Assembly (NCBI GenBank): GCA_005776585.1
Contig: SXOX01000149.1
Location: 22,211-86,210 of the forward strand
Source: Pseudomonadota bacterium
Lineage (GTDB): Bacteria > Myxococcota_A > UBA9042 > GCA-2863065
DNA length: 64,000 nucleotides
Reading direction: 5' to 3'
Position numbers and translations under genes: made by a program. This document shows, one piece after another, positions 1 to 64,000 of the stretch. Each line of letters begins with the position of its first letter. Position 1 is the stretch's first letter. The notes beneath the pieces were generated by a model that saw nothing but the letters and a program-made list of their open reading frames with translations, made no database searches and had not been told where the DNA came from.

Positions 1-2065
1 TGCGTGCACGGGTTGGCGTCGTCACACGGAACAGCCGGGCCACCGGCGCAGCTGCCGTCGGCACAGGTGTCTCCCGCAGTGCACGGGTTGCCATCGTCGC
101 ACGGGGCCGCGTTGTCGACGTGCGCGCATCCCACGGCCGACTTGCAGACGTCGGTCGTGCATGGATTGCCGTCGTCACAGGGCAAGTCGGCGGAGGTGTG
201 CGCGCAGCCCTTGCCCGCGACGCAGGCGTCGGTCGTGCAGACGTCCCCATCCGTGCAGGCCGTGTCCGACGGAGTCTGGCTGCACCCAGCCGTCGGACTG
301 CACGCGTCGACCGTGCAATCGACGCCGTCGTCGCAGAGCGTGCTCACAGCGACATGCGTACATCCGAGTTGAGGCTCGCAGGCATCGATGGTGCAGCCGA
401 CGCCGTCGTCACAGTCGATTGCTACGCCGCCAACGCATGCTCCGGACGCGCAGTGGTGTCCCATGGTACAGGCGTCACCGTCCGAGCAGGGCAACGTATT
501 GTCGTCATGCGAACAGCCGCTCAGCGCGTTGCATGTGTCGTGCGTGCACGGGTTGCCGTCATCGCAGATGAGGAGGGCCTTGCCCATGCAGCTCCCCGAC
601 TGGCACGTGTCGCCCGTCGTGCACAGGGATCCGTCGGTGCAAGGCAGCGTGTTCGCAACGTAGGCGCAGGCTCCGCCCTGACACGAATCGGTCGTGCACG
701 GGTTACCGTCGTCGCAGGCCATCGGCGGACCGCCCCCGCACAGACTGCCGGCGCACATGTCCCCGATGGTGCAGGGATTGCCGTCGTTGCAAGGCTTGGT
801 GTTGACCGTCTGAATGCAGGCGCCGCCCTGGCACAGGTCATCAGTACACGGGTTGCCGTCGTTGCAGACTTTCGGCGCGCCCGAAACACACGCGCCATTG
901 CCGCATGCGTCACTTACCGTACACAGGTCGTCGTCACTACAAGGATGCGCGTTCGCCGAGTTCTTGCACACGCCGCCGATGCAAGCGTCGTCCGTGCACT
1001 CGTTTCCGTCATCACAGGCCTTGGTGACTCCCTGGCAGCTCCCACCGGTGCACCAGTCGCCCTCCGTGCACGGGTTCGCGTCGTCGCACGGCACCGAGTG
1101 GCTCACGTACTGACAGGTTCCTGCCGCGCAGGAGTCCGCCGTACACGGGTTGCCATCGTTGCAGACCACCGCCGGTCCCGAGGCGCAGGCGCCGCCGAGG
1201 CACTGATCACCCTTCGTACATGGGTTACCGTCCTCGCAAGGGCTGGTGAGGCTCGCGTGCGTGCAGCCGCTCGCGGGGTTGCATCCGTCCTGGGTACAGG
1301 GGTTTCCGTCGTCACATGGAAGAGGCGCCTTGCCCTGACAGGCCCCCGCCACGCACGCGTCGCTGACAGTGCACGCCGAGCCGTCGTTGCACGGCAACGC
1401 GTTCGGGACATGAGCGCAGCTCCCGCCCTGACATGTGTCGGTGGTGCACGGGTTGCCGTCGTCACACTTCAAGGGCGGTCCCCCGACACACGACCCACCG
1501 GAGCAGGTGTCACCTTGAGTGCAGGGATCGCCATCGCTGCAGACCTTCGCATTGGCTACGTTCGTACAGCTTCCGCCATGGCACGCGTCGGTCGTGCACG
1601 GGTTGCCGTCGTCGCAGCTCTTCGGCGGACCCGCAGCGCACCAACCGCCGTTGCATGTGTCTCCTACCGTACACTGGTCGTTGTCCGAGCACGGGTTGGC
1701 GTTGAGCCACTGCTGGCAGCTTCCCCCGATGCACGTGTCGTCGGTGCATGCGTTGCCGTCGTCGCAGATCTTGGGAATGCCCTGGCAGCTTCCTGCGGAA
1801 CACCAGTCGCCCTCGGTGCACGCGTTCGCGTCGTTGCATGGCGCCGAGATGTTCACGTACTGGCACGAGCCCCCGGCGCAGGTGTCGGTCGTGCACGGGT
1901 TGCCGTCATTGCAGACCTTTGGCGGGCCGCCAAGGCACGTGCCCCCGGAACACGAGTCGTTCTGAGTGCACGAGTCGTAGTCGCTGCAGCTTCCGGACGT
2001 CGGCGGGAAGCTGCACGTCCCACCGCTGCACGAGTCCGCAGTGCACGGGTTGCCGTCGGTGCAGG
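1..2065 (-). repeat. Intragenic ~75-bp (25-aa) Cys-rich tandem repeat, with a 150-bp double-unit period
   Basis: The CDDGNPCT-encoding landmark recurs every 147-153 bp with intermediate copies (e.g. 619 vs 694, 75 bp). Confidence 0.85.
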
Positions 2066-2903
2066 GCGTGGCGGTACCCCACTGGTAGCAGCCTTGGCCG
2101 TCCGAGACGCAGGTTCGAACGCCCCCGCCGTAACACTCCTTCTGCCCCGCCGAACACGTCGACGTGCACGAGGGAACGCACTGACCACTACCCGTGCACT
2201 TCATGCCCGTCCCGCAGCCCCACTGGAGCCAGGTCGTACAGCCCGACCCGACGACGGTGCACTTCTCGTAGTTCGCGGTGCCCGAGCACTTCGTCGCACC
2301 CTCGGCGCACTCGTCGGTGCAGTCCGCCGAGTAATCGAGGTGGTCAGCGAAGAGCTTGATGGACGTTCCGGTGCAGCTATAGCAGCAGGTCGTGCCCTGC
2401 TGGTTGTCGAACAAGATGACTTTGTGCGAGCCGACCCCCAGCTTCACGCTGTCGAAGATCGTGACCCACTTGCCCACGTTGGCCTGCTGGTTGACGACGA
2501 CATCTGTGGTGCTCCCGTCCGAGCGCAGGAGTCGATAGGTCACCGCAGTTGCCGTGTTGGCGACCGTCACGGTGTTGCAGAGTGCAGACGTCGGGTTGGG
2601 AATCCACACCATGATCGTGTAGATGCCCGACGCGCTCGTGGAGAATGACCACTGCGCGTTGTCCCCGCCGTAGCTGGACAGGTTGCCGCCCGACGGCAAC
2701 GAGCAGCCGCTCTTGAACGTCCACCACGGCAAGCCGCCGCCCTGGCGGTCGTGCCATCCGGCGACGTTCGAGCAGCCGCCGACGATCGAGGCGGGTGTCG
2801 AGCCATGGAAGATGGACGGGTTGATCTCGGTCGCGACCGCGATGCGGGCGGTTCCGATGAGGACGAGTGACATGAGGACGGTGCGGGCGAGGACGTTGAG
2901 CAC
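1..2903 (-). CDS. Secreted cysteine-rich repeat protein, partial (C-terminus beyond left edge)
   Basis: Reverse strand from GTG at 2903 reads VLNVLARTVLMSLVLIGTARIAVATEINPSIFHGS... (signal peptide), with GGAGG just upstream, then many C-[DN]-DGNPC-T repeats. Repeat landmarks (gtgcacgggttgccgtc) fall at 2041, 1891, 1744, 1594, 1444, 1294, 1141, 994, 844, 694 and 544, all spacings multiples of 3. Absent from the ORF track because no stop lies within the window. Confidence 0.9.
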   Translation of the reverse strand, partial: MLNVLARTVLMSLVLIGTARIAVATEINPSIFHGSTPASIVGGCSNVAGWHDRQGGGLPWWTFKSGCSLPSGGNLSSYGGDNAQWSFSTSASGIYTIMVWIPNPTSALCNTVTVANTATAVTYRLLRSDGSTTDVVVNQQANVGKWVTIFDSVKLGVGSHKVILFDNQQGTTCCYSCTGTSIKLFADHLDYSADCTDECAEGATKCSGTANYEKCTVVGSGCTTWLQWGCGTGMKCTGSGQCVPSCTSTCSAGQKECYGGGVRTCVSDGQGCYQWGTATPCTDGNPCTADSCSGGTCSFPPTSGSCSDYDSCTQNDSCSGGTCLGGPPKVCNDGNPCTTDTCAGGSCQYVNISAPCNDANACTEGDWCSAGSCQGIPKICDDGNACTDDTCIGGSCQQWLNANPCSDNDQCTVGDTCNGGWCAAGPPKSCDDGNPCTTDACHGGSCTNVANAKVCSDGDPCTQGDTCSGGSCVGGPPLKCDDGNPCTTDTCQGGSCAHVPNALPCNDGSACTVSDACVAGACQGKAPLPCDDGNPCTQDGCNPASGCTHASLTSPCEDGNPCTKGDQCLGGACASGPAVVCNDGNPCTADSCAAGTCQYVSHSVPCDDANPCTEGDWCTGGSCQGVTKACDDGNECTDDACIGGVCKNSANAHPCSDDDLCTVSDACGNGACVSGAPKVCNDGNPCTDDLCQGGACIQTVNTKPCNDGNPCTIGDMCAGSLCGGGPPMACDDGNPCTTDSCQGGACAYVANTLPCTDGSLCTTGDTCQSGSCMGKALLICDDGNPCTHDTCNALSGCSHDDNTLPCSDGDACTMGHHCASGACVGGVAIDCDDGVGCTIDACEPQLGCTHVAVSTLCDDGVDCTVDACSPTAGCSQTPSDTACTDGDVCTTDACVAGKGCAHTSADLPCDDGNPCTTDVCKSAVGCAHVDNAAPCDDGNPCTAGDTCADGSCAGGPAVPCDDANPCT

Positions 2904-3064
2904 GGTGTACCTCCAGGGTTGGTGCTGGGGGAGGGACGTCCGAACTCCGGCAGACCTGACGCGGCGCGAATCGGCTCGGTGGAAGTCGGACCTGCCGCGA
3001 CCTGCCGAGGAACGAACGAACCCGGTGTCAGCACGGTCCCCCTCGAATCGTTTCTCTTGGAGCC

Positions 3065-3095
3065 GTTGCGTCGCAACGCGATCGGCGTCTAGAAT
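3065..3095 (+). promoter_or_regulatory. Possible promoter/operator: palindrome GTTGCGTCGCAAC overlapping a -35-like TTGCGT, 18 bp from TAGAAT
   Basis: Perfect 6-1-6 inverted repeat at 3065-3077 and a -10-like hexamer at 3090-3095, just upstream of the vWA operon in the divergent intergenic region. Confidence 0.3.
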
Positions 3096-3101
3096 CGCTC
3101 G

Positions 3102-6100
3102 ATGGACTCAGGGGGACTCGTGCACGTGCATCGCTCCGCTCGCTTGGCCCTCGTGCTTGTCGCGTGCCTGTCCTCGCTCGCGCACGCCGAGGGGCCGCCG
3201 ATCGCTGCGCGTGACCCAATCTACCTCATGGTCATCGACCACTCGGGCTCCATGCGCGACGAGGGTCGCTGGCGCAAGGCCAAAGCGCTTGCCCTCGATC
3301 TCCTCCGCGCGGTCCCCGACGGAGCCCACGTGTGGGTTGGCCGGTTCGGCTCCGCGTGCATCTCGACGTCGTTCGATCTCCGCCAGCGGACGGACCGCGA
3401 GCGCGCGATCGCGCACGTCGAGAGGGAGTATACGGAGCCCGCCTCCACGAGCCCGACGGCGCTCTTCGATGCCATCGGCGCGGCCGTGGTCAACGCCGAA
3501 GCGCTGTTGAAGGACGTGCCGGGTCGGCCCGTCAACCTCATGATCTACTCCGACGGCGCCGACAACGTCTCCAAGCACTGGTGCGCCGGAGCGGACCCCA
3601 ACGAGGTGAGGTGTGGGCCAAAGTTGTCCGTCTGTCATCGGGTGCACCGGCTCGCCCAGCCGCCCAATGACGCCACGGTGTTCATCGGACGCTACGCCGG
3701 GGCGCCCGAGGTGCTGTCCTCCGCGTGCGCGCGCCGTGTCGAGATGCCCGAGACCGCCGTGCACTACGTGCCGGTCGAGGTGACGCCGAAGCAGGCAGTG
3801 ATCGCCCGAGACGCTCCTGCGTTTGACCTCACGTTCAGCCTCGCGGGCGAAGCGACGGCGCTGCTGGGGCCGGAGACCTCACACCGGCGCGTACAGGTGG
3901 TCTTCAACGGGAGCGGGCCGCTCGCCGGCGCTCGGTTGGCGGCGACCGAGGTGGTCCTCCAGGGCAAGACGACACAACAGCGAATGGAGCTGGTCCTCCC
4001 GGCTGGCCTGCCGGACAACCAGGACCTCCGTGGCACGATCCGCCTGACATGGCCGGCGCCCAAGTCCGGGATCGTGCTCGCGACGAACGCGGTCGACGTG
4101 ACCGTCCAGAAGCAGGAGCTCGACATCACTGACGTCTGGCCCTGCCCCGGGCGCGAGCAGTGTGCCGTTCCGATTGGCCGGCCAGTCCAGTTCCTGGTCA
4201 GGACCGCCAGCGCGGCGATGGTCACCTGGTCTTCGTCGCCGGAGAGCGACGCGAACAAGCGTGACTTCGACGCGCGCGGCGCCGAGCTCACCCATACCTA
4301 CACCGAGGCGGGCCCACGGCGGGTTACAGTGACCGTCTCCCGTGGCGACCAGAAGCGCAGGCGTCAGCTCAAGCTCAACGTGCTGGACGTCTCATTTCGG
4401 ATCGAACGGCCCGACGTCGTCTTCGCGGGTCAACCGGCAGTGCTGAGGGTCGATTCGCGTACGTCGCAGGGATTCACGCAGTTTCGGTGGCTCGTCGACG
4501 GTCTGCCCTTCGAGGGCCGGGGCGCTGCGGGGTCGGAGTTCGAGACGACGTTCGATCAAACGGGCCGCGTCACAGTCCGCGCGCAAGGCACCCATGCACA
4601 GCTCGAGGGCGTCCAGCAGAGCGTCGAGCTCGACGTGCTCGCACGACCGGAGCTCATGCTCGAGGTCGGTGGCACAGGGCACGTCAATCGCGAGTCCTAT
4701 GGGTACGGCGAGCTGCCGCTCGAAGCCACGACTGTCGGCCCGGTCAAGCGGGTCCGTTTCATCGTGGCACGTGTCTCTGATCCCACGTTGCGCCGTGAGG
4801 TCGGGCCGGTCGATGTCGGAGAGTCGCACCGGGCGGTCGCCGCCGTGCAACTCTACGAGCGCGATCGCTGGGAGCGGGTCGTGATCACCGCGGAGGGCGA
4901 GGTCACTGGGTGGAAGGGCGCGATATCGTCCCGATCGCACACCATCGCGCTGACGTCCCCCGACCGAACGCTCGCCTTCACGAGCCCGGCCGCCAACGCC
5001 GCGATGCGCTTTGCGACTCGGACGCCCATAGTCGCCAACGTGAGCGCCCCGGGCGTCACCGAAGTCGTTTGGTCGGCCCACGTTGGTACCGAGGTCGTAG
5101 CGCGCGACGTCGTGGCTCCCGTGATCGAGGGAAAGAGCACCTTCGAGCTCGAGATCCCGATACGGCCAACCGACGTGGACGTGGTTGTCTCGTGCGTAGG
5201 TCGCTTCGGTCCGACCTTCCCCGCGCCGCCGACGCCGCCCACGGCGACCGCGACGTGGAGCGTGCAGCACGCGCCACTCGACCTGGAGCTGAGTGTCGCG
5301 ACCGCTGGCGGTTGGCGTCGACCCTATCTCCTCGTCGCAACGTGCACGCCCGAGTGCACGCGCGCGACCTGGGACTTCGGCGACGCGACGCCTGAACTCA
5401 CGGGTCCGGCGCTCTCGGTCCAGCACGAATACGTCAAGGCCGGGTCCTACTCCGTTCGAGTGACCGGGACCGCGGCCGGCGGACGTACTGCGCAAGCATC
5501 GACCACGACCGTCGTCAGCTTCGCCCCCATCCGCCCGAACATCGACATTCCCGCTGCGATCGACGTCGGCAACCCGGTACGGCTCCTCGATCGGTCGGAG
5601 GGCGACGTCGCGTCGGCCGCGTGGCTCTTGGACGACGTTGCGGTTCATGACGGCCAACACGAGGTCGTGATCGACGCGTCCGGCCATCACGTGATCACGC
5701 GCCTCCTCGTGGCACCGGACGGCACCGAGCACGTCCTCCGCGCCGCGATCTTCGTACGCAACCCGAACGCGTTCTACCTCGTCCTTTTCGCCTGCATCGT
5801 GTCGGTATTGGCCACATTGATCGTCTTTGCGGGAAACCGTCCAGCACGCTACGAGCTTCGCGCGGCTGGGCGCGACTCCCCACTGGCGAACGGCGCGGTG
5901 ACCGAGATACCGTGGCGCCGACTTCAGTGGCGCCGGGCAAGACCGCACAAGGTGGCCCGCATGGCGGTCTCTGGACTCGCTCCCGAGGTCCCCGAGTTCG
6001 ACGTGTGGCGTTCGGAGGAGTATCAATCCGCCGCGATCGTGGTGGCTCAAAGCACTGAGTCCGGCAAGGGTCACAAGGGCAATATCACGCTCGATGATTC

Positions 6101-6335
6101 GGCGGATAGCGGGCTTGGGCTCCAATTGAAGCATCACGTCTCCGATCTGTCGCAATGGATCTTGACGGGTCAGCGCGGCGGTGACGCGAACCACGCGCCT
6201 CCCGAGTTGCATCTTCTTCTCGACGACGCACGCGCTGAGAAGCCGATCTGGAGCGATGTGTTCATCTGCGGAATCGCGGTCGTGGGAGCCATTGCAGTCG
6301 TCTACGGAGCATGGCAGTATTTTTGCTTGGCCTAA
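3102..6335 (+). CDS. vWA-domain exported/membrane protein with PKD-like domain and C-terminal TM helices
   Basis: YLMVIDHSGSMRDEG is a MIDAS DxSxS motif. N-terminal signal-like segment (LALVLVACLSSLAHA). TWDFGDATPELTGPALSVQHEYVKAGSYSVRV is PKD-like. Hydrophobic segments FYLVLFACIVSVLATLIVFA and VFICGIAVVGAIAVVYGAW. The start may be GTG 3120, which has AGGGGGA upstream. Confidence 0.85.
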   Translation: MDSGGLVHVHRSARLALVLVACLSSLAHAEGPPIAARDPIYLMVIDHSGSMRDEGRWRKAKALALDLLRAVPDGAHVWVGRFGSACISTSFDLRQRTDRERAIAHVEREYTEPASTSPTALFDAIGAAVVNAEALLKDVPGRPVNLMIYSDGADNVSKHWCAGADPNEVRCGPKLSVCHRVHRLAQPPNDATVFIGRYAGAPEVLSSACARRVEMPETAVHYVPVEVTPKQAVIARDAPAFDLTFSLAGEATALLGPETSHRRVQVVFNGSGPLAGARLAATEVVLQGKTTQQRMELVLPAGLPDNQDLRGTIRLTWPAPKSGIVLATNAVDVTVQKQELDITDVWPCPGREQCAVPIGRPVQFLVRTASAAMVTWSSSPESDANKRDFDARGAELTHTYTEAGPRRVTVTVSRGDQKRRRQLKLNVLDVSFRIERPDVVFAGQPAVLRVDSRTSQGFTQFRWLVDGLPFEGRGAAGSEFETTFDQTGRVTVRAQGTHAQLEGVQQSVELDVLARPELMLEVGGTGHVNRESYGYGELPLEATTVGPVKRVRFIVARVSDPTLRREVGPVDVGESHRAVAAVQLYERDRWERVVITAEGEVTGWKGAISSRSHTIALTSPDRTLAFTSPAANAAMRFATRTPIVANVSAPGVTEVVWSAHVGTEVVARDVVAPVIEGKSTFELEIPIRPTDVDVVVSCVGRFGPTFPAPPTPPTATATWSVQHAPLDLELSVATAGGWRRPYLLVATCTPECTRATWDFGDATPELTGPALSVQHEYVKAGSYSVRVTGTAAGGRTAQASTTTVVSFAPIRPNIDIPAAIDVGNPVRLLDRSEGDVASAAWLLDDVAVHDGQHEVVIDASGHHVITRLLVAPDGTEHVLRAAIFVRNPNAFYLVLFACIVSVLATLIVFAGNRPARYELRAAGRDSPLANGAVTEIPWRRLQWRRARPHKVARMAVSGLAPEVPEFDVWRSEEYQSAAIVVAQSTESGKGHKGNITLDDSADSGLGLQLKHHVSDLSQWILTGQRGGDANHAPPELHLLLDDARAEKPIWSDVFICGIAVVGAIAVVYGAWQYFCLA

Positions 6336-6352
6336 GGCAACGGAGGAGACGC

Positions 6353-9300
6353 ATGGGGGGCCCTAACATTTTCGTCGGCTGTGGCGGTTCTGGACTGAAG
6401 ACCATCCTACGGGTGCACGAGCTCCTCACAGAGGATCCCGAGTGGCGCAAGCGCATGGCAACCGACGTCTACTACGTGGCCGTCGATACCCACACGGAGG
6501 ACCTCAACGCCTTCAATCGGGAGGTCGAAGCGCTGAATCGTGGCGCTAGGGGCCCGTACGTCACGTCGATCGCGATCGCCAAGGGCATCACCTCGCTCCA
6601 TGAGGTCGTCTATCCCGACTTCGGCCGCATCGCCCCCTCGCCGTCGGACGCGCGCGGCATCCGCCATCAGCGTCATTGGTGGCGTAATCCCAAGGGCGAC
6701 CCCTTCATCGCATTCAACGTTCAGGGTCCGGTGACCGACGGGGCCGGTCAATGCCCGGCCATCGCCTACCTCCTGGCGTGGAAGCGCATGGGAGACGTCG
6801 ACCGCGAGCTCCGTAAGGTCATCGACGAGATTCGCAGGCGCCGCAAGGCCGAACGCCCGCTCGAGGGGGCGCGGTTCACGGTGACCGGCAGCCTTGCCGG
6901 TGGAACCGGGCGTGGTTGTTGGAACCTCGTTGCCTACAAGCTTCGTACGTTCTTCGAGGAGGCGGGCCAGTCCGACGTCATGGTCGAGGCCTATTTCTAC
7001 GACGCGTCGACATTCAACGACGTCATGGAAGCGCACCCCGAGACGAAGCTCGCGATGCATGTGAACTCCCTCACCGGCGCCTCCGAGCTCTCGTGCTGGA
7101 TGAAGAACACTCAGAGCGAGCTTCGCGACGAGCCGACCTACGACTATCGGCTCCCGCGGCTCGAGTCTCCCTGGGACGAGACGGCCGACGTCATCGCCGC
7201 GGACCTGTCGCTCAACCCCAAGAGCTCCCGGCCGGTCGACATCGCCCACCTCGTCTTCCGTGCAAGCACGGCGACGCATCTCGCGACGTCGTCGCAGTTC
7301 CAGAGCATGGTTGGCACGGCGCTCTACGCAAAGACGACACTGGCGCACCTCAAGGGTGTGCAGATCAATCTTCAGAACAATCGCTACCGAGGGCTCGGGG
7401 TCGCCTCGTTCGAGGTCAACGCGACCCAGATCCGGAAGTACTTCGAGTCCCGCGCGCGCACGCGGCTTCTCGACCGGCTGCTCGAGAGCGACGCCAGCCG
7501 GGTCGAGGATGACGCACAGGACGTCCTCGACGATCTCCAGCTGCTCGTCCGCGCCTCGGACAACAGCCTCGACGCGTTCAAGTCCGACGCAAAGGGCGAC
7601 CTGCTCCAGCGCTCGCTGTATCACCTCGAGCAGGCGCGCAAGCCGCGCCTCGACAACCTGCACAAGAAGCTCGAAGCAGACGACCCGGCGCAGGTGAAGC
7701 GCTTCATCGAAGAGGCCCTGGTCCCGTCGCGGCCGGAAGCCGAGGCCGCTCTTGGGAAGGCGCTGTCGGAGCTCGTCGGTAGTGGCGGATCGGGCGACAT
7801 CGCGCAGCGAGTGGCCGCTCGGATGCAAGTGGCGCTCGAGGAGCGCCTGAAGAGGCACGCGTCTCCGAAGGATGTGCTCGACTTCCTCGCCGCGTGCGAG
7901 AAGCGCCTGCAGGACGTGGTCGATGGCCTCCCCTCGGCGCACCACATGGAAGCCGGCGCCAAGAAGCCACTCATGGAGTGGGTCACTGCGTCAAAGAAGG
8001 AATACGTGGTCTTCGGACCCCACTTCAACGCCGAAGAACGACAGCGGCTCAAGGACTTGACGCGGGCGGGCATTGGTTTCGTCCACTACACCGACCTGCG
8101 CAACGCCATTGCGCGCACGTTCGATTCGTTGAAGGCGCCCTTCGCTCAGTGGAGGTCCTCGGCTGCGGGGATGCTCAAGCGCGTCGAACACCTGCGGACC
8201 GAGCTCAAGCACGACCTCGCGCGCGATGCGCATGCCGGTGGCGGTGATGTGTTTCACTTGCTGTTCGCCGATCCGACCCACCCCGAGCGGTCCATCCCCG
8301 AGAGCTTCTCCGAGTCGATCTTTTACAAGCGCGAGCTTCGGCCGGTGCTTACCCGGGACGAGGAGCGTGAAGCACTCGACCGTGCGCTCGCCGCGTCCTC
8401 CGGCGCCGCGGCCCAGGTGGTCGAAGTCCTTCACAAGGCGATGTTCGCCGAGGATGCCCGCCTGTCGGCGGATCGCTACGAGCGCACGCGCGCGTTCGAC
8501 GAGCAGCTCAAGGCTGCGCTCGCGGGCACGGTCAGACTCCCGCGCAACTTCATGGAGCAGTTCCGATTCCGCCCGGTCATCGAGCGCCTGCGCGGCGCAT
8601 GGCTCGAACGCCTCCGGGCCGCGCGCGGCGACGAGGACCACCTGCATGCGCTCCAGAGTCAGTTCACGACGTTCTTCGGCGTTGAGGTCGAGTCCATCGG
8701 CGACGACTTCGACATGCCCGATCCGCCCGAATTCCTCTTGGCGATGGCCGCGAGCCTCGCGCGCACCTGCAAGTGCTACTGGCAAGCGCGCAAGATCCTC
8801 GTCGACCGGTCGACTGACAGGAGCAAGCGGGACGAGGTCCGGAACCCCTCCAACGTCGTAACGGACTCCATCACGCTCTTCCTGCCCGACATTGGAGACG
8901 CGGCCGATGACGGTGGGCTGCGCGAAGCCATGATGAAGGCGCTCCCCGACCTCGACGGTCGATTCTCCGTCGTCACGGGCAAGACCGCCAGCGCATCGAA
9001 CCCCTACATCGTTCTGGCCCACGCAACGTCCTCCACCGACGAGCTCGAGGACATCCTGAGTCTCGATTACTACCGCTCCGACGCCCAGGTGAAGCGGTGG
9101 CTGGAGCTGTGCGAGTCGCCCACCGGCGACAGCTGGTTCACGAGTCGCGATGGACAGAAGGGGATCGGTTACATCGATCCCATCTACGTGCATGAGCCGC
9201 GGCTCGCCAACTACCGGTGGCGTCCCTGGCTTACGAAGGAGGGTCCTGACCTCAAGACCGAGCACCAGGCCCTCGATGCTCTGCTGTACGCGCTCTATGA

Positions 9301-9769
9301 GCCGCCCGAAGCGCTCGCGTCACAGCTCGGCAAGATCGGCTGGACGCTGCCAGTGGCCACGATGGGCGCAAAGCAGCGAATCGCTTTCACGCGGCAGGCC
9401 TATAGCATCGAAGAGTGGCAGCGCTCCGGCACGACAACCGCCGATCCGCGACCGTGGAAGACCGGCGACATCCTGGGCATCGGGCTTCATCGTGCACTCG
9501 CTGTCCTTCGGGGCCAGGGTGACAAGCAGGCGCGTGATTCGGATGCGTGGCGCGCGTGGCGCCCGGCGCTGTACGGAGAGGCCGAGGTCTTCTGGACCTC
9601 TGTCGGGACGAAGCTCGGCTTTGGCGCAGGATCCGATCGCCGCAAGGATCTGTGGCGGGTACATCGGGACCGTTTCGCGACATTGCTCACCAAGGCCAAG
9701 CGCGAGACCGAGGAGTACGAGGCACTGGACCAGCTCCTGAAGCGCATCGAAGAGCACCTCCGCACCTGA
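6353..9769 (+). CDS. Tubulin/FtsZ-like GTPase family protein (Tubulin_2-like)
   Basis: MGGPNIFVGCGGSGLKTIL N-terminus (GxGGxG) and GSLAGGTGRGCWNLVAYKLR, resembling the tubulin GGGTGSG signature. Start set at ATG 6353 with ggaggag upstream, not the ORF-track start at 6311. Confidence 0.8.
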   Translation: MGGPNIFVGCGGSGLKTILRVHELLTEDPEWRKRMATDVYYVAVDTHTEDLNAFNREVEALNRGARGPYVTSIAIAKGITSLHEVVYPDFGRIAPSPSDARGIRHQRHWWRNPKGDPFIAFNVQGPVTDGAGQCPAIAYLLAWKRMGDVDRELRKVIDEIRRRRKAERPLEGARFTVTGSLAGGTGRGCWNLVAYKLRTFFEEAGQSDVMVEAYFYDASTFNDVMEAHPETKLAMHVNSLTGASELSCWMKNTQSELRDEPTYDYRLPRLESPWDETADVIAADLSLNPKSSRPVDIAHLVFRASTATHLATSSQFQSMVGTALYAKTTLAHLKGVQINLQNNRYRGLGVASFEVNATQIRKYFESRARTRLLDRLLESDASRVEDDAQDVLDDLQLLVRASDNSLDAFKSDAKGDLLQRSLYHLEQARKPRLDNLHKKLEADDPAQVKRFIEEALVPSRPEAEAALGKALSELVGSGGSGDIAQRVAARMQVALEERLKRHASPKDVLDFLAACEKRLQDVVDGLPSAHHMEAGAKKPLMEWVTASKKEYVVFGPHFNAEERQRLKDLTRAGIGFVHYTDLRNAIARTFDSLKAPFAQWRSSAAGMLKRVEHLRTELKHDLARDAHAGGGDVFHLLFADPTHPERSIPESFSESIFYKRELRPVLTRDEEREALDRALAASSGAAAQVVEVLHKAMFAEDARLSADRYERTRAFDEQLKAALAGTVRLPRNFMEQFRFRPVIERLRGAWLERLRAARGDEDHLHALQSQFTTFFGVEVESIGDDFDMPDPPEFLLAMAASLARTCKCYWQARKILVDRSTDRSKRDEVRNPSNVVTDSITLFLPDIGDAADDGGLREAMMKALPDLDGRFSVVTGKTASASNPYIVLAHATSSTDELEDILSLDYYRSDAQVKRWLELCESPTGDSWFTSRDGQKGIGYIDPIYVHEPRLANYRWRPWLTKEGPDLKTEHQALDALLYALYEPPEALASQLGKIGWTLPVATMGAKQRIAFTRQAYSIEEWQRSGTTTADPRPWKTGDILGIGLHRALAVLRGQGDKQARDSDAWRAWRPALYGEAEVFWTSVGTKLGFGAGSDRRKDLWRVHRDRFATLLTKAKRETEEYEALDQLLKRIEEHLRT

Positions 9770-9779
9770 GCCGACCTAC

Positions 9780-12011
9780 ATGCCCAAAGATCGCCTGCTG
9801 CTGCTCACGGACTCGCGTTGTCTTCGGGAGCTCGTCGATCACGGCGGCCTTCCGGAGGGTCTGGTCGTGACGCCGAATGGGCGAACTCCGGACCTCTCCG
9901 ACTCGCGACTCGCCGGAAAACTGGTCGCTTGCGATCCGGACCTCTTCGTGAGCGGCGAGGTCCGAAATCGGACCGAAGACCAGCAGCGCGACGTGTTCTA
10001 CGGGCAGCTCATCGGCACCTCGATGTGCCATCTCGTCGTGCTCGACGCCGTCGCTCAGCTGCACGACGGCACGAGCGACGCCGCGCGTCCAAACACCACC
10101 CGTGCGCTCCAGGACTGGTATGAGCGGTTCATGCGCGAGGCCAATCGCATCCCGAAGCGGCGACAGGAGTTCCGGCACGTCCTGATCGTTGTCTGTGCCG
10201 ATGGCCTGCCAGCTGAGCGCGAGCGCGACATCGACGCGCTCTTGGAGAACGCTCGCGAATTCGTCGATGAATGCTACGTGATGGCGGACATGCTCGAGCT
10301 CGGCCAGAACCAGGTCATTCACGCGAGCTACGGCTGGCCCCTCCCCACGGCCCGGCTCCTCTTCAGGCTGCTCTCGGAGGTCCAGAAGCAGCGCGCCGGA
10401 GGCTCCGTGTCGCGCTATGCGTGGCGCGCCCTCGAGATTGCGCCAGGTCTCGATCCGGAGCGCATCCAGGAGCAGTGCGACCACCACGTTCGTGAACAGG
10501 CAAGCCGGCTCTTGAGCCGCGCCGTTGGCGGCGAAGACCTCAGCACGTGGAACGCCACGTACCGGCGCAGCTTTGCGCCCGAGAGTGACTCCGCCCAACT
10601 GCCGCCCTTGAAGCTCGCGCCAATCGAGGCGCCCATGTGGGCCGCCGATGATGCTCGTGAGGCCCTTTCCCTCGCCTCCGACGCAGCGCGAGGTGACGCC
10701 GCCATGGCTGAGGCCGGGCGGTCCGACCGAGCCACGTTTGCGGCGGGCGCCGAGGCTCGGTTGCGCGCGATACAGGACTCGGTTCGCTATGCTTGGAGTC
10801 TCGTCGCAGGGGGCCCGGGGTGCGTAGGCATGCTACTGAATCAGGGGCGACCCGAGCCGCAGGACCTGCACGCGCACCTCGACCGGGTCACGGCGCAATG
10901 GCGGGCGATTCGCGAGCTCGACCAAGAACATCAGGAGCGCCTTGCGATCGCCTCGGCGTGCGTCGATGAGTACGAGAAGGCACGCGCGGCGTTCATCGGT
11001 TTCAATGTTCGGGTTCTCATTGGTATCGTTGTCGCGATTGCTGCGGCGTTCCTCGGGCACTCGATCTTGCGGGGGCTGTGGGATAGCGCATGGGTCACGC
11101 TCGGGGTCGTGGTGGCTGCCGCAGCCGGAGCGTCGATTGCAGCCTATTGGACCGCGCGGCAGGAGCAGCGAGCTGGCGAGGTGGCCGCCAAGTCGATGGG
11201 CGAGCTGCTGGGCGCCGCAGACGACGCGGTGCGGGAACGTGGGGAGGCCGCACGGACCGCGGCGCGTCTCGCAAACGAGTTTTGGACCAGACTTCGGGCG
11301 CGTGCCGCTGCCGCCCGCCTCGAGCGGCTCCTTCGTCGAGTCCAGCTCGTCTTGGTCCGCGAGTTGACACCGGAATCGGAAGGAGTCGAGCACCGCTCGG
11401 GGTGGTCGAAGGAGGCGGCAATGGAGTCGCCGGATACCGCGGAATTTCAGGCCGATCAGCGTGCACGGCTGCGCCGGCTGACGACGATCTCCGCGCAAGG
11501 CAGCCTCGCAGGCCCTGCACGGAGGATCGATCTCGTGGAGGTCATCGCGCGGTTCGAGCACGAGCTTCTGCACTTCTGGCGGGACGTGTGCGAGCGCCAC
11601 GACAAGCTACCGGCAGGACATCTTCCTGCGACGGTGCTGAGCGAGCGCATCCGCGAGTTCGCCCGTCAATTCCGTGAGGCGGTCAGCGGCGAGGTTCGAC
11701 GGCAGCTCCTCACGCCCGAGGCCGGCGTCGAGTCGCCGTCCGTCTTGTCTAGCCTCGCCGAGGCTTTGAACGATCGCTTCAGCTATTTCATGAGCTACCC
11801 GATGGCGGGTCCCCCGAGCGCGGCTGACGCAGTACACACCGTCGTCTTCCTGAATCCGGATCACGCCCATCCGTCACCAGATCGGAACCATCCATTCATC
11901 ACCAAGGATGGGGAGTTCCTGCGGGGGACCGGTGTCGTCGCCATTGCCATTCAGACCGTGCGCCTCGAGCAGATCGAGCGTGCCCCGGCCGCTGAGTCGG
12001 CCATCGCGTGA
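9780..12011 (+). CDS. Uncharacterised protein with two central TM helices and flanking helical regions
   Basis: Long ORF 11 bp after the tubulin-like gene. VLIGIVVAIAAAFLGHSIL and WVTLGVVVAAAAGASIAAYW look transmembrane. Confidence 0.85.
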   Translation: MPKDRLLLLTDSRCLRELVDHGGLPEGLVVTPNGRTPDLSDSRLAGKLVACDPDLFVSGEVRNRTEDQQRDVFYGQLIGTSMCHLVVLDAVAQLHDGTSDAARPNTTRALQDWYERFMREANRIPKRRQEFRHVLIVVCADGLPAERERDIDALLENAREFVDECYVMADMLELGQNQVIHASYGWPLPTARLLFRLLSEVQKQRAGGSVSRYAWRALEIAPGLDPERIQEQCDHHVREQASRLLSRAVGGEDLSTWNATYRRSFAPESDSAQLPPLKLAPIEAPMWAADDAREALSLASDAARGDAAMAEAGRSDRATFAAGAEARLRAIQDSVRYAWSLVAGGPGCVGMLLNQGRPEPQDLHAHLDRVTAQWRAIRELDQEHQERLAIASACVDEYEKARAAFIGFNVRVLIGIVVAIAAAFLGHSILRGLWDSAWVTLGVVVAAAAGASIAAYWTARQEQRAGEVAAKSMGELLGAADDAVRERGEAARTAARLANEFWTRLRARAAAARLERLLRRVQLVLVRELTPESEGVEHRSGWSKEAAMESPDTAEFQADQRARLRRLTTISAQGSLAGPARRIDLVEVIARFEHELLHFWRDVCERHDKLPAGHLPATVLSERIREFARQFREAVSGEVRRQLLTPEAGVESPSVLSSLAEALNDRFSYFMSYPMAGPPSAADAVHTVVFLNPDHAHPSPDRNHPFITKDGEFLRGTGVVAIAIQTVRLEQIERAPAAESAIA

Positions 12012-15000
12012 GCCAGCCACTGCGAGGCCGAAGCCCGACTCGCCCCGCGTTCGACACGCGCGCGGCCGTCTTTCGCGAAGAACATCTTGGGCCCGCGTCC
12101 TCGCATCCAAGACACCGCCGGGCTCGCTGGCGAAGACGAGTCCGGTGGGCGGCAATCGGCCTCGCCGGGTTTGCTGCCTTGGGACTGGCGACCATCGTCG
12201 ACTTCGGCGGTGTGGTCGAGGTGACGGTCACCGGGATGATGCTCGTGGTCAGTCTGGCAGTCCTGGCCATCGTACCACTTGCGGCGTTTGCGACCCAGGC
12301 GCTCATCGAACGCTTTGCCGACCTTGCCGGAAGCGGAGTGGTCGAGGCGCGTACCGGGCTCTTTGCCACGCTCGACAAGCGCATCGTCATTCTCACGTGC
12401 GTCGTCGGCCTCCTCGGGCCAATTCTCGTCTCGCGCTCGGAGTCGGCGCCGCTGTGGCTTCGATACACGGCGAACATGTTCGCGATCCTGCCACTGCTCG
12501 GCGTCCTGCTCGCCATGCAATGGCTCGAGCACCGCGCGGCACCCGACAAACGGCACCGGGGCCGGTTGCTGCTGGGTTTCGCCCTGGTCGTGCTTGCCGC
12601 GCTGCTCGTGCTGTCGGTGCTGCAGGCCCTCGTTGCGACTTCGGGACCCTGGATGGCGAGATTGGCGTCGTTCCTCGTCGTGTTGCCGGCGTTCGTCGTC
12701 GCCTTCGTGCTGTTTCGGGCCTGGCCGCGCACGATCGCTTCGCCGCAAACGGACCCGTCAGCGACGGCCGACACGTCATCCAAGCCGGGTGTTGGCGCCC
12801 GGGTCAGAGCCTGGTGGCGTCGGGTGGTTGACTGGCTCTGGTCACTCATCGGAACCGACTCCACCGACGCAACAGCCAAGGACGAGGGAGCGCCTGAGGC
12901 CACGGAGTCGGCCGACACGCCGCCTCCATGGCTCGAGCCGCTGCTCTCCGATCTTCCGGAAGGCTGCACGGTGGTCGAGGCCGCGAAGAAGGTCGAGTAC
13001 GGCGCAACGTCTCCCATCAGCACGTCCCACGTGCACCTCGCTCCCCTGTTCGGCGGCGTCGAGCCTACAGTCGATCAAGCGACCTTCGTCGAGGCCTTCG
13101 CATCGTCGTTCGAAACGGTCGTCGAGCACATTGGGGTCGATACCACCACCGCCCAGCGGACCCCACCTAGCGCGGACTTCCTGTTGCTGGGTGAGCCAGG
13201 CTCGGGACGCACGACGAGCCTTCTTGCGTGCGCCGTGCATGCGGCATTCGTCCGCGGCCAGCGCGTCCTCTTCATCGTCTCGGACGTGCCGCGCGCCGAA
13301 GGCATGGTCGCACGCATCACGTCTTTTCTTGCTCGCGCCGGCTTGCAGCATCAGCTCACGGCCGCGGCACCGATCGAGACCAACGTACGCACCTGGGTGG
13401 CGGCCATGCACACGGGCGACCCATCGCAATCCAGGTCCGCCCCGTCCCACGTTCCGAATATCCTCGTCGCTACCTTCGAGTCGGTCGAGCGCGACCTCTA
13501 TGGCATCGCGTTGCACGGCGACGGCGAGATCCAGGCACTGCAACGCATCCTCCGCACGATTGAGGTCGTGCTCGTCGACGATCTCCTCGACTTCGAAGAG
13601 AGCGAGCGCTCGCACCTGCCATTTTTCCTCGGCAAGCACCGTCTCCTCCTCGCGGCTGAGTCCATGCCGCTCCAGACAGCCGTCGTCTGCCCGACCCTCG
13701 CCGCCGTAGCCCGATCCATTGTGAACGAGCGGCTATTTCCGGTGCCGCGACGCGAGCACATCGTCGAGCTTCGACCGCGCGAGGGCCAGCAGGCCTGGCG
13801 GGTCGAACTCGAGACGACCGATGTGCCACGAGCGCTCGAAGATCTGGTCGTTCGCTGTCTCGACCAGACCCGCGGCGACGGCGCGGAACTGAACGTTGTG
13901 CTGTACCGAAGGGGGCTCGATGAGCACGCGCGACGCACGCTCGAAGGTGGCGTCGCGCGGCGTGCGCGTCGAGGCCGGCTCACGGTGGTCTCCGACCTCG
14001 ACGCCTTCATTCCGTTACCCGCCGGCGGAGTCGATGCCGTCTTCTATCAAGTAGCGGCGCACACGGACACCTGCCTCGCATTGTCGCTTCGCTTCGGGAG
14101 CGCCACGACGGTCGTGCTCAGTATCCGGCGTCAAGGCGACCACCTTGAGCCAGGTCCCTCCGGGGTCGTGCCACTGCTCGCCGGCCGGACCGCCGTGCCG
14201 CTCGCCGTCGCGCACCTGCGGAACGTCCTCAGGTTCCTCCGGGCCTGGACGCCGCTCGACGATTCCGAACTCGCGCAGCTCGGCATCGACGTTGCGGCGC
14301 TCGCTCCACCTGGGCGCGAGCGTCCGATCGCCGCGCTTGTCCGGGATGCACTTGCTCCGGATCCGCGCTACGAGAATGAGCTTCCCTGGCCCTACGTCGT
14401 GCTCAGCGACACGACGACCGCGTGGCTTCCCATCGACGTACACTCGTTGCCGTCAGGCTCCGAACGGATCGCGCGAGCGGACCGGGGCGATGCGTTGCTC
14501 GTGCTGTCCGCCAACACGGACCCACACGAGGCGCTCCCGCCCGGCTACGCCTCACGCTGGAGCCGGTGGCAATTCGAGTCCGGTCGCCTGCTGCGGCTGG
14601 TCGACCTGGCACACAAGAGCGACCTGCGGCTCGCGACCGGAACAGACGCCGTCGTCGCAGAGCGCATCGAGGTCCGGGACAAGACGGTGGTCGTCCAGGT
14701 GACGCAATGGCGCGGTGATGGTACCGACTGGCACCTGCCCGTATGGGACGTCGCCTGGGGCCTCCCGTCCGACATGCGGAGCGAGGGCCACCGCGGCGGC
14801 GGTCCAAGCCTTGGGGTTTCCTGGTACGACCTCGATGTCGGCGCCGCAAACTGCCAAGTTACGACCACGTTGTCCGGTCGCATGAACGACGCGGGAGTCG
14901 TCGCGCCTGCGCCATCCATCCGGATCGGTTGGGACGCCAAGGTCGCCGCCATCGTCTTCCAGCCGCGATCTCTCGACCCAGATTCAATGGCCGACGTTCA

Positions 15001-17065
15001 GGGCCAACGCCTCGCGGGCCAATGGTCGAGTGAGGCTGCGGCATTTCGACCCGCCCTGACGGCTGCGCTCACGTACGCCTTCAACATCAGGGTTCCAGGG
15101 CTCGCTTTCTTCGCGAAGGTCCTCGCCTTCGAGCTGCCCGAGACCTCGAATCAACTCGGGACGGCGGTGGCGTTTCTCCTTCAGCCGTGGGGAGCGGGCA
15201 CAGTGCTTCAGGTCCTCGGGCGCCTCCTGGCCGATCCGACCGAGCGCCTGAGTTTTTTCCAGTCGGTCGATTGGTTCTTGGGCCAACTCGAGAGCGAAAC
15301 GGACCGTGCCGGCTTCCTTCGTCGCCGCGCGCGCGTCGCCTGGGGTCAAAGCGATCGCGTCGAGTCGATCGTTGACACCCGGGCACTGGTCGGCGGCATC
15401 CTCTCGCCGAGTCCCTCGTCCGCGTTGCCCCGACCAACCCCGACCGTGCAGGATGAGCGCCCCGATCTTCCCACGGTGGACCGTGTCGACGAGCCCGCGA
15501 CGCTCGTTTGGGATCCCGATGCCGCGCCCACGTCATGGGCCGACTGCGTCTCAGAGCTGTTTTTGGAGGCGGTCCGGCGTTTCCCAGCATTCGACACGAC
15601 TGAGCTCACGACATGGAGCCATGAAGCTCGGGTCCTCGTCGAGTGCGTCACAGAGCCCCCAGTGGACCAACGGGATCGGGTCGCCGCCGCGGTCGACCAG
15701 CGAAACCTCTCGACCCGACCCATGGGCCGACGCACGTGCATCGTCGTCACGGGATCCATATCGGGCGCCGAGTTCAAGTCGGCGGTCGCTTCCGCGCTCC
15801 AAACGGCGTTTCAGGACTGGTCCGCGTCCCCAGTTGCGACGTTCATCATGACGCTCTGGATCGTCCCTCGCGCACTCTTGCGACCCGGCCTCGAGCCTCA
15901 CGTCTCGCATCCGGTCAACGAGACCATCGTCGGCGGCTTGCGCGTGGACGGCCTCATTCGAGCGCTGGCACCGAATACGCTCGCGACCCCCGCGCCGCCG
16001 CCGAAACGACCATCGCGAGGCCTCGCCGAGATCCTCCCGACCACGCTGTCGTATGCCTTGCCACCACGCGGTGGCTTGGCGACGCCAACATGGATGATGG
16101 CGCTCCCGCCGCGACCTGAGGTGGGCGCAGAGCACGGTCGCACGATCCGGTGGACCCATCGGGGCCGGCATTTCGAGACCCGCTGGGGCATGGCCTCGCC
16201 CAAGGCGGAAGACGACTACCTCGGGCGCCTTGCCGCCCTCCAAGGCCGGAGCAACGCTGCCCTCACCTCGTACATCTTCAACGATCCCTATCTCGACGCC
16301 GTTTCCGATCTCGCCGATCACCTACTTGCGCTGTACGGCGGCGTCGTCGACTCTGGATTCTGCGAATATCTGCTCGCCTTCGTTCAGTCTCATGCCTACG
16401 TCCACGACCCAGAGGATGCTGTGGGGGACTTCCCGCGCTTTCCGTCCGAGCACCTCCTCCATGGCGGCGGCGACTGCGAGGATTCGTCGATTACCTACGT
16501 CGCCCTGCTGGCCCGATTTGGCTACCGCGCCGCATTCCTCGATATGCCAGAGCACGTTCTCGTTGGCGTCGTCGGCCCATTCGCGGGCTCGCACTACGTG
16601 CATGGCGGCGAGAAATATCACGTCGCGGAGACCGCCACGAACGGCTCTCATCACCCCATCGGCCATGGGGACCCGAGCTACGGCCCGGCGCAGGTGCGTC
16701 CGTATCCAGCGGCGCACCTTCCCGCTGCGCCCCCGGTCGCAGTGCTCTCTGTCGCGTATCGCCGCGAACGCGCCGGGCTCCTGCGTGTCATCGCCGTAAC
16801 ACGGCTCCCCGCCGGGGAGGAGCTTCGCGTGGCTGCGTACGTCAGAAATACGAGTGACCCCGATGCCATCGTCGCGACCCGCCTGGCGGGCACCGTGCTG
16901 TTGCCCCCGCTTCCTGGGGCCGCTGTTGGCTTCACCGTTGACGTGCCGGTGGCCGTGCCATCTGACGCAGGGCCGAAGGTCACCGTCGACCTCGTCATCG
17001 CCACCGAGCATGGCATCGTTGGCCATTGGCTCGCCTCAACTCGCCTGGAGCGTCACGATGACTGA
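12008..17065 (+). CDS. Giant fusion: N-terminal TM segments, degenerate P-loop (SF2-helicase-like) ATPase, C-terminal transglutaminase-like domain
   Basis: GTG start overlaps the previous stop (GTGA). Hydrophobic N-terminal segments. LLLGEPGSGRTTSLL (Walker A with Lys to Arg), VVLVDDLLDFEE (Walker B-like), C-terminal HGGGDCEDSSITYVALLARFGY...MPEHVLVGV (transglutaminase-like Cys/His). Confidence 0.8.
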   Translation: MSQPLRGRSPTRPAFDTRAAVFREEHLGPASSHPRHRRARWRRRVRWAAIGLAGFAALGLATIVDFGGVVEVTVTGMMLVVSLAVLAIVPLAAFATQALIERFADLAGSGVVEARTGLFATLDKRIVILTCVVGLLGPILVSRSESAPLWLRYTANMFAILPLLGVLLAMQWLEHRAAPDKRHRGRLLLGFALVVLAALLVLSVLQALVATSGPWMARLASFLVVLPAFVVAFVLFRAWPRTIASPQTDPSATADTSSKPGVGARVRAWWRRVVDWLWSLIGTDSTDATAKDEGAPEATESADTPPPWLEPLLSDLPEGCTVVEAAKKVEYGATSPISTSHVHLAPLFGGVEPTVDQATFVEAFASSFETVVEHIGVDTTTAQRTPPSADFLLLGEPGSGRTTSLLACAVHAAFVRGQRVLFIVSDVPRAEGMVARITSFLARAGLQHQLTAAAPIETNVRTWVAAMHTGDPSQSRSAPSHVPNILVATFESVERDLYGIALHGDGEIQALQRILRTIEVVLVDDLLDFEESERSHLPFFLGKHRLLLAAESMPLQTAVVCPTLAAVARSIVNERLFPVPRREHIVELRPREGQQAWRVELETTDVPRALEDLVVRCLDQTRGDGAELNVVLYRRGLDEHARRTLEGGVARRARRGRLTVVSDLDAFIPLPAGGVDAVFYQVAAHTDTCLALSLRFGSATTVVLSIRRQGDHLEPGPSGVVPLLAGRTAVPLAVAHLRNVLRFLRAWTPLDDSELAQLGIDVAALAPPGRERPIAALVRDALAPDPRYENELPWPYVVLSDTTTAWLPIDVHSLPSGSERIARADRGDALLVLSANTDPHEALPPGYASRWSRWQFESGRLLRLVDLAHKSDLRLATGTDAVVAERIEVRDKTVVVQVTQWRGDGTDWHLPVWDVAWGLPSDMRSEGHRGGGPSLGVSWYDLDVGAANCQVTTTLSGRMNDAGVVAPAPSIRIGWDAKVAAIVFQPRSLDPDSMADVQGQRLAGQWSSEAAAFRPALTAALTYAFNIRVPGLAFFAKVLAFELPETSNQLGTAVAFLLQPWGAGTVLQVLGRLLADPTERLSFFQSVDWFLGQLESETDRAGFLRRRARVAWGQSDRVESIVDTRALVGGILSPSPSSALPRPTPTVQDERPDLPTVDRVDEPATLVWDPDAAPTSWADCVSELFLEAVRRFPAFDTTELTTWSHEARVLVECVTEPPVDQRDRVAAAVDQRNLSTRPMGRRTCIVVTGSISGAEFKSAVASALQTAFQDWSASPVATFIMTLWIVPRALLRPGLEPHVSHPVNETIVGGLRVDGLIRALAPNTLATPAPPPKRPSRGLAEILPTTLSYALPPRGGLATPTWMMALPPRPEVGAEHGRTIRWTHRGRHFETRWGMASPKAEDDYLGRLAALQGRSNAALTSYIFNDPYLDAVSDLADHLLALYGGVVDSGFCEYLLAFVQSHAYVHDPEDAVGDFPRFPSEHLLHGGGDCEDSSITYVALLARFGYRAAFLDMPEHVLVGVVGPFAGSHYVHGGEKYHVAETATNGSHHPIGHGDPSYGPAQVRPYPAAHLPAAPPVAVLSVAYRRERAGLLRVIAVTRLPAGEELRVAAYVRNTSDPDAIVATRLAGTVLLPPLPGAAVGFTVDVPVAVPSDAGPKVTVDLVIATEHGIVGHWLASTRLERHDD

Positions 17066-19907
17066 CCAAGTACCCGTCGATAATGATGACGGCCGCACGG
17101 CGCTTGCGGCGCTTGCAGCCGACTTGGCGAACTGGGACGGATCCCGCGAGGCGCGTGACGACCTGCGGCGGCGCACGCGGGAGCTGCCCGAGGTGAGGAA
17201 CCCACCCGACGCCAGCGCTGGCGCGGTGCTCAAGGTGCGGGCCGCATACGAACTGAAGGACCCGACGCGTCTCGTCACCCGGTTCCAAGCTGTGGGGCCG
17301 TGCGCCTATGCGCCATACTTTGGCGATCCGGCGATGGGAGCCTGGCCATACTCCGATCCCCTGAAAGCCGCTGACGCTATTGCGCTGACTTGGCTTCCGT
17401 TGATCGCTCGGTTCGCGATGGAGGACGACGACAGGGCGCGTGACTTCGTCGACGTCCTGTTCCGCACGCGTCCACGGCGCACGTGGGTGCCGGCTTCGTG
17501 CGCGCTGGCCCAATGGGCCGTTCGTGACTCGCAAGCCTTCGACAGGCTTGCATCCCATTGGGCGGCTGCGTTCCCCGAAGGCTACGACGTGCGCCGATTC
17601 GACCGCACGCATCACAAGGAGGAGTCGGCAGTCGACGAGCACGTGGTGCGTCACTCGCTTCACGCGGCGTGTGCGTATCTCGCCGCCGGAGGCACGCGGC
17701 CACTCCATGGGCTGAGCCCCAAACAGGTGGCAACGAGCAAGCTACCAAAGGATCCCTCCGATGCGTCGACCATTCTCCTTGCCGTTCGCGAGCTCGTCGC
17801 GTCCGCAGCGACGCGGGGCGAGACGCTGCCGCATGTCACCAAGCTCATTCAAATCGACACTGCGAACGAGCTCGTCGACCCGGTCCTTCGCGACATGGCG
17901 GACGTGCTGCGCGACGATCCGGCCGCTGCCGGAGTCGTTGCGGACCTGGAGACACAGCTGCGCCGCCCGCTGTGGGCAAAGCACACCGGCGCCAATGGCC
18001 GTACCGACGCGCTGCTGAGCTGGCTCCAGTCAGCCATCTGGTTTCGAGACCGCGGAGCACCGATCACGTCCTTCCAATCTGACGCGGCAGAGTCCGCCCA
18101 AGCTCTCGGGCTCGCAATCGACGGGACAATGCCCGCAGGTGAGCCAGACGTTGGGGCGGCACTCGCGACACGTCTGCGCTTTCTCGCCGATTCGGACACG
18201 GTCGCCACGACCGGATCGACCCGTCTTTCCGCACTTGTCGCCGAGACGGTCCTCCTTCTCGCGCACCCGGATGCGGTGGAACTCGACTGGGCGGCCCTCG
18301 CGCGCCGAGCCGGAATCGGGGACCCAGCGATCGTGTGTACCAGCCTCCCAGACAAGAAGCGGACCGTCGAGCAGGTGGGCAAGGCGGCTCTGGCCCTTCT
18401 CCTTGCTGCTGTCGACGCAGTCCCAAATGGTCTGCTACGGGACGCGAACCTGCCACGCGAAGCCGTGCTCGCCCTTGCCTCCTCAAGTGACGGCCGCATC
18501 GCGATACAGGTCGCCGTGCAAGTCGAACGCCTCCTTCGCGAGCAGGCGACGCCTGCAGACGATCTGCGATTTCTGTGGCAGCTCCTTCAGCGCAATCCGC
18601 ACCAGAAGACCTTCAAGGAGCTCGGTGAGATGCTCCGCGGCGAACCTGGGACGCTCCACGCGCTGGTCAAGGCGCTGATGGACCTCGATCGGGTCCGAGA
18701 CCGTGGCGGTTCGCGCACCGACGTCCTCGAGAGCTATCGCAAGGTCGTGGAAAGCATCGAGGGACACTTGCCGAAACCAGCACCCGGAACTCCACTCGGC
18801 CCAGAGTATCGCTTCCTGGCACTCATCGAACGGCTACGCCAGGTCGCATCCGCACCGGAGGAGGACTGCGGGAGTGCCGCTTGGCTGGATCTGGTGGAGG
18901 AGGCCATCGTCGGTGGCTCCGAAACCTGCGGTATTCGACTATGGATGCACTGGCTCGAATGCCCCGCAGATGATCTCGAGACCCACTGGCGCGCGACGCG
19001 AAGGGCTATCGAGGCCGTGCGCGTCGCCGACCTCCCGTTCTCGTCGGAGCAGCCACGGCTCCTTCGCGAGCGTCTAGACGAGCTCGGTGCTGGGCTCGAG
19101 AACGTCGCCTGGCCTGAGCGAAAGCTCTTCGCTCGTGTCATCGATTCGACGCGCCGTTGGATCGACTCCCGCGAGGGCGCGAGCGCTGAGGCGGCAAGGA
19201 AGAGCGCTGAGGCAGCAAGGCACAGCGCTGAGGCGGTAAAGGAAATCGAACGCCTGAAGGACCTCATGGACCGCGGCGACGAGGAAGGGGTTATTGCCTT
19301 TGCGGCATCTGGCGAGTCAGGCCGGCTCGGCAAGCTTCCAGCTGAGCACGTGCTCCGGCTCCATCGGTTCCTCTTGGATCACCTGCACCTGCGAAACGCC
19401 GAGGCGCTTCGAGACGCGGTTCGCGAACGGGTTCCACTCCGTGCAGTATGGATGTACCTCGCCCCGCTCATCGCCGGCGTCGCTAGCGGCACTGTGCTCG
19501 TGCTCGATGTCGGCACGGCCTTCGACGACCTCGCAGTGAAGTCTTCGCTCCCCATCGCCTATTGGGGAACCCTCGCAGTGACCTTCATCAGCGCCCTCGC
19601 TTTGCTTTGGGCGACCCTCGCCTCGCGAGTACGGGCGGGACCGCCGGGCAAGCGGTCGTGGTTTCGACGCGTGGCGCAGTCCGCGCGGCGTGTGGCAGCA
19701 CCATTCCTCGGGGCGACCACAATCGCCGGCGTGGTCTCGGCGGTGACCCTGTGGCTCCTCGCACCGACCAGGACACTCAAGGGGGTCGACGAGCCGGGCG
19801 AATGGGTCGCGACTTGGGTGCTTTGGACCGGACTGTCGCTGTTCCTAGGCCTCTTCGTCAGCATCGTCGTGGCTGGCCGAGGGGTCGGTGGCGAGGAGCG
19901 CCGCTGA
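17058..19907 (+). CDS. Large helical protein with C-terminal TM helices
   Basis: ATG 17058 (MTDQVPVDNDDGRTALAALAADL) overlaps the upstream stop by 8 nt. C-terminal hydrophobic segments WMYLAPLIAGVASGTVLVLD, AYWGTLAVTFISALALLWATLA and WVLWTGLSLFLGLFVSIVVAG. Confidence 0.8.
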   Translation: MTDQVPVDNDDGRTALAALAADLANWDGSREARDDLRRRTRELPEVRNPPDASAGAVLKVRAAYELKDPTRLVTRFQAVGPCAYAPYFGDPAMGAWPYSDPLKAADAIALTWLPLIARFAMEDDDRARDFVDVLFRTRPRRTWVPASCALAQWAVRDSQAFDRLASHWAAAFPEGYDVRRFDRTHHKEESAVDEHVVRHSLHAACAYLAAGGTRPLHGLSPKQVATSKLPKDPSDASTILLAVRELVASAATRGETLPHVTKLIQIDTANELVDPVLRDMADVLRDDPAAAGVVADLETQLRRPLWAKHTGANGRTDALLSWLQSAIWFRDRGAPITSFQSDAAESAQALGLAIDGTMPAGEPDVGAALATRLRFLADSDTVATTGSTRLSALVAETVLLLAHPDAVELDWAALARRAGIGDPAIVCTSLPDKKRTVEQVGKAALALLLAAVDAVPNGLLRDANLPREAVLALASSSDGRIAIQVAVQVERLLREQATPADDLRFLWQLLQRNPHQKTFKELGEMLRGEPGTLHALVKALMDLDRVRDRGGSRTDVLESYRKVVESIEGHLPKPAPGTPLGPEYRFLALIERLRQVASAPEEDCGSAAWLDLVEEAIVGGSETCGIRLWMHWLECPADDLETHWRATRRAIEAVRVADLPFSSEQPRLLRERLDELGAGLENVAWPERKLFARVIDSTRRWIDSREGASAEAARKSAEAARHSAEAVKEIERLKDLMDRGDEEGVIAFAASGESGRLGKLPAEHVLRLHRFLLDHLHLRNAEALRDAVRERVPLRAVWMYLAPLIAGVASGTVLVLDVGTAFDDLAVKSSLPIAYWGTLAVTFISALALLWATLASRVRAGPPGKRSWFRRVAQSARRVAAPFLGATTIAGVVSAVTLWLLAPTRTLKGVDEPGEWVATWVLWTGLSLFLGLFVSIVVAGRGVGGEERR
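19182..19244 (+). repeat. Three 21-bp tandem repeats encoding heptads SAEAARK/SAEAARH/SAEAVKE
   Basis: agcgctgaggcggcaaggaag / agcgctgaggcagcaaggcac / agcgctgaggcggtaaaggaa. Confidence 0.85.
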
Positions 19908-20133
19908 TGTGTCCGCTGAGCTTCTCGATTTTTTCTGGCTTCGACTTGCAGATCCAACGCGACCTGAATGACGAAACATAGGCCTACTCTACTTGATCCA
20001 ACTTGCTGACCGTCGCGTAGCGCCTTGCCGGGCCGCGCGATCGGACGCCAGCACTCTCCCGCGGCGGCTGTCAGCAACGCGCATCCTCACGCGTCCTTGT
20101 GCCATGACCGTGCCCACGCACAAGGAGCGTTCC

Positions 20134-21411
20134 ATGACACGTCGCGCCGCCTGTTTCATCGACCTTGACAACGCCCAGATCGCCGCCGAGAAGCTCGAGC
20201 TCCGCCACTGCGGTGCCTCGCGCCTCTGGATGGCGCCGTTGCTCGCCCGCATCGAGGCCCAGCTCTCGTGCACCGTCGACATCCGACGGGCGTACGGCAA
20301 CGTCCTATTCGAGGCCTCCGCGGTCTTCTCGCATCGCGTGTGGAACCCCCAGGTCATTCGGGATCGCATCATGGCCGACACTGGCTACCAGATGGACCTG
20401 GCCCAGAACGGCGTTCAGATGGTCCACTGCCCTTCGACGGGCGGCGGCACGAAGAACCGCGCGGACATGCAGATGACGCTCGACGCGCTCGAGGTTACGA
20501 CGCTGTACCCCCACATCGATACGATGATCATCGTGTCCAACGACTCGGACTTCTCACCGCTCGTGACCCAGCTGCGCGCGCGTGGACGTGCCACCGTCCT
20601 GGTCGGCCTCCGCTCGCAGTCGAGCGAGGCGGCTCGGCTCCTGCGCGCGATGTTCACGGACTACATCGACTACGACCAGACTCTGATCGACGCCTACGGG
20701 GCCGACCGCGTAATGGGGATCTTGGAGACGTTGGTGCGCGACCACGCGGCCGAGCTTCGGCAAGGGATGCCCATCGACCGGCTCGAGATGCTGGCCTCGA
20801 ACCTCATCCCTCCGATGCTGCACCGCTCGCTGGGGTACGGCCGATTCGCTGACCTGGTCCATGCGTGCCTCGACCACTCGCGATTCGCATGTGTGGGGGA
20901 CCGCATCAAGCTCACGCCTCCTCCGGCGACCAAGGGGAGCGACCGCGTGCATCAGATCGCTGCGGCGCTGACCAAGGCCAGAGCGCGTCAGGTGCCGGAG
21001 GTGCTCCACCCGGTGCTGGCGTATCTGCGTGCGCACCATTTCGACGCCATGGGCAGCCCGCTTGCCGAGCCGACCCTGGCCACCCTCCGCGACGCCGCGC
21101 AGGCCCACCTGAGCAATACCGCCGCAGACGTGAGCCGTTCGAAGCTCTTCGACGTCTTCAGAACGCTCTCCGAGAGCGGCGTGCTCAAGACCGATTCGCG
21201 TGACCTTCCGATGGAGCAGGCTCGCGTGCTCGAGCTTTGCGGCCCTGAGGAGATTCCCACGCGCCTCATCCAACTGGCGAAAGACCGCCTCATGGCCACT
21301 CAGTTCGAGCTGACCGTGGCGGATGCGGACGCGCTCGCCGAAGTGGTCCTCGGCGGAACCCGAGGTCCAGAGTTGACTCGGACGGATTGGGAGGCGACGG
21401 TGCTCCAGTGA
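20134..21411 (+). CDS. NYN-domain (PIN-like) putative RNase with C-terminal OST-HTH/LOTUS-like region
   Basis: MTRRAACFIDLDNAQIAAEK... and MIIVSNDSDFSPLVTQLRARGRATVLVGLRSQSSEAARLLRAMFTDYIDYD are typical of NYN proteins. LGYGRFADLVHACLDHSRFACVGDRIKL is LOTUS-like. ATG 20134 preceded by aaggagc. Confidence 0.85.
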   Translation: MTRRAACFIDLDNAQIAAEKLELRHCGASRLWMAPLLARIEAQLSCTVDIRRAYGNVLFEASAVFSHRVWNPQVIRDRIMADTGYQMDLAQNGVQMVHCPSTGGGTKNRADMQMTLDALEVTTLYPHIDTMIIVSNDSDFSPLVTQLRARGRATVLVGLRSQSSEAARLLRAMFTDYIDYDQTLIDAYGADRVMGILETLVRDHAAELRQGMPIDRLEMLASNLIPPMLHRSLGYGRFADLVHACLDHSRFACVGDRIKLTPPPATKGSDRVHQIAAALTKARARQVPEVLHPVLAYLRAHHFDAMGSPLAEPTLATLRDAAQAHLSNTAADVSRSKLFDVFRTLSESGVLKTDSRDLPMEQARVLELCGPEEIPTRLIQLAKDRLMATQFELTVADADALAEVVLGGTRGPELTRTDWEATVLQ

Positions 21412-23039
21412 GCCGCGTCGTCCTCGTGCCGGATGCCAACGATGAACGCATCCTTGCGCGGTGGCCCACACCGATTGCGCGCGCCTGGCTCCGCCTGCTC
21501 GACACGATCGACGACGACGGACGCGTGCTCAGGCTGGTCGACGTCATCGTTCAGACCGTCGATCTGTTCGCGATCGTCGCCATGGCGGACCTCGCGCACC
21601 AGTGGCCCGTCGACCGTCGGCCGCAGGAGCTGCTCAATCGGGCCCGTCGCTTGCTGGTCAAGCCGCAACTCGGCGAACTCGTCGGGCTCGTGAGGGATTG
21701 GCTCGACGAGGCAAAGAAACGCCGCCCGTCGGTCATTCTCGGCCACCCGACCGACGAGTCGCTCTCGGAGTTCATCCGCCGGCTGAACGAGTTCCCGGAG
21801 CTTCGAAACACGTGCCTCAAGCGTCGAGACGCGACGCAACACCGTCTCAAGGACAACGCCTGGCTCCATCGAGCTGTTGCTCAGGTCAGGGACGCGTTGA
21901 TCGCCTTCGAGTCCGTCGGCGACGTGGCCTTGGTGACCCAGCGAGAGGACACGGCCGCCGTCACGCTCCGCGGTGCCTTCGTCGGCCCTTTGCCAGCCGG
22001 TGACCTGGTGTTCGAGCCTGGGTGCACGGCGATGCTCACGAGCCCGTTCACCGCGCCCCTCGTTCTGGACCCGCTGGTTGTCTCGCGCGCGTGTGTCTGC
22101 GGGCAATGCGCTGGACGTCGGACTCCGGCGCGCCTCGAGTGGCCACGCAAGGACTCGGCGCATGGCCGCTATCACGCGATCACCGACGCACACCCAACAG
22201 AAGAGGACGCTGAGGGTCCGTCCTGGCAGACGTTCGGCCGACGTCTCTCCACCGACTGGGAGTGGCAGAGAGACGGTCGTCTCAAGGACTATCCGCTGCG
22301 TGCTCTTCGCTACGACGTCGCTCTGGACGTCGAGAATCATCGCGGGGACACGCGCAATCGTCACCGGATCCTGGTCGAGCGGATTCTGGCGGACTGGCCA
22401 GGTAGCGACTCCTTTGGCCTCGACTACCATGACCAGATGCCCCCGGTGTCGGACGAGGTGTTCGCTCTCAGCGTGAGGGACGCGACGAGGGGTGAGGACT
22501 GCCCCGTCGATGAGAGGCATCGCGAGGTCTGGCATGACGCGTTCCGGAGCTTCTCCGTGCGCTTTGCGACGCCGCTCGAATTGGGCGAGCAGCGAGTCGT
22601 CGACGTCTCGATGTTCGAGCCGGGGCTCTTCGAGCGGAAACCGCAAAGTCTTGGAGACTACTACGAGTTCTGCGTTCACCTTCCTGTCGACCAGCTCTCC
22701 CTCGTCATTACGCTCCCGCACGATGCGGAGGTCGACGCCGGCGACCTGTCGCTCGACTACCTCGAGGAGTCCGCCGAAAGGCTCGACTCGAAGGGCGCGC
22801 GACTTCAACGAGCCCCCGATGGTCGAGCCCAGGTTGCTTTCGAGGTCACCAAGCCCAAGCTTCACGCGAACATCGTTGTGCGCTTCAGTGTGACCCGTTG
22901 GCCCACGCAGGGCCAGATCGAAGCCGAGCCGTGGTACTGGGCCGCAAATCGGGTCTATCGACTTCTCGAGAGCGAGCCGGAGCGCTCCTGGACCCTTCGC
23001 GAGGTCGCAGAACTGCTTCGGGAGAGGAGCTCGCATTGA
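21408..23039 (+). CDS. Uncharacterised protein with N-terminal helical domain related to those of the 25827-28115 and 39980-43279 genes
   Basis: GTG 21408 overlaps the upstream TGA. RWPTPIARAWLRLLDTIDDDGRVLRLVDVIVQTVDLFAIVAMADL...KPQLGELVGLVRDWL. Confidence 0.8.
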   Translation: MSRVVLVPDANDERILARWPTPIARAWLRLLDTIDDDGRVLRLVDVIVQTVDLFAIVAMADLAHQWPVDRRPQELLNRARRLLVKPQLGELVGLVRDWLDEAKKRRPSVILGHPTDESLSEFIRRLNEFPELRNTCLKRRDATQHRLKDNAWLHRAVAQVRDALIAFESVGDVALVTQREDTAAVTLRGAFVGPLPAGDLVFEPGCTAMLTSPFTAPLVLDPLVVSRACVCGQCAGRRTPARLEWPRKDSAHGRYHAITDAHPTEEDAEGPSWQTFGRRLSTDWEWQRDGRLKDYPLRALRYDVALDVENHRGDTRNRHRILVERILADWPGSDSFGLDYHDQMPPVSDEVFALSVRDATRGEDCPVDERHREVWHDAFRSFSVRFATPLELGEQRVVDVSMFEPGLFERKPQSLGDYYEFCVHLPVDQLSLVITLPHDAEVDAGDLSLDYLEESAERLDSKGARLQRAPDGRAQVAFEVTKPKLHANIVVRFSVTRWPTQGQIEAEPWYWAANRVYRLLESEPERSWTLREVAELLRERSSH

Positions 23040-23530
23040 GCCTGATCGTCTCGCGCTGCACAGAAACGGCCGACGCGCCGGCGCTCGCACGCTTCTTCGT
23101 CGACCACGTGACGCCTGACTACATCTCTCATGGGGAGCTCACGACGGGCCGCGCGACGGCCCCGGGCGTCTGGGCTCCAGACCTGGAGGCGCGGGTCTTG
23201 GCCGAGATGCGTGAGGCGATCGCCGAACCCAAGCACCACCGACAGGTGCTCACGGCACGCAAGGCTGATGAGCTGCTCGCGGTCTGCATGGTGTGCCGGG
23301 ACGAGCGCGGGATCGCGACCATCGAAGACCTCGTCGTTGCGCAGAGTCAGCGGGGCCAAGGCGTTGGCAGGGCAGTCGTCGAGGCCGTGTTGGCGGCGCT
23401 AGCGGCCGACGGCGTTGTCCAAGTGCTGCTCGAGAGCGGGGTCGCCAACGCCGGCGCGCACCGGTTCTTCGAGGGCCTGGGGTTCGAGATGGTGTCGAAG
23501 GTGTTCTACCGGCGGGTGGGACCATCATGA
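23036..23530 (+). CDS. GNAT-family N-acetyltransferase
   Basis: TIEDLVVAQSQRGQGVGRAVVEAVLAALAADGVVQVLLESGVANAGAHRFFEGLGFEMVSKVFYRR is the GNAT acetyl-CoA motif and C-terminal pattern. TTG start overlaps the previous stop. Confidence 0.85.
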   Translation: MSLIVSRCTETADAPALARFFVDHVTPDYISHGELTTGRATAPGVWAPDLEARVLAEMREAIAEPKHHRQVLTARKADELLAVCMVCRDERGIATIEDLVVAQSQRGQGVGRAVVEAVLAALAADGVVQVLLESGVANAGAHRFFEGLGFEMVSKVFYRRVGPS

Positions 23531-23579
23531 TTCGATTGCTCGCCGATCGAAAACAGCGCGTCCTGTCAAAGGAGAGCAC

Positions 23580-25151
23580 GTGTTTGAGGATCTGACAGCG
23601 GTCGTGGCGAGAACCGCACTCGTCGTGCGCGTCGAGTGGAACGACCTACATGGCGTGGACAACGCAGCACGTTCAGCCAGCTTGCTCCGCAGAGAAATTC
23701 GGGCCCGGGACGGCAAGGCCCAGGCGTTCTGGGCAGAGATTACGCAGGCTCCTGCCGGCGTCGATGAACTCGACCCGAGCTTTCAGTCGGTCCTCGGTCT
23801 GCGCTCCGACGGCCCGAGCGGCTCCCCATGGAGCGCGGTGGCGCTTCGGGCGACTCGCGCGGTCGTCGACGCTGCGCTCGCTGACTCCCGGCTTGTCGGT
23901 CGACGTCGGGATGAGGCGCGACTGCGACCGGTCGTGAAGGACGTCGATCTCATGCTCTTCCCGCTCGCCGCCGGGGCTCTGGTCCTCCATATCGACTGGG
24001 TGTCTCAGGCTGGCGAGAGAGTCTCCGTCACGGAGCTCATCAATAGCCTGAGCCACGCTCGACACGTGCATAAAAGCGACTACGGATGGGCCTTCGATCG
24101 CGCAGTTGGGAATTCCCAGTGGCTCCAGCTATCGGGGCCTCTGCTCGAGGCGCGCCCGGGATGCGGCGCTGCGACGCTCGCCGACATCGCAGATTGGCTG
24201 CTTGTTTCGGCTGAGGAATCCCCCCACGAGCCGCCGAGACGAGTTGGCCCAAGCCGAAATGCGTTTCACCAGACGGCAGTTGTTCTTGACGCCACGACAC
24301 CTCCGGAGCACCTCGATGATCTGTTGTTCGTGCTCCGCCGCGGCGCGCGCGCGGACAACGTAGCGCCGCCAGCCGGCACGGGTCCCGACCGTGTGCTCGC
24401 GACGCGCGGAAATCGGCGCATCGGACTGAGTCGTGAGGGCTGCGTGCAGGTCTCCTGGCTCGACCCGGCAGCCAACACCGAGTTCGAGCGCAATCAGGCC
24501 CCCCAGCGATTTGGCTCCGGCGTATATTTCTACCTCATGCTCCACGCTCAGGCGGAGCGCGCGACCCTGGCGCGGCTGGCCGCGGATGCGCAGGGGCCAG
24601 CGCGTAGCCTGACCGACATCCACGCGGTCGTCGATCAGCGCGATGCTCTCTTCGAACTCGCGCGCGAGTCCGCCCGGTACAGTCTGGCGCTGGTCGGCGA
24701 CGACTGCGGCGGTACGAGCGACTATGCATGGTTTTTTCGCGAAGTTCGCGACGTTCTTGGCACGGGCCCTCAACTCGCAGAGGTGCGGGCTGAGATCGCT
24801 TCGCTGTTTGAACTCGTCGAAGCTGCGCAGTCGCAGCGAGAAGCCGACGCCCAAGCAAAGATCGCCGCACTCGGCGGGGCTGCAGTACCGTTCGGTATCG
24901 TGACGGGAGTTCTGGGTGTCAATGGCCCGCCGGGATCCAACGCTGCTCAGTGGTGGGGACTCTTGGCCGGTGGACTCGTGTTCTCGACACTCGGATGGCT
25001 TGCGGCGTGGCGTTGGTGGATTCGGCGAGCTGGACCACTGCGGGGCATCATCGACCCACAGCGCATGGCTCGACGGGCGTCGCTCGGAACGCTACCTCAG
25101 CACGGAGCGAAGACATTGGAGTCCAAACGACAACTGGACAGGGTGGATTGA
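23580..25151 (+). CDS. Membrane protein with CorA-like C-terminal two-TM region
   Basis: GTG 23580 with aaaggag upstream. Long helical region then KIAALGGAAVPFGIVTGVLGVN...WWGLLAGGLVFSTLGWLAAWRWW, resembling CorA TM1-GxN-TM2 topology. Confidence 0.65.
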   Translation: MFEDLTAVVARTALVVRVEWNDLHGVDNAARSASLLRREIRARDGKAQAFWAEITQAPAGVDELDPSFQSVLGLRSDGPSGSPWSAVALRATRAVVDAALADSRLVGRRRDEARLRPVVKDVDLMLFPLAAGALVLHIDWVSQAGERVSVTELINSLSHARHVHKSDYGWAFDRAVGNSQWLQLSGPLLEARPGCGAATLADIADWLLVSAEESPHEPPRRVGPSRNAFHQTAVVLDATTPPEHLDDLLFVLRRGARADNVAPPAGTGPDRVLATRGNRRIGLSREGCVQVSWLDPAANTEFERNQAPQRFGSGVYFYLMLHAQAERATLARLAADAQGPARSLTDIHAVVDQRDALFELARESARYSLALVGDDCGGTSDYAWFFREVRDVLGTGPQLAEVRAEIASLFELVEAAQSQREADAQAKIAALGGAAVPFGIVTGVLGVNGPPGSNAAQWWGLLAGGLVFSTLGWLAAWRWWIRRAGPLRGIIDPQRMARRASLGTLPQHGAKTLESKRQLDRVD

Positions 25152-25373
25152 TTCATTGCTATGCGCCGGAAAGTGACGATCGTAGGCGTGTTCAAAGTGG
25201 GCTACCACGCCGTCTGCTCTGCCGTGAACTGCACCATCTTCGACCTTGCCCCTACTTTGGATGTTCACTGGAAGTAGGGCCTGGGCGGTGTCGCCTCGCA
25301 TCGACAGCCGGGTCTTCCGCACCGATTTTCATCGGGACGGCGTCTCGATTGTCCAGCAAGTGCATGGTCCCGG

Positions 25374-25733
25374 TCACTCCGTCTTCCGCTCGCGCTCGCA
25401 CACGACATAGTCGACGAGCGGCGAGTAGCAGTCCTTGCCGCGAACGAACTGTCCTTGGACCTGAACGCGGACGCCTTGGGGCGGCGGCGAGCCACCGTGG
25501 ACCCAAACGGCACCGTTGTCCTGCGACAGCTTGTAGTAGTCGTGGCGCGTTCCGGGCCAGTCGACGCGAGTCGAAACGCGACCGTCCACGCAGAGCTCCT
25601 TCCCGAGGTACTCCCTGGGGTTGCGCTCGAGCTGCTCGATGGAGGCGCACAGCGCGCTGCACCCGCGGGCGCTGACCGCGACGACAACAATGACAACAAC
25701 GATGGCCACGGCAGCGGCAATTTTGGTGTTCAT
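25374..25733 (-). CDS. Small membrane-anchored or exported protein, possibly OB-fold
   Basis: MNTKIAAAVAIVVVIVVVAVSARGCSALCASIEQLERNPREYLGKELCVDGRVSTRV..., N-terminal hydrophobic anchor followed by a short beta-rich region. Confidence 0.7.
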   Translation of the reverse strand: MNTKIAAAVAIVVVIVVVAVSARGCSALCASIEQLERNPREYLGKELCVDGRVSTRVDWPGTRHDYYKLSQDNGAVWVHGGSPPPQGVRVQVQGQFVRGKDCYSPLVDYVVCERERKTE

Positions 25734-25826
25734 GGCGACGAGACGTCCCGGCGTTCAGTGCGCTGACGCATCAGGTCGCCGTGGGCGTCCTGGCCTGCAC
25801 GGAGGTTCCGCTGAACGCCGCGGACA

Positions 25827-28115
25827 TCAGGAGCTCGCCTTCCTGCGCTCCACCCGTTCGAGCGCCTTCGCTAGCTGCGGCGGTAGCGTGCCGTCCTGTC
25901 GCGTCCCGAGGCGAATCGCGGCTGCTGCGCCCTCGAGGTCGCCTCGATCGCGGAGGATGGCGCCGAGGTTCTCGGCCGCACGAACGACGTCGATACCCAG
26001 TTCCAGCGCGCGACGAAAGGCCGCCTCCGCGTCCTCTGGGCGCCGGAGATTCAAGCGCAGAAGGCTTCCTCTCGAGACCAGCACGCCAGGGCGCGTCTCG
26101 TCGATGAGGAGCAGGCGATCCCAAAGCGCGAGGGCCTTGTCGAATGCACGCGCCTTCTCTGCAACCTTGGCGATATCTTCGAGGTCGCTTACCGGGATGT
26201 CGACCCCGTCGCCGTCGGCAAGAACCACGTCGTAGTGGTCCATCGCTTCCGAATGACGGCCTGCATCGGCAAGCAACCAGCCCATCAGTCCGTGTGCCGA
26301 CGCGCTCGTCGGCGCAAGCGCGAGCGTCTCGCGAGTCCAGTCCGCTGCTTTGCCGAAGCTCGCATTGCCGCAGTGTTGCATTGCCATCGTCCACGCAAAG
26401 GCGAAGTCCTTCTCCGCCTCGGGAGTCATCGCCTTCTTCAGCGCGGCAATGCTGTGGCCATCTGCCTTGTTCGTCGAGACGAGTTGCGCCCATCGCGGCA
26501 GCCCGTCCCAGAGCTGCTCGATCACCGGACGAACGATGTCGAACCAAGGTTGCAGCGCCGCCTCCGCGTCAGAGAGAAACCGGAGCCGCCCATCGCCGCA
26601 GCTCAGAGTCACGGTTGGATTGTTGCTGTCGCGCTCGACGCGAAGGCCTACGAGCGCGTCGCTGGTCGCGATCTCGGCCCGTAATGCCCGTGCGAGGGGC
26701 GACGGCAGGTCGTCGTACCAGAACGCCACCGTGGGACGGATGGTGGCATGCTCGCCGGGTGCCGCGCTGCGCGCGAGCTCAAGATCGATCGAGTGCATCT
26801 CGCGCCACACGGCGTGCTTGAAGCGAAATGAGGCCGTCACGGTCTTTCCGTCGTCGACCAGCTCGCCTTGAAGCCCACCCAAGCGGCGGAGCTGAGGCTC
26901 CAGTCGACGCCCGAGGTCGACCAGCGCCTGAACGGGATCGAAGCCCAGCGGCACCTCGTCCTCGCTGGTGGGCGGTGTGGGATCAATCGCAACCGCCTCC
27001 ACCGTTGTGGGCGCCGCCACTGCGTCGACCACGACCTCGGGGCTCGATCCGATCACCTCCGCCTCACCGCGCAGATGCTGAATCGCCGCTTCGGCGAGCT
27101 TCTGGCCCTGTTCCATCGTCGACGCGATGCCGAGCGCCATCGCTCGCCGGCCCAGCACCGAGATCTCCTCTGTGGTCACGACCCCGTCTGCGAGCACGAT
27201 CTCGGCGAGGGGAAGGAGCGCGTCAAACTGAACCGCGATGGCGCCATCGTAGAGGAAGGGCATGCGCGTGCGCAGCTCGCCATCGGCCTCCTCGTAGTCC
27301 GTGCTCGGGACCTCGGCATACGGGCAGATGTACTTCGCTCGCCGTTTGGCGTCGAGTCCAGCCAGCAGGGTCACGTGCTCACCCACGGGCAAGATGAAGG
27401 GCGCCAATTCGATGAACGTCTCGCTGCCAACGGGCCGCAAGTACGCAGTATTGGAGGAGAGATTCGACGCAACAGGATGCCGTTTCGTTTCGACGCGTGA
27501 CAGGCCACCGCGGTGCACGCGGAAGACGGCTTCGACCTGCCCACCGCGCAGTGTCACGACGCGCTCCGCGACCACGAGATGCCCGCTGCGGAGAATGGGG
27601 ATGGCGCACAAGACCTGCTCGACCGTCGTGCGCAGGAGGTCGCGATGGCGCTGAAGCACGTCAATCGATTGCCCATGGTGCTCGACCGAGTTCCTGAGCT
27701 GCACCAGACCCTCGAGCACGTCATTGATCCGAGGGCGGCGTCCGTTCGATTTGAGATTGAGGCGTTGCGCGAGTTCGACGTAGGACTCCAGGTCGTCGCG
27801 GCGCTCCGAGAGCTCGAGTGCCAGTGGCTCCCGCAGCGGCGCGGACTGCTCGAGAGTCCGGAGAAGCCCGAGCCATCGACCGAAGCTCGGTCGCGGGAGG
27901 GCCTCGTGGAGCGCGCGTCTCGTCGGGTCATCGAAGCCACTAGAGGAGTGCCACGTCGCGGCGCAGGCGACGAGCGCGAGGTACTGAACCGAATGCTCGG
28001 CGAGCGCGAGGAGACGCTTTGCCGACTCATAGACCTCGATGGCGTTGATCGCGTTCCGGTACTCGGTTGCGATCGGCATCGGCAGCTCGCCAAGGATGAT
28101 GTCGCTACGTTCCAT
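25827..28115 (-). CDS. HEPN-like / TerB-like / TPR protein
   Basis: ATG 28115 (MERSDIILGELPMPIATEYRNAINAIEVYE). DVLEGLVQLRNSVEHHG contains RNxxxH. ALLPLAEIVLADGVVTTEEISVLGRRAMALG is TerB-like. C-terminal TPR-like repeats. Confidence 0.75.
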   Translation of the reverse strand: MERSDIILGELPMPIATEYRNAINAIEVYESAKRLLALAEHSVQYLALVACAATWHSSSGFDDPTRRALHEALPRPSFGRWLGLLRTLEQSAPLREPLALELSERRDDLESYVELAQRLNLKSNGRRPRINDVLEGLVQLRNSVEHHGQSIDVLQRHRDLLRTTVEQVLCAIPILRSGHLVVAERVVTLRGGQVEAVFRVHRGGLSRVETKRHPVASNLSSNTAYLRPVGSETFIELAPFILPVGEHVTLLAGLDAKRRAKYICPYAEVPSTDYEEADGELRTRMPFLYDGAIAVQFDALLPLAEIVLADGVVTTEEISVLGRRAMALGIASTMEQGQKLAEAAIQHLRGEAEVIGSSPEVVVDAVAAPTTVEAVAIDPTPPTSEDEVPLGFDPVQALVDLGRRLEPQLRRLGGLQGELVDDGKTVTASFRFKHAVWREMHSIDLELARSAAPGEHATIRPTVAFWYDDLPSPLARALRAEIATSDALVGLRVERDSNNPTVTLSCGDGRLRFLSDAEAALQPWFDIVRPVIEQLWDGLPRWAQLVSTNKADGHSIAALKKAMTPEAEKDFAFAWTMAMQHCGNASFGKAADWTRETLALAPTSASAHGLMGWLLADAGRHSEAMDHYDVVLADGDGVDIPVSDLEDIAKVAEKARAFDKALALWDRLLLIDETRPGVLVSRGSLLRLNLRRPEDAEAAFRRALELGIDVVRAAENLGAILRDRGDLEGAAAAIRLGTRQDGTLPPQLAKALERVERRKASS

Positions 28116-28250
28116 CGCGGCCTCCCTCGCCTTTTTGGCCGGCCGATGGTGCGCGAATGAGTGGCCAAGCGCAACTGCCCGTGTCAGCTTCCCGGTCCTT
28201 TGCGCGTCCTCGTTGCAGCAGCGCCACGTCGGCGGCTGAAAAACGTCCTG

Positions 28251-29813
28251 ATGGAGAACGCCATGAAGCACCTCGCCCTCACCCTCGGCACCTCGCTCGC
28301 GCTCGCCGCTTGTGCAGATACCGACCCCACCCTCGGTACCTCCGAGCCACCGTCCACGTTGGCGACCCAGGCGGGGGCGCTGAACGTCCTTCACAACGTG
28401 CCGTACCTCAAGCAGACGGTCTACACCGGCATCGGGGAGTCGGCGTGCGCGCCGACCTCGCTCGCGATGCTCATTCGCCACTACTACCCGGAGTCGTTCT
28501 ACGACGTCCGCGAAGCCTTCCACGGGGGCACACAGGGCACGAAGTACGACGGCCCCGCTATCGGATACCGCAACCTGTCGTTCGCGAGCGGCGCTACGGG
28601 TTCCGACCCTGGGACCGCCGCCATCCCGAGCGGATTCACCGGCTACTACACCTACATGTACGTCGGTGGAGGCAAGTTCAGCGGCGCTGCTTCCTGGGAC
28701 GGAGTCCTCGACTCACTCCGGAAGATGTGGGGCTTCACTGTGACGTCCTACGAAGGCTCGACGGCCATCGACAGCGTCTATGCCGCGATTGCAGACGGCC
28801 CGCTCCTCGCGTCGGTCTACGCTCACGGCAACACGAAGTGGGGTCACTACCTCGTCATCGTTGGTATCAACGACAAGGGCACGACGAGCCGCAATGATGA
28901 CACCATCTACCTGAACGATCCCTACGACAACCAGTGGTTCAGTGGCGACGTGAGCGGCAACAAGCGTCCTGTGCCCTACGCTGAGTTCTTCTTCGGCCCC
29001 GGCAAGAAGGGCGGCTCCGCGTGGTTCCGTCGTGCTGCGAAGCTCGTCCCCGCGGACGGCGTCGAGGCGCGGAAGCACTCCGTCTTGGTCGACTCTGGTC
29101 ACCTCGCCGTTTCCGGCAACGCGAGCGTCCACAAGATGGAGCTCATCGGGCTCTACGACCAGGTCGGCAGCCAATACGCTTGGCGCCAGTACGTCGTCGG
29201 TACGAGCTTCGGTGACTGGATGTATCCGACAGCCGGCGGAAAGACGGCGCGGTGGACACCCAAGCTCAGCGCTTCGGGCAACTACCGCGTCACCACCGTC
29301 GTCCGTGGCGACGCAACCAGCGGCAAGGTCACGTATGCCGTGAAGTCCAACACCGGCGCGACTCTTGCGACGAAGACGATCGATCAGTACCGGTCACCGG
29401 CTGCGTGGATCTCGATTGACATCGCCAGCAGTGTTGCGCTTCAAAACGGGGCGACCATCGAGGCGACCTCCATTCCCGTGAACTCGAACGTCGACGCCAT
29501 CAAGCTCACCTGGATCGGTGCGTCCTCCTCCGGCGGCGGGTCGTCCGGCGGCTGCACGTACGCGTGTTCGACGTACAACTACTCGCCGGGGCTGTGCAAC
29601 GGCGGTTGGCAGTGCGACTGCTCGGGCCAGTGCATCACGAAGACCGGTTGCACCGCGAGCACGACATGCGGTGGAGCGGCAACGAGCTGCCAGTTCCCGT
29701 GCGCCAACTACGGGTACTCGGCCGGCTATTGCCAGGGCGGATGGCAGTGCGACTGCGCAGGGCAGTGCATCACAAAGACCGGCTGCGCTTCCAGCCTGAG
29801 CTGCGGCGGCTGA
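28251..29813 (+). CDS. C39-like cysteine peptidase lipoprotein with golvesin-like region and C-terminal tandem Cys-rich modules
   Basis: MENAMKHLALTLGTSLALAACADTD (lipobox LAAC). VPYLKQTVYTGIGESACAPTSLAMLIRHYYPES (catalytic Cys) and KWGHYLVIVGINDKG (catalytic His) fit Peptidase_C39_2. Gly/Ser linker, then two CxxxC-x9-C-x5-CxC modules. Confidence 0.85.
   Translation: MENAMKHLALTLGTSLALAACADTDPTLGTSEPPSTLATQAGALNVLHNVPYLKQTVYTGIGESACAPTSLAMLIRHYYPESFYDVREAFHGGTQGTKYDGPAIGYRNLSFASGATGSDPGTAAIPSGFTGYYTYMYVGGGKFSGAASWDGVLDSLRKMWGFTVTSYEGSTAIDSVYAAIADGPLLASVYAHGNTKWGHYLVIVGINDKGTTSRNDDTIYLNDPYDNQWFSGDVSGNKRPVPYAEFFFGPGKKGGSAWFRRAAKLVPADGVEARKHSVLVDSGHLAVSGNASVHKMELIGLYDQVGSQYAWRQYVVGTSFGDWMYPTAGGKTARWTPKLSASGNYRVTTVVRGDATSGKVTYAVKSNTGATLATKTIDQYRSPAAWISIDIASSVALQNGATIEATSIPVNSNVDAIKLTWIGASSSGGGSSGGCTYACSTYNYSPGLCNGGWQCDCSGQCITKTGCTASTTCGGAATSCQFPCANYGYSAGYCQGGWQCDCAGQCITKTGCASSLSCGG
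29553..29813 (+). repeat. Two tandem 45-aa Cys-rich modules (135-bp period) with defensin-like cysteine spacing
   Basis: CTYACSTYNYSPGLCNGGWQCDCSGQCITKTGCTASTTCGG and CQFPCANYGYSAGYCQGGWQCDCAGQCITKTGCASSLSCGG; first Cys codons at 29553 and 29688. Confidence 0.85.
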
Positions 29814-29897
29814 CCTACGACCGCGAGGGCTCCACGCTTGACCGCCGGCGTGGAGCGTGGCACCCGTACGGGGTTTCCAAGCCGTCGCGAGGTGCTC

Positions 29898-30893
29898 ATG
29901 AGCGAAGACCAAGCCACTACCCCGACCGACGCGCCGCGCGATCCGGCGGCCGTCGCCATCGACGCCCTCACGCGAGCCTACGTCGACCACCCGGACCCGA
30001 TGAGTAACTCGCGTGCTCTCCTGGGGGTTGCCGTCGCCGAGTGGGCACAACAGCGGCTTCAGTCATTCGAATGGAGCCTTGGGAACGAGGGACTTCGAGA
30101 CGTGATAGCAAACAGCCTGCACTATGGTCGGCTTGAGCGCCGGAGGAGGCCAGGCGATGCGTCGGCCCCCACCGCGACCTCCGCCTCAGAGCGCCGGTCA
30201 CCGCCGCTGCTCGACCGAGTGCGGCTCGACCGTCCGGGCGCTCCGAGTGCATGGTTCCTTCGTGCGCTCCAGAACGCGTGCCTCGACGAGGTGCGCAAGC
30301 GGCGCGCTCCCAGGCCGCCCCCTGACGGCGAGCAGATGGGACCCGGCCCGGTCGGTGTTAGCGGTCAGTGGGACCCCCGCTGGATCCCGGTCGACGTGCG
30401 TCGCACGCTCGACGACGGCGTGCGCATCGTGGCTTTCGCCCTGCGTCACGCGCATACGCTGCCCGCGAATCACCCGCTGCGCCGCGCCCACAGCGCCAAG
30501 CCGAGCCTGGAGGCGCAGGTGCGAATGTGGCACATCTACGGCGGACACTTGGCTCGTGACATCGCGCTCGCCGAAGTTCGACTGCGATGGGACCCGGAAG
30601 TGGCGGCATCCGACAACCACGCTCGCGCCTGGCAGGCGCGCTACTACACCGACGACGGGCATCTCGAATACACGTCGCCGGGCGAGATCCCGAACGACGG
30701 CAACAGCTCTTATGTTCAGCACTTGAGACGCTTCCGGCTCGCGTATCGGAACGCGCGTGTGGCCACAGGTCTCATCGTGCGAGAGCGGCGGCAGTTTCCG
30801 GACCCGACCGTGGCTTCGGCCCGAGCCGCGATCCCGTCAGAATGGGAAGCCTGCGAGCACGAGTCGCTCGAGCTGCCGGGAGGCCAGCCATGA
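29898..30893 (+). CDS. Uncharacterised protein, possibly with a sigma-70 region-2-like segment
   Basis: ATG 29898 (MSEDQATTPTDAPRDPAAVAIDALTRAY). RPGAPSAWFLRALQNACLDEVRKRRAPRPP resembles the W-N-D-RRRR segment of sigma factors, weakly. Confidence 0.7.
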   Translation: MSEDQATTPTDAPRDPAAVAIDALTRAYVDHPDPMSNSRALLGVAVAEWAQQRLQSFEWSLGNEGLRDVIANSLHYGRLERRRRPGDASAPTATSASERRSPPLLDRVRLDRPGAPSAWFLRALQNACLDEVRKRRAPRPPPDGEQMGPGPVGVSGQWDPRWIPVDVRRTLDDGVRIVAFALRHAHTLPANHPLRRAHSAKPSLEAQVRMWHIYGGHLARDIALAEVRLRWDPEVAASDNHARAWQARYYTDDGHLEYTSPGEIPNDGNSSYVQHLRRFRLAYRNARVATGLIVRERRQFPDPTVASARAAIPSEWEACEHESLELPGGQP

Positions 30894-31849
30894 GTACACG
30901 CATTCAACCGCTCTCCGAGGGCCAGCCGCTCTGGTGGGCCGAGGTCATCGCCGTTGATGCGACGGCCGGCGTTGGGCGCGAGCAACTGACCGCGGAGTTG
31001 CTCGATACGGTTCCGCGATGTCGCGTCACGTTCCCGGCGCGCGAGCTCACGCGCCCGTGGCCGCAAATTCACCGGCACCTCACTACGGTGGTCGGCCATG
31101 GCGTCGTCTCGCCAGCATTCTGGGGCGACGCGGCACGGGCGCTGCGCGAAACGCGTGTCCCGATTCGGGTCACACGGGTCTGGAGCCCCGAACGAGGCTC
31201 GTTCACCGTCACGCGACCGCGAGACTCCTTCGGCCTGCGAGGTGACCTTCCCAGCCCATTCTTGGGCGTCGCTGTGCGGGTCCGGCTCGAGCGCAGCATC
31301 GAGCATCTCGTGGAGCACGTCCGCAAACACATGGCGCTGTACGGTCCAGGCCCCGCGGTCTTTCCCCTGCCGAGCGGCAACGACTGGATCCGTCGGCAGA
31401 GCATTACGCGGGCAATGCTGCTCATGGCTCGCGTGACGACGCCAAACTCCGATCTCTTCGGACTCCACCCGCAGCTTTGGCCTGCTGTCGAAATCTATAC
31501 TTCAGCGACAGCACACGTGTTGACGCGCATGATGGAGGCGCGAGTGGCCCATGTCACGTTGAGTCCGACGGCAACGGCTGTCGCCCAGGACTGGTTCGGA
31601 CCGATCATGGGAAAAGACAACAAGATGGAGCCCGGAGACGAGTCTCTCTACGTCCGCGACTTCAATGAGACGGTCTCGATCGCGAGCAGCCAAACCCACG
31701 ACGCAGCGACGCCCCTTGACTGGCGCACGACCTACCGCCGGGATTCCGACTTGCGCGATCCGTGGCCTGGATTGCTCTGGTTGTCACGCCGCGCGCAAGG
31801 CCGCACCTCGCGTCAAATCGCCGTTCATGTTCCGGGAGAGCACGTATGA
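30890..31849 (+). CDS. Hypothetical protein
   Basis: ATG 30890 overlaps the previous stop (ATGA). High-GC ORF in a coupled operon; no motif recognised. Confidence 0.8.
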   Translation: MSTRIQPLSEGQPLWWAEVIAVDATAGVGREQLTAELLDTVPRCRVTFPARELTRPWPQIHRHLTTVVGHGVVSPAFWGDAARALRETRVPIRVTRVWSPERGSFTVTRPRDSFGLRGDLPSPFLGVAVRVRLERSIEHLVEHVRKHMALYGPGPAVFPLPSGNDWIRRQSITRAMLLMARVTTPNSDLFGLHPQLWPAVEIYTSATAHVLTRMMEARVAHVTLSPTATAVAQDWFGPIMGKDNKMEPGDESLYVRDFNETVSIASSQTHDAATPLDWRTTYRRDSDLRDPWPGLLWLSRRAQGRTSRQIAVHVPGEHV

Positions 31850-33276
31850 TGGCCAACAATCTGGCATTGGCGCTGGCCGAGGCGACGCAAGCGGAATCAG
31901 GGGCTCCCACGCATGAGGTCCAACGCATCCTTGTCGCCGATGCGCTGCTCGACCTGGCGTCCGCGCTCGATGGTGACCCACCGATGGCGGCGAGCGCCGG
32001 CGACACACTCGACGGTACTGGCATCGAGGAAGCGACAACAGTCGCTCGGCTGGAGATCACGGGCTCACTGGCAGAACTGGATCGCGCGCTCAATCTCGCC
32101 GAGGCGCATCCGGACGTCATGGACGTGCCGCTGCTCACGGACGATCCGGCGCTTGCGGAGCGTGTCCACCAGGGTTTGGCAAGCGCCATCGCTGCGCGCG
32201 AGCGGATCTACCGCATGGCGCGCGTAGCCGCCTGGTTGGGGGTGCCGACGGAAACGGGCGTCGAGGCGTACGATGTGCGACTGCGATCGATCCTACGTCA
32301 TGCCTGGCTCGTGGAGCCGCTCCGCGCGCAGATGCTTGAAGGAGTTGCGGTAGAGTCTCGGGACGCACACTGGTGGCTGTCCCAGCGGGCCGACCCCCCT
32401 GGTGTGTCTGGGGCCGACGACCCCGACGTACTCGACGACGCATTCGACCTCATCGGGGCATGGGCGACTGAGCGCATGGCGCCGACCACCGACGGCCGTC
32501 TCGCGCTGCGACTCGATCGCGTCGAGGCCCGTGCACTCCTCGCGACGCCTGCTGGGCGCGCGTTCGCCAATGCGATGGGCGACACGCTCGATCTCGATGC
32601 TGGGGAGGTCACCGACGATGAACTCAGGTTGGTGGACTCCCCGGTCGTGGCCGTAGCGACGCCCGCCACGCGACCTGCGGTACGTGCGACGCTCGTGCAC
32701 GCAGTTGTCCGCGCGGCAGCATCGACGGACCGGCCCTCGCTCATCGCAACGGGAACCGTCGCCGCGTCTAGCTTCGGATGCACGTATGCGGCCCTGGTGC
32801 CTGGCTGCGGCGTCGTCGCCTATGGGGAGGCCTTCGAAAGGCCGCCAGCGCGCGATGCGGCGCGTGCGCGTGAGGCATGGCTCGTGGTCTTCGACACCGC
32901 GGTCGCAGAAGGCTGTCTCTCCGACGGCTACCGTTTCATGCGGCTCGAGGTTGGCGGCGCAGTGCTCGTCGAGCCGGGAGAAGGGTCATCTCTCCGCCTC
33001 GAAGTCACCGCTGCGGGTGAGGCATCCTGGTCCGTCACACTCTATCCACTGCTCGCTTCTGCAACGGTGCCTCGTGACGCGGGGACGGTGATGGTCGATG
33101 CGGCTGGCGAGCGGCTAGCAGCGTTGCTCGCAGCGATCGGGGACGACGACCTGGCGGACGCCAGAGAGATTCGCCAAGAACTCGATGAGCTCATCGACGC
33201 GGACGACCTTGCGACGCTCTCGGGCCTGGACACACTGCTCGAGGCACTCCAAGCCGAAAAAAAACGAGCCGAGTGA
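31846..33276 (+). CDS. Hypothetical acidic protein
   Basis: ATG 31846 (MMANNLALALAEATQAE) overlaps the previous stop. Acidic and Ala-rich; ends at an A8 tract (33257-33264). Confidence 0.8.
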   Translation: MMANNLALALAEATQAESGAPTHEVQRILVADALLDLASALDGDPPMAASAGDTLDGTGIEEATTVARLEITGSLAELDRALNLAEAHPDVMDVPLLTDDPALAERVHQGLASAIAARERIYRMARVAAWLGVPTETGVEAYDVRLRSILRHAWLVEPLRAQMLEGVAVESRDAHWWLSQRADPPGVSGADDPDVLDDAFDLIGAWATERMAPTTDGRLALRLDRVEARALLATPAGRAFANAMGDTLDLDAGEVTDDELRLVDSPVVAVATPATRPAVRATLVHAVVRAAASTDRPSLIATGTVAASSFGCTYAALVPGCGVVAYGEAFERPPARDAARAREAWLVVFDTAVAEGCLSDGYRFMRLEVGGAVLVEPGEGSSLRLEVTAAGEASWSVTLYPLLASATVPRDAGTVMVDAAGERLAALLAAIGDDDLADAREIRQELDELIDADDLATLSGLDTLLEALQAEKKRAE

Positions 33277-35111
33277 CCTTCTACGCGCCGATCGTACTCC
33301 GCCATCCCATTGGTAGGGCCGAGGTCCGGCTACGCGCTGCGGTGAGCGGCGGGGCACCACCACAGTTCTCCTTCTTCACGGAGGTGTCGGATGTTGGAGA
33401 GATCGCCGCGCACTGCCTGGATGCGCTCCTCCTCGCACATGGCGAACGGCCGCCCGACGCGTGGCTCGTCGCGACGAAGCCAGAGCACGCCGGCCGAGTC
33501 ATCGAGGGGCGTTCGTGCGCGCTTGCCATGGTCCTCGCGTCGCTGTCGGAGGCTGCTGGAGTCCGGCCTTCCCGGCCCGTCGTGGCCACAGGTGTGCTCA
33601 CCATTGACGACCCCTGCGTGGTCGCCAAGGTCGAAGATCTGGACCACAAGATAGACGCTGTAGCGCGCCGCACGGGGACGCTGCGAGAGCTACCCGAGGA
33701 CGTCCTCGTGCTGGCTCCCACGGCTCAGGTTGGTGAGGGCTCACAGCACTACAAGACGGCGTCTGGGCGAACGCTCGAAGTGTTCGGCGTCGCGTCCGTC
33801 GCCGCGGCGATCGAAGCGACCCTTGGGCTGGAATTGAGGTTCTGCGAGATCAAAGCCGTTCGCGAGTCCATCGAACGGCTTCGACACGACAATCACCAGA
33901 TGGAACACCTGCTGCGCGAGTGTGATCGGCTCCGAACGCTCGCAGCCAGGCTCCCGCTCGGCTGGCTTGCCCGTGTCGTCGTCTTCCACGCCGAATGCTG
34001 TGCTGCCCATGCCCTGCGGCTACGCGATGACCCTGGCGACGTCGCCTCGTGGCAGGGTGAGTCCGCACCGGTCGCGACGTTGCGCGAGCGGCTCTCGCAG
34101 TCGGTGCGTGAACTGCTCGAAGCGCATCGGTCCACGCTCCCGGTAGAGCTCATCGCCCAGTGGTACCACTTCGAAGCCAAGCGGAGCTTCGTCTCGCATG
34201 ATTTTGGTGACGGAATCGAGCTGACAAGCGTGGGCCTCACGCTCCCGCGCCGCGCGCGTGTCCCGACGTGTGAGGGACACAAGCTCCTCCGCACGCGGGG
34301 ACAGCTTCGACTCCGACAGGGCATGCGGTTGGCGGCCGTCGGCCTCGCCCGTGACGCGCACCGGCTCACCCGGCTCGCGTACGACGACGTGATCGCGGCC
34401 CTCGGCATGGCTGAGTCGATTGGCGCCCCGCGCGCGAACGATCTCGATCGGGGCCGAGTCCATGTTGCCGCGACTGAACAAGGCCTTCGCACGCTCGGGC
34501 TCGGGACGACCGCGCTGCGCGAACATGCCGTGCAGACGCTCGATTCGGTACTTGCCGCCTTCGGCGTGTCGCGGTCCGGGCCGCCTCCTGAGCAAGAGCC
34601 CGCTTGGGGGCTGGGCGTGCTCTACCGGGACTGGCTCGCGGATGGGCGACACGGCAGCGTGGTCGACCACTGGCGTGCGATTTGGGACGCCCCGGTTCCC
34701 GCACGAGGCGGGACGTCACTGCGCGCTTCGGCCTCCAAGGGACTCCGAGAGCCGACGCTCATGCTCCCAACGCTCTTGCTCGAGGCGGCGATCGCTGTCG
34801 GTGACCGCGAGATCGCGGAACATGCGGTGCAGGCGTACGTACCGCCACTCGACTTGCGAGAGGTCGTCGCGTGGTGGCCGGCGCTGCGTGCCGACCCTTC
34901 GTGGAAGCTGGGTCAGGTTCGCGAGGCGCTGCGGAGTTGGCTGCGCGAGTCGCGCGACCACGTGCCTCCGCACCTGCAGCACGAGACGTGGCTGGCGCAG
35001 GCGCTCGCCTCGCTTCGCGCGAGCACGACGGCGCAATACACGGCGGAGGTCAAGCGCACTCGCAATCGCCTGCTGATGTGGTTCGGCCGGCCCGTCCCCG
35101 GTGCGCTGTAG
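33273..35111 (+). CDS. Lon-like (S16-type) putative serine protease with large C-terminal helical domain
   Basis: GRSCALAMVLASLSEAAGVRPSRPVVATGVLTIDDPCVVAKVEDLDHKIDAVAR aligns by eye with Lon PSAG(x)AM...VAMTGEITLRGxVLPIGGLKEKLLAA. Candidate Ser codon 33513, Lys codon 33648. GTG start overlaps the previous TGA. Confidence 0.7.
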   Translation: MTFYAPIVLRHPIGRAEVRLRAAVSGGAPPQFSFFTEVSDVGEIAAHCLDALLLAHGERPPDAWLVATKPEHAGRVIEGRSCALAMVLASLSEAAGVRPSRPVVATGVLTIDDPCVVAKVEDLDHKIDAVARRTGTLRELPEDVLVLAPTAQVGEGSQHYKTASGRTLEVFGVASVAAAIEATLGLELRFCEIKAVRESIERLRHDNHQMEHLLRECDRLRTLAARLPLGWLARVVVFHAECCAAHALRLRDDPGDVASWQGESAPVATLRERLSQSVRELLEAHRSTLPVELIAQWYHFEAKRSFVSHDFGDGIELTSVGLTLPRRARVPTCEGHKLLRTRGQLRLRQGMRLAAVGLARDAHRLTRLAYDDVIAALGMAESIGAPRANDLDRGRVHVAATEQGLRTLGLGTTALREHAVQTLDSVLAAFGVSRSGPPPEQEPAWGLGVLYRDWLADGRHGSVVDHWRAIWDAPVPARGGTSLRASASKGLREPTLMLPTLLLEAAIAVGDREIAEHAVQAYVPPLDLREVVAWWPALRADPSWKLGQVREALRSWLRESRDHVPPHLQHETWLAQALASLRASTTAQYTAEVKRTRNRLLMWFGRPVPGAL

Positions 35112-35263
35112 TGGGCCTCGGCGCAGGGACTGTGGCGGGCGTCGGCATGCTGCTCGGCGGACCTCCCGGTGCCGCGGTGGGGTGGCTCGTCGGCTTGACG
35201 GTCGGCGTCATCGGCGGAGTGACCGGCGCGAACCGGGCGACGCGGAGCGCACTGGAGTCGTAG
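35111..35263 (+). CDS. Small glycine-zipper membrane protein (~50 aa)
   Basis: GTG 35111 overlaps the previous TAG by 1 nt. VGLGAGTVAGVGMLLGGPPGAAVGWLVGLTVGVIGGVTGANRATRSALES. Confidence 0.55.
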   Translation: MGLGAGTVAGVGMLLGGPPGAAVGWLVGLTVGVIGGVTGANRATRSALES

Positions 35264-35338
35264 TCCGTCGCGTTCGTCGTGTGGCAATCCGTGAAATTTC
35301 CGCACGAGGCGTGTCCTGCCGCTGTTGATCAGACGCTT

Positions 35339-37366
35339 TCACGGCGTCCGCGTCGCCGTGAGGGTGCGATCTAGGCCATCCTCGAACCATTTTCCAATCG
35401 ACGCCATGTATCCTGCAATATGCCTGCGAATGTCAGGTGTGGAGGTGAGCGATGGGTGAAACGCGAAATTTCTGATGGCAACGAGGGTCGCATGGGCGGA
35501 TGCGAGTCTTGACTGCATGTCGTTGTCCGCCTCCCCAAGCACGGATGGAAAGTACTTCGCGACACTCTTGACGTGCGGCTTCAGAAGCGACCAGTAGTCA
35601 GAAAAATACGTCGTCCCCCATTCATCGCGCCATGACGCGGGCTCGGAACGCGTGGCACGAGCGCTTGCAGCAATCGACTCCCGCCTCTTGTTAAGTTCGA
35701 CAGGGTCAGTCCACAGCGAGATAATCACATTTTGCAACTTCAGTTCGATTCGGATTATGTCGGCTGCGAGTCGTTGCAATTCCGCCTCCCTTGGTGGGAT
35801 CGGGAAATCGTGGACAAGGAGAAGCTGGTCGATTAGATCGTCGTCCAGGAGGCTAGAGTGCTCGGGTACCCCCGTCGAGTCACACAAGGCCACCAACCCC
35901 CTGCGGTCAAACGCGGTATGCAGTACCCGTCGCGCCCGTCCTGGGTCGGCGAGCACCCGCAGGACCTCGTCGGTATCCCACGTGGCGTTCTGCAAACCAG
36001 TCGCATCCTGAAACGCTCGGCTTGCGACCAACTTGGCGGCGAGTCCGTTGTAGCGCGGTCCCGCAAAGCTCACATCTCCGCCAATGAGACACTGCACGAT
36101 CTTGGTCACTGCTGGATCACCTGACTCCTCAACGTCAGCCAGCGCCGATCGCACGCCCGTCCGTGCAGCGTCGTCCAGGCACTCCGGAATGCGGGCGATA
36201 CTCTCGAACGCGTGCGTGGTGTTCTCCGTTGTGGGCGTTCCTCTGCCAAAGTTTGCGACACAGAAGATCACCGCAATTTCGATGGCTTGCGCAAGTTCGT
36301 CGGAGATCTCTCCCTTCATTCGGCGCGCGCTTGCTGCCGCAAGAGCGAACCGCGCCGTGGTCTGCAAGTCTGGCCGACCATTGGGACCTGACAGAGCCCG
36401 ATCCCCGACCGTGAGGTGACCGTGCGTACGAACCACACGTCCGAGACCAGTAAGCATTTCGTGCGCGATGCGAAAAAGGTCGTGGCTCGTGTCAACGTTC
36501 GACGAAAAAATGAGCTCCAATATGAACGTCGTATAATACACATACGTATGCGGCCGCTCGGTTCTGCCAAAGTAGCGCAAGTCTCTCTCACCTTCGAAGA
36601 TGAGATAGCTGAGTACCGCCTCTCGTAGCACGGTGAGGCCCTCACTTGCTTCTCCTATTCGCCAGCTCAAGCCGGCGTATCGGCGGAACTCGTCGATCGC
36701 GCCTGCGACGTAAGCGGCAGTGAGGAATGCCCCCGGGAAGTTCTGCGGCCTAGTCGTCAGCTTGAGTCTGACGACGGGTCCGTACGCAGCGAGCCACCCG
36801 GCCGCCCGAGATGCGATTTCCCTGAGGCTGCGTTCCGCTGTGCTGGACATGTTGAGTTCGTGGAGGAGTTCTTGCTCAGGCCCTGTTGCGAGCATAGGCT
36901 GGAAGTCTCGATCAGCCATCGCCTTGGAAAGCAAGACGGCGACAGAGAGTCCCGTAGCGGTGTGACGCAGCGTGGGTAGCCAATCGCCGCGCTCAAGCTG
37001 ACTGCCGCCGATGGGACTGTCGGGCGTTATTTGTGACTCCATGACCTGGGTGACGGGCGAGGCGATCCCTCCGTCGCGCATCTGCCACGTCGAAAGGTAA
37101 CGACACGAATCTAACGCCACCACAAGGTCGAGTGGTCGTTTCGTCAAGTCAGAAATACCGGCCAAACCTCGTACAGCGTGAACGGAGTGTGAGACGCTTC
37201 CGAGCGCACCGTACGCAGTGAGCTTCGAATGCTCGTACCCTCCAATTGGATGGCACGTCCTGATGTACGCCGGCATCGTTCTTCCCCACGCGCCGTATGC
37301 GAGTCGGTCTGCAAGTAGAAGGCGGTGCGCCGCGGCAACAGCGACGGCGATTGCGTTCACGTTCAT
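35339..37366 (-). CDS. Uncharacterised 675-aa protein with C-terminal HEPN-like RNxxxH motif
   Basis: Long ORF from ATG 37366. C-terminus SDYWSLLKPHVKSVAKYFPSVLGEADNDMQSRLASAHATLVAIRNFAFHPSLTSTPD. Locally more AT-rich than its neighbours (e.g. 36480-36550). Confidence 0.75.
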   Translation of the reverse strand: MNVNAIAVAVAAAHRLLLADRLAYGAWGRTMPAYIRTCHPIGGYEHSKLTAYGALGSVSHSVHAVRGLAGISDLTKRPLDLVVALDSCRYLSTWQMRDGGIASPVTQVMESQITPDSPIGGSQLERGDWLPTLRHTATGLSVAVLLSKAMADRDFQPMLATGPEQELLHELNMSSTAERSLREIASRAAGWLAAYGPVVRLKLTTRPQNFPGAFLTAAYVAGAIDEFRRYAGLSWRIGEASEGLTVLREAVLSYLIFEGERDLRYFGRTERPHTYVYYTTFILELIFSSNVDTSHDLFRIAHEMLTGLGRVVRTHGHLTVGDRALSGPNGRPDLQTTARFALAAASARRMKGEISDELAQAIEIAVIFCVANFGRGTPTTENTTHAFESIARIPECLDDAARTGVRSALADVEESGDPAVTKIVQCLIGGDVSFAGPRYNGLAAKLVASRAFQDATGLQNATWDTDEVLRVLADPGRARRVLHTAFDRRGLVALCDSTGVPEHSSLLDDDLIDQLLLVHDFPIPPREAELQRLAADIIRIELKLQNVIISLWTDPVELNKRRESIAASARATRSEPASWRDEWGTTYFSDYWSLLKPHVKSVAKYFPSVLGEADNDMQSRLASAHATLVAIRNFAFHPSLTSTPDIRRHIAGYMASIGKWFEDGLDRTLTATRTP

Positions 37367-37410
37367 GCTCCGAGGCTATCACACCGTGTTGCTTGGGCCA
37401 ACGTGCGTGA

Positions 37411-38761
37411 CTGTGGTGGTCAGGGCGGTCGAGTTCTCTGTTTTCTCGACAGGCCCGATCTTCTGTGTTTGCGCTTCGTTCCGGGTAGTTGGCCTGTGCC
37501 ACCACCCGGAAGGACTCGATGGCGATCAAGGGCACGGCCGGCGCTGCTCGGCGCAAGGCGCAGAAGAAGGACGTGGAGGCCATCGAGGCCTTTCTGGCGA
37601 TGCTGGGTCTGCTGCCGGACTCGCGAAGAGCACAAGGGCGGCGCTATCCACTGCCGACGGTGGTGATGGTCGCACTGCTTGCGATGATCTGCGGCTGTGA
37701 CGACGCTTCCTCGATGGAGGCGTGGGGCGAGCGGCACGAGAAGTGGCTCGCGACGTTTCTCGACATGCCGCATGGGCCTCCGTCGCAAGATGTGTTCCTC
37801 AGCGTTTTCGCGGCTTTGCCACCCGAGCCGTTTGGCAAGTTCTTCGTCATGTGGACTGACTTCCTGCGCGGACGGCTCGCCCTCGCGGGCAAGCACGTGG
37901 CGGTCGACGGCAAGACGAGCAGGCGAACCCACCACCGCAGCAGGGAGCAGCCGGCCGTGCACACGGTGAGCGCGTGGCTGAGCGACGCCGGACTCGTCCT
38001 CGGTCAGCGCAAAACGGAGACAAAGTCGAACGAGATCACGGCGATCCCGGAGCTTCTCGCCGTGCTCGACCTGCGCGGCGCAACCGTGACCATCGACGCG
38101 ATGGGATGCCAAACGGACATCGCGGCCGCGATCATCGAGCGCGGTGGGCACTACGTGCTGGCCGTGAAGGACAATCAGCCGACGCTGGCCGAGGAGATGG
38201 TCGCGACCTTTGCCGACGCCGCAGACGTGACGCCGCGCGCGCTGGACCAGCCACCGCCAACGCCGGTCGAGGTGCACGAAACGCTCGAAAAAGGCCACGG
38301 CCGCCTCGAAAAGCGCACCGTGACAGTCGCGCGCCGTCTCGACTGGATCACCACCAAGGCACGCTGGCCCAAGCTCGCATACGTCGCTCGCGTCGAAAGT
38401 GAACGCACCGATTTGGCCACTGGCAACATGAGCGTCGAGCGCCGCTACTTCATCGGCAGCGATCCCAGAGCCAGCGTGACCCGCGTCGGAGAGCTCATTC
38501 GCGCGCACTGGGGCATCGAGAATGGCCTGCACTGGGTCCTCGACATGGCCTTCAACGAGGACCAAGCCCGGCAGCGAGCAGGCTACTGCGGCGCGAACTT
38601 CGCGACGCTCCGACACATGGCGCTCAACCTTATCAAGCGAACGCCCAACCGCCGGTTGGGCGTCAAGAACACACGGCTCCTCGCTGGATGGGATCTCAAT
38701 GAACTCGTTCGGATTGTGGTCATGGCGGAGATTTAGAACTCGACAGCCCTGCTGTGGTGGT
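37411..38761 (+). mobile_element. ISAs1-family insertion sequence (element 37421-38751) flanked by 10-bp target duplications
   Basis: Inverted repeats CAGGGCGGTCGAGTTCT (37421-37437) and revcomp CAGGGCTGTCGAGTTCT (38735-38751), 16/17 identical. Direct repeat CTGTGGTGGT at 37411-37420 and 38752-38761. Full transposase inside. Confidence 0.95.
37519..38736 (+). CDS. ISAs1-family DDE transposase
   Basis: KHVAVDGKTSRRTHH, ATVTIDAMGCQTDIAAAIIERGGHYVLAVKDNQP and RAHWGIENGLHWVLDMAFNEDQAR are characteristic ISAs1/H-repeat DDE motifs. ATG 37519 preceded by an aagga ribosome-binding-like site. Confidence 0.95.
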   Translation: MAIKGTAGAARRKAQKKDVEAIEAFLAMLGLLPDSRRAQGRRYPLPTVVMVALLAMICGCDDASSMEAWGERHEKWLATFLDMPHGPPSQDVFLSVFAALPPEPFGKFFVMWTDFLRGRLALAGKHVAVDGKTSRRTHHRSREQPAVHTVSAWLSDAGLVLGQRKTETKSNEITAIPELLAVLDLRGATVTIDAMGCQTDIAAAIIERGGHYVLAVKDNQPTLAEEMVATFADAADVTPRALDQPPPTPVEVHETLEKGHGRLEKRTVTVARRLDWITTKARWPKLAYVARVESERTDLATGNMSVERRYFIGSDPRASVTRVGELIRAHWGIENGLHWVLDMAFNEDQARQRAGYCGANFATLRHMALNLIKRTPNRRLGVKNTRLLAGWDLNELVRIVVMAEI

Positions 38762-39212
38762 CTCGGCGGGGGTCAGGGTGACCCGGCGCCTCTCGGGCTC
38801 GACCCAGGCCTGGTGCTCAGCGCGCAGCCCCGAAATAGGGCAGCGTTTGGCGTGGACGACGCGCCCGACGCGGGCCGACGGGCACCGCCTCGAGCGTGAA
38901 GCGGTCGCTCTCTCGACGGTCTGTTGATGCGCACGAGGAAGCGCGGAATCTCGAGCACGCCGGTTTCCGAGGGTGCGCGGTTCCGGCGGGCGGGAGCCTG
39001 TCCGGGCGGCGGCGTGGCCTGCCATGGCTGGAGTCGCTGAAGCGTGCTGCGCCTTTTCGGTCGACGGGCTACCAAAGCTCTGGAGGTCGCCGAGGAATGA
39101 CGGCGACAGGCGCATGGGGACATCCCGATGCGAGTGGCATCGACCACGTTGCCTCGAGATCGAGAACTCGGACCCTTGACCTTGACTCACGCGGGGGTGA
39201 ATACTACGCGCC

Positions 39213-39980
39213 ATGAACGCACGCCTCGCCTTCACCCGCGGTATCTCATCCTCGTTCCAGGACGCCTCGGTCCTAGAACCGTCGGGGGTCGCCATCAACG
39301 TCGACCTCGCTCGATCGCAGCATGCCGCCTACGTCACTGCACTCAGGCGCGCGGGCGTCGAGGTCCATGAACTACCTCCGATTGACGACTTCCCTGACGG
39401 GTGTTTTGTGGAGGACTGCGCCATCGTCCACGAAGGCCAGGCCCTGATCACACTTCCGGGAACGCCCTCCCGCGTCGGCGAGGAGCAGAGCATTGCCGAT
39501 GCGTTGGGCACGCTCGTTCGCGTCGAGCGGACGCGCCCTCCAGCGACTATCGAAGGTGGAGACTGCCTCCGCATCGGCCGCCGCTTGTTCGTCGGACGCT
39601 CAACCCGCACGAACGAGGCCGGCGTCGCGCGCGTCCGCGCGGTCTTCGGCGCGCGTGGTTACTCGGTGGCGGAGGTACCGGTGAACCGCTACCTGCATCT
39701 CAAGTGCATCTGCTCCCCCTTGGACGACCAACGCATCCTGCTCGCTGAGGGCACGATCCCACCGACCTACTTCGACGGCTGCGAGTGCCTCATGGTGCCT
39801 CATGAGGAGGCGCTCGGTGCGAACGTCGTCAGCGTGAATGGCTGGGCAATCGTTGCCGAGGGCTACCCGGAGACGTTGAGGGCGGTGGAACGCGCCGGCC
39901 TTCGCCCGATTCCCCTGAACATTTCGGAGATCGCGCGAGCGGACGGGTCGTTGACCTGCCTTTCGCTTCTGATGGCGTAA
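39213..39980 (+). CDS. ddaH: Dimethylargininase (DDAH)/amidinotransferase-superfamily hydrolase
   Basis: RSISSSFQDAS-like N-terminus (RGISSSFQDASVLEPSG), PDGCFVEDCAIVHEGQALIT, TIEGGDCLRIG, NRYLHLKCICSPLDD and C-terminal ARADGSLTCLSLLM (catalytic Cys) match the DDAH pattern. Confidence 0.85.
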   Translation: MNARLAFTRGISSSFQDASVLEPSGVAINVDLARSQHAAYVTALRRAGVEVHELPPIDDFPDGCFVEDCAIVHEGQALITLPGTPSRVGEEQSIADALGTLVRVERTRPPATIEGGDCLRIGRRLFVGRSTRTNEAGVARVRAVFGARGYSVAEVPVNRYLHLKCICSPLDDQRILLAEGTIPPTYFDGCECLMVPHEEALGANVVSVNGWAIVAEGYPETLRAVERAGLRPIPLNISEIARADGSLTCLSLLMA

Positions 39981-42900
39981 TGGCCGCCTCAGATCCCCCT
40001 CCAGCCTTCCATGAGCTACCCTACCCGATCGCTTGGCCCTTGCTCCGTGCTGACGATCCCGGCGAGCCGGCACTTACGCGTCTGTATTGCCTGCTGGATG
40101 CCGTTCGTGGACTGGTGAAGCTTCTGACGCTGTGTGCTGTGAGCGAATACACGACGCTGCGCCCCAAGGATGCGGCGGTCGATCGCCGCCTGGCGGACTT
40201 TGTCGACGCGCGCCTATCGTTGGGCCACTGGATCGACCTGCTGCGTGAGCTGGCACGCTACTTTGCCAAGCGTACGGAGATCCGACTGTTTGTAGCCGAA
40301 CTCCCGGCGGCGTTCCTCAGGGCGCGGGGAGGATTCTCCCTGGCGTGGCATGCACTGGAAGACATGGTCTCGTTTCGCAATCGCAGCCTCGCGCATGGCG
40401 CGCGAACCATGGACGAGGGCGAGGCGAGCGGGGTCCTGGCCGAGCGTCGCGCGGCATTCGACGAGATTCTGCGCGCCGTTGACTGGATCGCCCGGTATCA
40501 CCTCGTGATTCCAGAAGAGACGGAATTGGTCGGCGGTCGTCTCCATGTCACCCACGTCGTCTCGTGTGACGGTCCACGCGTGGCTGTCGAGCCCAAACCC
40601 TGTGCCTCGTTTCCCTTGCGCGAGGAGGTCCGCCGGGGCGAGGCCTTGCTCCTCTGCCGCCGCGATCTTCCGGCGGAGCACCTCGTGTTGTTCCCACTGT
40701 GGCTCCCATACTTCCACGCCTCCCATGCTGCATACGACCTGTACGCATACGAGGCCGCCCACCGAGCTCCGCATGATCGGCTCTCGGTTGCCCGCCTCCT
40801 GTACCACCCAACGCGGGTCCGCAGCGAGATTGAGATCACCGCAGGTTCCCCGCTCGAGCCGGTGCTGTCGTCCTTCAGCGATCGCTTTCGCCCATTCATT
40901 GGGGAAGTGTTGGGGGCTGTGGGCGCCCGCTCGCCTCGGGACCACTATTTTCCGACCCAGAGGGAGCTGATCCGGCGCAACGCCGAGCGATTCGTCGGTC
41001 GTGAGGACGTACTCGAGCGAGTTGGAAACGTCGCAGGTGCTGCCCCACCCTGCGTCCTGCTCCTTGGGCCGCCGGGGCAGGGCAAGACGTCGTGCATGGC
41101 ACGCATGGTCGAAGAGCACGGCTGGAGCCATCACTTCTTCGCCCGGGACGGCGGAAGGAACCGGCGGGAACTTGCGCTTGGCTCGCTGCTCCAGCAACTC
41201 ATCGGGGCGCGAGGTCTCAACATGGGTGTGCCCGAAGGGCACGCCGATCGCGAGAAGGCGTTCGCCGATGCTCTGGTCGCCGGAGCCGGCGGCCGTCCGC
41301 TCGTCTTCGTGCTCGACGCGCTCGACGAGAGCGACCTCGAGAACGCCGAAGATCTTGACGGCCTCGTGCCGGCCTCGGTCCCAATCGGTGTCACGTTCCT
41401 CGTGACCTCACGGCCGGGACCGCTCGCAGCGGCAATAGAGAACCGCGCGGGTACGGTCGTCCTCACATTGGAGCCGTTCAGCTTGAGCGAAGCGTCCGCA
41501 CTTGCGGCGCGGATGGGTGTGGTCCTCGTCGACCAGCAGCTCCGCAACGTGTGGAACGTCACCAGCGGGAACCCGCTGTTCTTGAAGATGCAGCTCGAGG
41601 AGCTGCAGGAGACCCGTGGACGCGCGAGCGAGCACTTGAAGCTCCGAATTGAGGACTGTTTCGCCGCCCGGTTGGAGCGGGCAATGGAGCAGTTTGGTGA
41701 TGAGCCGGTCCTCGCGGTAATCGGGTTACTCGCGACCGCACAGACCGGCCTGTCGACCAGCGACATCGCCCAGTTCGTACCGGCAGTCCCGTTGTTCACG
41801 ATACGGCGCATCCTTACTCGGCTCAGCGAGTTCCTGTTGGATGACGGCGGCCACTTCCGGTTCTTCCACAAGCGATTCGAGGAGTTTGTCCGGCGCGAAC
41901 TCCTGGACGCTTCCAGTGTCGAGCGCTGGCATCGCCACATCATCGCTCACCATAGCCCATGGCAGCAGAAACGGACCCGCTACGGTTTTCGCCACCTGGC
42001 CGCTCACCACGCCATACTTGGCGATTCGCAAGCCCTCATGTCATTGCTCGAACCCGCCTTTTGGCAAGTGCGAGCGGCCAGCGACGCCGCCGGTCTCGAC
42101 ATCTACGACGACGCGAGGCGGTGGCTTGCTACCGGCCTTCCGGTCGACGAGCTGCTGGCGCGGCTGCGCCCCCTAATCGCCGCTGGAGAGGCCTCGATGG
42201 CTCGGCGTGCCCTGCGGTGCCTCGCGGATCTTTCTCGTCACATTCCTCCACAACGTCTTCTGGCCGAGATTTCCGCGTTGCCGGAGTCGACTGATTTCTG
42301 GATCGGATCTGAAATTCGGAAGACGAGTGCACGACTGAAACCGGCGGAGACATCCGTTGCCAGCGGAGAACGCATCCGGATTGGCGTCTTGAACTACATC
42401 GGACACCTTCCCCTGTTCCTGGCTCGGGACCTCGGCCTTTTCGAACGGGCGGGCCTGGCGGTGGATCTGCTGTTCTTCGACGGAAACGAAGATCGCATCC
42501 GTGCGCTCGCCGAACGAGAAGTGGACCTGCTTGCGAGTACCATCGACGAGGTGTTCCTTGCCTCCGAAGCGGGAGTGCCTCTGCGCGTCGTCCTGAGGAT
42601 GACCCAGGGGTGTGACGACGGTCAAGTTGTGGACGGGCTTCTTTCCAAGTCCCGCATTGCGGACCTGCGTGAGCTCGAGGGCAAGAGACTCGCGATCGAG
42701 AAGGACAGCCCCAGCCTGTTCATCCTCCACCACCTGCTGCAGAGGCACCACATCGAGGCATCCAAGATCGAGCTGGTCCGTTTCCGGTCGTCGGACGACG
42801 CGGGCGCCGCCCTGCGGGAGGCTGTGATCGATGCGGCCATGTTGTGGGAGCCCTGGTTGCACCGCGCACAACAGGAGACTGGCTGCTACCTTGTGCCTTT

Positions 42901-43279
42901 GCCCGACGTCGACGTCGTCGAGGACGTGCTTGCCGTAAGGTCGGATCGGGCCGTTGACCTTGCGGACGCACTCCGTCGCCTCCGCGACGTCTGGTTCGAC
43001 GTGGTGGAGTGCCTTGGGGAACATGGCGACCAGTTGCTTTTGCTGGCGCGGCAGCGATTCGGGATCGCCGCACAGGATTGGCTGGACCTTGCCCACCGAG
43101 TCTCCTATGCAGACCGCGCTTCCAACCACATGTTCTTCACGGATCCGGATGCCTGGCACGCTCAGGCGACGTACACCCAGGATGTGCTGTTCAAAGCGGG
43201 ACTTCTGTCGGTGCGTAGCAGTCCCGAAGGCATGGTGTTGTGGGACGTGGCGGCGCCTGTCTTCCGCGGAGTCATCTGA
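39980..43279 (+). CDS. HEPN-like N-terminus + STAND/AAA NTPase + C-terminal SsuA/NMT1-like substrate-binding domain
   Basis: ALEDMVSFRNRSLAHG (R-x5-H), FVGREDVLERV...CVLLLGPPGQGKTSCMARM (Walker A), PLVFVLDALDES (Walker B), C-terminal IRIGVLNYIGHLPLFLARDLGLFERAGLAVDLLFFDG...VIDAAMLWEPWLHRA (SsuA/NMT1/THI5-like). ATG overlaps the ddaH stop (TAATG). Confidence 0.88.
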   Translation: MAASDPPPAFHELPYPIAWPLLRADDPGEPALTRLYCLLDAVRGLVKLLTLCAVSEYTTLRPKDAAVDRRLADFVDARLSLGHWIDLLRELARYFAKRTEIRLFVAELPAAFLRARGGFSLAWHALEDMVSFRNRSLAHGARTMDEGEASGVLAERRAAFDEILRAVDWIARYHLVIPEETELVGGRLHVTHVVSCDGPRVAVEPKPCASFPLREEVRRGEALLLCRRDLPAEHLVLFPLWLPYFHASHAAYDLYAYEAAHRAPHDRLSVARLLYHPTRVRSEIEITAGSPLEPVLSSFSDRFRPFIGEVLGAVGARSPRDHYFPTQRELIRRNAERFVGREDVLERVGNVAGAAPPCVLLLGPPGQGKTSCMARMVEEHGWSHHFFARDGGRNRRELALGSLLQQLIGARGLNMGVPEGHADREKAFADALVAGAGGRPLVFVLDALDESDLENAEDLDGLVPASVPIGVTFLVTSRPGPLAAAIENRAGTVVLTLEPFSLSEASALAARMGVVLVDQQLRNVWNVTSGNPLFLKMQLEELQETRGRASEHLKLRIEDCFAARLERAMEQFGDEPVLAVIGLLATAQTGLSTSDIAQFVPAVPLFTIRRILTRLSEFLLDDGGHFRFFHKRFEEFVRRELLDASSVERWHRHIIAHHSPWQQKRTRYGFRHLAAHHAILGDSQALMSLLEPAFWQVRAASDAAGLDIYDDARRWLATGLPVDELLARLRPLIAAGEASMARRALRCLADLSRHIPPQRLLAEISALPESTDFWIGSEIRKTSARLKPAETSVASGERIRIGVLNYIGHLPLFLARDLGLFERAGLAVDLLFFDGNEDRIRALAEREVDLLASTIDEVFLASEAGVPLRVVLRMTQGCDDGQVVDGLLSKSRIADLRELEGKRLAIEKDSPSLFILHHLLQRHHIEASKIELVRFRSSDDAGAALREAVIDAAMLWEPWLHRAQQETGCYLVPLPDVDVVEDVLAVRSDRAVDLADALRRLRDVWFDVVECLGEHGDQLLLLARQRFGIAAQDWLDLAHRVSYADRASNHMFFTDPDAWHAQATYTQDVLFKAGLLSVRSSPEGMVLWDVAAPVFRGVI

Positions 43280-43435
43280 TGTGGGCCCCGGGGCCTAGTT
43301 TTCAAACGTGCACGATGCCGGGCCGGACCGGCGACATCGGGTCGGACGGCCACTCACCGCGATGCGAACAGGGCGGTTCAGGCCCACGGCCAAGGGAGCG
43401 CGTGAGATTTCGCGGTCAAAACGGTGCCAGTCGCG

Positions 43436-44935
43436 TCAGAGGGGCGCTAGCAATTCCAACAGCCGCTCGCACACACCTCGGGCCTTGCTGATATCGGAGT
43501 CCGCCAGAAGTTCGAGCCGGTTGTGGGCGGCCGGCGTCCGTACCCTGGCCAGTTGTCCGAAGTCCCTTCGCCACTGCCCCGCGTCACCACCGAGGAGCGG
43601 ATCGCCGAGGTTGGTCCAGTCAGCGTTCAGCAGTTCGAAGAGGTCGAGGGGGTAGGTGTAGTCGAGGATCCGCGCCTGCGAGGCGCCACCTAGAAATGGG
43701 GCCTCACGGTTCCGCCTAGCCTCGGCCTCGACGAGCATCGCGGTCAGTCCGGGGCGCCTCCTCAGGACTTGCTGGCGCCAGTCCGCTTGCCAAAGGTGTT
43801 CGAGGCGCTCCTGGATGGCGGTGCGCAGCATTCGTTCAGTCTGGGCCCACAGCCCCCAGAACGGCACTTGATGTCCCAACGCATTCAGGAAGTCGACGAA
43901 GGCAGGGCAGATGGACTCGACGACTCCCGAAGTCCCAGTCCTCCATGCACTCACGATGACGCCGTGCTCCTCGAGTTCGGAGATGTTCTGGGGCTTCAGA
44001 TCAAATGTTGGACCGCAGAACACTTGCAGGGCTTTCGACAGATCACCGCTGTCCTCGAGGATCTCGGCAACCTCCTGGAACAGCCGCACCGCATCGATGC
44101 GCAGCCGCCGCTCAAGCTCCTCCGTGTCGACGTCCCCCGCGGCACGCATCGCCCAGAGTGTGTAGGCGGCACGGTCGAGGAGGAACGGGTGCCGACCGCA
44201 GTAGCGCTGGATCACCGCTGCGCAGTGGCCGTCCAACTCGAGTCCCTCCGACCTCGCGCGGTTGCAGTGGAGCGTGTGCTCAACCTCGCTGAACACGCTG
44301 ACTGGCACGACGTCAAGCACATTCGCCCAGTAGCCTGTGGAGAGTCCGGCTGCGTGCGCGATCTCGGGGAGCCGACGTTTGGACGCGAGCAGGAGCCCTA
44401 CGCCGTACGCCGTGCTACCCGCAAGGGTTCTCACGAGGTGGAGGAAGTCTCCCTGGCCTTCGAACAGAAACCGGGCGGAGTCAAACTCGTCCAGGAGGCA
44501 GATCGCTCGGACCCGGCGCGCATGGCACTCCTCGAAGAACTGTTGCACTGCCCTCTTCCAAGCGAGGTCGTCCTCGAGTTGCCCAAGCTCGACGCTCAGC
44601 CGCAATGCCTCGGCCGAGGCTCCGCCGCGTTGAGCCCAGGTCCTCACGACGTCGAGACAGATTTGCCGAAATAGGTCGCGTGGCGAACGGAAAATCCCGC
44701 AGTTGATCTCGACGGGAATGCACGCGACCTCGCCGAGCGAACGGGGAACCTCGGCGAGGACGCGTCGGGCGATGCTCGTCTTCCCCGTGCGAGGCAACCC
44801 GACCAGGGCGGAGGAGGCGCAGAACTCCTCCGAGCCATACAGGCGGTCCCGGAGCCGCTGGCACTCCGGGGCCCGGCCGATGAACCGCGACTCGCTGACC
44901 GGTTGCCCAACATACGCATATGGATTTGGTCTCAT
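43436..44935 (-). CDS. AAA/STAND-like P-loop ATPase with C-terminal HEPN-like RxxxxH motif
   Basis: ESRFIGRAPECQRL...SALVGLPRTGKTSIARRVL (Walker A), RAICLLDEFDSARF (Walker B). C-terminus WRRDFGQLARVRTPAAHNRLELLADSDISKARGVCERLLELL. Confidence 0.85.
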   Translation of the reverse strand: MRPNPYAYVGQPVSESRFIGRAPECQRLRDRLYGSEEFCASSALVGLPRTGKTSIARRVLAEVPRSLGEVACIPVEINCGIFRSPRDLFRQICLDVVRTWAQRGGASAEALRLSVELGQLEDDLAWKRAVQQFFEECHARRVRAICLLDEFDSARFLFEGQGDFLHLVRTLAGSTAYGVGLLLASKRRLPEIAHAAGLSTGYWANVLDVVPVSVFSEVEHTLHCNRARSEGLELDGHCAAVIQRYCGRHPFLLDRAAYTLWAMRAAGDVDTEELERRLRIDAVRLFQEVAEILEDSGDLSKALQVFCGPTFDLKPQNISELEEHGVIVSAWRTGTSGVVESICPAFVDFLNALGHQVPFWGLWAQTERMLRTAIQERLEHLWQADWRQQVLRRRPGLTAMLVEAEARRNREAPFLGGASQARILDYTYPLDLFELLNADWTNLGDPLLGGDAGQWRRDFGQLARVRTPAAHNRLELLADSDISKARGVCERLLELLAPL

Positions 44936-44939
44936 TGCG

Positions 44940-47900
44940 TCACCCGTTCACCAGTAGCCACTGTCGGAACAGTTCGTTGCAATGCAGGTACCGATCACCG
45001 TCCAGGCGGATCACCTCCCGACGAATCAGATCATCGAGGACCTCGCGGTACCGGCCTCCCGTCCTGACAACGTCTTCAAGGCGGGCGCCACCCTCCGCAG
45101 CCCCGCGGGCAACTAGCAAGCACACCGCCCGCGCCTCGTCGATGTCGATGCCCGTATCCTCCACTCCGTCTCCCCCCAGGAACAGGTGCTCGACATGGTG
45201 CCAGGATAACCGAGTGCGGTCGAGGATCAAGTGCTGGATCGCCGCTTCGACGTCGGCCGTAGTCGCCACCAGCGCCCTCGTCGCGTTCATGTTGTCGATC
45301 ACGCGATCGAGGAGCAGCAACGTGTAGTACGGGCTTCCCCCACAGAGGCGAGCCACCGACTCGATCGCGGCGTCGGTAAGTCTTCCGTCGGGGATCATGC
45401 CACGTATCATGTCTGTGGCGTCCCGGTCCGGCAGGCTGGGTACCCGAATGAGCTGGAAACCCGCGAACGCCGGGGCGAACTCGGCGCTCATGCGGGGAAG
45501 CGTGTCCTTCCCAACGAGGAGGACGCTAATCCCCTCTCGCCGTTCGAAGAACTCTACCCAGGGCTCGAAACAGTCGCTGGAGCAGACCTCTCGGCTGACG
45601 CGTGCGTATAGCTCCGAGAACTCGTCGACGATCAGCACGGTGGATTTGAGCGGTTCGGTCGCCAGGCCAGCCTCGGAGGCGGGCGGGGCCGGTAGCTGCG
45701 GAGGAAACAGGCTCGAAATCCACCGCGCCATCCCGACCTTCGTAAGGCCGTTCGGCAGTGTATGAAAGGTCGCTCGAACGACCTGGTGTCCCCGGTTCCT
45801 GAGCTCCAACGCGACACGTGAGGCGATCGACGACTTTCCTGACCGCTCTTGTCCGTGGAGGAGCACTGCGCCGGAGGGTGAGGAGAGAACACCGAGGAGG
45901 TTGGCCACCAGAGGGTCGCGACCGATCAGCTCGCTGGTCGCCATCTCGGGTCCAAGCCGCATCGTGCACGGATTCGGTCGGATGGCCGGGAATGGCTCCT
46001 TGGTGCACACCCGCAGCACGTGGCGTTGGGCCGACCCGATGCGGCGGCGGCCCAGCCGATCCAGGCATCGAATGTGGAGGCTCAGTGCGATGGCCCCGTC
46101 AGCCGACTTGGCGCGTAGTGGCACTGAGAACTCCACCGCCCCGCCGCTCCGGAGCCTTTCCGCGATGCCGTGAATGATCTCGCCTCGCCCCGAATCGTCG
46201 GAGTCCGGGTGTCCGACCAGGAGCTGAACCGAACCCGCGGAGCATGTGCTCGTGTTGATCGCCCGGAGCTGCAAGCGGATCTCCTCGGTGAGCGGGTCGA
46301 CCCAGTATGTGTCCGCGCAGGGCTCGATCCGTAGTGTCGGCGATGCTGCCTCCAACCGGTTCGCCACGGCCTGCTCGATGGACAGACGCAACCTGATCAG
46401 CGGCTCGCGCGCCAGGTAGGACAAGTACGTCGGTCGCGCGACGATATCTCGGACCAGCTGATCAATGACGTTCACGAGGTCAAGGCTTTCGGTCTCGATC
46501 TGATCGATGTCTGCGGTGTTGCCGTGTAGCCCCACCGCGCGAACAGCGACAGTGGTCGCGAGCATGAGGCGCTCCCGATCGAGTGGCGAGGATCGCACCT
46601 TTGCGGCCACGTCGGCGAGGACGTCGCTCGCCGCCCCACGGGCCCCCCACTGGAGCGCTGTCTCAAGCTGTTCGGCCAGCTCATTCCGGATGCGGCCGTC
46701 CTGGTCACCGACCGCCTGCCAGAGGTCGTACAGTTTGGCTCCGGGCGCCGAGCGGGGGTGTAGATACTCGCGGAGCGCCGTTCCCACGTCGTCCTGACCG
46801 GAGAGCGACTCAGCCACCGGCTCCGCGATCCGGGTGCGGAGCGCAAGATCGCGCAGGGCCTCGAAGACGGGCACCCAACTGCCGTGCTCGAGCGCACAGC
46901 GCTCCGCTGTGAGTGCGGCGGCCGCCCGCCAACCCCTCGGGCGGTCGTGGAGCACGTTGTCAAGGCGGACTCGGCCGCCCGGTCCGAGCACGTAGAGCGC
47001 GAACAACCGGACCGCGTAGCTCGTTGGTGGCGCAAGGGCGATGGCCTCTGCGAGCAGGGCCTGCCGGACCTCCGGCGGATGCCCCGCTACTTCGGCAAAG
47101 GTCGCGAGTGCGTCGAAGTGGCTCGACAGCCACACGCGCACCATCAGGTCGTCGGCGAGCTGGAAGCGCCTCACAGCGGACGCAGCGGAAAGGAAGAGAC
47201 GGGCACGGTCGGCACTATAGGGGTGGAGCGGCAGTGCGGCGGCCTCGCTTGCTACGCGCCGTGCGTCGTCGAGTGTTACGGTTCCCGCCCCGACCGCCTC
47301 TGGGTCGAATCCGACGAGAGGAGCCGACTCGAGGTGGGCCGACGCAATGACTCCGAACGATACGCCGTGGTCCGGGTCCGGGTCCCAATCGAAGACGTCG
47401 TCCTCCCCTCCCGCGCCAGGTCGGACCCCGATTCGTTGTATGAGTCTGCGAGTCTGCGAATCGTCGGGGTTCTTTTCGAGTGCCTCGAAAAGAGCTTGGC
47501 GGGCCTGTGTTAGCTGGCCAAGCCTCGTAAGCGAGTAGGCCTCGCGCCGCGCAAGCGACGCTCGCTCCGACTCTGAGGCTTCCCGCTTCAGAAGGTCGAG
47601 TTCCTTGAGTGCCTCTTGGTGGCGGTGGAGGTGGGCGAGTAGCGTCGCAAAGTGGTTGCGGACGGCTCTTGCCTGGGGTGCCCGCCGGAGGAAGACGCGA
47701 AGTTCCTTCAGAGCCTCTTGACCGCGGCCACGCTGGTGCAGGAGCGAAGCCAAGTCGTTGACCGCTGCCTCGGGTCTGTGGCCCTTCTCGACGGCTGTGC
47801 GGTACAGCGTGAGCGCACCCTCTGGGTCGAAGGAGGCCATCTCCTTGGCACGGACGACGAGGGAGCCCCCGGTTTGCGAAACCGCATGTTGGACCAGAGC

Positions 47901-48953
47901 AGAGCTCGAGAGCCGAACGTGCACCGCGCGCTCGTAGGGGTGCCCGGGCGAAGGACGTCGCTCGAAGCGCACACCGATGCCCCGCCACGCGTGGGTCTGC
48001 AGCCGCCGGCGCAGCTCTTCATCTTCGACGTCATCGAAGCGGAAGAATAGGGTCGTCATGTCGCTGGACTGGATAAAGCCGAACTGCTGGACACCGAAGG
48101 ACGCGATGTATCCTGGCGCGACCGACACTACATCCGCGATCGCCGTGTCGAGCAGATCCTGGATCCGACTGTCCTCCGCCTGGAGCTCAGGCCGCGCGGC
48201 GAGTGGAAGCGACTGGACCGCCAGCTTCAGCCCCCCTAGCTGGAGGGCCGAGGGCTGGTTGGCGAGCACGCGGTGTGCCATCGCCTCAAGGACGTCACTC
48301 CGGCCGATGTGGTGGAAGACGAGCCGGAGACTACGGCCGAGGACCTCGACGCTGGCGTCGGCTAGCGCAGGGATGGCCAGGACGTCCGCGAGGCCGGAAT
48401 AGGCTTCGAAGCTGATTGTCAGTCTCAAGAAGACCCGCCACTCGGGCTGGAGCTGACGTGGCGGCACGCAAAGGAACGAGCGCCGCAGCGCCACCCAAAC
48501 TCGCTCCGGGGCCTCTAGCTGCTCGCCCAGGCGCGCCAGCAACATCCAGGTCGGGCCGTCGTCGCGCCGCGCTGCCACAACCGCAAGTGCGTCGTAGCCC
48601 CCCACGAGGTCGCCAGACCGAAGCCGGGTGGCGGCGGCGCCGAGTTGGGGATCGTCGGACGCCGGGAAGTCGTCCGGGGTAAGCGGCGGAAGGCGCGCCC
48701 GCGCGAGCTCTGCCAGTTCCCGAGACACATCTTCCGGTAAGGGAATGTGCCCCGGCTCGGTGCTGTGCGCCTGAATGCCCGCGACCGCAGCAAGTTCCTT
48801 GATCTCGCGGACGGCAAGGATGCGCATTGTGTCCGCGTTCGGTCTCACCAGGACGTGGGATGGTGTAACGTTGCCGAGGACGCCGGAGGCGGTCACGCCG
48901 GACCGCAGCTGGACGACGACCTCCCTGCCGACAAGCGATGACCAGTCAATCAC
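44940..48953 (-). CDS. LSm-like N-terminal domain + TPR region + C-terminal AAA/STAND-like ATPase
   Basis: GTG 48953 (VIDWSSLVGREVVVQLRSGVTASGVLGNVTPSHVLVRPNADTMRILAVREIKEL). TPR-like repeats. AVLLHGQERSGKSSIASRVA (Walker A), STVLIVDEFSELYARV (Walker B). Start overlaps the upstream stop (GTGA). Confidence 0.8.
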   Translation of the reverse strand: MIDWSSLVGREVVVQLRSGVTASGVLGNVTPSHVLVRPNADTMRILAVREIKELAAVAGIQAHSTEPGHIPLPEDVSRELAELARARLPPLTPDDFPASDDPQLGAAATRLRSGDLVGGYDALAVVAARRDDGPTWMLLARLGEQLEAPERVWVALRRSFLCVPPRQLQPEWRVFLRLTISFEAYSGLADVLAIPALADASVEVLGRSLRLVFHHIGRSDVLEAMAHRVLANQPSALQLGGLKLAVQSLPLAARPELQAEDSRIQDLLDTAIADVVSVAPGYIASFGVQQFGFIQSSDMTTLFFRFDDVEDEELRRRLQTHAWRGIGVRFERRPSPGHPYERAVHVRLSSSALVQHAVSQTGGSLVVRAKEMASFDPEGALTLYRTAVEKGHRPEAAVNDLASLLHQRGRGQEALKELRVFLRRAPQARAVRNHFATLLAHLHRHQEALKELDLLKREASESERASLARREAYSLTRLGQLTQARQALFEALEKNPDDSQTRRLIQRIGVRPGAGGEDDVFDWDPDPDHGVSFGVIASAHLESAPLVGFDPEAVGAGTVTLDDARRVASEAAALPLHPYSADRARLFLSAASAVRRFQLADDLMVRVWLSSHFDALATFAEVAGHPPEVRQALLAEAIALAPPTSYAVRLFALYVLGPGGRVRLDNVLHDRPRGWRAAAALTAERCALEHGSWVPVFEALRDLALRTRIAEPVAESLSGQDDVGTALREYLHPRSAPGAKLYDLWQAVGDQDGRIRNELAEQLETALQWGARGAASDVLADVAAKVRSSPLDRERLMLATTVAVRAVGLHGNTADIDQIETESLDLVNVIDQLVRDIVARPTYLSYLAREPLIRLRLSIEQAVANRLEAASPTLRIEPCADTYWVDPLTEEIRLQLRAINTSTCSAGSVQLLVGHPDSDDSGRGEIIHGIAERLRSGGAVEFSVPLRAKSADGAIALSLHIRCLDRLGRRRIGSAQRHVLRVCTKEPFPAIRPNPCTMRLGPEMATSELIGRDPLVANLLGVLSSPSGAVLLHGQERSGKSSIASRVALELRNRGHQVVRATFHTLPNGLTKVGMARWISSLFPPQLPAPPASEAGLATEPLKSTVLIVDEFSELYARVSREVCSSDCFEPWVEFFERREGISVLLVGKDTLPRMSAEFAPAFAGFQLIRVPSLPDRDATDMIRGMIPDGRLTDAAIESVARLCGGSPYYTLLLLDRVIDNMNATRALVATTADVEAAIQHLILDRTRLSWHHVEHLFLGGDGVEDTGIDIDEARAVCLLVARGAAEGGARLEDVVRTGGRYREVLDDLIRREVIRLDGDRYLHCNELFRQWLLVNG

Positions 48954-51900
48954 AGGCAGACCGACACCGACAGAGCACGTGCCACGGTGTGCTCCGGCGT
49001 CCAACACTCCTCGCCACCCTCGATTCCTCGGGACGCAATGTGAAGCTGTTCGGCCCAGTCGAGCACTTCCTCGATGGTTTCACCAGACTGGGGCTCGAGC
49101 ACGGTCATCACGTCGGAGGCGGGAACGGCCACACATCCGCCTGCCGCCCCAGCGTCGTAGGACAGGGCGGATAGCGCCCTGACTACTTCCAGCCGTCGAC
49201 CTTCGAGCCCGACTGCCGACAGGAATGCCGAGGCCAGCTCCGGTGTAGCCATGGCAGTGTCGAGTGCCCCGAGTGCCTGTTGCCACCTCTGCGGCGCGCT
49301 GGCGGACAGCCGGTGCAACGCGGCCAGAAGTACTGTCCAGTAGCCCGTGCAGTGGCGGATTGCCGTCCGCGCCTCGAGACTCGCAGGAAGGGCACCGGTT
49401 TCCTCTAACCAATGGCGAACGTCGTCGTCGGACCAGCGCTCAATGCGCTCGATCCGGATGTCCGGCCAACTTGGGGGAGGACGCGCGAACTCTGCACGGT
49501 AATGCCAGGCTTTCCCCGGTCCGGCGAGAAAGATCACATGGACGGCATCCTGGGAGTAGAGCGCCGTCGCCCGCCCCTGGGCGGACCGGAGCCAGGATTC
49601 GTCCCAGGCCACGTCGTCCCCGACGAGCAGCAGCGTGGTCCCGGTCCGACGCTCGCTCCTCAGCGAATCGAATGCGGTGTCCAGCGCCGGGAGCAGCGGC
49701 CCCTCGATCCGGCGCACGGCCTGGCGTGAGAACGACGAGGCGAGCGCGACCTCAATCTGATCGAGACCGAGCGCGAGTGAGCCGATTAGAACGTGCACTC
49801 GCTTGCCACCTTTGCTGTTGTCGCGCAGGTCGTATTCCTGCCGCTGCAGCAGCGGACTGAACAAGGCGTGCCCATCCGGCCCCTCGAACTTCTCCCTAGC
49901 AGCGGCGGCCCCGAGCGGTTCCTCCGCATCCCGCATGCGGGACAGGACCTCCAGGATTTCCCCTTCGGGACCGAGCAGGAGGAGCACGTTCTGATTTCGG
50001 AGCGTGAAGTTCGTGCCGACCGCCCGGAGTACACCAAGCTGGACCATCTCCTCGAGGTACAATCGGACGGACGACTCGGTCATGTCCTCGAAGCCCATAG
50101 GCCAGTAGACTTGGCCATACCGCAATGTCCACTGCACAGAGAAGCCAACTTTGTCGGAGGCCGGCACCTCGTCCATTAGGATCGCGAAGCCCATCGCGTA
50201 CGCGATGACCTTGTATCTCAGGTCGAGATCCAGTGTGAGGCCGAATCGATAGCGAATGGCCTCCCGCAGGTCCTTCTCACGGTACGCCCGTTCGAGATCG
50301 TCTGAGCGAATGACGGTCGGCACCGGGGTCTCAGGCGTCTCCCTTTCTGCAATCAGGTGCTTGAGCAGCAGCTCGCAATAGAGCTGGATCAGGCTCGGGT
50401 AGTAGTTGGTCTGCGACAGTATGCGCGTTACGAGATCGGGGGACTCGAACTGGAACCCCATCGCGCGGAATGGGACATCCACGAGCTCCCGGGCCGCCTT
50501 CAGCTCCTCCCCTTGCATCATCGGGCCAATGCGCCTCGGGCTAAGCTGCCCCAGCGGATGGTTGCCGCGAAGCGATGTACGCAGGACGTTGTGTAGTCCT
50601 GCCAGCACGACGCGAAAGCGGTCCTTGGTGCTCACAGACAGCTCGCGCAGTATGCCCATCATGGCGTAGCCGTCCGGCTGTCCCGGGCGACGGATGGCGT
50701 CGTACGCCAGGAAGTTGTCGGCCTCGTCGAGGAGGAGCAGTAGAACCCGGCTCGAGTCCTCGAGCAGCCAACTGCGGAGGTGGCCGATAAGGACGCCAGG
50801 TCCTCCCTTCCTTGGCTGAAAGTGGTTCGGAACGAGCGGGATGTGGGTTCGGCTAGCCAGCTCCTTGATGCGTTCGCCGAGATGGATCCAGAAGCCTTCG
50901 GTGAGCTGCTTGATATCGAGGTAAAGCGCGACCTTCTGATCAGCGGGTTTGTGGAAGCTGTGCGCGACGTTGTGCAAGAGCACCGTTTTGCCAAGTTGGC
51001 GCCCTCCGTAAACAAAGCTGACCTCCCCCCGCTCGATCGCCTTCCGCTCCGCAAACCGTCCGTAGAACATCTCCGGTGGGCAAGTGCCGGCGCGGGCACT
51101 GTAGGGCTCGACGAATGTGAACGGGAGGGTGGCGGTGAACAGGGAGCGATGCGGGTCACCGGGCGACAGGCACACGTACGCCAACGCTATGTCGTCGACG
51201 ACCAACACCGGGAGGCGCTTGCGAACGCACTCCGTGGCCATCTCACTCCGCTTCTGTCGGTTCATCCTACCAAACCAAAAAACAATTCGGGCGGGGTCGT
51301 CAGGATGTGGGACGCCGAAGTCGGCGAGCACCCGAGCCGCGTGAGGCCGATCCCAGTAGCAGTGCACGCTGTACCCTCCCCTCGCCGCGGCCGATCCGAA
51401 GGCTGGTACCGGGCAGCGCTCCGGATCGGGCTCTTGACCTGACTGAAACTGTATTGTGAGGGGTCTGCCGGGGATCACTCTCAGCGAAGTAATGCGGGCC
51501 CACCCAAGTTTCTGGAGAATGTCACGCGCCATGTCCTCGGAGACTGTGCGGTCCCGCCGCAGCTTCGTGTGTCTCCAAGCCCGGAGTGCGTCCTGGGCGC
51601 CCTGGATCCGCTTCCCGTCCAGCTCTGTGAGCCGTAGCCCGCCCAACGGCTGGCGCTGCTCGATGTTCCTGAGGAACGACTGCCAGCGCGGGTCCTCGGG
51701 CGACGCAGCGTCCAGGAGTCCGAGTCGCTGATCGAGGTCGTCAAGTGCGTCCACGAATTCCCAGGGTCCGCCCCCAGGTGCGGACTCCGCCGACAGCTCG
51801 CCATCTGCCTGGAGCTGGCCGATGTAGTCGTTCGCGGTCACGATGTCTTCATTCGCCACCGACTCCTCGACCCGCCGCCGATCATCGGCGGAGACCCGTG

Positions 51901-54676
51901 ACCCGAACGCTGCCAATTCTTGGAGGATCTGGGCGCGTTTGTCGTCGATCTGCCTGCGCAGCTCGTCGCGCTGCGCCGCCAGCCCCTCCCGTTCGCGGAC
52001 GAAGTCCTCGACATGCTCGCTCCGCTCCTCGGTACGCTCGACCTGCGCGATCAACGCCGCGCGGGTGCTCTCGGGGACGGCGCCTCGGCCGAAGGCCCGC
52101 TCGATATCGAGCCTGAACGATGCAAGCGCCTTGCGGATCGCGGTGCGCTCCCGGGCGAGCCCCTCTGCGCGCCGCAGTTCGAGTGTTTCAACGCCCGGTG
52201 GTCCCTCAGCGGTCGCGAGTTCGATGAGCAGTCTGGAGCCGACGTGGTCCCCATGCTCGAGCCGGACGTCGAAGGCGGCAGCAGCATCTGGGGTCGAGAT
52301 TGCACCGCGAAGCAGCTTTGGCAGCAGGGCGGTTGCGCCCTCGGTCGGACGCCACCATGCGTCCAGCTGGGCCCCCGAGCACAGTGCGTCTCTCATTAGC
52401 ACGTGCACGAGCGCCGGCTCCGCTAGAGGGAGCGACAATGCAGGGTCGACTAGCTCCTCGATCCGCTGCAAAGACTGACAGAGGATGGTGGCCCCGATTT
52501 TCCAGGCTGCGTTGTCGGGGACGTCGGTATGCCCTTCGAGCGTGTTCCGAAGCGAGCCGCATCGCGCCGCCAGCGTCCGCGCCACATCCGTGTGGTGGGC
52601 GACGTCGCCGGCCGCGGCGACACGTTCCTCGCTGTCGAGGAGGTCGATCCATTGCTGCGCCAGGCCGACGGCAGGCTGCAAGCGCTCGAAGAGCCTGTTC
52701 GGCTCGCCGCCCTGAATGTCCCGGCCCCCTCCGCGGCGGTTCACGGCCCGATCGACCCGATGGATGCGATCGTAGATGAGCCGGCGATTCGACACCTCCT
52801 CGATGAGCGCCTCGACATCGGATTTCCGGCTCCGGTCACCCACCCGGATCGGGTCTAGAAGGCGGTGTAGGACTCCCTCTGGTCCTCGCTCGATCCAACG
52901 CCTCCACACCTCGCTCGACGGCGCGAAACGGAATACCCTCGGCGTGTCCAGCCACTCCCCTACCTGGGTACGGAGCCGACCTAGCCGGGCGTCTCGCGAG
53001 TCGGGGCCCTGGAGATCCCGGAGGAGGAGGAGGTCGAGGGGGACACCATGATCGGCAACTGCTAGAGCGATCTCGGCGACCGCGTGGAAGTCTGGGAGCT
53101 CGCGCGCGAGCAGCGCGTCGCAGCTGCGAAGCAGGTTTGCGGCCCCTCGATCGGCTGCAACCACACCGGCCGGAATCAGCGCCGCCCCGAGGGCCAGGGC
53201 CATCGCCATGCCGCCATCATCATTGTTTTCCAGCTGAGCGACGAATTCGGACGTCTCGGGGGTCCAGTGCATCTCGACCAACCGCTTTGCCAGGTCGCCC
53301 CGCGGCCTGCTGAGCTGCTGCGCTGCCGCCAGCACCCCGAGGAGCCATGACGGTAAGCACATGCCCTGTGGCGTGGACGACACTTCCAGACTGCTGGCGA
53401 CGCAGTACCCCAGCCCGTGCCTCCCCTCTGTGGCGAGGGCCCAGATAAGTAGTGCAAGCTGGCGCCCGTCGGGAGGGCCGTTCGCCGCCAAGCATCGCTT
53501 GGCAAGGTCCGCCGCGGCGGGGAGAGGGGGTGCTAGATCCGCCACGGTAAGCAGAACGGTGGGCCGAGAGCAGCTGTCCGCGGTCTCGGTACGCCAAGGC
53601 CAGGAGACCGTTTCGGGGGTCGCCTCGTCGCGTCGTGCCGGTCGCGATGCCTCCCCGATGGCAGGATTCCGCACCATCGGCTGCAAGCGCACGGTGCCGC
53701 GCATCGCCTCGGCCTGCGCCGAGAACACGTGGACCAGCCGCCAGAACGCACTCACCTCGGCAGGTTCCGCTATCGGTGCGGAACCGCGCATGTGCTCAAT
53801 CGAGTCTGCTGCCGGCTCCGCACCGGGGCCGTCATCGCCGACTGCCGATGCTGCGAACGGGTCCTCGGGGAGTTCTGGGACCGGCTCCACCGAGGGAGGG
53901 GAATTGGGCAGCGGCTCCTCCGAAGTGATCTGTCTGGGACTGGCCGCCAGCTCGGCAACTGGCTGCCATCGCGCCGCAGACACATGTGGGGCGGGCTCGT
54001 GCCGGTTGGAAGCCGGCTCAGGTTTGAGGGGCGTCCGCGCGCCGGGGGCGGGCTCCGCGTTCGTCTCGGGCTCCGCGATTGACTCAGGAGGCTGTCCGAA
54101 ATCGCCAGTGACGATCGAGATATCCCCAAGCAGGATCCCGACGAGCGTGGGATAGCCGAAGGCGGTCTTGACCCTCTCGAGCACCTCATCGCTGTGCACG
54201 CCGGAGACTGCCACGAGGACCGCACCCAGAGCGTTCTCGAGGGCGGCAAGCTCGCCTGAATCGGGGATCTCCGCCGCTTCGCAGATCCGCCTCGTGCGCT
54301 CTAGGGCTGCCTGGACAGGACGGATTGCGAGGCTAGGCCCCTGCAGTTTCCCGGCCCCATCAATCAGTTCATGGAGGCGGTTCGACCCATCCGCAGAGAG
54401 ACCTTCGAGGATCAGGTCCAGTGCGTCCGCGGAGCACGCGGAGAGATCGACCTGGATGCCTTTGTGCGCTGCGAACGAGACGACCTGTTCGTGGAGCGTG
54501 GCGACGACGGAGTCCGCTTCTTGTAGGCGGCGCTGAAGGTCGCTCCCGGGCGGCGACCCATCTTCGACGGCCCTGTCCGCGGCGTCGCGAAGGGCCGGGG
54601 CGAGGTCACGAACCAGCGACCTTGCCTCCGACACCCGTCTCCTGAGTTCATCAATCGTCGTGAGGTTGAACTGCAT
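48950..54676 (-). CDS. Giant 1908-aa STAND-like ATPase with a second, P-loop-less NTPase-like C-terminal region
   Basis: FYGRFAERKAIERGEVSFVYGGRQLGKTVLLHNVA (Walker A), RVLLLLLDEADNFLAYD (Walker B). C-terminal GTTLLLVGDDVAWDESWLR...HVIFLAGPGKAW. Confidence 0.85.
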   Translation of the reverse strand: MQFNLTTIDELRRRVSEARSLVRDLAPALRDAADRAVEDGSPPGSDLQRRLQEADSVVATLHEQVVSFAAHKGIQVDLSACSADALDLILEGLSADGSNRLHELIDGAGKLQGPSLAIRPVQAALERTRRICEAAEIPDSGELAALENALGAVLVAVSGVHSDEVLERVKTAFGYPTLVGILLGDISIVTGDFGQPPESIAEPETNAEPAPGARTPLKPEPASNRHEPAPHVSAARWQPVAELAASPRQITSEEPLPNSPPSVEPVPELPEDPFAASAVGDDGPGAEPAADSIEHMRGSAPIAEPAEVSAFWRLVHVFSAQAEAMRGTVRLQPMVRNPAIGEASRPARRDEATPETVSWPWRTETADSCSRPTVLLTVADLAPPLPAAADLAKRCLAANGPPDGRQLALLIWALATEGRHGLGYCVASSLEVSSTPQGMCLPSWLLGVLAAAQQLSRPRGDLAKRLVEMHWTPETSEFVAQLENNDDGGMAMALALGAALIPAGVVAADRGAANLLRSCDALLARELPDFHAVAEIALAVADHGVPLDLLLLRDLQGPDSRDARLGRLRTQVGEWLDTPRVFRFAPSSEVWRRWIERGPEGVLHRLLDPIRVGDRSRKSDVEALIEEVSNRRLIYDRIHRVDRAVNRRGGGRDIQGGEPNRLFERLQPAVGLAQQWIDLLDSEERVAAAGDVAHHTDVARTLAARCGSLRNTLEGHTDVPDNAAWKIGATILCQSLQRIEELVDPALSLPLAEPALVHVLMRDALCSGAQLDAWWRPTEGATALLPKLLRGAISTPDAAAAFDVRLEHGDHVGSRLLIELATAEGPPGVETLELRRAEGLARERTAIRKALASFRLDIERAFGRGAVPESTRAALIAQVERTEERSEHVEDFVREREGLAAQRDELRRQIDDKRAQILQELAAFGSRVSADDRRRVEESVANEDIVTANDYIGQLQADGELSAESAPGGGPWEFVDALDDLDQRLGLLDAASPEDPRWQSFLRNIEQRQPLGGLRLTELDGKRIQGAQDALRAWRHTKLRRDRTVSEDMARDILQKLGWARITSLRVIPGRPLTIQFQSGQEPDPERCPVPAFGSAAARGGYSVHCYWDRPHAARVLADFGVPHPDDPARIVFWFGRMNRQKRSEMATECVRKRLPVLVVDDIALAYVCLSPGDPHRSLFTATLPFTFVEPYSARAGTCPPEMFYGRFAERKAIERGEVSFVYGGRQLGKTVLLHNVAHSFHKPADQKVALYLDIKQLTEGFWIHLGERIKELASRTHIPLVPNHFQPRKGGPGVLIGHLRSWLLEDSSRVLLLLLDEADNFLAYDAIRRPGQPDGYAMMGILRELSVSTKDRFRVVLAGLHNVLRTSLRGNHPLGQLSPRRIGPMMQGEELKAARELVDVPFRAMGFQFESPDLVTRILSQTNYYPSLIQLYCELLLKHLIAERETPETPVPTVIRSDDLERAYREKDLREAIRYRFGLTLDLDLRYKVIAYAMGFAILMDEVPASDKVGFSVQWTLRYGQVYWPMGFEDMTESSVRLYLEEMVQLGVLRAVGTNFTLRNQNVLLLLGPEGEILEVLSRMRDAEEPLGAAAAREKFEGPDGHALFSPLLQRQEYDLRDNSKGGKRVHVLIGSLALGLDQIEVALASSFSRQAVRRIEGPLLPALDTAFDSLRSERRTGTTLLLVGDDVAWDESWLRSAQGRATALYSQDAVHVIFLAGPGKAWHYRAEFARPPPSWPDIRIERIERWSDDDVRHWLEETGALPASLEARTAIRHCTGYWTVLLAALHRLSASAPQRWQQALGALDTAMATPELASAFLSAVGLEGRRLEVVRALSALSYDAGAAGGCVAVPASDVMTVLEPQSGETIEEVLDWAEQLHIASRGIEGGEECWTPEHTVARALSVSVCL

Positions 54677-55611
54677 TCGTCACCTGCAAAGTGTCGTTCC
54701 GCCGACGGTAATCGATCGCCTCGTCCGGTGTCAACATGACCCCGGAGCGCGACACCAGCGATTGATGTACATCACCTGCGGCGCGACGCAACGCCCGGGG
54801 CGTCACCGAGCGCCGCTCGCGGCCGATACCACCCCGGTCCGCGCGTACTCAACCCCGGAACGGCAGGCACCGGCAACGGCGAGGGCAGGCCTCCCGCGAG
54901 TTGTCGTTCTGCGCAAGGGGCGGCGGGCCCGTTCTGCCGCGTGAGGCGACCGCCTCCGGGCGCTCACGGAGTCCCGCGACGAGTGGTTCGCCTGCGGTCG
55001 TCAGAGCGAGGCGAAGGCATCCCAAGGGGGCTGCCCAGCCCTGCTCGTGCGACGTCTCGTCACGCAGTGTCACCGAGCGAAGGAATCGCATCAGGTTTCT
55101 CAGACGCGTCTCACGGTCGACAAGACGAGGAAGCCCGACGGGCGCTCAGTCCAGTGGCGGTCGTCCTCGGCGAATACGCGGTCGAGGGCCCCGTCGCTAC
55201 GGCCCCCGATGTCTCGGACCCCGACGACGAGGCCGAGCTAACCGAGCGCCTCGAATCGCCGAGGCGGCAGGCTCCACACGTAGGCGCGGGTCCGGTCGGG
55301 GACCCTGTGGGGCCAAGCGCTTGCGGAGTCGACCGAGCGGTCGACCGGCAGGTCACCTACCAACGCCATGTCTCCACACGAGGGCCTGGCTCGGGCCCAA
55401 ACTCAGCGCTATCGGGAGCGGCGAGCGAGAGGCCCCACAGGAGCGGCCCGTGAAGCGCTCCTGCATGGATCTCGGAGGCGACTGCTGTCATCCTCGAACT
55501 CCGCGCGACGACCCCCGGAGGCGGTCGTGTTGGCTCGGGTGGCGGCTGTCGGAGGCAGCCAACGCCGAATCGGGGGCGCTGTAGCGGGCGTGCCTGCGGC
55601 CGGGAGGCCTC

Positions 55612-57462
55612 GTGAGAACTAGACCATTCGACGACCTCGCTCGCGCGTTCCTCGCGCGCTGCTTCGGTCACCAGACGTCAGACGGCGGGCTGCCAGAGAC
55701 GTTTCCTGGCACGCCCCCAGGCTACTGGACTTCCAGCGAGGTCTACGCCGCGATCTGCGAGTTCGAGCTCTACGACCTCTGCCCGGTCGGGGCAGTCGAC
55801 GCCCTGGAGCGCTGGCTGATTCGTGGCCAGCAGACGCTCGGAGGCCGGGGCTTGTGTCACTACCCCGCAGGTCCCGGTGCTCGATGCATTGTAGAGGCCA
55901 GCGCAGCTCTGGTGATTGGGCTACGCGCCCGGCACGTGCACCCGGAGATCGTCGCGAGCGTCCAGGCCTGGCTGCTGGTCGCTCAGGCCGCGGACGGAGG
56001 TTGGGGGATCAGCGAGGGAGAGCCCGGGCGGGTGTACTCGACCGCGTACGCGATCATGGCGCTCGACCCGATCACCCACGCCGATGCTCGTCGACGCGGG
56101 TCCCGTTGGCTCACGGACTGTCGTCTACCCGATGGCGCCTGGCCATTCCGTCCTGCGGTGACCACGTCGTCGTGCACGACCACTCAGCTCGCGGCATCGG
56201 CTCTCGGAATGCGGCCTGCCGATCCGACGTCCGACGTCGTGCGGCGGCACCTCCTCCAAGGAGCGGAAGGGACTTCGCTCCTCGAGGAGGACGAGATGCC
56301 GACCACCTCTGGCTGGAAGATGAGCTATTCGTACGCTCCGCGCCTCGTCTGCCTCGGAGGCGGGCTCACGCTGTCCGAGGGTCGAATCGACGATCCAGTT
56401 CTGGCGCGGCTTCTGCGGGCATTGGCCACCTACGAAGTTCGCGCTCGTCGGATCGGCCGACCTGGAGTCGACAGTTCGGACGAGCGCCTTTGGCACTACA
56501 TCGAGTTCGCGTGGGGCTACGGCCTCGTGCGGAGCGCTCTGTCCCGGTTGGGTGGGGCGATTCAGGCGAGGCTGGCGGACTACGTCGCACTCCGGCAGAC
56601 GGAGATCGATCGTTCGACGGTTCTCGACTCCGTCGCGCCGCCCCTGGCGGCCCTTGTTGCTCGGCTCTGGAACGAGGACGAGACCGCAGCGGAGCGATTG
56701 ACCACGCTCTCAGCGCTCGCTGAGACGACCTGTCGGATTGTCCGGGCTCACGCGGCTGCTGAGCTCATAGCGTTTCCCGAACATCGGCACCTTGCGCTGG
56801 CCGCTGTCCGCGAGTCTCCCGCGGGCGCTGGCCACAACCTTTGGTCGCTCACCGCGAAGCTGGCGCGGGTGTCGCCAAGTAACCCAGTCGCGTGTGAGCT
56901 AGCCGAGTCCAGGCAACTGCTCCAGCGTTGGCTGAAGCGCCGTAACGACCATGCGCACCGTCCGGCGAGCACTCCGGCCGGGCGCAGCCAAGCCGTCCTC
57001 CTTTGGGACAGGGACACCACCGAGGTCTTGCGCCGCCTAGGCGTCCTCCGCAGAGGCCTATGCACCGTCGACGAGGTGGGGCTGCCTTCTGGCATCCCAG
57101 TCTATCGCTACCGGGTTCGCGACTGGATCGGGAGAGGGTCGCGTGTGAGGGAAGGCTATCTCGAGACGTTCCGTCGCCTCCCGGATCGGCTGGGACATGT
57201 CAGTGACCAGGCGGAAGCCGTCGCGCGCGAGGTCCGGCTCGTCTACACCGGCTCGGCTGACGGTGAGAGCTCCCCATTGCGTCTGCTGTCTCCATTTGTC
57301 TTCCGAGCTGCCTGCCCGACTTGCCGACATCAGCACTTCTTTCTGCTCGACGGGCAAACTGAGGTGCTTGGCCCCCACGCCTGCCGCCTGACCCTGACGG
57401 CGGGCGAATGCGGAACCGAACTGAGTGTCGAGTGGAGCGACGGGGCCGTCCTCTCAGACTGA
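55612..57462 (+). CDS. Prenyltransferase/squalene-cyclase-like alpha/alpha toroid repeat protein
   Basis: TSDGGLPETFPGTPPGYWTSSEVYAAI, QAWLLVAQAADGGWGISEGEPGRVYSTAYAIMAL and RWLTDCRLPDGAWPFRPAVTTSSCTTTQLAASAL are QW/prenyltransferase-type repeats. Confidence 0.75.
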   Translation: MRTRPFDDLARAFLARCFGHQTSDGGLPETFPGTPPGYWTSSEVYAAICEFELYDLCPVGAVDALERWLIRGQQTLGGRGLCHYPAGPGARCIVEASAALVIGLRARHVHPEIVASVQAWLLVAQAADGGWGISEGEPGRVYSTAYAIMALDPITHADARRRGSRWLTDCRLPDGAWPFRPAVTTSSCTTTQLAASALGMRPADPTSDVVRRHLLQGAEGTSLLEEDEMPTTSGWKMSYSYAPRLVCLGGGLTLSEGRIDDPVLARLLRALATYEVRARRIGRPGVDSSDERLWHYIEFAWGYGLVRSALSRLGGAIQARLADYVALRQTEIDRSTVLDSVAPPLAALVARLWNEDETAAERLTTLSALAETTCRIVRAHAAAELIAFPEHRHLALAAVRESPAGAGHNLWSLTAKLARVSPSNPVACELAESRQLLQRWLKRRNDHAHRPASTPAGRSQAVLLWDRDTTEVLRRLGVLRRGLCTVDEVGLPSGIPVYRYRVRDWIGRGSRVREGYLETFRRLPDRLGHVSDQAEAVAREVRLVYTGSADGESSPLRLLSPFVFRAACPTCRHQHFFLLDGQTEVLGPHACRLTLTAGECGTELSVEWSDGAVLSD

Positions 57463-57490
57463 ACCCCACACTGCCCTCACTTTCCGGTAC

Positions 57491-58291
57491 TTAGCGCCAT
57501 CCCGCATGCTCACGTCGCCACCCCGCGATCGCCTCCCGGTCCCGCCCGAGAACGACGACCCGATGTCGTCCCGGCACCGGCGGCCTTGCCGCAAGCCGCA
57601 CGGGCCAGACCGCGTACGCCGGCAGGAACCGCCCCACGTAGTCGCGAATGGCCGCGTCCAACATCCCGCCCAGGCCACTAGCGCGCATCGTCGCCTCGGC
57701 CTCCATGCGCCACGCGATGACCTGGTCAGGCTCGGCCATCACGAGTTGCAGCATCGCGTCGAGCCGGTCGCGCCACGGCGCGTAGCGAGCGAGCAGCGCG
57801 TCCACGACCGCGAACTCCGCCTCCGCCGCAGCGAGTGGATCCGGCGTGAAGCCAAGCATCCAGCCCTCGAACAGAATCAGGTCTACGGGCCCAACGACCA
57901 CGCGGCTCTCTGGAGCGCGGTCGCCGAGCCCGCCGTGCGCGGCCTTGTCATAGACCGGCAGCGCGATGGGCCCCGTCTCCGTCGTCAGCGCCTCCAGCAC
58001 CTGCGTCCCGAGCGCCACGTCGTGCGTTCCGGGGTAGCCGCGCTGTGCGAGGTAGCGGTTCCCGGCGTATGTCTCAGAGACCGCGGCCTGCTCCGCGCGC
58101 GTGAGGTAGAAGTCGTCGATCGACACACCCACGGCGCGTACGCCCTCCTCGGCGAAGCGGCGCTCCAGCCAGCGCACGAGCGTCGACTTACCGGCGCCTT
58201 GCGGGCCGTTGATGCCCAGGACGAACGCGCGACCGGGGACTCGCTCGGCCAGCAGGTCCCGGCACCACGCGAGGACGTCAGCGCGCAGCAC
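57491..58291 (-). CDS. P-loop kinase, D-glycerate 3-kinase-like
   Basis: FVLGINGPQGAGKSTLVRWL, GVSIDDFYLTRAEQAAV, NRYLAQRGYPGTHDVALG, PVYDKAAHGGLGDRAP, DLILFEGWMLGF. Confidence 0.8.
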   Translation of the reverse strand: MLRADVLAWCRDLLAERVPGRAFVLGINGPQGAGKSTLVRWLERRFAEEGVRAVGVSIDDFYLTRAEQAAVSETYAGNRYLAQRGYPGTHDVALGTQVLEALTTETGPIALPVYDKAAHGGLGDRAPESRVVVGPVDLILFEGWMLGFTPDPLAAAEAEFAVVDALLARYAPWRDRLDAMLQLVMAEPDQVIAWRMEAEATMRASGLGGMLDAAIRDYVGRFLPAYAVWPVRLAARPPVPGRHRVVVLGRDREAIAGWRREHAGWR

Positions 58292-59207
58292 GCGCGTGGA
58301 GCTCCAGCAGGACGCCCTCGCGCAGCGCGCCGGGGGAGACGCGCAGCTCCTCGATGCCCAGGGTGTCGAAGGCGGCGCGGAGTACGGCGAGGCCGCCCGC
58401 GAGGACGTTGGCCCGGTCCGGGCGCAGACCCGGCAAGGCCAGGCCGGCGACGCGACCGGCGCGACACAGCGCTCCCTCCAGCTCGGAGAGGCCGCGCGAG
58501 GTGACCGTCCCGTCGGTGACTCCGGCGGCGGCGAGCATCGCCCCGGCGCTCTGAATCGTGCCCGAGGAGCCAATCGCCTCATCGAAGCCGAGAGCGCGCA
58601 CGCGCGGCGCGACGTCGGCCATGGCCTGGCTCGCCACGTCGATCGCCGTCCGCAGGTGTCCCGGCGTGATGAGGCCGCGAGGAAAGCGCTGCCGGGTCAG
58701 GGTCACGCAGCCCACCGGCCGGCTCTCCGCGAGGTGAACCGCGTGACCGTCGCCGACGGCGCACTCGGTGCTGCCGCCGCCGATGTCGAGCACGAGCCGC
58801 CGTCGCTCCGGGCGTGGTGGGACGGCGTACGCCACGCCCCGGTAGATGAGGTGAGCCTCCTCGATGCCTGGGATGACCTCGATCGGGTGGCCGATCAAGG
58901 TGGTTCCACGCTGAACGAACGCCGCGCGATTGGAGGCGACTCGGAGCGTGTTCGTAGCGACGACCCGGACGGCGTGCGGCTGCCAGGAGCGCAGCACGTC
59001 CCCGAAGTGGCGCAGGACGCGCAGTCCCCGGCGCTGTGCGGCGTCAGACAACGTCCCATCGCGGCGGAGCCCGGCGGCGAGCTGAACGGTGGCCCGAGCG
59101 CGATCGATGACGGAGATCACCGGCGGGGCGCCGGGCGTCACGTGTGCGAGCTGCGCGTGAAAGCTGTTCGAGCCGAGGTCCACGACGGCGAGCAGTCGGG
59201 CCGTCAT
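58278..59207 (-). CDS. ppx: Exopolyphosphatase / Ppx-GppA family phosphatase
   Basis: MTARLLAVVDLGSNSFHAQLAHV, VATNTLRVASNRAAF, LVLDIGGGSTECAVG, GSSGTIQSAGAML, VSPGALREGVLLEL. Confidence 0.9.
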   Translation of the reverse strand: MTARLLAVVDLGSNSFHAQLAHVTPGAPPVISVIDRARATVQLAAGLRRDGTLSDAAQRRGLRVLRHFGDVLRSWQPHAVRVVATNTLRVASNRAAFVQRGTTLIGHPIEVIPGIEEAHLIYRGVAYAVPPRPERRRLVLDIGGGSTECAVGDGHAVHLAESRPVGCVTLTRQRFPRGLITPGHLRTAIDVASQAMADVAPRVRALGFDEAIGSSGTIQSAGAMLAAAGVTDGTVTSRGLSELEGALCRAGRVAGLALPGLRPDRANVLAGGLAVLRAAFDTLGIEELRVSPGALREGVLLELHARAAR

Positions 59208-59956
59208 GGCTGCGCGCCGCGCGGCCCGCTGAGCGCGCGTCCGCCGTCCACGGTCAACGTCGACCCGGTCACAAAGCGTGCGCCGTACAGGTACGCCACG
59301 GCCTCGGCGACGTCCTCCGGCGTGCCGAGGTGGCCGAGCGCCGAGCGGCGCTCTTCGTAGCGCAGCCCCGCGTCGGAGAAGTCCGCCGGCGGCAGGACCG
59401 TGCCCGGGACGACGAGGTTGACCCGCAGCCGCGGCGCGAGCGCGAGCGCCATCGCGCGCGTGAGGTGGTGCAGCGCGGCCTTGCTGGCGCCATGAGCGGC
59501 GTAGGCGACGACCGGCTCGGTGGCGAGGAAGTCGCCGACGTTCACGATCGCACCACCGTCGCGTACCAGCGGCGCCAACGCCTGGATCACCAGCAGCGGC
59601 GCCTCGACGTTGTGCGCCATCGCGCGCCGGAGCGCGGCGACGTCCAGCGACTCCCACGGGACGCGCTCGAAGCGGCTGGCGCTGTTGACGACCAGGTCGA
59701 GGCTGCCGGGCCCCGCGACGACCAATTCAGCGAGACGCGCGACGGCGTCCGGGTCGGTGAGGTCGGCCGCGACGACCCAGGCGCGTCGTCCCAGCCCGCG
59801 GCATTGCGCTGCGACTGCCGTGGCCTCGGCGTAGGAATCCATGGCCCGATGGTGGACCACGACATCCATGCCGCGCGTCGCAAGCTCCACCGCGATGACG
59901 CGGCCCACGCGGCGTGCGGCGCCAGTGACGAACGCGGTTCCAATGAGAGGCGACAT
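59204..59956 (-). CDS. Short-chain dehydrogenase/reductase (SDR)
   Basis: GTAFVTGAARRVGRVIAVELATRG (Rossmann), LDLVVNSAS, YAAHGASKAALHHLTRAMALALAP, VTGSTLTVDGGRAL. Confidence 0.9.
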   Translation of the reverse strand: MSPLIGTAFVTGAARRVGRVIAVELATRGMDVVVHHRAMDSYAEATAVAAQCRGLGRRAWVVAADLTDPDAVARLAELVVAGPGSLDLVVNSASRFERVPWESLDVAALRRAMAHNVEAPLLVIQALAPLVRDGGAIVNVGDFLATEPVVAYAAHGASKAALHHLTRAMALALAPRLRVNLVVPGTVLPPADFSDAGLRYEERRSALGHLGTPEDVAEAVAYLYGARFVTGSTLTVDGGRALSGPRGAQP

Positions 59957-60076
59957 CGAGCCAGCGATAGCGCGAAATCACGTCGCTGTCATCCGTGGCG
60001 AGCCGCTTGACCTCAACGCGGTGTCAAGGCACCGTGTCCCCTACGCGGGCATCCGAAAACAGAAGGAGGGCGGAGC

Positions 60077-63000
60077 ATGAGTGAACCCACGGGCACGCTA
60101 CACGCGGCGTTGTTCAAGCTGTGGACCGAGGGCGGCTGGGAGGATGCGCAGAGCGACCTCGCCACGCTCGCCGGCCTCGATGCGGCCATGGTCGCGCAAG
60201 GGAAGGCCGCCGGGTTCGTCTCGCATGGCACCGTCGACGCGACGGTCATCGTCCGGGCCGTGCCTCGGTCTGTGGCCCAGCAGCTCCTGCCGGCCAACCT
60301 CGAGCTCATGCCGCTCGCGGCAGCGCTTACTCCGCCGGGGACGCACCCCGTGCTCATCGTCTGCGCGCACACGGTCCTGCCCGCCGCGACGGCCTGGGCT
60401 GGTGCCGAGGACGTCGTCGAGGTGACCGTCGCTGTTCCGTGCGTCCAGCTCCGGTCGGTCGGTACGCCCACCCGCGGGCCGTTCCTGCATCCCGTCGCCG
60501 TCCTGCGCCAGAGTCTGCCGCACCGGCTCCGCATGGTCGGCATGCCGTTTCACGCCACCAAGATCACCGCGGTTGCAGGCGTGTGGACTCTCGGCGGGGT
60601 CGACATCGCGCCGTCACTGCCTACCCCAGGCCAGACCTCGCCTCCCAGCGTGCCGATCGCTGAGCACCGCCGGTTGGCGCGCTTCTTGGACCAGCTCACC
60701 CTCGTCTCCATCGATCGCTTCGCGCCCAAGTCTCTCGAGGCGTCGCCGCTCGCGGGCGAGGCGTTCTCTGTGCTGCGCTCGGCATACTCGGCGGCCGGGT
60801 CGCTCAACGCCACCGCCCCTCACAAGATCGTCCTTGCGGCCGATGCGCCCCAGCTCAGCCCGCTCGTGGTGAGCCTCCTCCACGACGCCGACGCGCCCGA
60901 AGGCCTCATCGGGGCCTACCGGGTGCAGGCGCCCATCGAGCTCGGGAGCCCCATGCCGCTTCCGCCCGTCACGATGTTCGCTGCGCTTGGCTCAGGTCTT
61001 CCACCGGCTCGGGTCGCCGTCATCGGCGGCGGCCCCTCCGGCTGCGCCGCAGCGTACTGGCTCGCACGCTCCGGCGTGCAGGTCGAGCTCTTCACCGCCG
61101 GCTTTCGACTTGGCGGCAAGTGCGCCTCGTCCGTCGACCCCAACGCCCACGACCGCATCGTCGAGCACGGACTCCACGCCTTCGTCGGCTTCTACGACAA
61201 CGCGTTTCGCACCGTGCGCGAGGTCTACAGCACGGCGGGAATTCCAATCGACGGCCCGCTCGGACAGCCCTTCGAAGGCGCCTTCATCCCCGAGAAGGAC
61301 CCAGGGCTCATGGACCTCTGGAACGGTCACTGGCGCTTCTTCAAGTCGCCGCAGCCGCCCAAGGGTGGCATCCCCGGCACGATCCCGCTCCTGCCCCTGC
61401 CGACCTGGTCGGCCATGGCCAGCGCCGTCGCGAGCGCGCTGACCTGGATCGTGACTCAAGGGCAATCGATGCTCCTGTTGAGCACGGCCGCCGTCGCCGC
61501 GTTTCAGTCCGCGATCGCCTCGCTCATGACCAACACCCAGCTCGCGGCGCTCCTCTCGGCCTTCGGTCTATCCCCGGGGCTCGTCGCCCAGCCCATCCTC
61601 ACGATCGTCGGGCTCATTGCCGGCGTACTCCAGATCCTCGCGGTCTCCTGGGCGACCCTCGGCGCGCTCATCTGGCCCACGATCTTGGGGCTTGGCGTCC
61701 TGCTGCTCGAGGCGATGCGTGCGGCGTTCCGCGTGGTGCTGCTCACGATCGGCACCTTCTCAGGCAAGGCCTGGTTCCTCTGGACGGGCATCGAGGTCAT
61801 GCTCACCGCGGCCATCGGCCTGCTCAAGGAGGGCGTGACGCACCTCGATCAGCTCGACGATCGCGAGCTTCGCGCCTGGCTCAGCGGCCACGGACTCCAC
61901 ACGAGCGCCTACAACGCTGCGGCGCTGACGCATTTGCATGAGACGCTGTTCTCTCACGATCCCCTCCCGCCGACGTCCCCAACGCACCAGGTCAAGCCAG
62001 GACAGCTCGCGGCGGGCGTCGGTCTACGCTGGCTTTTCCTCGAGAGCTTCGGCTACCAGGGCCACCCGGCGTATCGCTTCCTCAAGAGCACCGGCGCGAC
62101 GGTGTTCACGGCGTACTGGGAGGCGTTCGAGGCTCTCGGCATCAAGGCTCACCTGTTCCACGAGCTCCACACCCTCGAGGTCACGGGTGCCGGGAGCGCG
62201 CGGGAGCTCGTCCGCGCCGTGTTTCGCGAGCAAGCCCGCCTCAAGGCGACCAACCTCGGGCTGGGGCTCAGCTACGATCCGTTCACGAGCCTGCCCTCTC
62301 CGACCCCCTCCGGCGCGAACCTCCGCGAGTGGCGCAACGAGGCGGACCTCACCCAGGTCGACCTCCCACCGGGCGCACCCGACGGCACGTTCATGACGGA
62401 CGCCTGGCAGACCCGCTGGTCCCATGGCGACGTCGAGATCGGCGTCGGTCCCAACGCGCCCGTCAGCATCCCGGCGAGCGCCACGTTCGACGCCGTGGTC
62501 CTCGCCGTGCCCCCAGGCGCGCTGTACACGGTTGCGACCGACCTCGGCGAGCCCGCCAAGCCGTCGTACAACCCGCGCTGGAAGACGATGCTCGACGACA
62601 TCCAGCTCGTCCGCACGCTGTCGATGCAGATTTGGTTCTCCAAGTCGCGAACGAAGCTCTATCGTGGCTCGCAGCGGCGGGGCCTGCTGTCGGGCTTCGC
62701 GCAGCCGGAGCCGAGCTGGGGCGACTTTACGCACGTCATCGCCGACGAAGGGTGGCCGGCGTCCATCCGGCCGAAGCACCTCGCCTACCTCACGGGCGCC
62801 GCGGGGCCCAAGCCGCGCGCGACGCAGGACCTGCCCAGCTCCACCCCCGCCAACACGCCCGCGCTAGCGCTTGCGCAGTGGAAGGCCGACGCCGAGCTCT
62901 GGCTCAAGAACCACGGCACGCTGCTCTACGACAAGTTCTTCACCGTGGACGCGCTCTGCAAGGCGATGACGGTGCCGGGTACGCCCCCGGCCACTCCCAT

Positions 63001-63253
63001 CGAGCGCTTTCGCCAGCAGCACTTCGTCGCCGGGCTTCAGCCGACGGATCTCTACACGACGAGCCAGCCGACCAAGATCGACGGCGTGCGCCTGCGTCCC
63101 GACGAGACGGAGACGCAGAACCTCGTCATCGCCGGCGACTGGACCCGCACGCACCTGTCCTGCGGCTCCGTCGAGGCGGCCACGCAGTCGGGCATGATGG
63201 CCTGTAAGGCGCTTACGCTGCTACCGAGCTACGTGTGGGATCCTGGCTTCTGA
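60077..63253 (+). CDS. Fusion of an acetoacetate-decarboxylase-like N-terminus with a FAD-dependent amine oxidase/desaturase-like oxidoreductase
   Basis: VAVIGGGPSGCAAAYWLARSGVQVELFTAGFRLGGKCAS (FAD-binding GxGxxG), NLVIAGDWTRTHLSCGSVEAATQSG (C-terminal FAD motif). N-terminal ~280 aa is ADC-superfamily-like. Central hydrophobic insert. Confidence 0.8.
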   Translation: MSEPTGTLHAALFKLWTEGGWEDAQSDLATLAGLDAAMVAQGKAAGFVSHGTVDATVIVRAVPRSVAQQLLPANLELMPLAAALTPPGTHPVLIVCAHTVLPAATAWAGAEDVVEVTVAVPCVQLRSVGTPTRGPFLHPVAVLRQSLPHRLRMVGMPFHATKITAVAGVWTLGGVDIAPSLPTPGQTSPPSVPIAEHRRLARFLDQLTLVSIDRFAPKSLEASPLAGEAFSVLRSAYSAAGSLNATAPHKIVLAADAPQLSPLVVSLLHDADAPEGLIGAYRVQAPIELGSPMPLPPVTMFAALGSGLPPARVAVIGGGPSGCAAAYWLARSGVQVELFTAGFRLGGKCASSVDPNAHDRIVEHGLHAFVGFYDNAFRTVREVYSTAGIPIDGPLGQPFEGAFIPEKDPGLMDLWNGHWRFFKSPQPPKGGIPGTIPLLPLPTWSAMASAVASALTWIVTQGQSMLLLSTAAVAAFQSAIASLMTNTQLAALLSAFGLSPGLVAQPILTIVGLIAGVLQILAVSWATLGALIWPTILGLGVLLLEAMRAAFRVVLLTIGTFSGKAWFLWTGIEVMLTAAIGLLKEGVTHLDQLDDRELRAWLSGHGLHTSAYNAAALTHLHETLFSHDPLPPTSPTHQVKPGQLAAGVGLRWLFLESFGYQGHPAYRFLKSTGATVFTAYWEAFEALGIKAHLFHELHTLEVTGAGSARELVRAVFREQARLKATNLGLGLSYDPFTSLPSPTPSGANLREWRNEADLTQVDLPPGAPDGTFMTDAWQTRWSHGDVEIGVGPNAPVSIPASATFDAVVLAVPPGALYTVATDLGEPAKPSYNPRWKTMLDDIQLVRTLSMQIWFSKSRTKLYRGSQRRGLLSGFAQPEPSWGDFTHVIADEGWPASIRPKHLAYLTGAAGPKPRATQDLPSSTPANTPALALAQWKADAELWLKNHGTLLYDKFFTVDALCKAMTVPGTPPATPIERFRQQHFVAGLQPTDLYTTSQPTKIDGVRLRPDETETQNLVIAGDWTRTHLSCGSVEAATQSGMMACKALTLLPSYVWDPGF

Positions 63254-64000
63254 GTCCGGGCGCCTCGTGCCCCGAGCGCGTCACGTACTCGTCGTAGGAG
63301 CCGTCGTAGCGCACGGGCCCGGTCGGGAGCAGCTCCAGCACGCGATTGGCCAGCGCGCGGAGGACCTGGCGATCGTGGGAGACGAACAGGATCGTCCCCT
63401 CGAAGCCCGAGAGCGCGCGGATGAGCACCCGCTTGGTCACGATGTCGAGGTGGTTCGTGGGCTCGTCGAGCACGAGCAGGTTGGGTCCGTCGAACAGGAT
63501 CTTGGCCAGCGCGACGCGGGCCTTCTCACCGCCCGAGAGCACCTCGATCGGTTTCTCGACGTCGTCCCCCGAGAAGCCGAACGCGCCCGCCAGGTTGCGC
63601 AGCGTGCCCGGCGTGGCCAGCGGGGCATGGGCCGTGAGCTCCTCGATGACCGTGCGGCTCGCCGAGAGCTGCTCCATCTGGTGCTGCGCGAAGTAGCCCA
63701 TGACGACCGAGGCACCGACGTCGATCTTGCCGCCATCGGCCTTGGTCACACCGGCGACCATCTTGAGCAGCGTGGTCTTACCGGCGCCGTTCTCGCCCAT
63801 CAGCGCCCAGCGCTCGCCGCGCCGAACGAGCCAGTCGAGGCCATCGTGCACCTTGCGGGCGCCGTACTGCTTGGTGACCCCCAGCGCGCGCACGACGTCG
63901 TCGCCCGAGCGCGGCGCCGGCTTGAACTCGAAGGGCTTGGGGTCCTGCATGCGCTTGGGAGGCACGATGCGCTCGACCTTGTCGAGCTTCTTCACGCGGC
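63213..64000 (-). CDS. ABC-F family ATPase, partial (N-terminus beyond right edge)
   Basis: ALMGENGAGKTTLLKMVAGV (Walker A), VLSGGEKARVALAKIL (signature), LLVLDEPTNHLD (Walker B), VSHDRQVL. No stop in this frame before the window edge. Confidence 0.9.
   Translation of the reverse strand, partial: RVKKLDKVERIVPPKRMQDPKPFEFKPAPRSGDDVVRALGVTKQYGARKVHDGLDWLVRRGERWALMGENGAGKTTLLKMVAGVTKADGGKIDVGASVVMGYFAQHQMEQLSASRTVIEELTAHAPLATPGTLRNLAGAFGFSGDDVEKPIEVLSGGEKARVALAKILFDGPNLLVLDEPTNHLDIVTKRVLIRALSGFEGTILFVSHDRQVLRALANRVLELLPTGPVRYDGSYDEYVTRSGHEAPGLRSQDPTRSSVAA

Follow-up and report, generated by a model that had tools for sequence, protein, structure and literature searches.

The window analysed, a stretch of 64,000 nucleotides, holds a gene (39980-43279, + strand, as for all features below) whose product of 1099 aa, called here the STAND-NMT1 protein, has three main parts: an N-terminal HEPN-like module, a STAND NTPase followed by a winged-helix/helical arm, and a type-II periplasmic-binding (PBP-II) domain of the NMT1/SsuA type. 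The protein may well be a cytosolic STAND (NLR-like) switch in which a recruited NMT1/SsuA-type binding domain serves as the sensor and the HEPN-like module as the output. As a domain of the nutrient-binding type sits at the position of the STAND sensor, an immune-like switch controlled by an intracellular small molecule is suggested. The targets sensed by bacterial NLR-like switches are mostly unknown, and repeat-type sensors make guessing hard. A transport-type sensor can be screened with metabolite libraries, and hence a single protein would allow the ligand, the gating, and the output of such a switch to be tested.

Domain architecture of the STAND-NMT1 protein

The open reading frame runs intact from an ATG start to a TGA stop and is even in composition over its full length. 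Its GC3 lies at 0.71-0.77 in every part, so that signs of a chimera are absent. Neither a signal peptide nor a transmembrane segment was found in the protein by a hydrophobicity scan, in agreement with the lack of an export signal stated in the earlier note on this DNA; the longest hydrophobic window (KD 1.59) lies inside helix 31-60. An Rfam search of the locus returned no match, and a PADLOC scan gave none to a described anti-phage defence protein.

The central NTPase, by its sequence, is assigned to the STAND/NACHT group. Its core (residues 337-511; 40988-41512) matches two Pfam families above their gathering scores, namely AAA_16 at 337-463 (3.8e-8, 34.4 bits against a cut-off of 32.6) and NACHT at 359-511 (1.9e-6, 28.2 bits against 26.7). 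Four motifs accompany these matches: the Walker A GPPGQGKT (363-370; 41066-41089), the Walker B FVLDALDES of the NACHT-like form hhhDxhDE (443-451; 41306-41332), a sensor-1-like VTSRP (475-479; 41402-41416), and the STAND GxP motif within GNPLF (530-534; 41567-41581). The open reading frame and both quoted motifs, GPPGQGKT and FVLDALDES, are thus as the earlier note had described them, and the membership of the NTPase in the STAND/AAA clade, on which that note had made its reading depend, is upheld by the Pfam matches together with the motifs. Residues 560-784 (41657-42331) probably form a winged-helix-like and helical arm leading from the NTPase to the sensor, judging from the sequence pattern (...FHKRFEEFV...YGFRHLAAH...); a Pfam scan of this region gave no match.

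The C-terminal domain (residues 797-1099; 42368-43276) is identified by several means. Pfam NMT1 (PF09084) at 809-989 (5.5e-17) and NMT1_2 (PF13379) at 797-990 (9.9e-8) both exceed their gathering cut-offs, and the NCBIfam SsuA_fam model matches at 799-1030 with 3.3e-22, below its curated cut-off. An AlphaFold model of the C-terminal 315 aa shows a PBP-II fold with two lobes (pLDDT 88.5, pTM 0.87), for which TauA and SsuA are the best Foldseek matches (E 4.5e-19 to TauA, TMq 0.76). The SsuA/TauA/NMT1 pattern noticed earlier is therefore confirmed, and so, as a prediction by AlphaFold and Foldseek, is the type-II fold that the earlier reading had demanded. A pocket signature was taken from 85 relatives, nearly all of them as large as an ordinary substrate-binding protein (SBP), as the commonest residue at each conserved position, and all ten of its residues are kept (G808, P811, D856, D879, D885, S912, W956, E957, P958, and D982). 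The counterparts of three TauA ligand contacts are among them (E106 as D885, W176 as W956, and D205 as D982). The sulfonate-binding positions of TauA are lost (G61 to N836, G79 to T854, T132 to P911), which makes the ligand hard to infer.

The N-module comprises about 290 aa, of which a helical HEPN-like domain (residues 1-172; 39980-40495; AlphaFold helices within 8-172) is followed by a beta-rich domain (173-290; 40496-40849). It is a recurrent, uncatalogued domain, found in 84 of the 379 genomes of the phylum. In an alignment of 62 family members (about 20% identity), R133 is kept in 57 and H139 in 44; no other polar residue of the helical domain is as well conserved. An RNx4H/RNx3H motif runs through the family, and the module also precedes other NTPase/STAND domains at seven loci (L050, L055, L127, L137, L140, L142, and L147). 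The active site of HEPN proteins is described as Rx4-6H with a polar residue after the R, at a helix end, and a second motif, Ex3[KR], as a common though not defining feature (PMC3710099). The STAND-NMT1 protein agrees with the former, as its Rx5H motif R133-N-R-S-L-A-H139 (40376-40396), the RN..H of the earlier note, lies at the end of helix 121-137. Position 43 is E or D in 50 of the 62 members and position 47 is R or K in 51, and this acidic/basic pair together with R133 and H139 fits the published signature at the level of the family; the STAND-NMT1 protein itself has R43 and K47, the acidic residue being replaced and the Ex3[KR] motif absent. Neither Foldseek of the N-module model against the PDB (at E<=0.001) nor a PDB profile search gave a match, and the weak ribosomal-protein matches from Foldseek were rejected as a fold assignment. 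The HEPN-like effector proposed earlier is thus supported by residues conserved across the family, while the putative HEPN fold finds no counterpart in the PDB or profile searches.

Proposed switch mechanism and its precedents

The mechanism that we infer for the protein, from autoinhibition and ligand binding through oligomerisation to RNase activity and a biological role, would proceed as follows. The resting state would be an ADP-bound monomer in which the NMT1 domain docks on the NTPase/winged-helix arm and prevents activation. The cleft would take up a small molecule, upon which the two lobes would close, and the closed domain may then undock, in the manner of the nitrate-bound regulatory domain of CmpC. 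Exchange of ADP for ATP would be followed by NTPase-mediated oligomerisation, and the clustered HEPN-like domains might form Rx5H active sites, cut RNA, and stop growth; alternatively, non-catalytic HEPN-like domains might recruit a partner. The full version, a metabolite-gated NLR-like RNase whose HEPN-mediated cutting of RNA is set off by a specific small molecule and not by nucleic acid or a phage protein, is possible but more doubtful than the switch as such. In that case the trigger may be an amine or guanidino compound connected with the DDAH-type hydrolase encoded next door.

Several known systems share parts of this design. The order of N-terminal effector, STAND, and C-terminal sensor is that of bacterial NLR, Avs, and bNACHT defence STANDs and of the conflict-system STANDs of Kaur and Aravind. 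As sensors these carry TPR, WD40, and similar repeats or modules that bind nucleic acids, and an NMT1 sensor was not found in the literature checked. A small molecule also governs the STAND switch MalT, which has a TPR-like sensor for maltotriose and a C-terminal DNA-binding output. The small-molecule control proposed for the STAND-NMT1 protein would be analogous, whereas its sensor is of PBP-II type and its putative output an N-terminal HEPN-like module. HEPN effectors do occur with (inactive) STANDs (PMC8195603). The SsuA/TauA substrate-binding proteins have the same full fold and pocket signature; they are, however, exported, stand-alone proteins with ABC permease and ATPase genes adjacent (e.g., L073), while the STAND-NMT1 protein is not exported and adjoins no transporter gene.

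The closest mechanistic precedent is CmpC/NrtC of the cyanobacterial bicarbonate and nitrate ABC transporters, where a homologous cytosolic NMT1-type domain lies C-terminal to a P-loop ATPase. The C-terminal model matches the CmpC regulatory domain (CRD) 9uak in Foldseek (E 2.6e-13, TMq 0.75), and the sequence profile A5 finds residues 273-512 of NrtC (8wm7_C) at E 2.8e-7. The CmpC CRD is a sensor of cytosolic nitrate; when empty it blocks the nucleotide-binding domains (NBDs) and when bound it releases them (PMC13249358). Unlike the STAND-NMT1 protein, CmpC/NrtC has an ABC transporter NBD as its ATPase, lacks a HEPN-like module, and regulates transport. If the present reading is true, the principle of a cytosolic binding-protein domain gating an ATPase extends from transport to NLR-like signalling.

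A single known instance and the rival explanations

The fusion is known from a single metagenome-assembled genome (MAG) of 334 contigs. A second STAND+NMT1 protein was found neither in 379 genomes of the phylum, in the same class and another class, nor in genome contigs (queried with the whole protein) or viral contigs, and a plasmid search matched separate domains only. A scan of genome contigs with the NMT1 domain yielded 392 relatives, and at the 80 loci kept, no encoded sequence matches the N-module or NTPase. Candidates in long open frames (G364 and G378) turned out to be SBPs or SBP-OmpA proteins, and a Nostoc plasmid candidate a separate SBP of 353 aa beside a histidine kinase. Hence the earlier statement that no STAND with an NMT1 sensor had been described held in the literature and sequence searches, and is qualified by MalT and CmpC/NrtC. 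That the fusion works as a machine would be supported best by its conservation, and the single instance counts against the ligand-gated switch. It would also suit an assembly artefact that misjoined STAND and SBP frames, which is hardly credible as GC and GC3 are uniform across the junction without a stop or frameshift, the genome has no other clear NMT1-type SBP to join (one weak partial match), and the joint falls at the usual STAND sensor position. The C-terminal domain could likewise be an enzyme of the same fold, like Thi5, MqnA/D, or DszB, since its Foldseek matches include Thi5, DszB, and a 'biosynthetic pathway' enzyme. This is very improbable, for TauA and SsuA match best, residue conservation follows the transport SBPs, and a Thi5-like Cys cluster is absent, the domain having only three scattered Cys (878, 969, and 1011).

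Two further explanations accept the architecture and differ about its use. STAND sensors commonly recognise proteins, as the Avs STANDs do via their C-terminal arms, and the NMT1 fold might similarly be a binding surface or scaffold, e.g., for a phage or host protein, with no small molecule sensed. The loss of several TauA contacts and the DxSxGxD motif, conserved in the SBPs of the phylum and reading DDGQVVD here, would fit. A pure scaffold is nevertheless somewhat unlikely, because drift would not preserve every cleft-signature residue of the SBP family in place, and a complete fold is predicted with confidence. The other explanation touches only the output and leaves room for ligand gating: the N-module may be a general adaptor or output domain, not an RNase, joining kinases, FHA, cNMP, and STAND proteins in one signalling network, which would make the STAND-NMT1 protein a metabolic signalling switch and not a defence effector. 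Its partners include FHA, cNMP-binding, TPR, FGE-sulfatase, and STAND domains and mainly Ser/Thr kinases (17 of the 31 scanned). The members without H139 and the missing HEPN structure and PADLOC matches also favour an adaptor, which is possible but less likely than not; against it, R133 and H139 are the top conserved polar residues, with the spacing and helix-end position of the HEPN active site. The finding also highlights an uncatalogued HEPN-like module that kinases, FHA, cNMP, and STAND proteins share within one phylum.

The neighbouring gene and ligand leads

The gene upstream (39213-39980) belongs to the DDAH-type dimethylargininase family (Pfam ADI/DDAH; NCBIfam dimethylargininase 7.5e-52, below the curated cut-off). 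Its stop overlaps the start of the STAND-NMT1 gene by one base (TAATG), and it is the sole DDAH found in the genome. The other neighbours encode NTPases. At 15 other DDAH loci of the phylum (about 1.5 kb on each side), no N-module or NMT1 neighbour was found, and the NTPase region is matched, weakly and in part, at one locus (L167, E 5e-4).

Given the DDAH gene coupled to it and the acidic pocket, the first ligand candidate is an amine or guanidino metabolite, unlikely as this particular guess is. Guanidine or urea was demoted to a lead, as the literature search found no paper linking NMT1 SBPs to guanidine and the operons of close Firmicutes SBPs differ, carrying an aminotransferase, an Fe-alcohol dehydrogenase, or a hydroxyacid dehydrogenase. 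For the best SBP homologue (L002), the match to a urea-type SBP model falls short of the cut-off.

Domain architecture and the C-terminal binding domain

The STAND gene (39980-43279, +) is a single unbroken ORF of 1099 aa. Pfam models matching above gathering score set its domain order, with the NTPase in the centre (AAA_16, residues 337-463, 3.8e-8; NACHT, 359-511, 1.9e-6) and the binding domain at the C-terminus (NMT1, 809-989, 5.5e-17; NMT1_2, 797-990, 9.9e-8); the NCBIfam model SsuA_fam matches 799-1030 under its curated cut-off (3.3e-22). The motifs that the earlier note had quoted are present where it placed them, and the NTPase also carries a sensor-1 VTSRP (475-479) and a GxP motif, GNPLF (530-534). 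Neither a signal peptide nor a TM segment is apparent, in line with the claimed lack of an export signal. There is no hint of a chimeric contig at the gene, as GC3 is uniform (0.71-0.77) across all parts of the ORF and similar in the adjoining genes.

Aligned with 29 phylum relatives, residues 785-1099 span the entire length of a substrate-binding protein (SBP), and the AlphaFold model of the domain has a mean pLDDT of 88.5 and a pTM of 0.87. Its Foldseek matches in the PDB include TauA (4.5e-19, TMq 0.76), SsuA, Thi5 and PqqT and, notably, CmpC through its C-terminal regulatory domain (9uak; 2.6e-13, TMq 0.75). Likewise, the domain profile matches NrtC (8wm7_C residues 273-512, 2.8e-7). The positions on which 75 to 85 of 85 SBP relatives from genome_contigs agree (most of 295-410 aa, the longest 568) are all retained, namely G808, P811, D856, D879, D885, S912, W956, E957, P958 and D982 in the numbering of the 1099-aa protein. 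The ligand contacts of TauA (PMC6906117) were placed on the protein by hand via HMMER alignments. E106, W176 and D205 have their counterparts in D885, W956 and D982, whereas G61, G79 and T132 are replaced by N836, T854 and P911. The cleft is thus conserved, though not as a sulfonate site. The only other NMT1 match in the source genome is weak and partial, so the domain is no copy of the SBP of a resident transporter. Computation establishes the domain order, the motifs, the fold and the conservation of the pocket.

The N-terminal module

The N-terminus is an uncatalogued HEPN-like plus beta module of ~290 aa, with the pattern P-x-P-I-A ... G-x-W ... RN-x3/4-H ... L-x-L-x-P, which no Pfam model matches in the proteins scanned. 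Residues 1-312 share 25-30% identity with proteins of other genomes. Searched with a profile of ten sequences, 84 of 379 phylum genomes contain the module; the family (alignments and profile A2/A4) comprises loci L050-L063 and L082-L151. Its fusion partners include FHA and cNMP-binding domains, Ser/Thr kinases (the commonest, in 17 of 31 proteins scanned), STAND and related NTPases, TPRs and FGE-sulfatase. The 1914-aa protein of L147 (2217-7961, -) joins a kinase, the module, nSTAND1 and a WD40 propeller in a single chain.

The HEPN signature consists of Rx4-6H at a helix end with a polar residue after R, and Ex3[KR] in a preceding helix (PMC3710099). By residue pattern the family corresponds to it: among 62 modules R133 is conserved in 57, H139 in 44 and N134 in 38, with an acidic residue (E/D) at position 43 in 50 and a basic one (R/K) at position 47 in 51; the 1099-aa protein has R at position 43, unlike the family. 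As profile E-values are partly circular, these motif statistics form the independent part. In the AlphaFold model (pLDDT 82.6, pTM 0.84) the motif lies at the end of helix 121-137, positions 43-47 lie within helix 31-60, and a beta domain follows (173-290). Structure and profile searches of the PDB gave no significant match to the module. The RN..H helical domain, proposed earlier as a candidate effector, is accordingly called 'HEPN-like', on the strength of its motif, its HEPN fold being putative.

A putative ligand-gated switch

We infer gating, ligand, oligomerisation and output for the 1099-aa protein. Best supported is a model in which the C-terminal PBP-II domain gates a STAND switch. 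This domain would keep the NTPase inactive, and a ligand from the cytosol would lift the block by closing the domain, whereupon clustered HEPN-like domains may cleave RNA; alternatively, were the module an adaptor, the output would be partner recruitment. CmpC offers a precedent for such gating, as its own NMT1-type regulatory domain controls the nucleotide-binding domains, blocking them at low nitrate and releasing them upon nitrate binding (PMC13249358). Similarly, truncation of the NrtC domain abolishes ammonium regulation of nitrate uptake (PMC6603209).

The component parts are of known kinds; what appears new is their combination, a variant of STAND switches. The fusion has one instance, in a single MAG, with no second STAND and NMT1 combination in the other genomes, plasmids and viral contigs searched (379 genomes of the larger phylum, the remaining genomes by pattern-based scans). 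The open-licence papers searched likewise describe no STAND protein with an NMT1-type sensor, as the earlier note had held, and no PADLOC system matches the protein.

Gene neighbourhood and other NMT1-type proteins

A DDAH-type dimethylargininase gene lies upstream (39213-39980; NCBIfam 7.5e-52, under curated cut-off), and the one-base overlap of its stop with the STAND start suggests that the two are probably translationally coupled. It is the sole DDAH found in the source genome; DDAH is present in 42 of 379 phylum genomes, and none of 15 other DDAH loci inspected has an N-module or NMT1 neighbour. An IS transposase is encoded shortly upstream (37489-38736). Adjoining the STAND gene downstream, 43436-54676 (-) holds three large genes, for an AAA_22/AAA_16 NTPase of 499 aa (43436-44935, -), a TPR and AAA_22 protein of 1355 aa (44940-49007, -) and a 1908-aa ORF. 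Two further N-module proteins are encoded in the window: one (21387-23039, +) has lost the histidine of the motif, and its gene overlaps an NYN-RNase gene (19993-21411) at the latter's 3' end; the other (25827-28523, -) runs on into TPRs. A vWA/PKD protein, a Tubulin_2-like GTPase (6311-9769) and an unassigned 743-aa protein are encoded in tandem within 3102-17065 (+), a stretch that also covers the next gene, for a protein of 1685 aa matching nSTAND5 weakly.

NMT1-type domains recur in other settings. Recurrent in the phylum (L004, L007, L011, L026, L030, L069) are proteins of ~530-640 aa in which an OmpA domain follows an NMT1-type substrate-binding domain, the latter being apparently tethered to peptidoglycan. 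On a plasmid of Nostoc sp. HK-01 (L155, 5839-8642), a stand-alone NMT1-type gene lies immediately upstream of a membrane histidine kinase gene with a 4-base overlap, possibly another sensor use of the domain.
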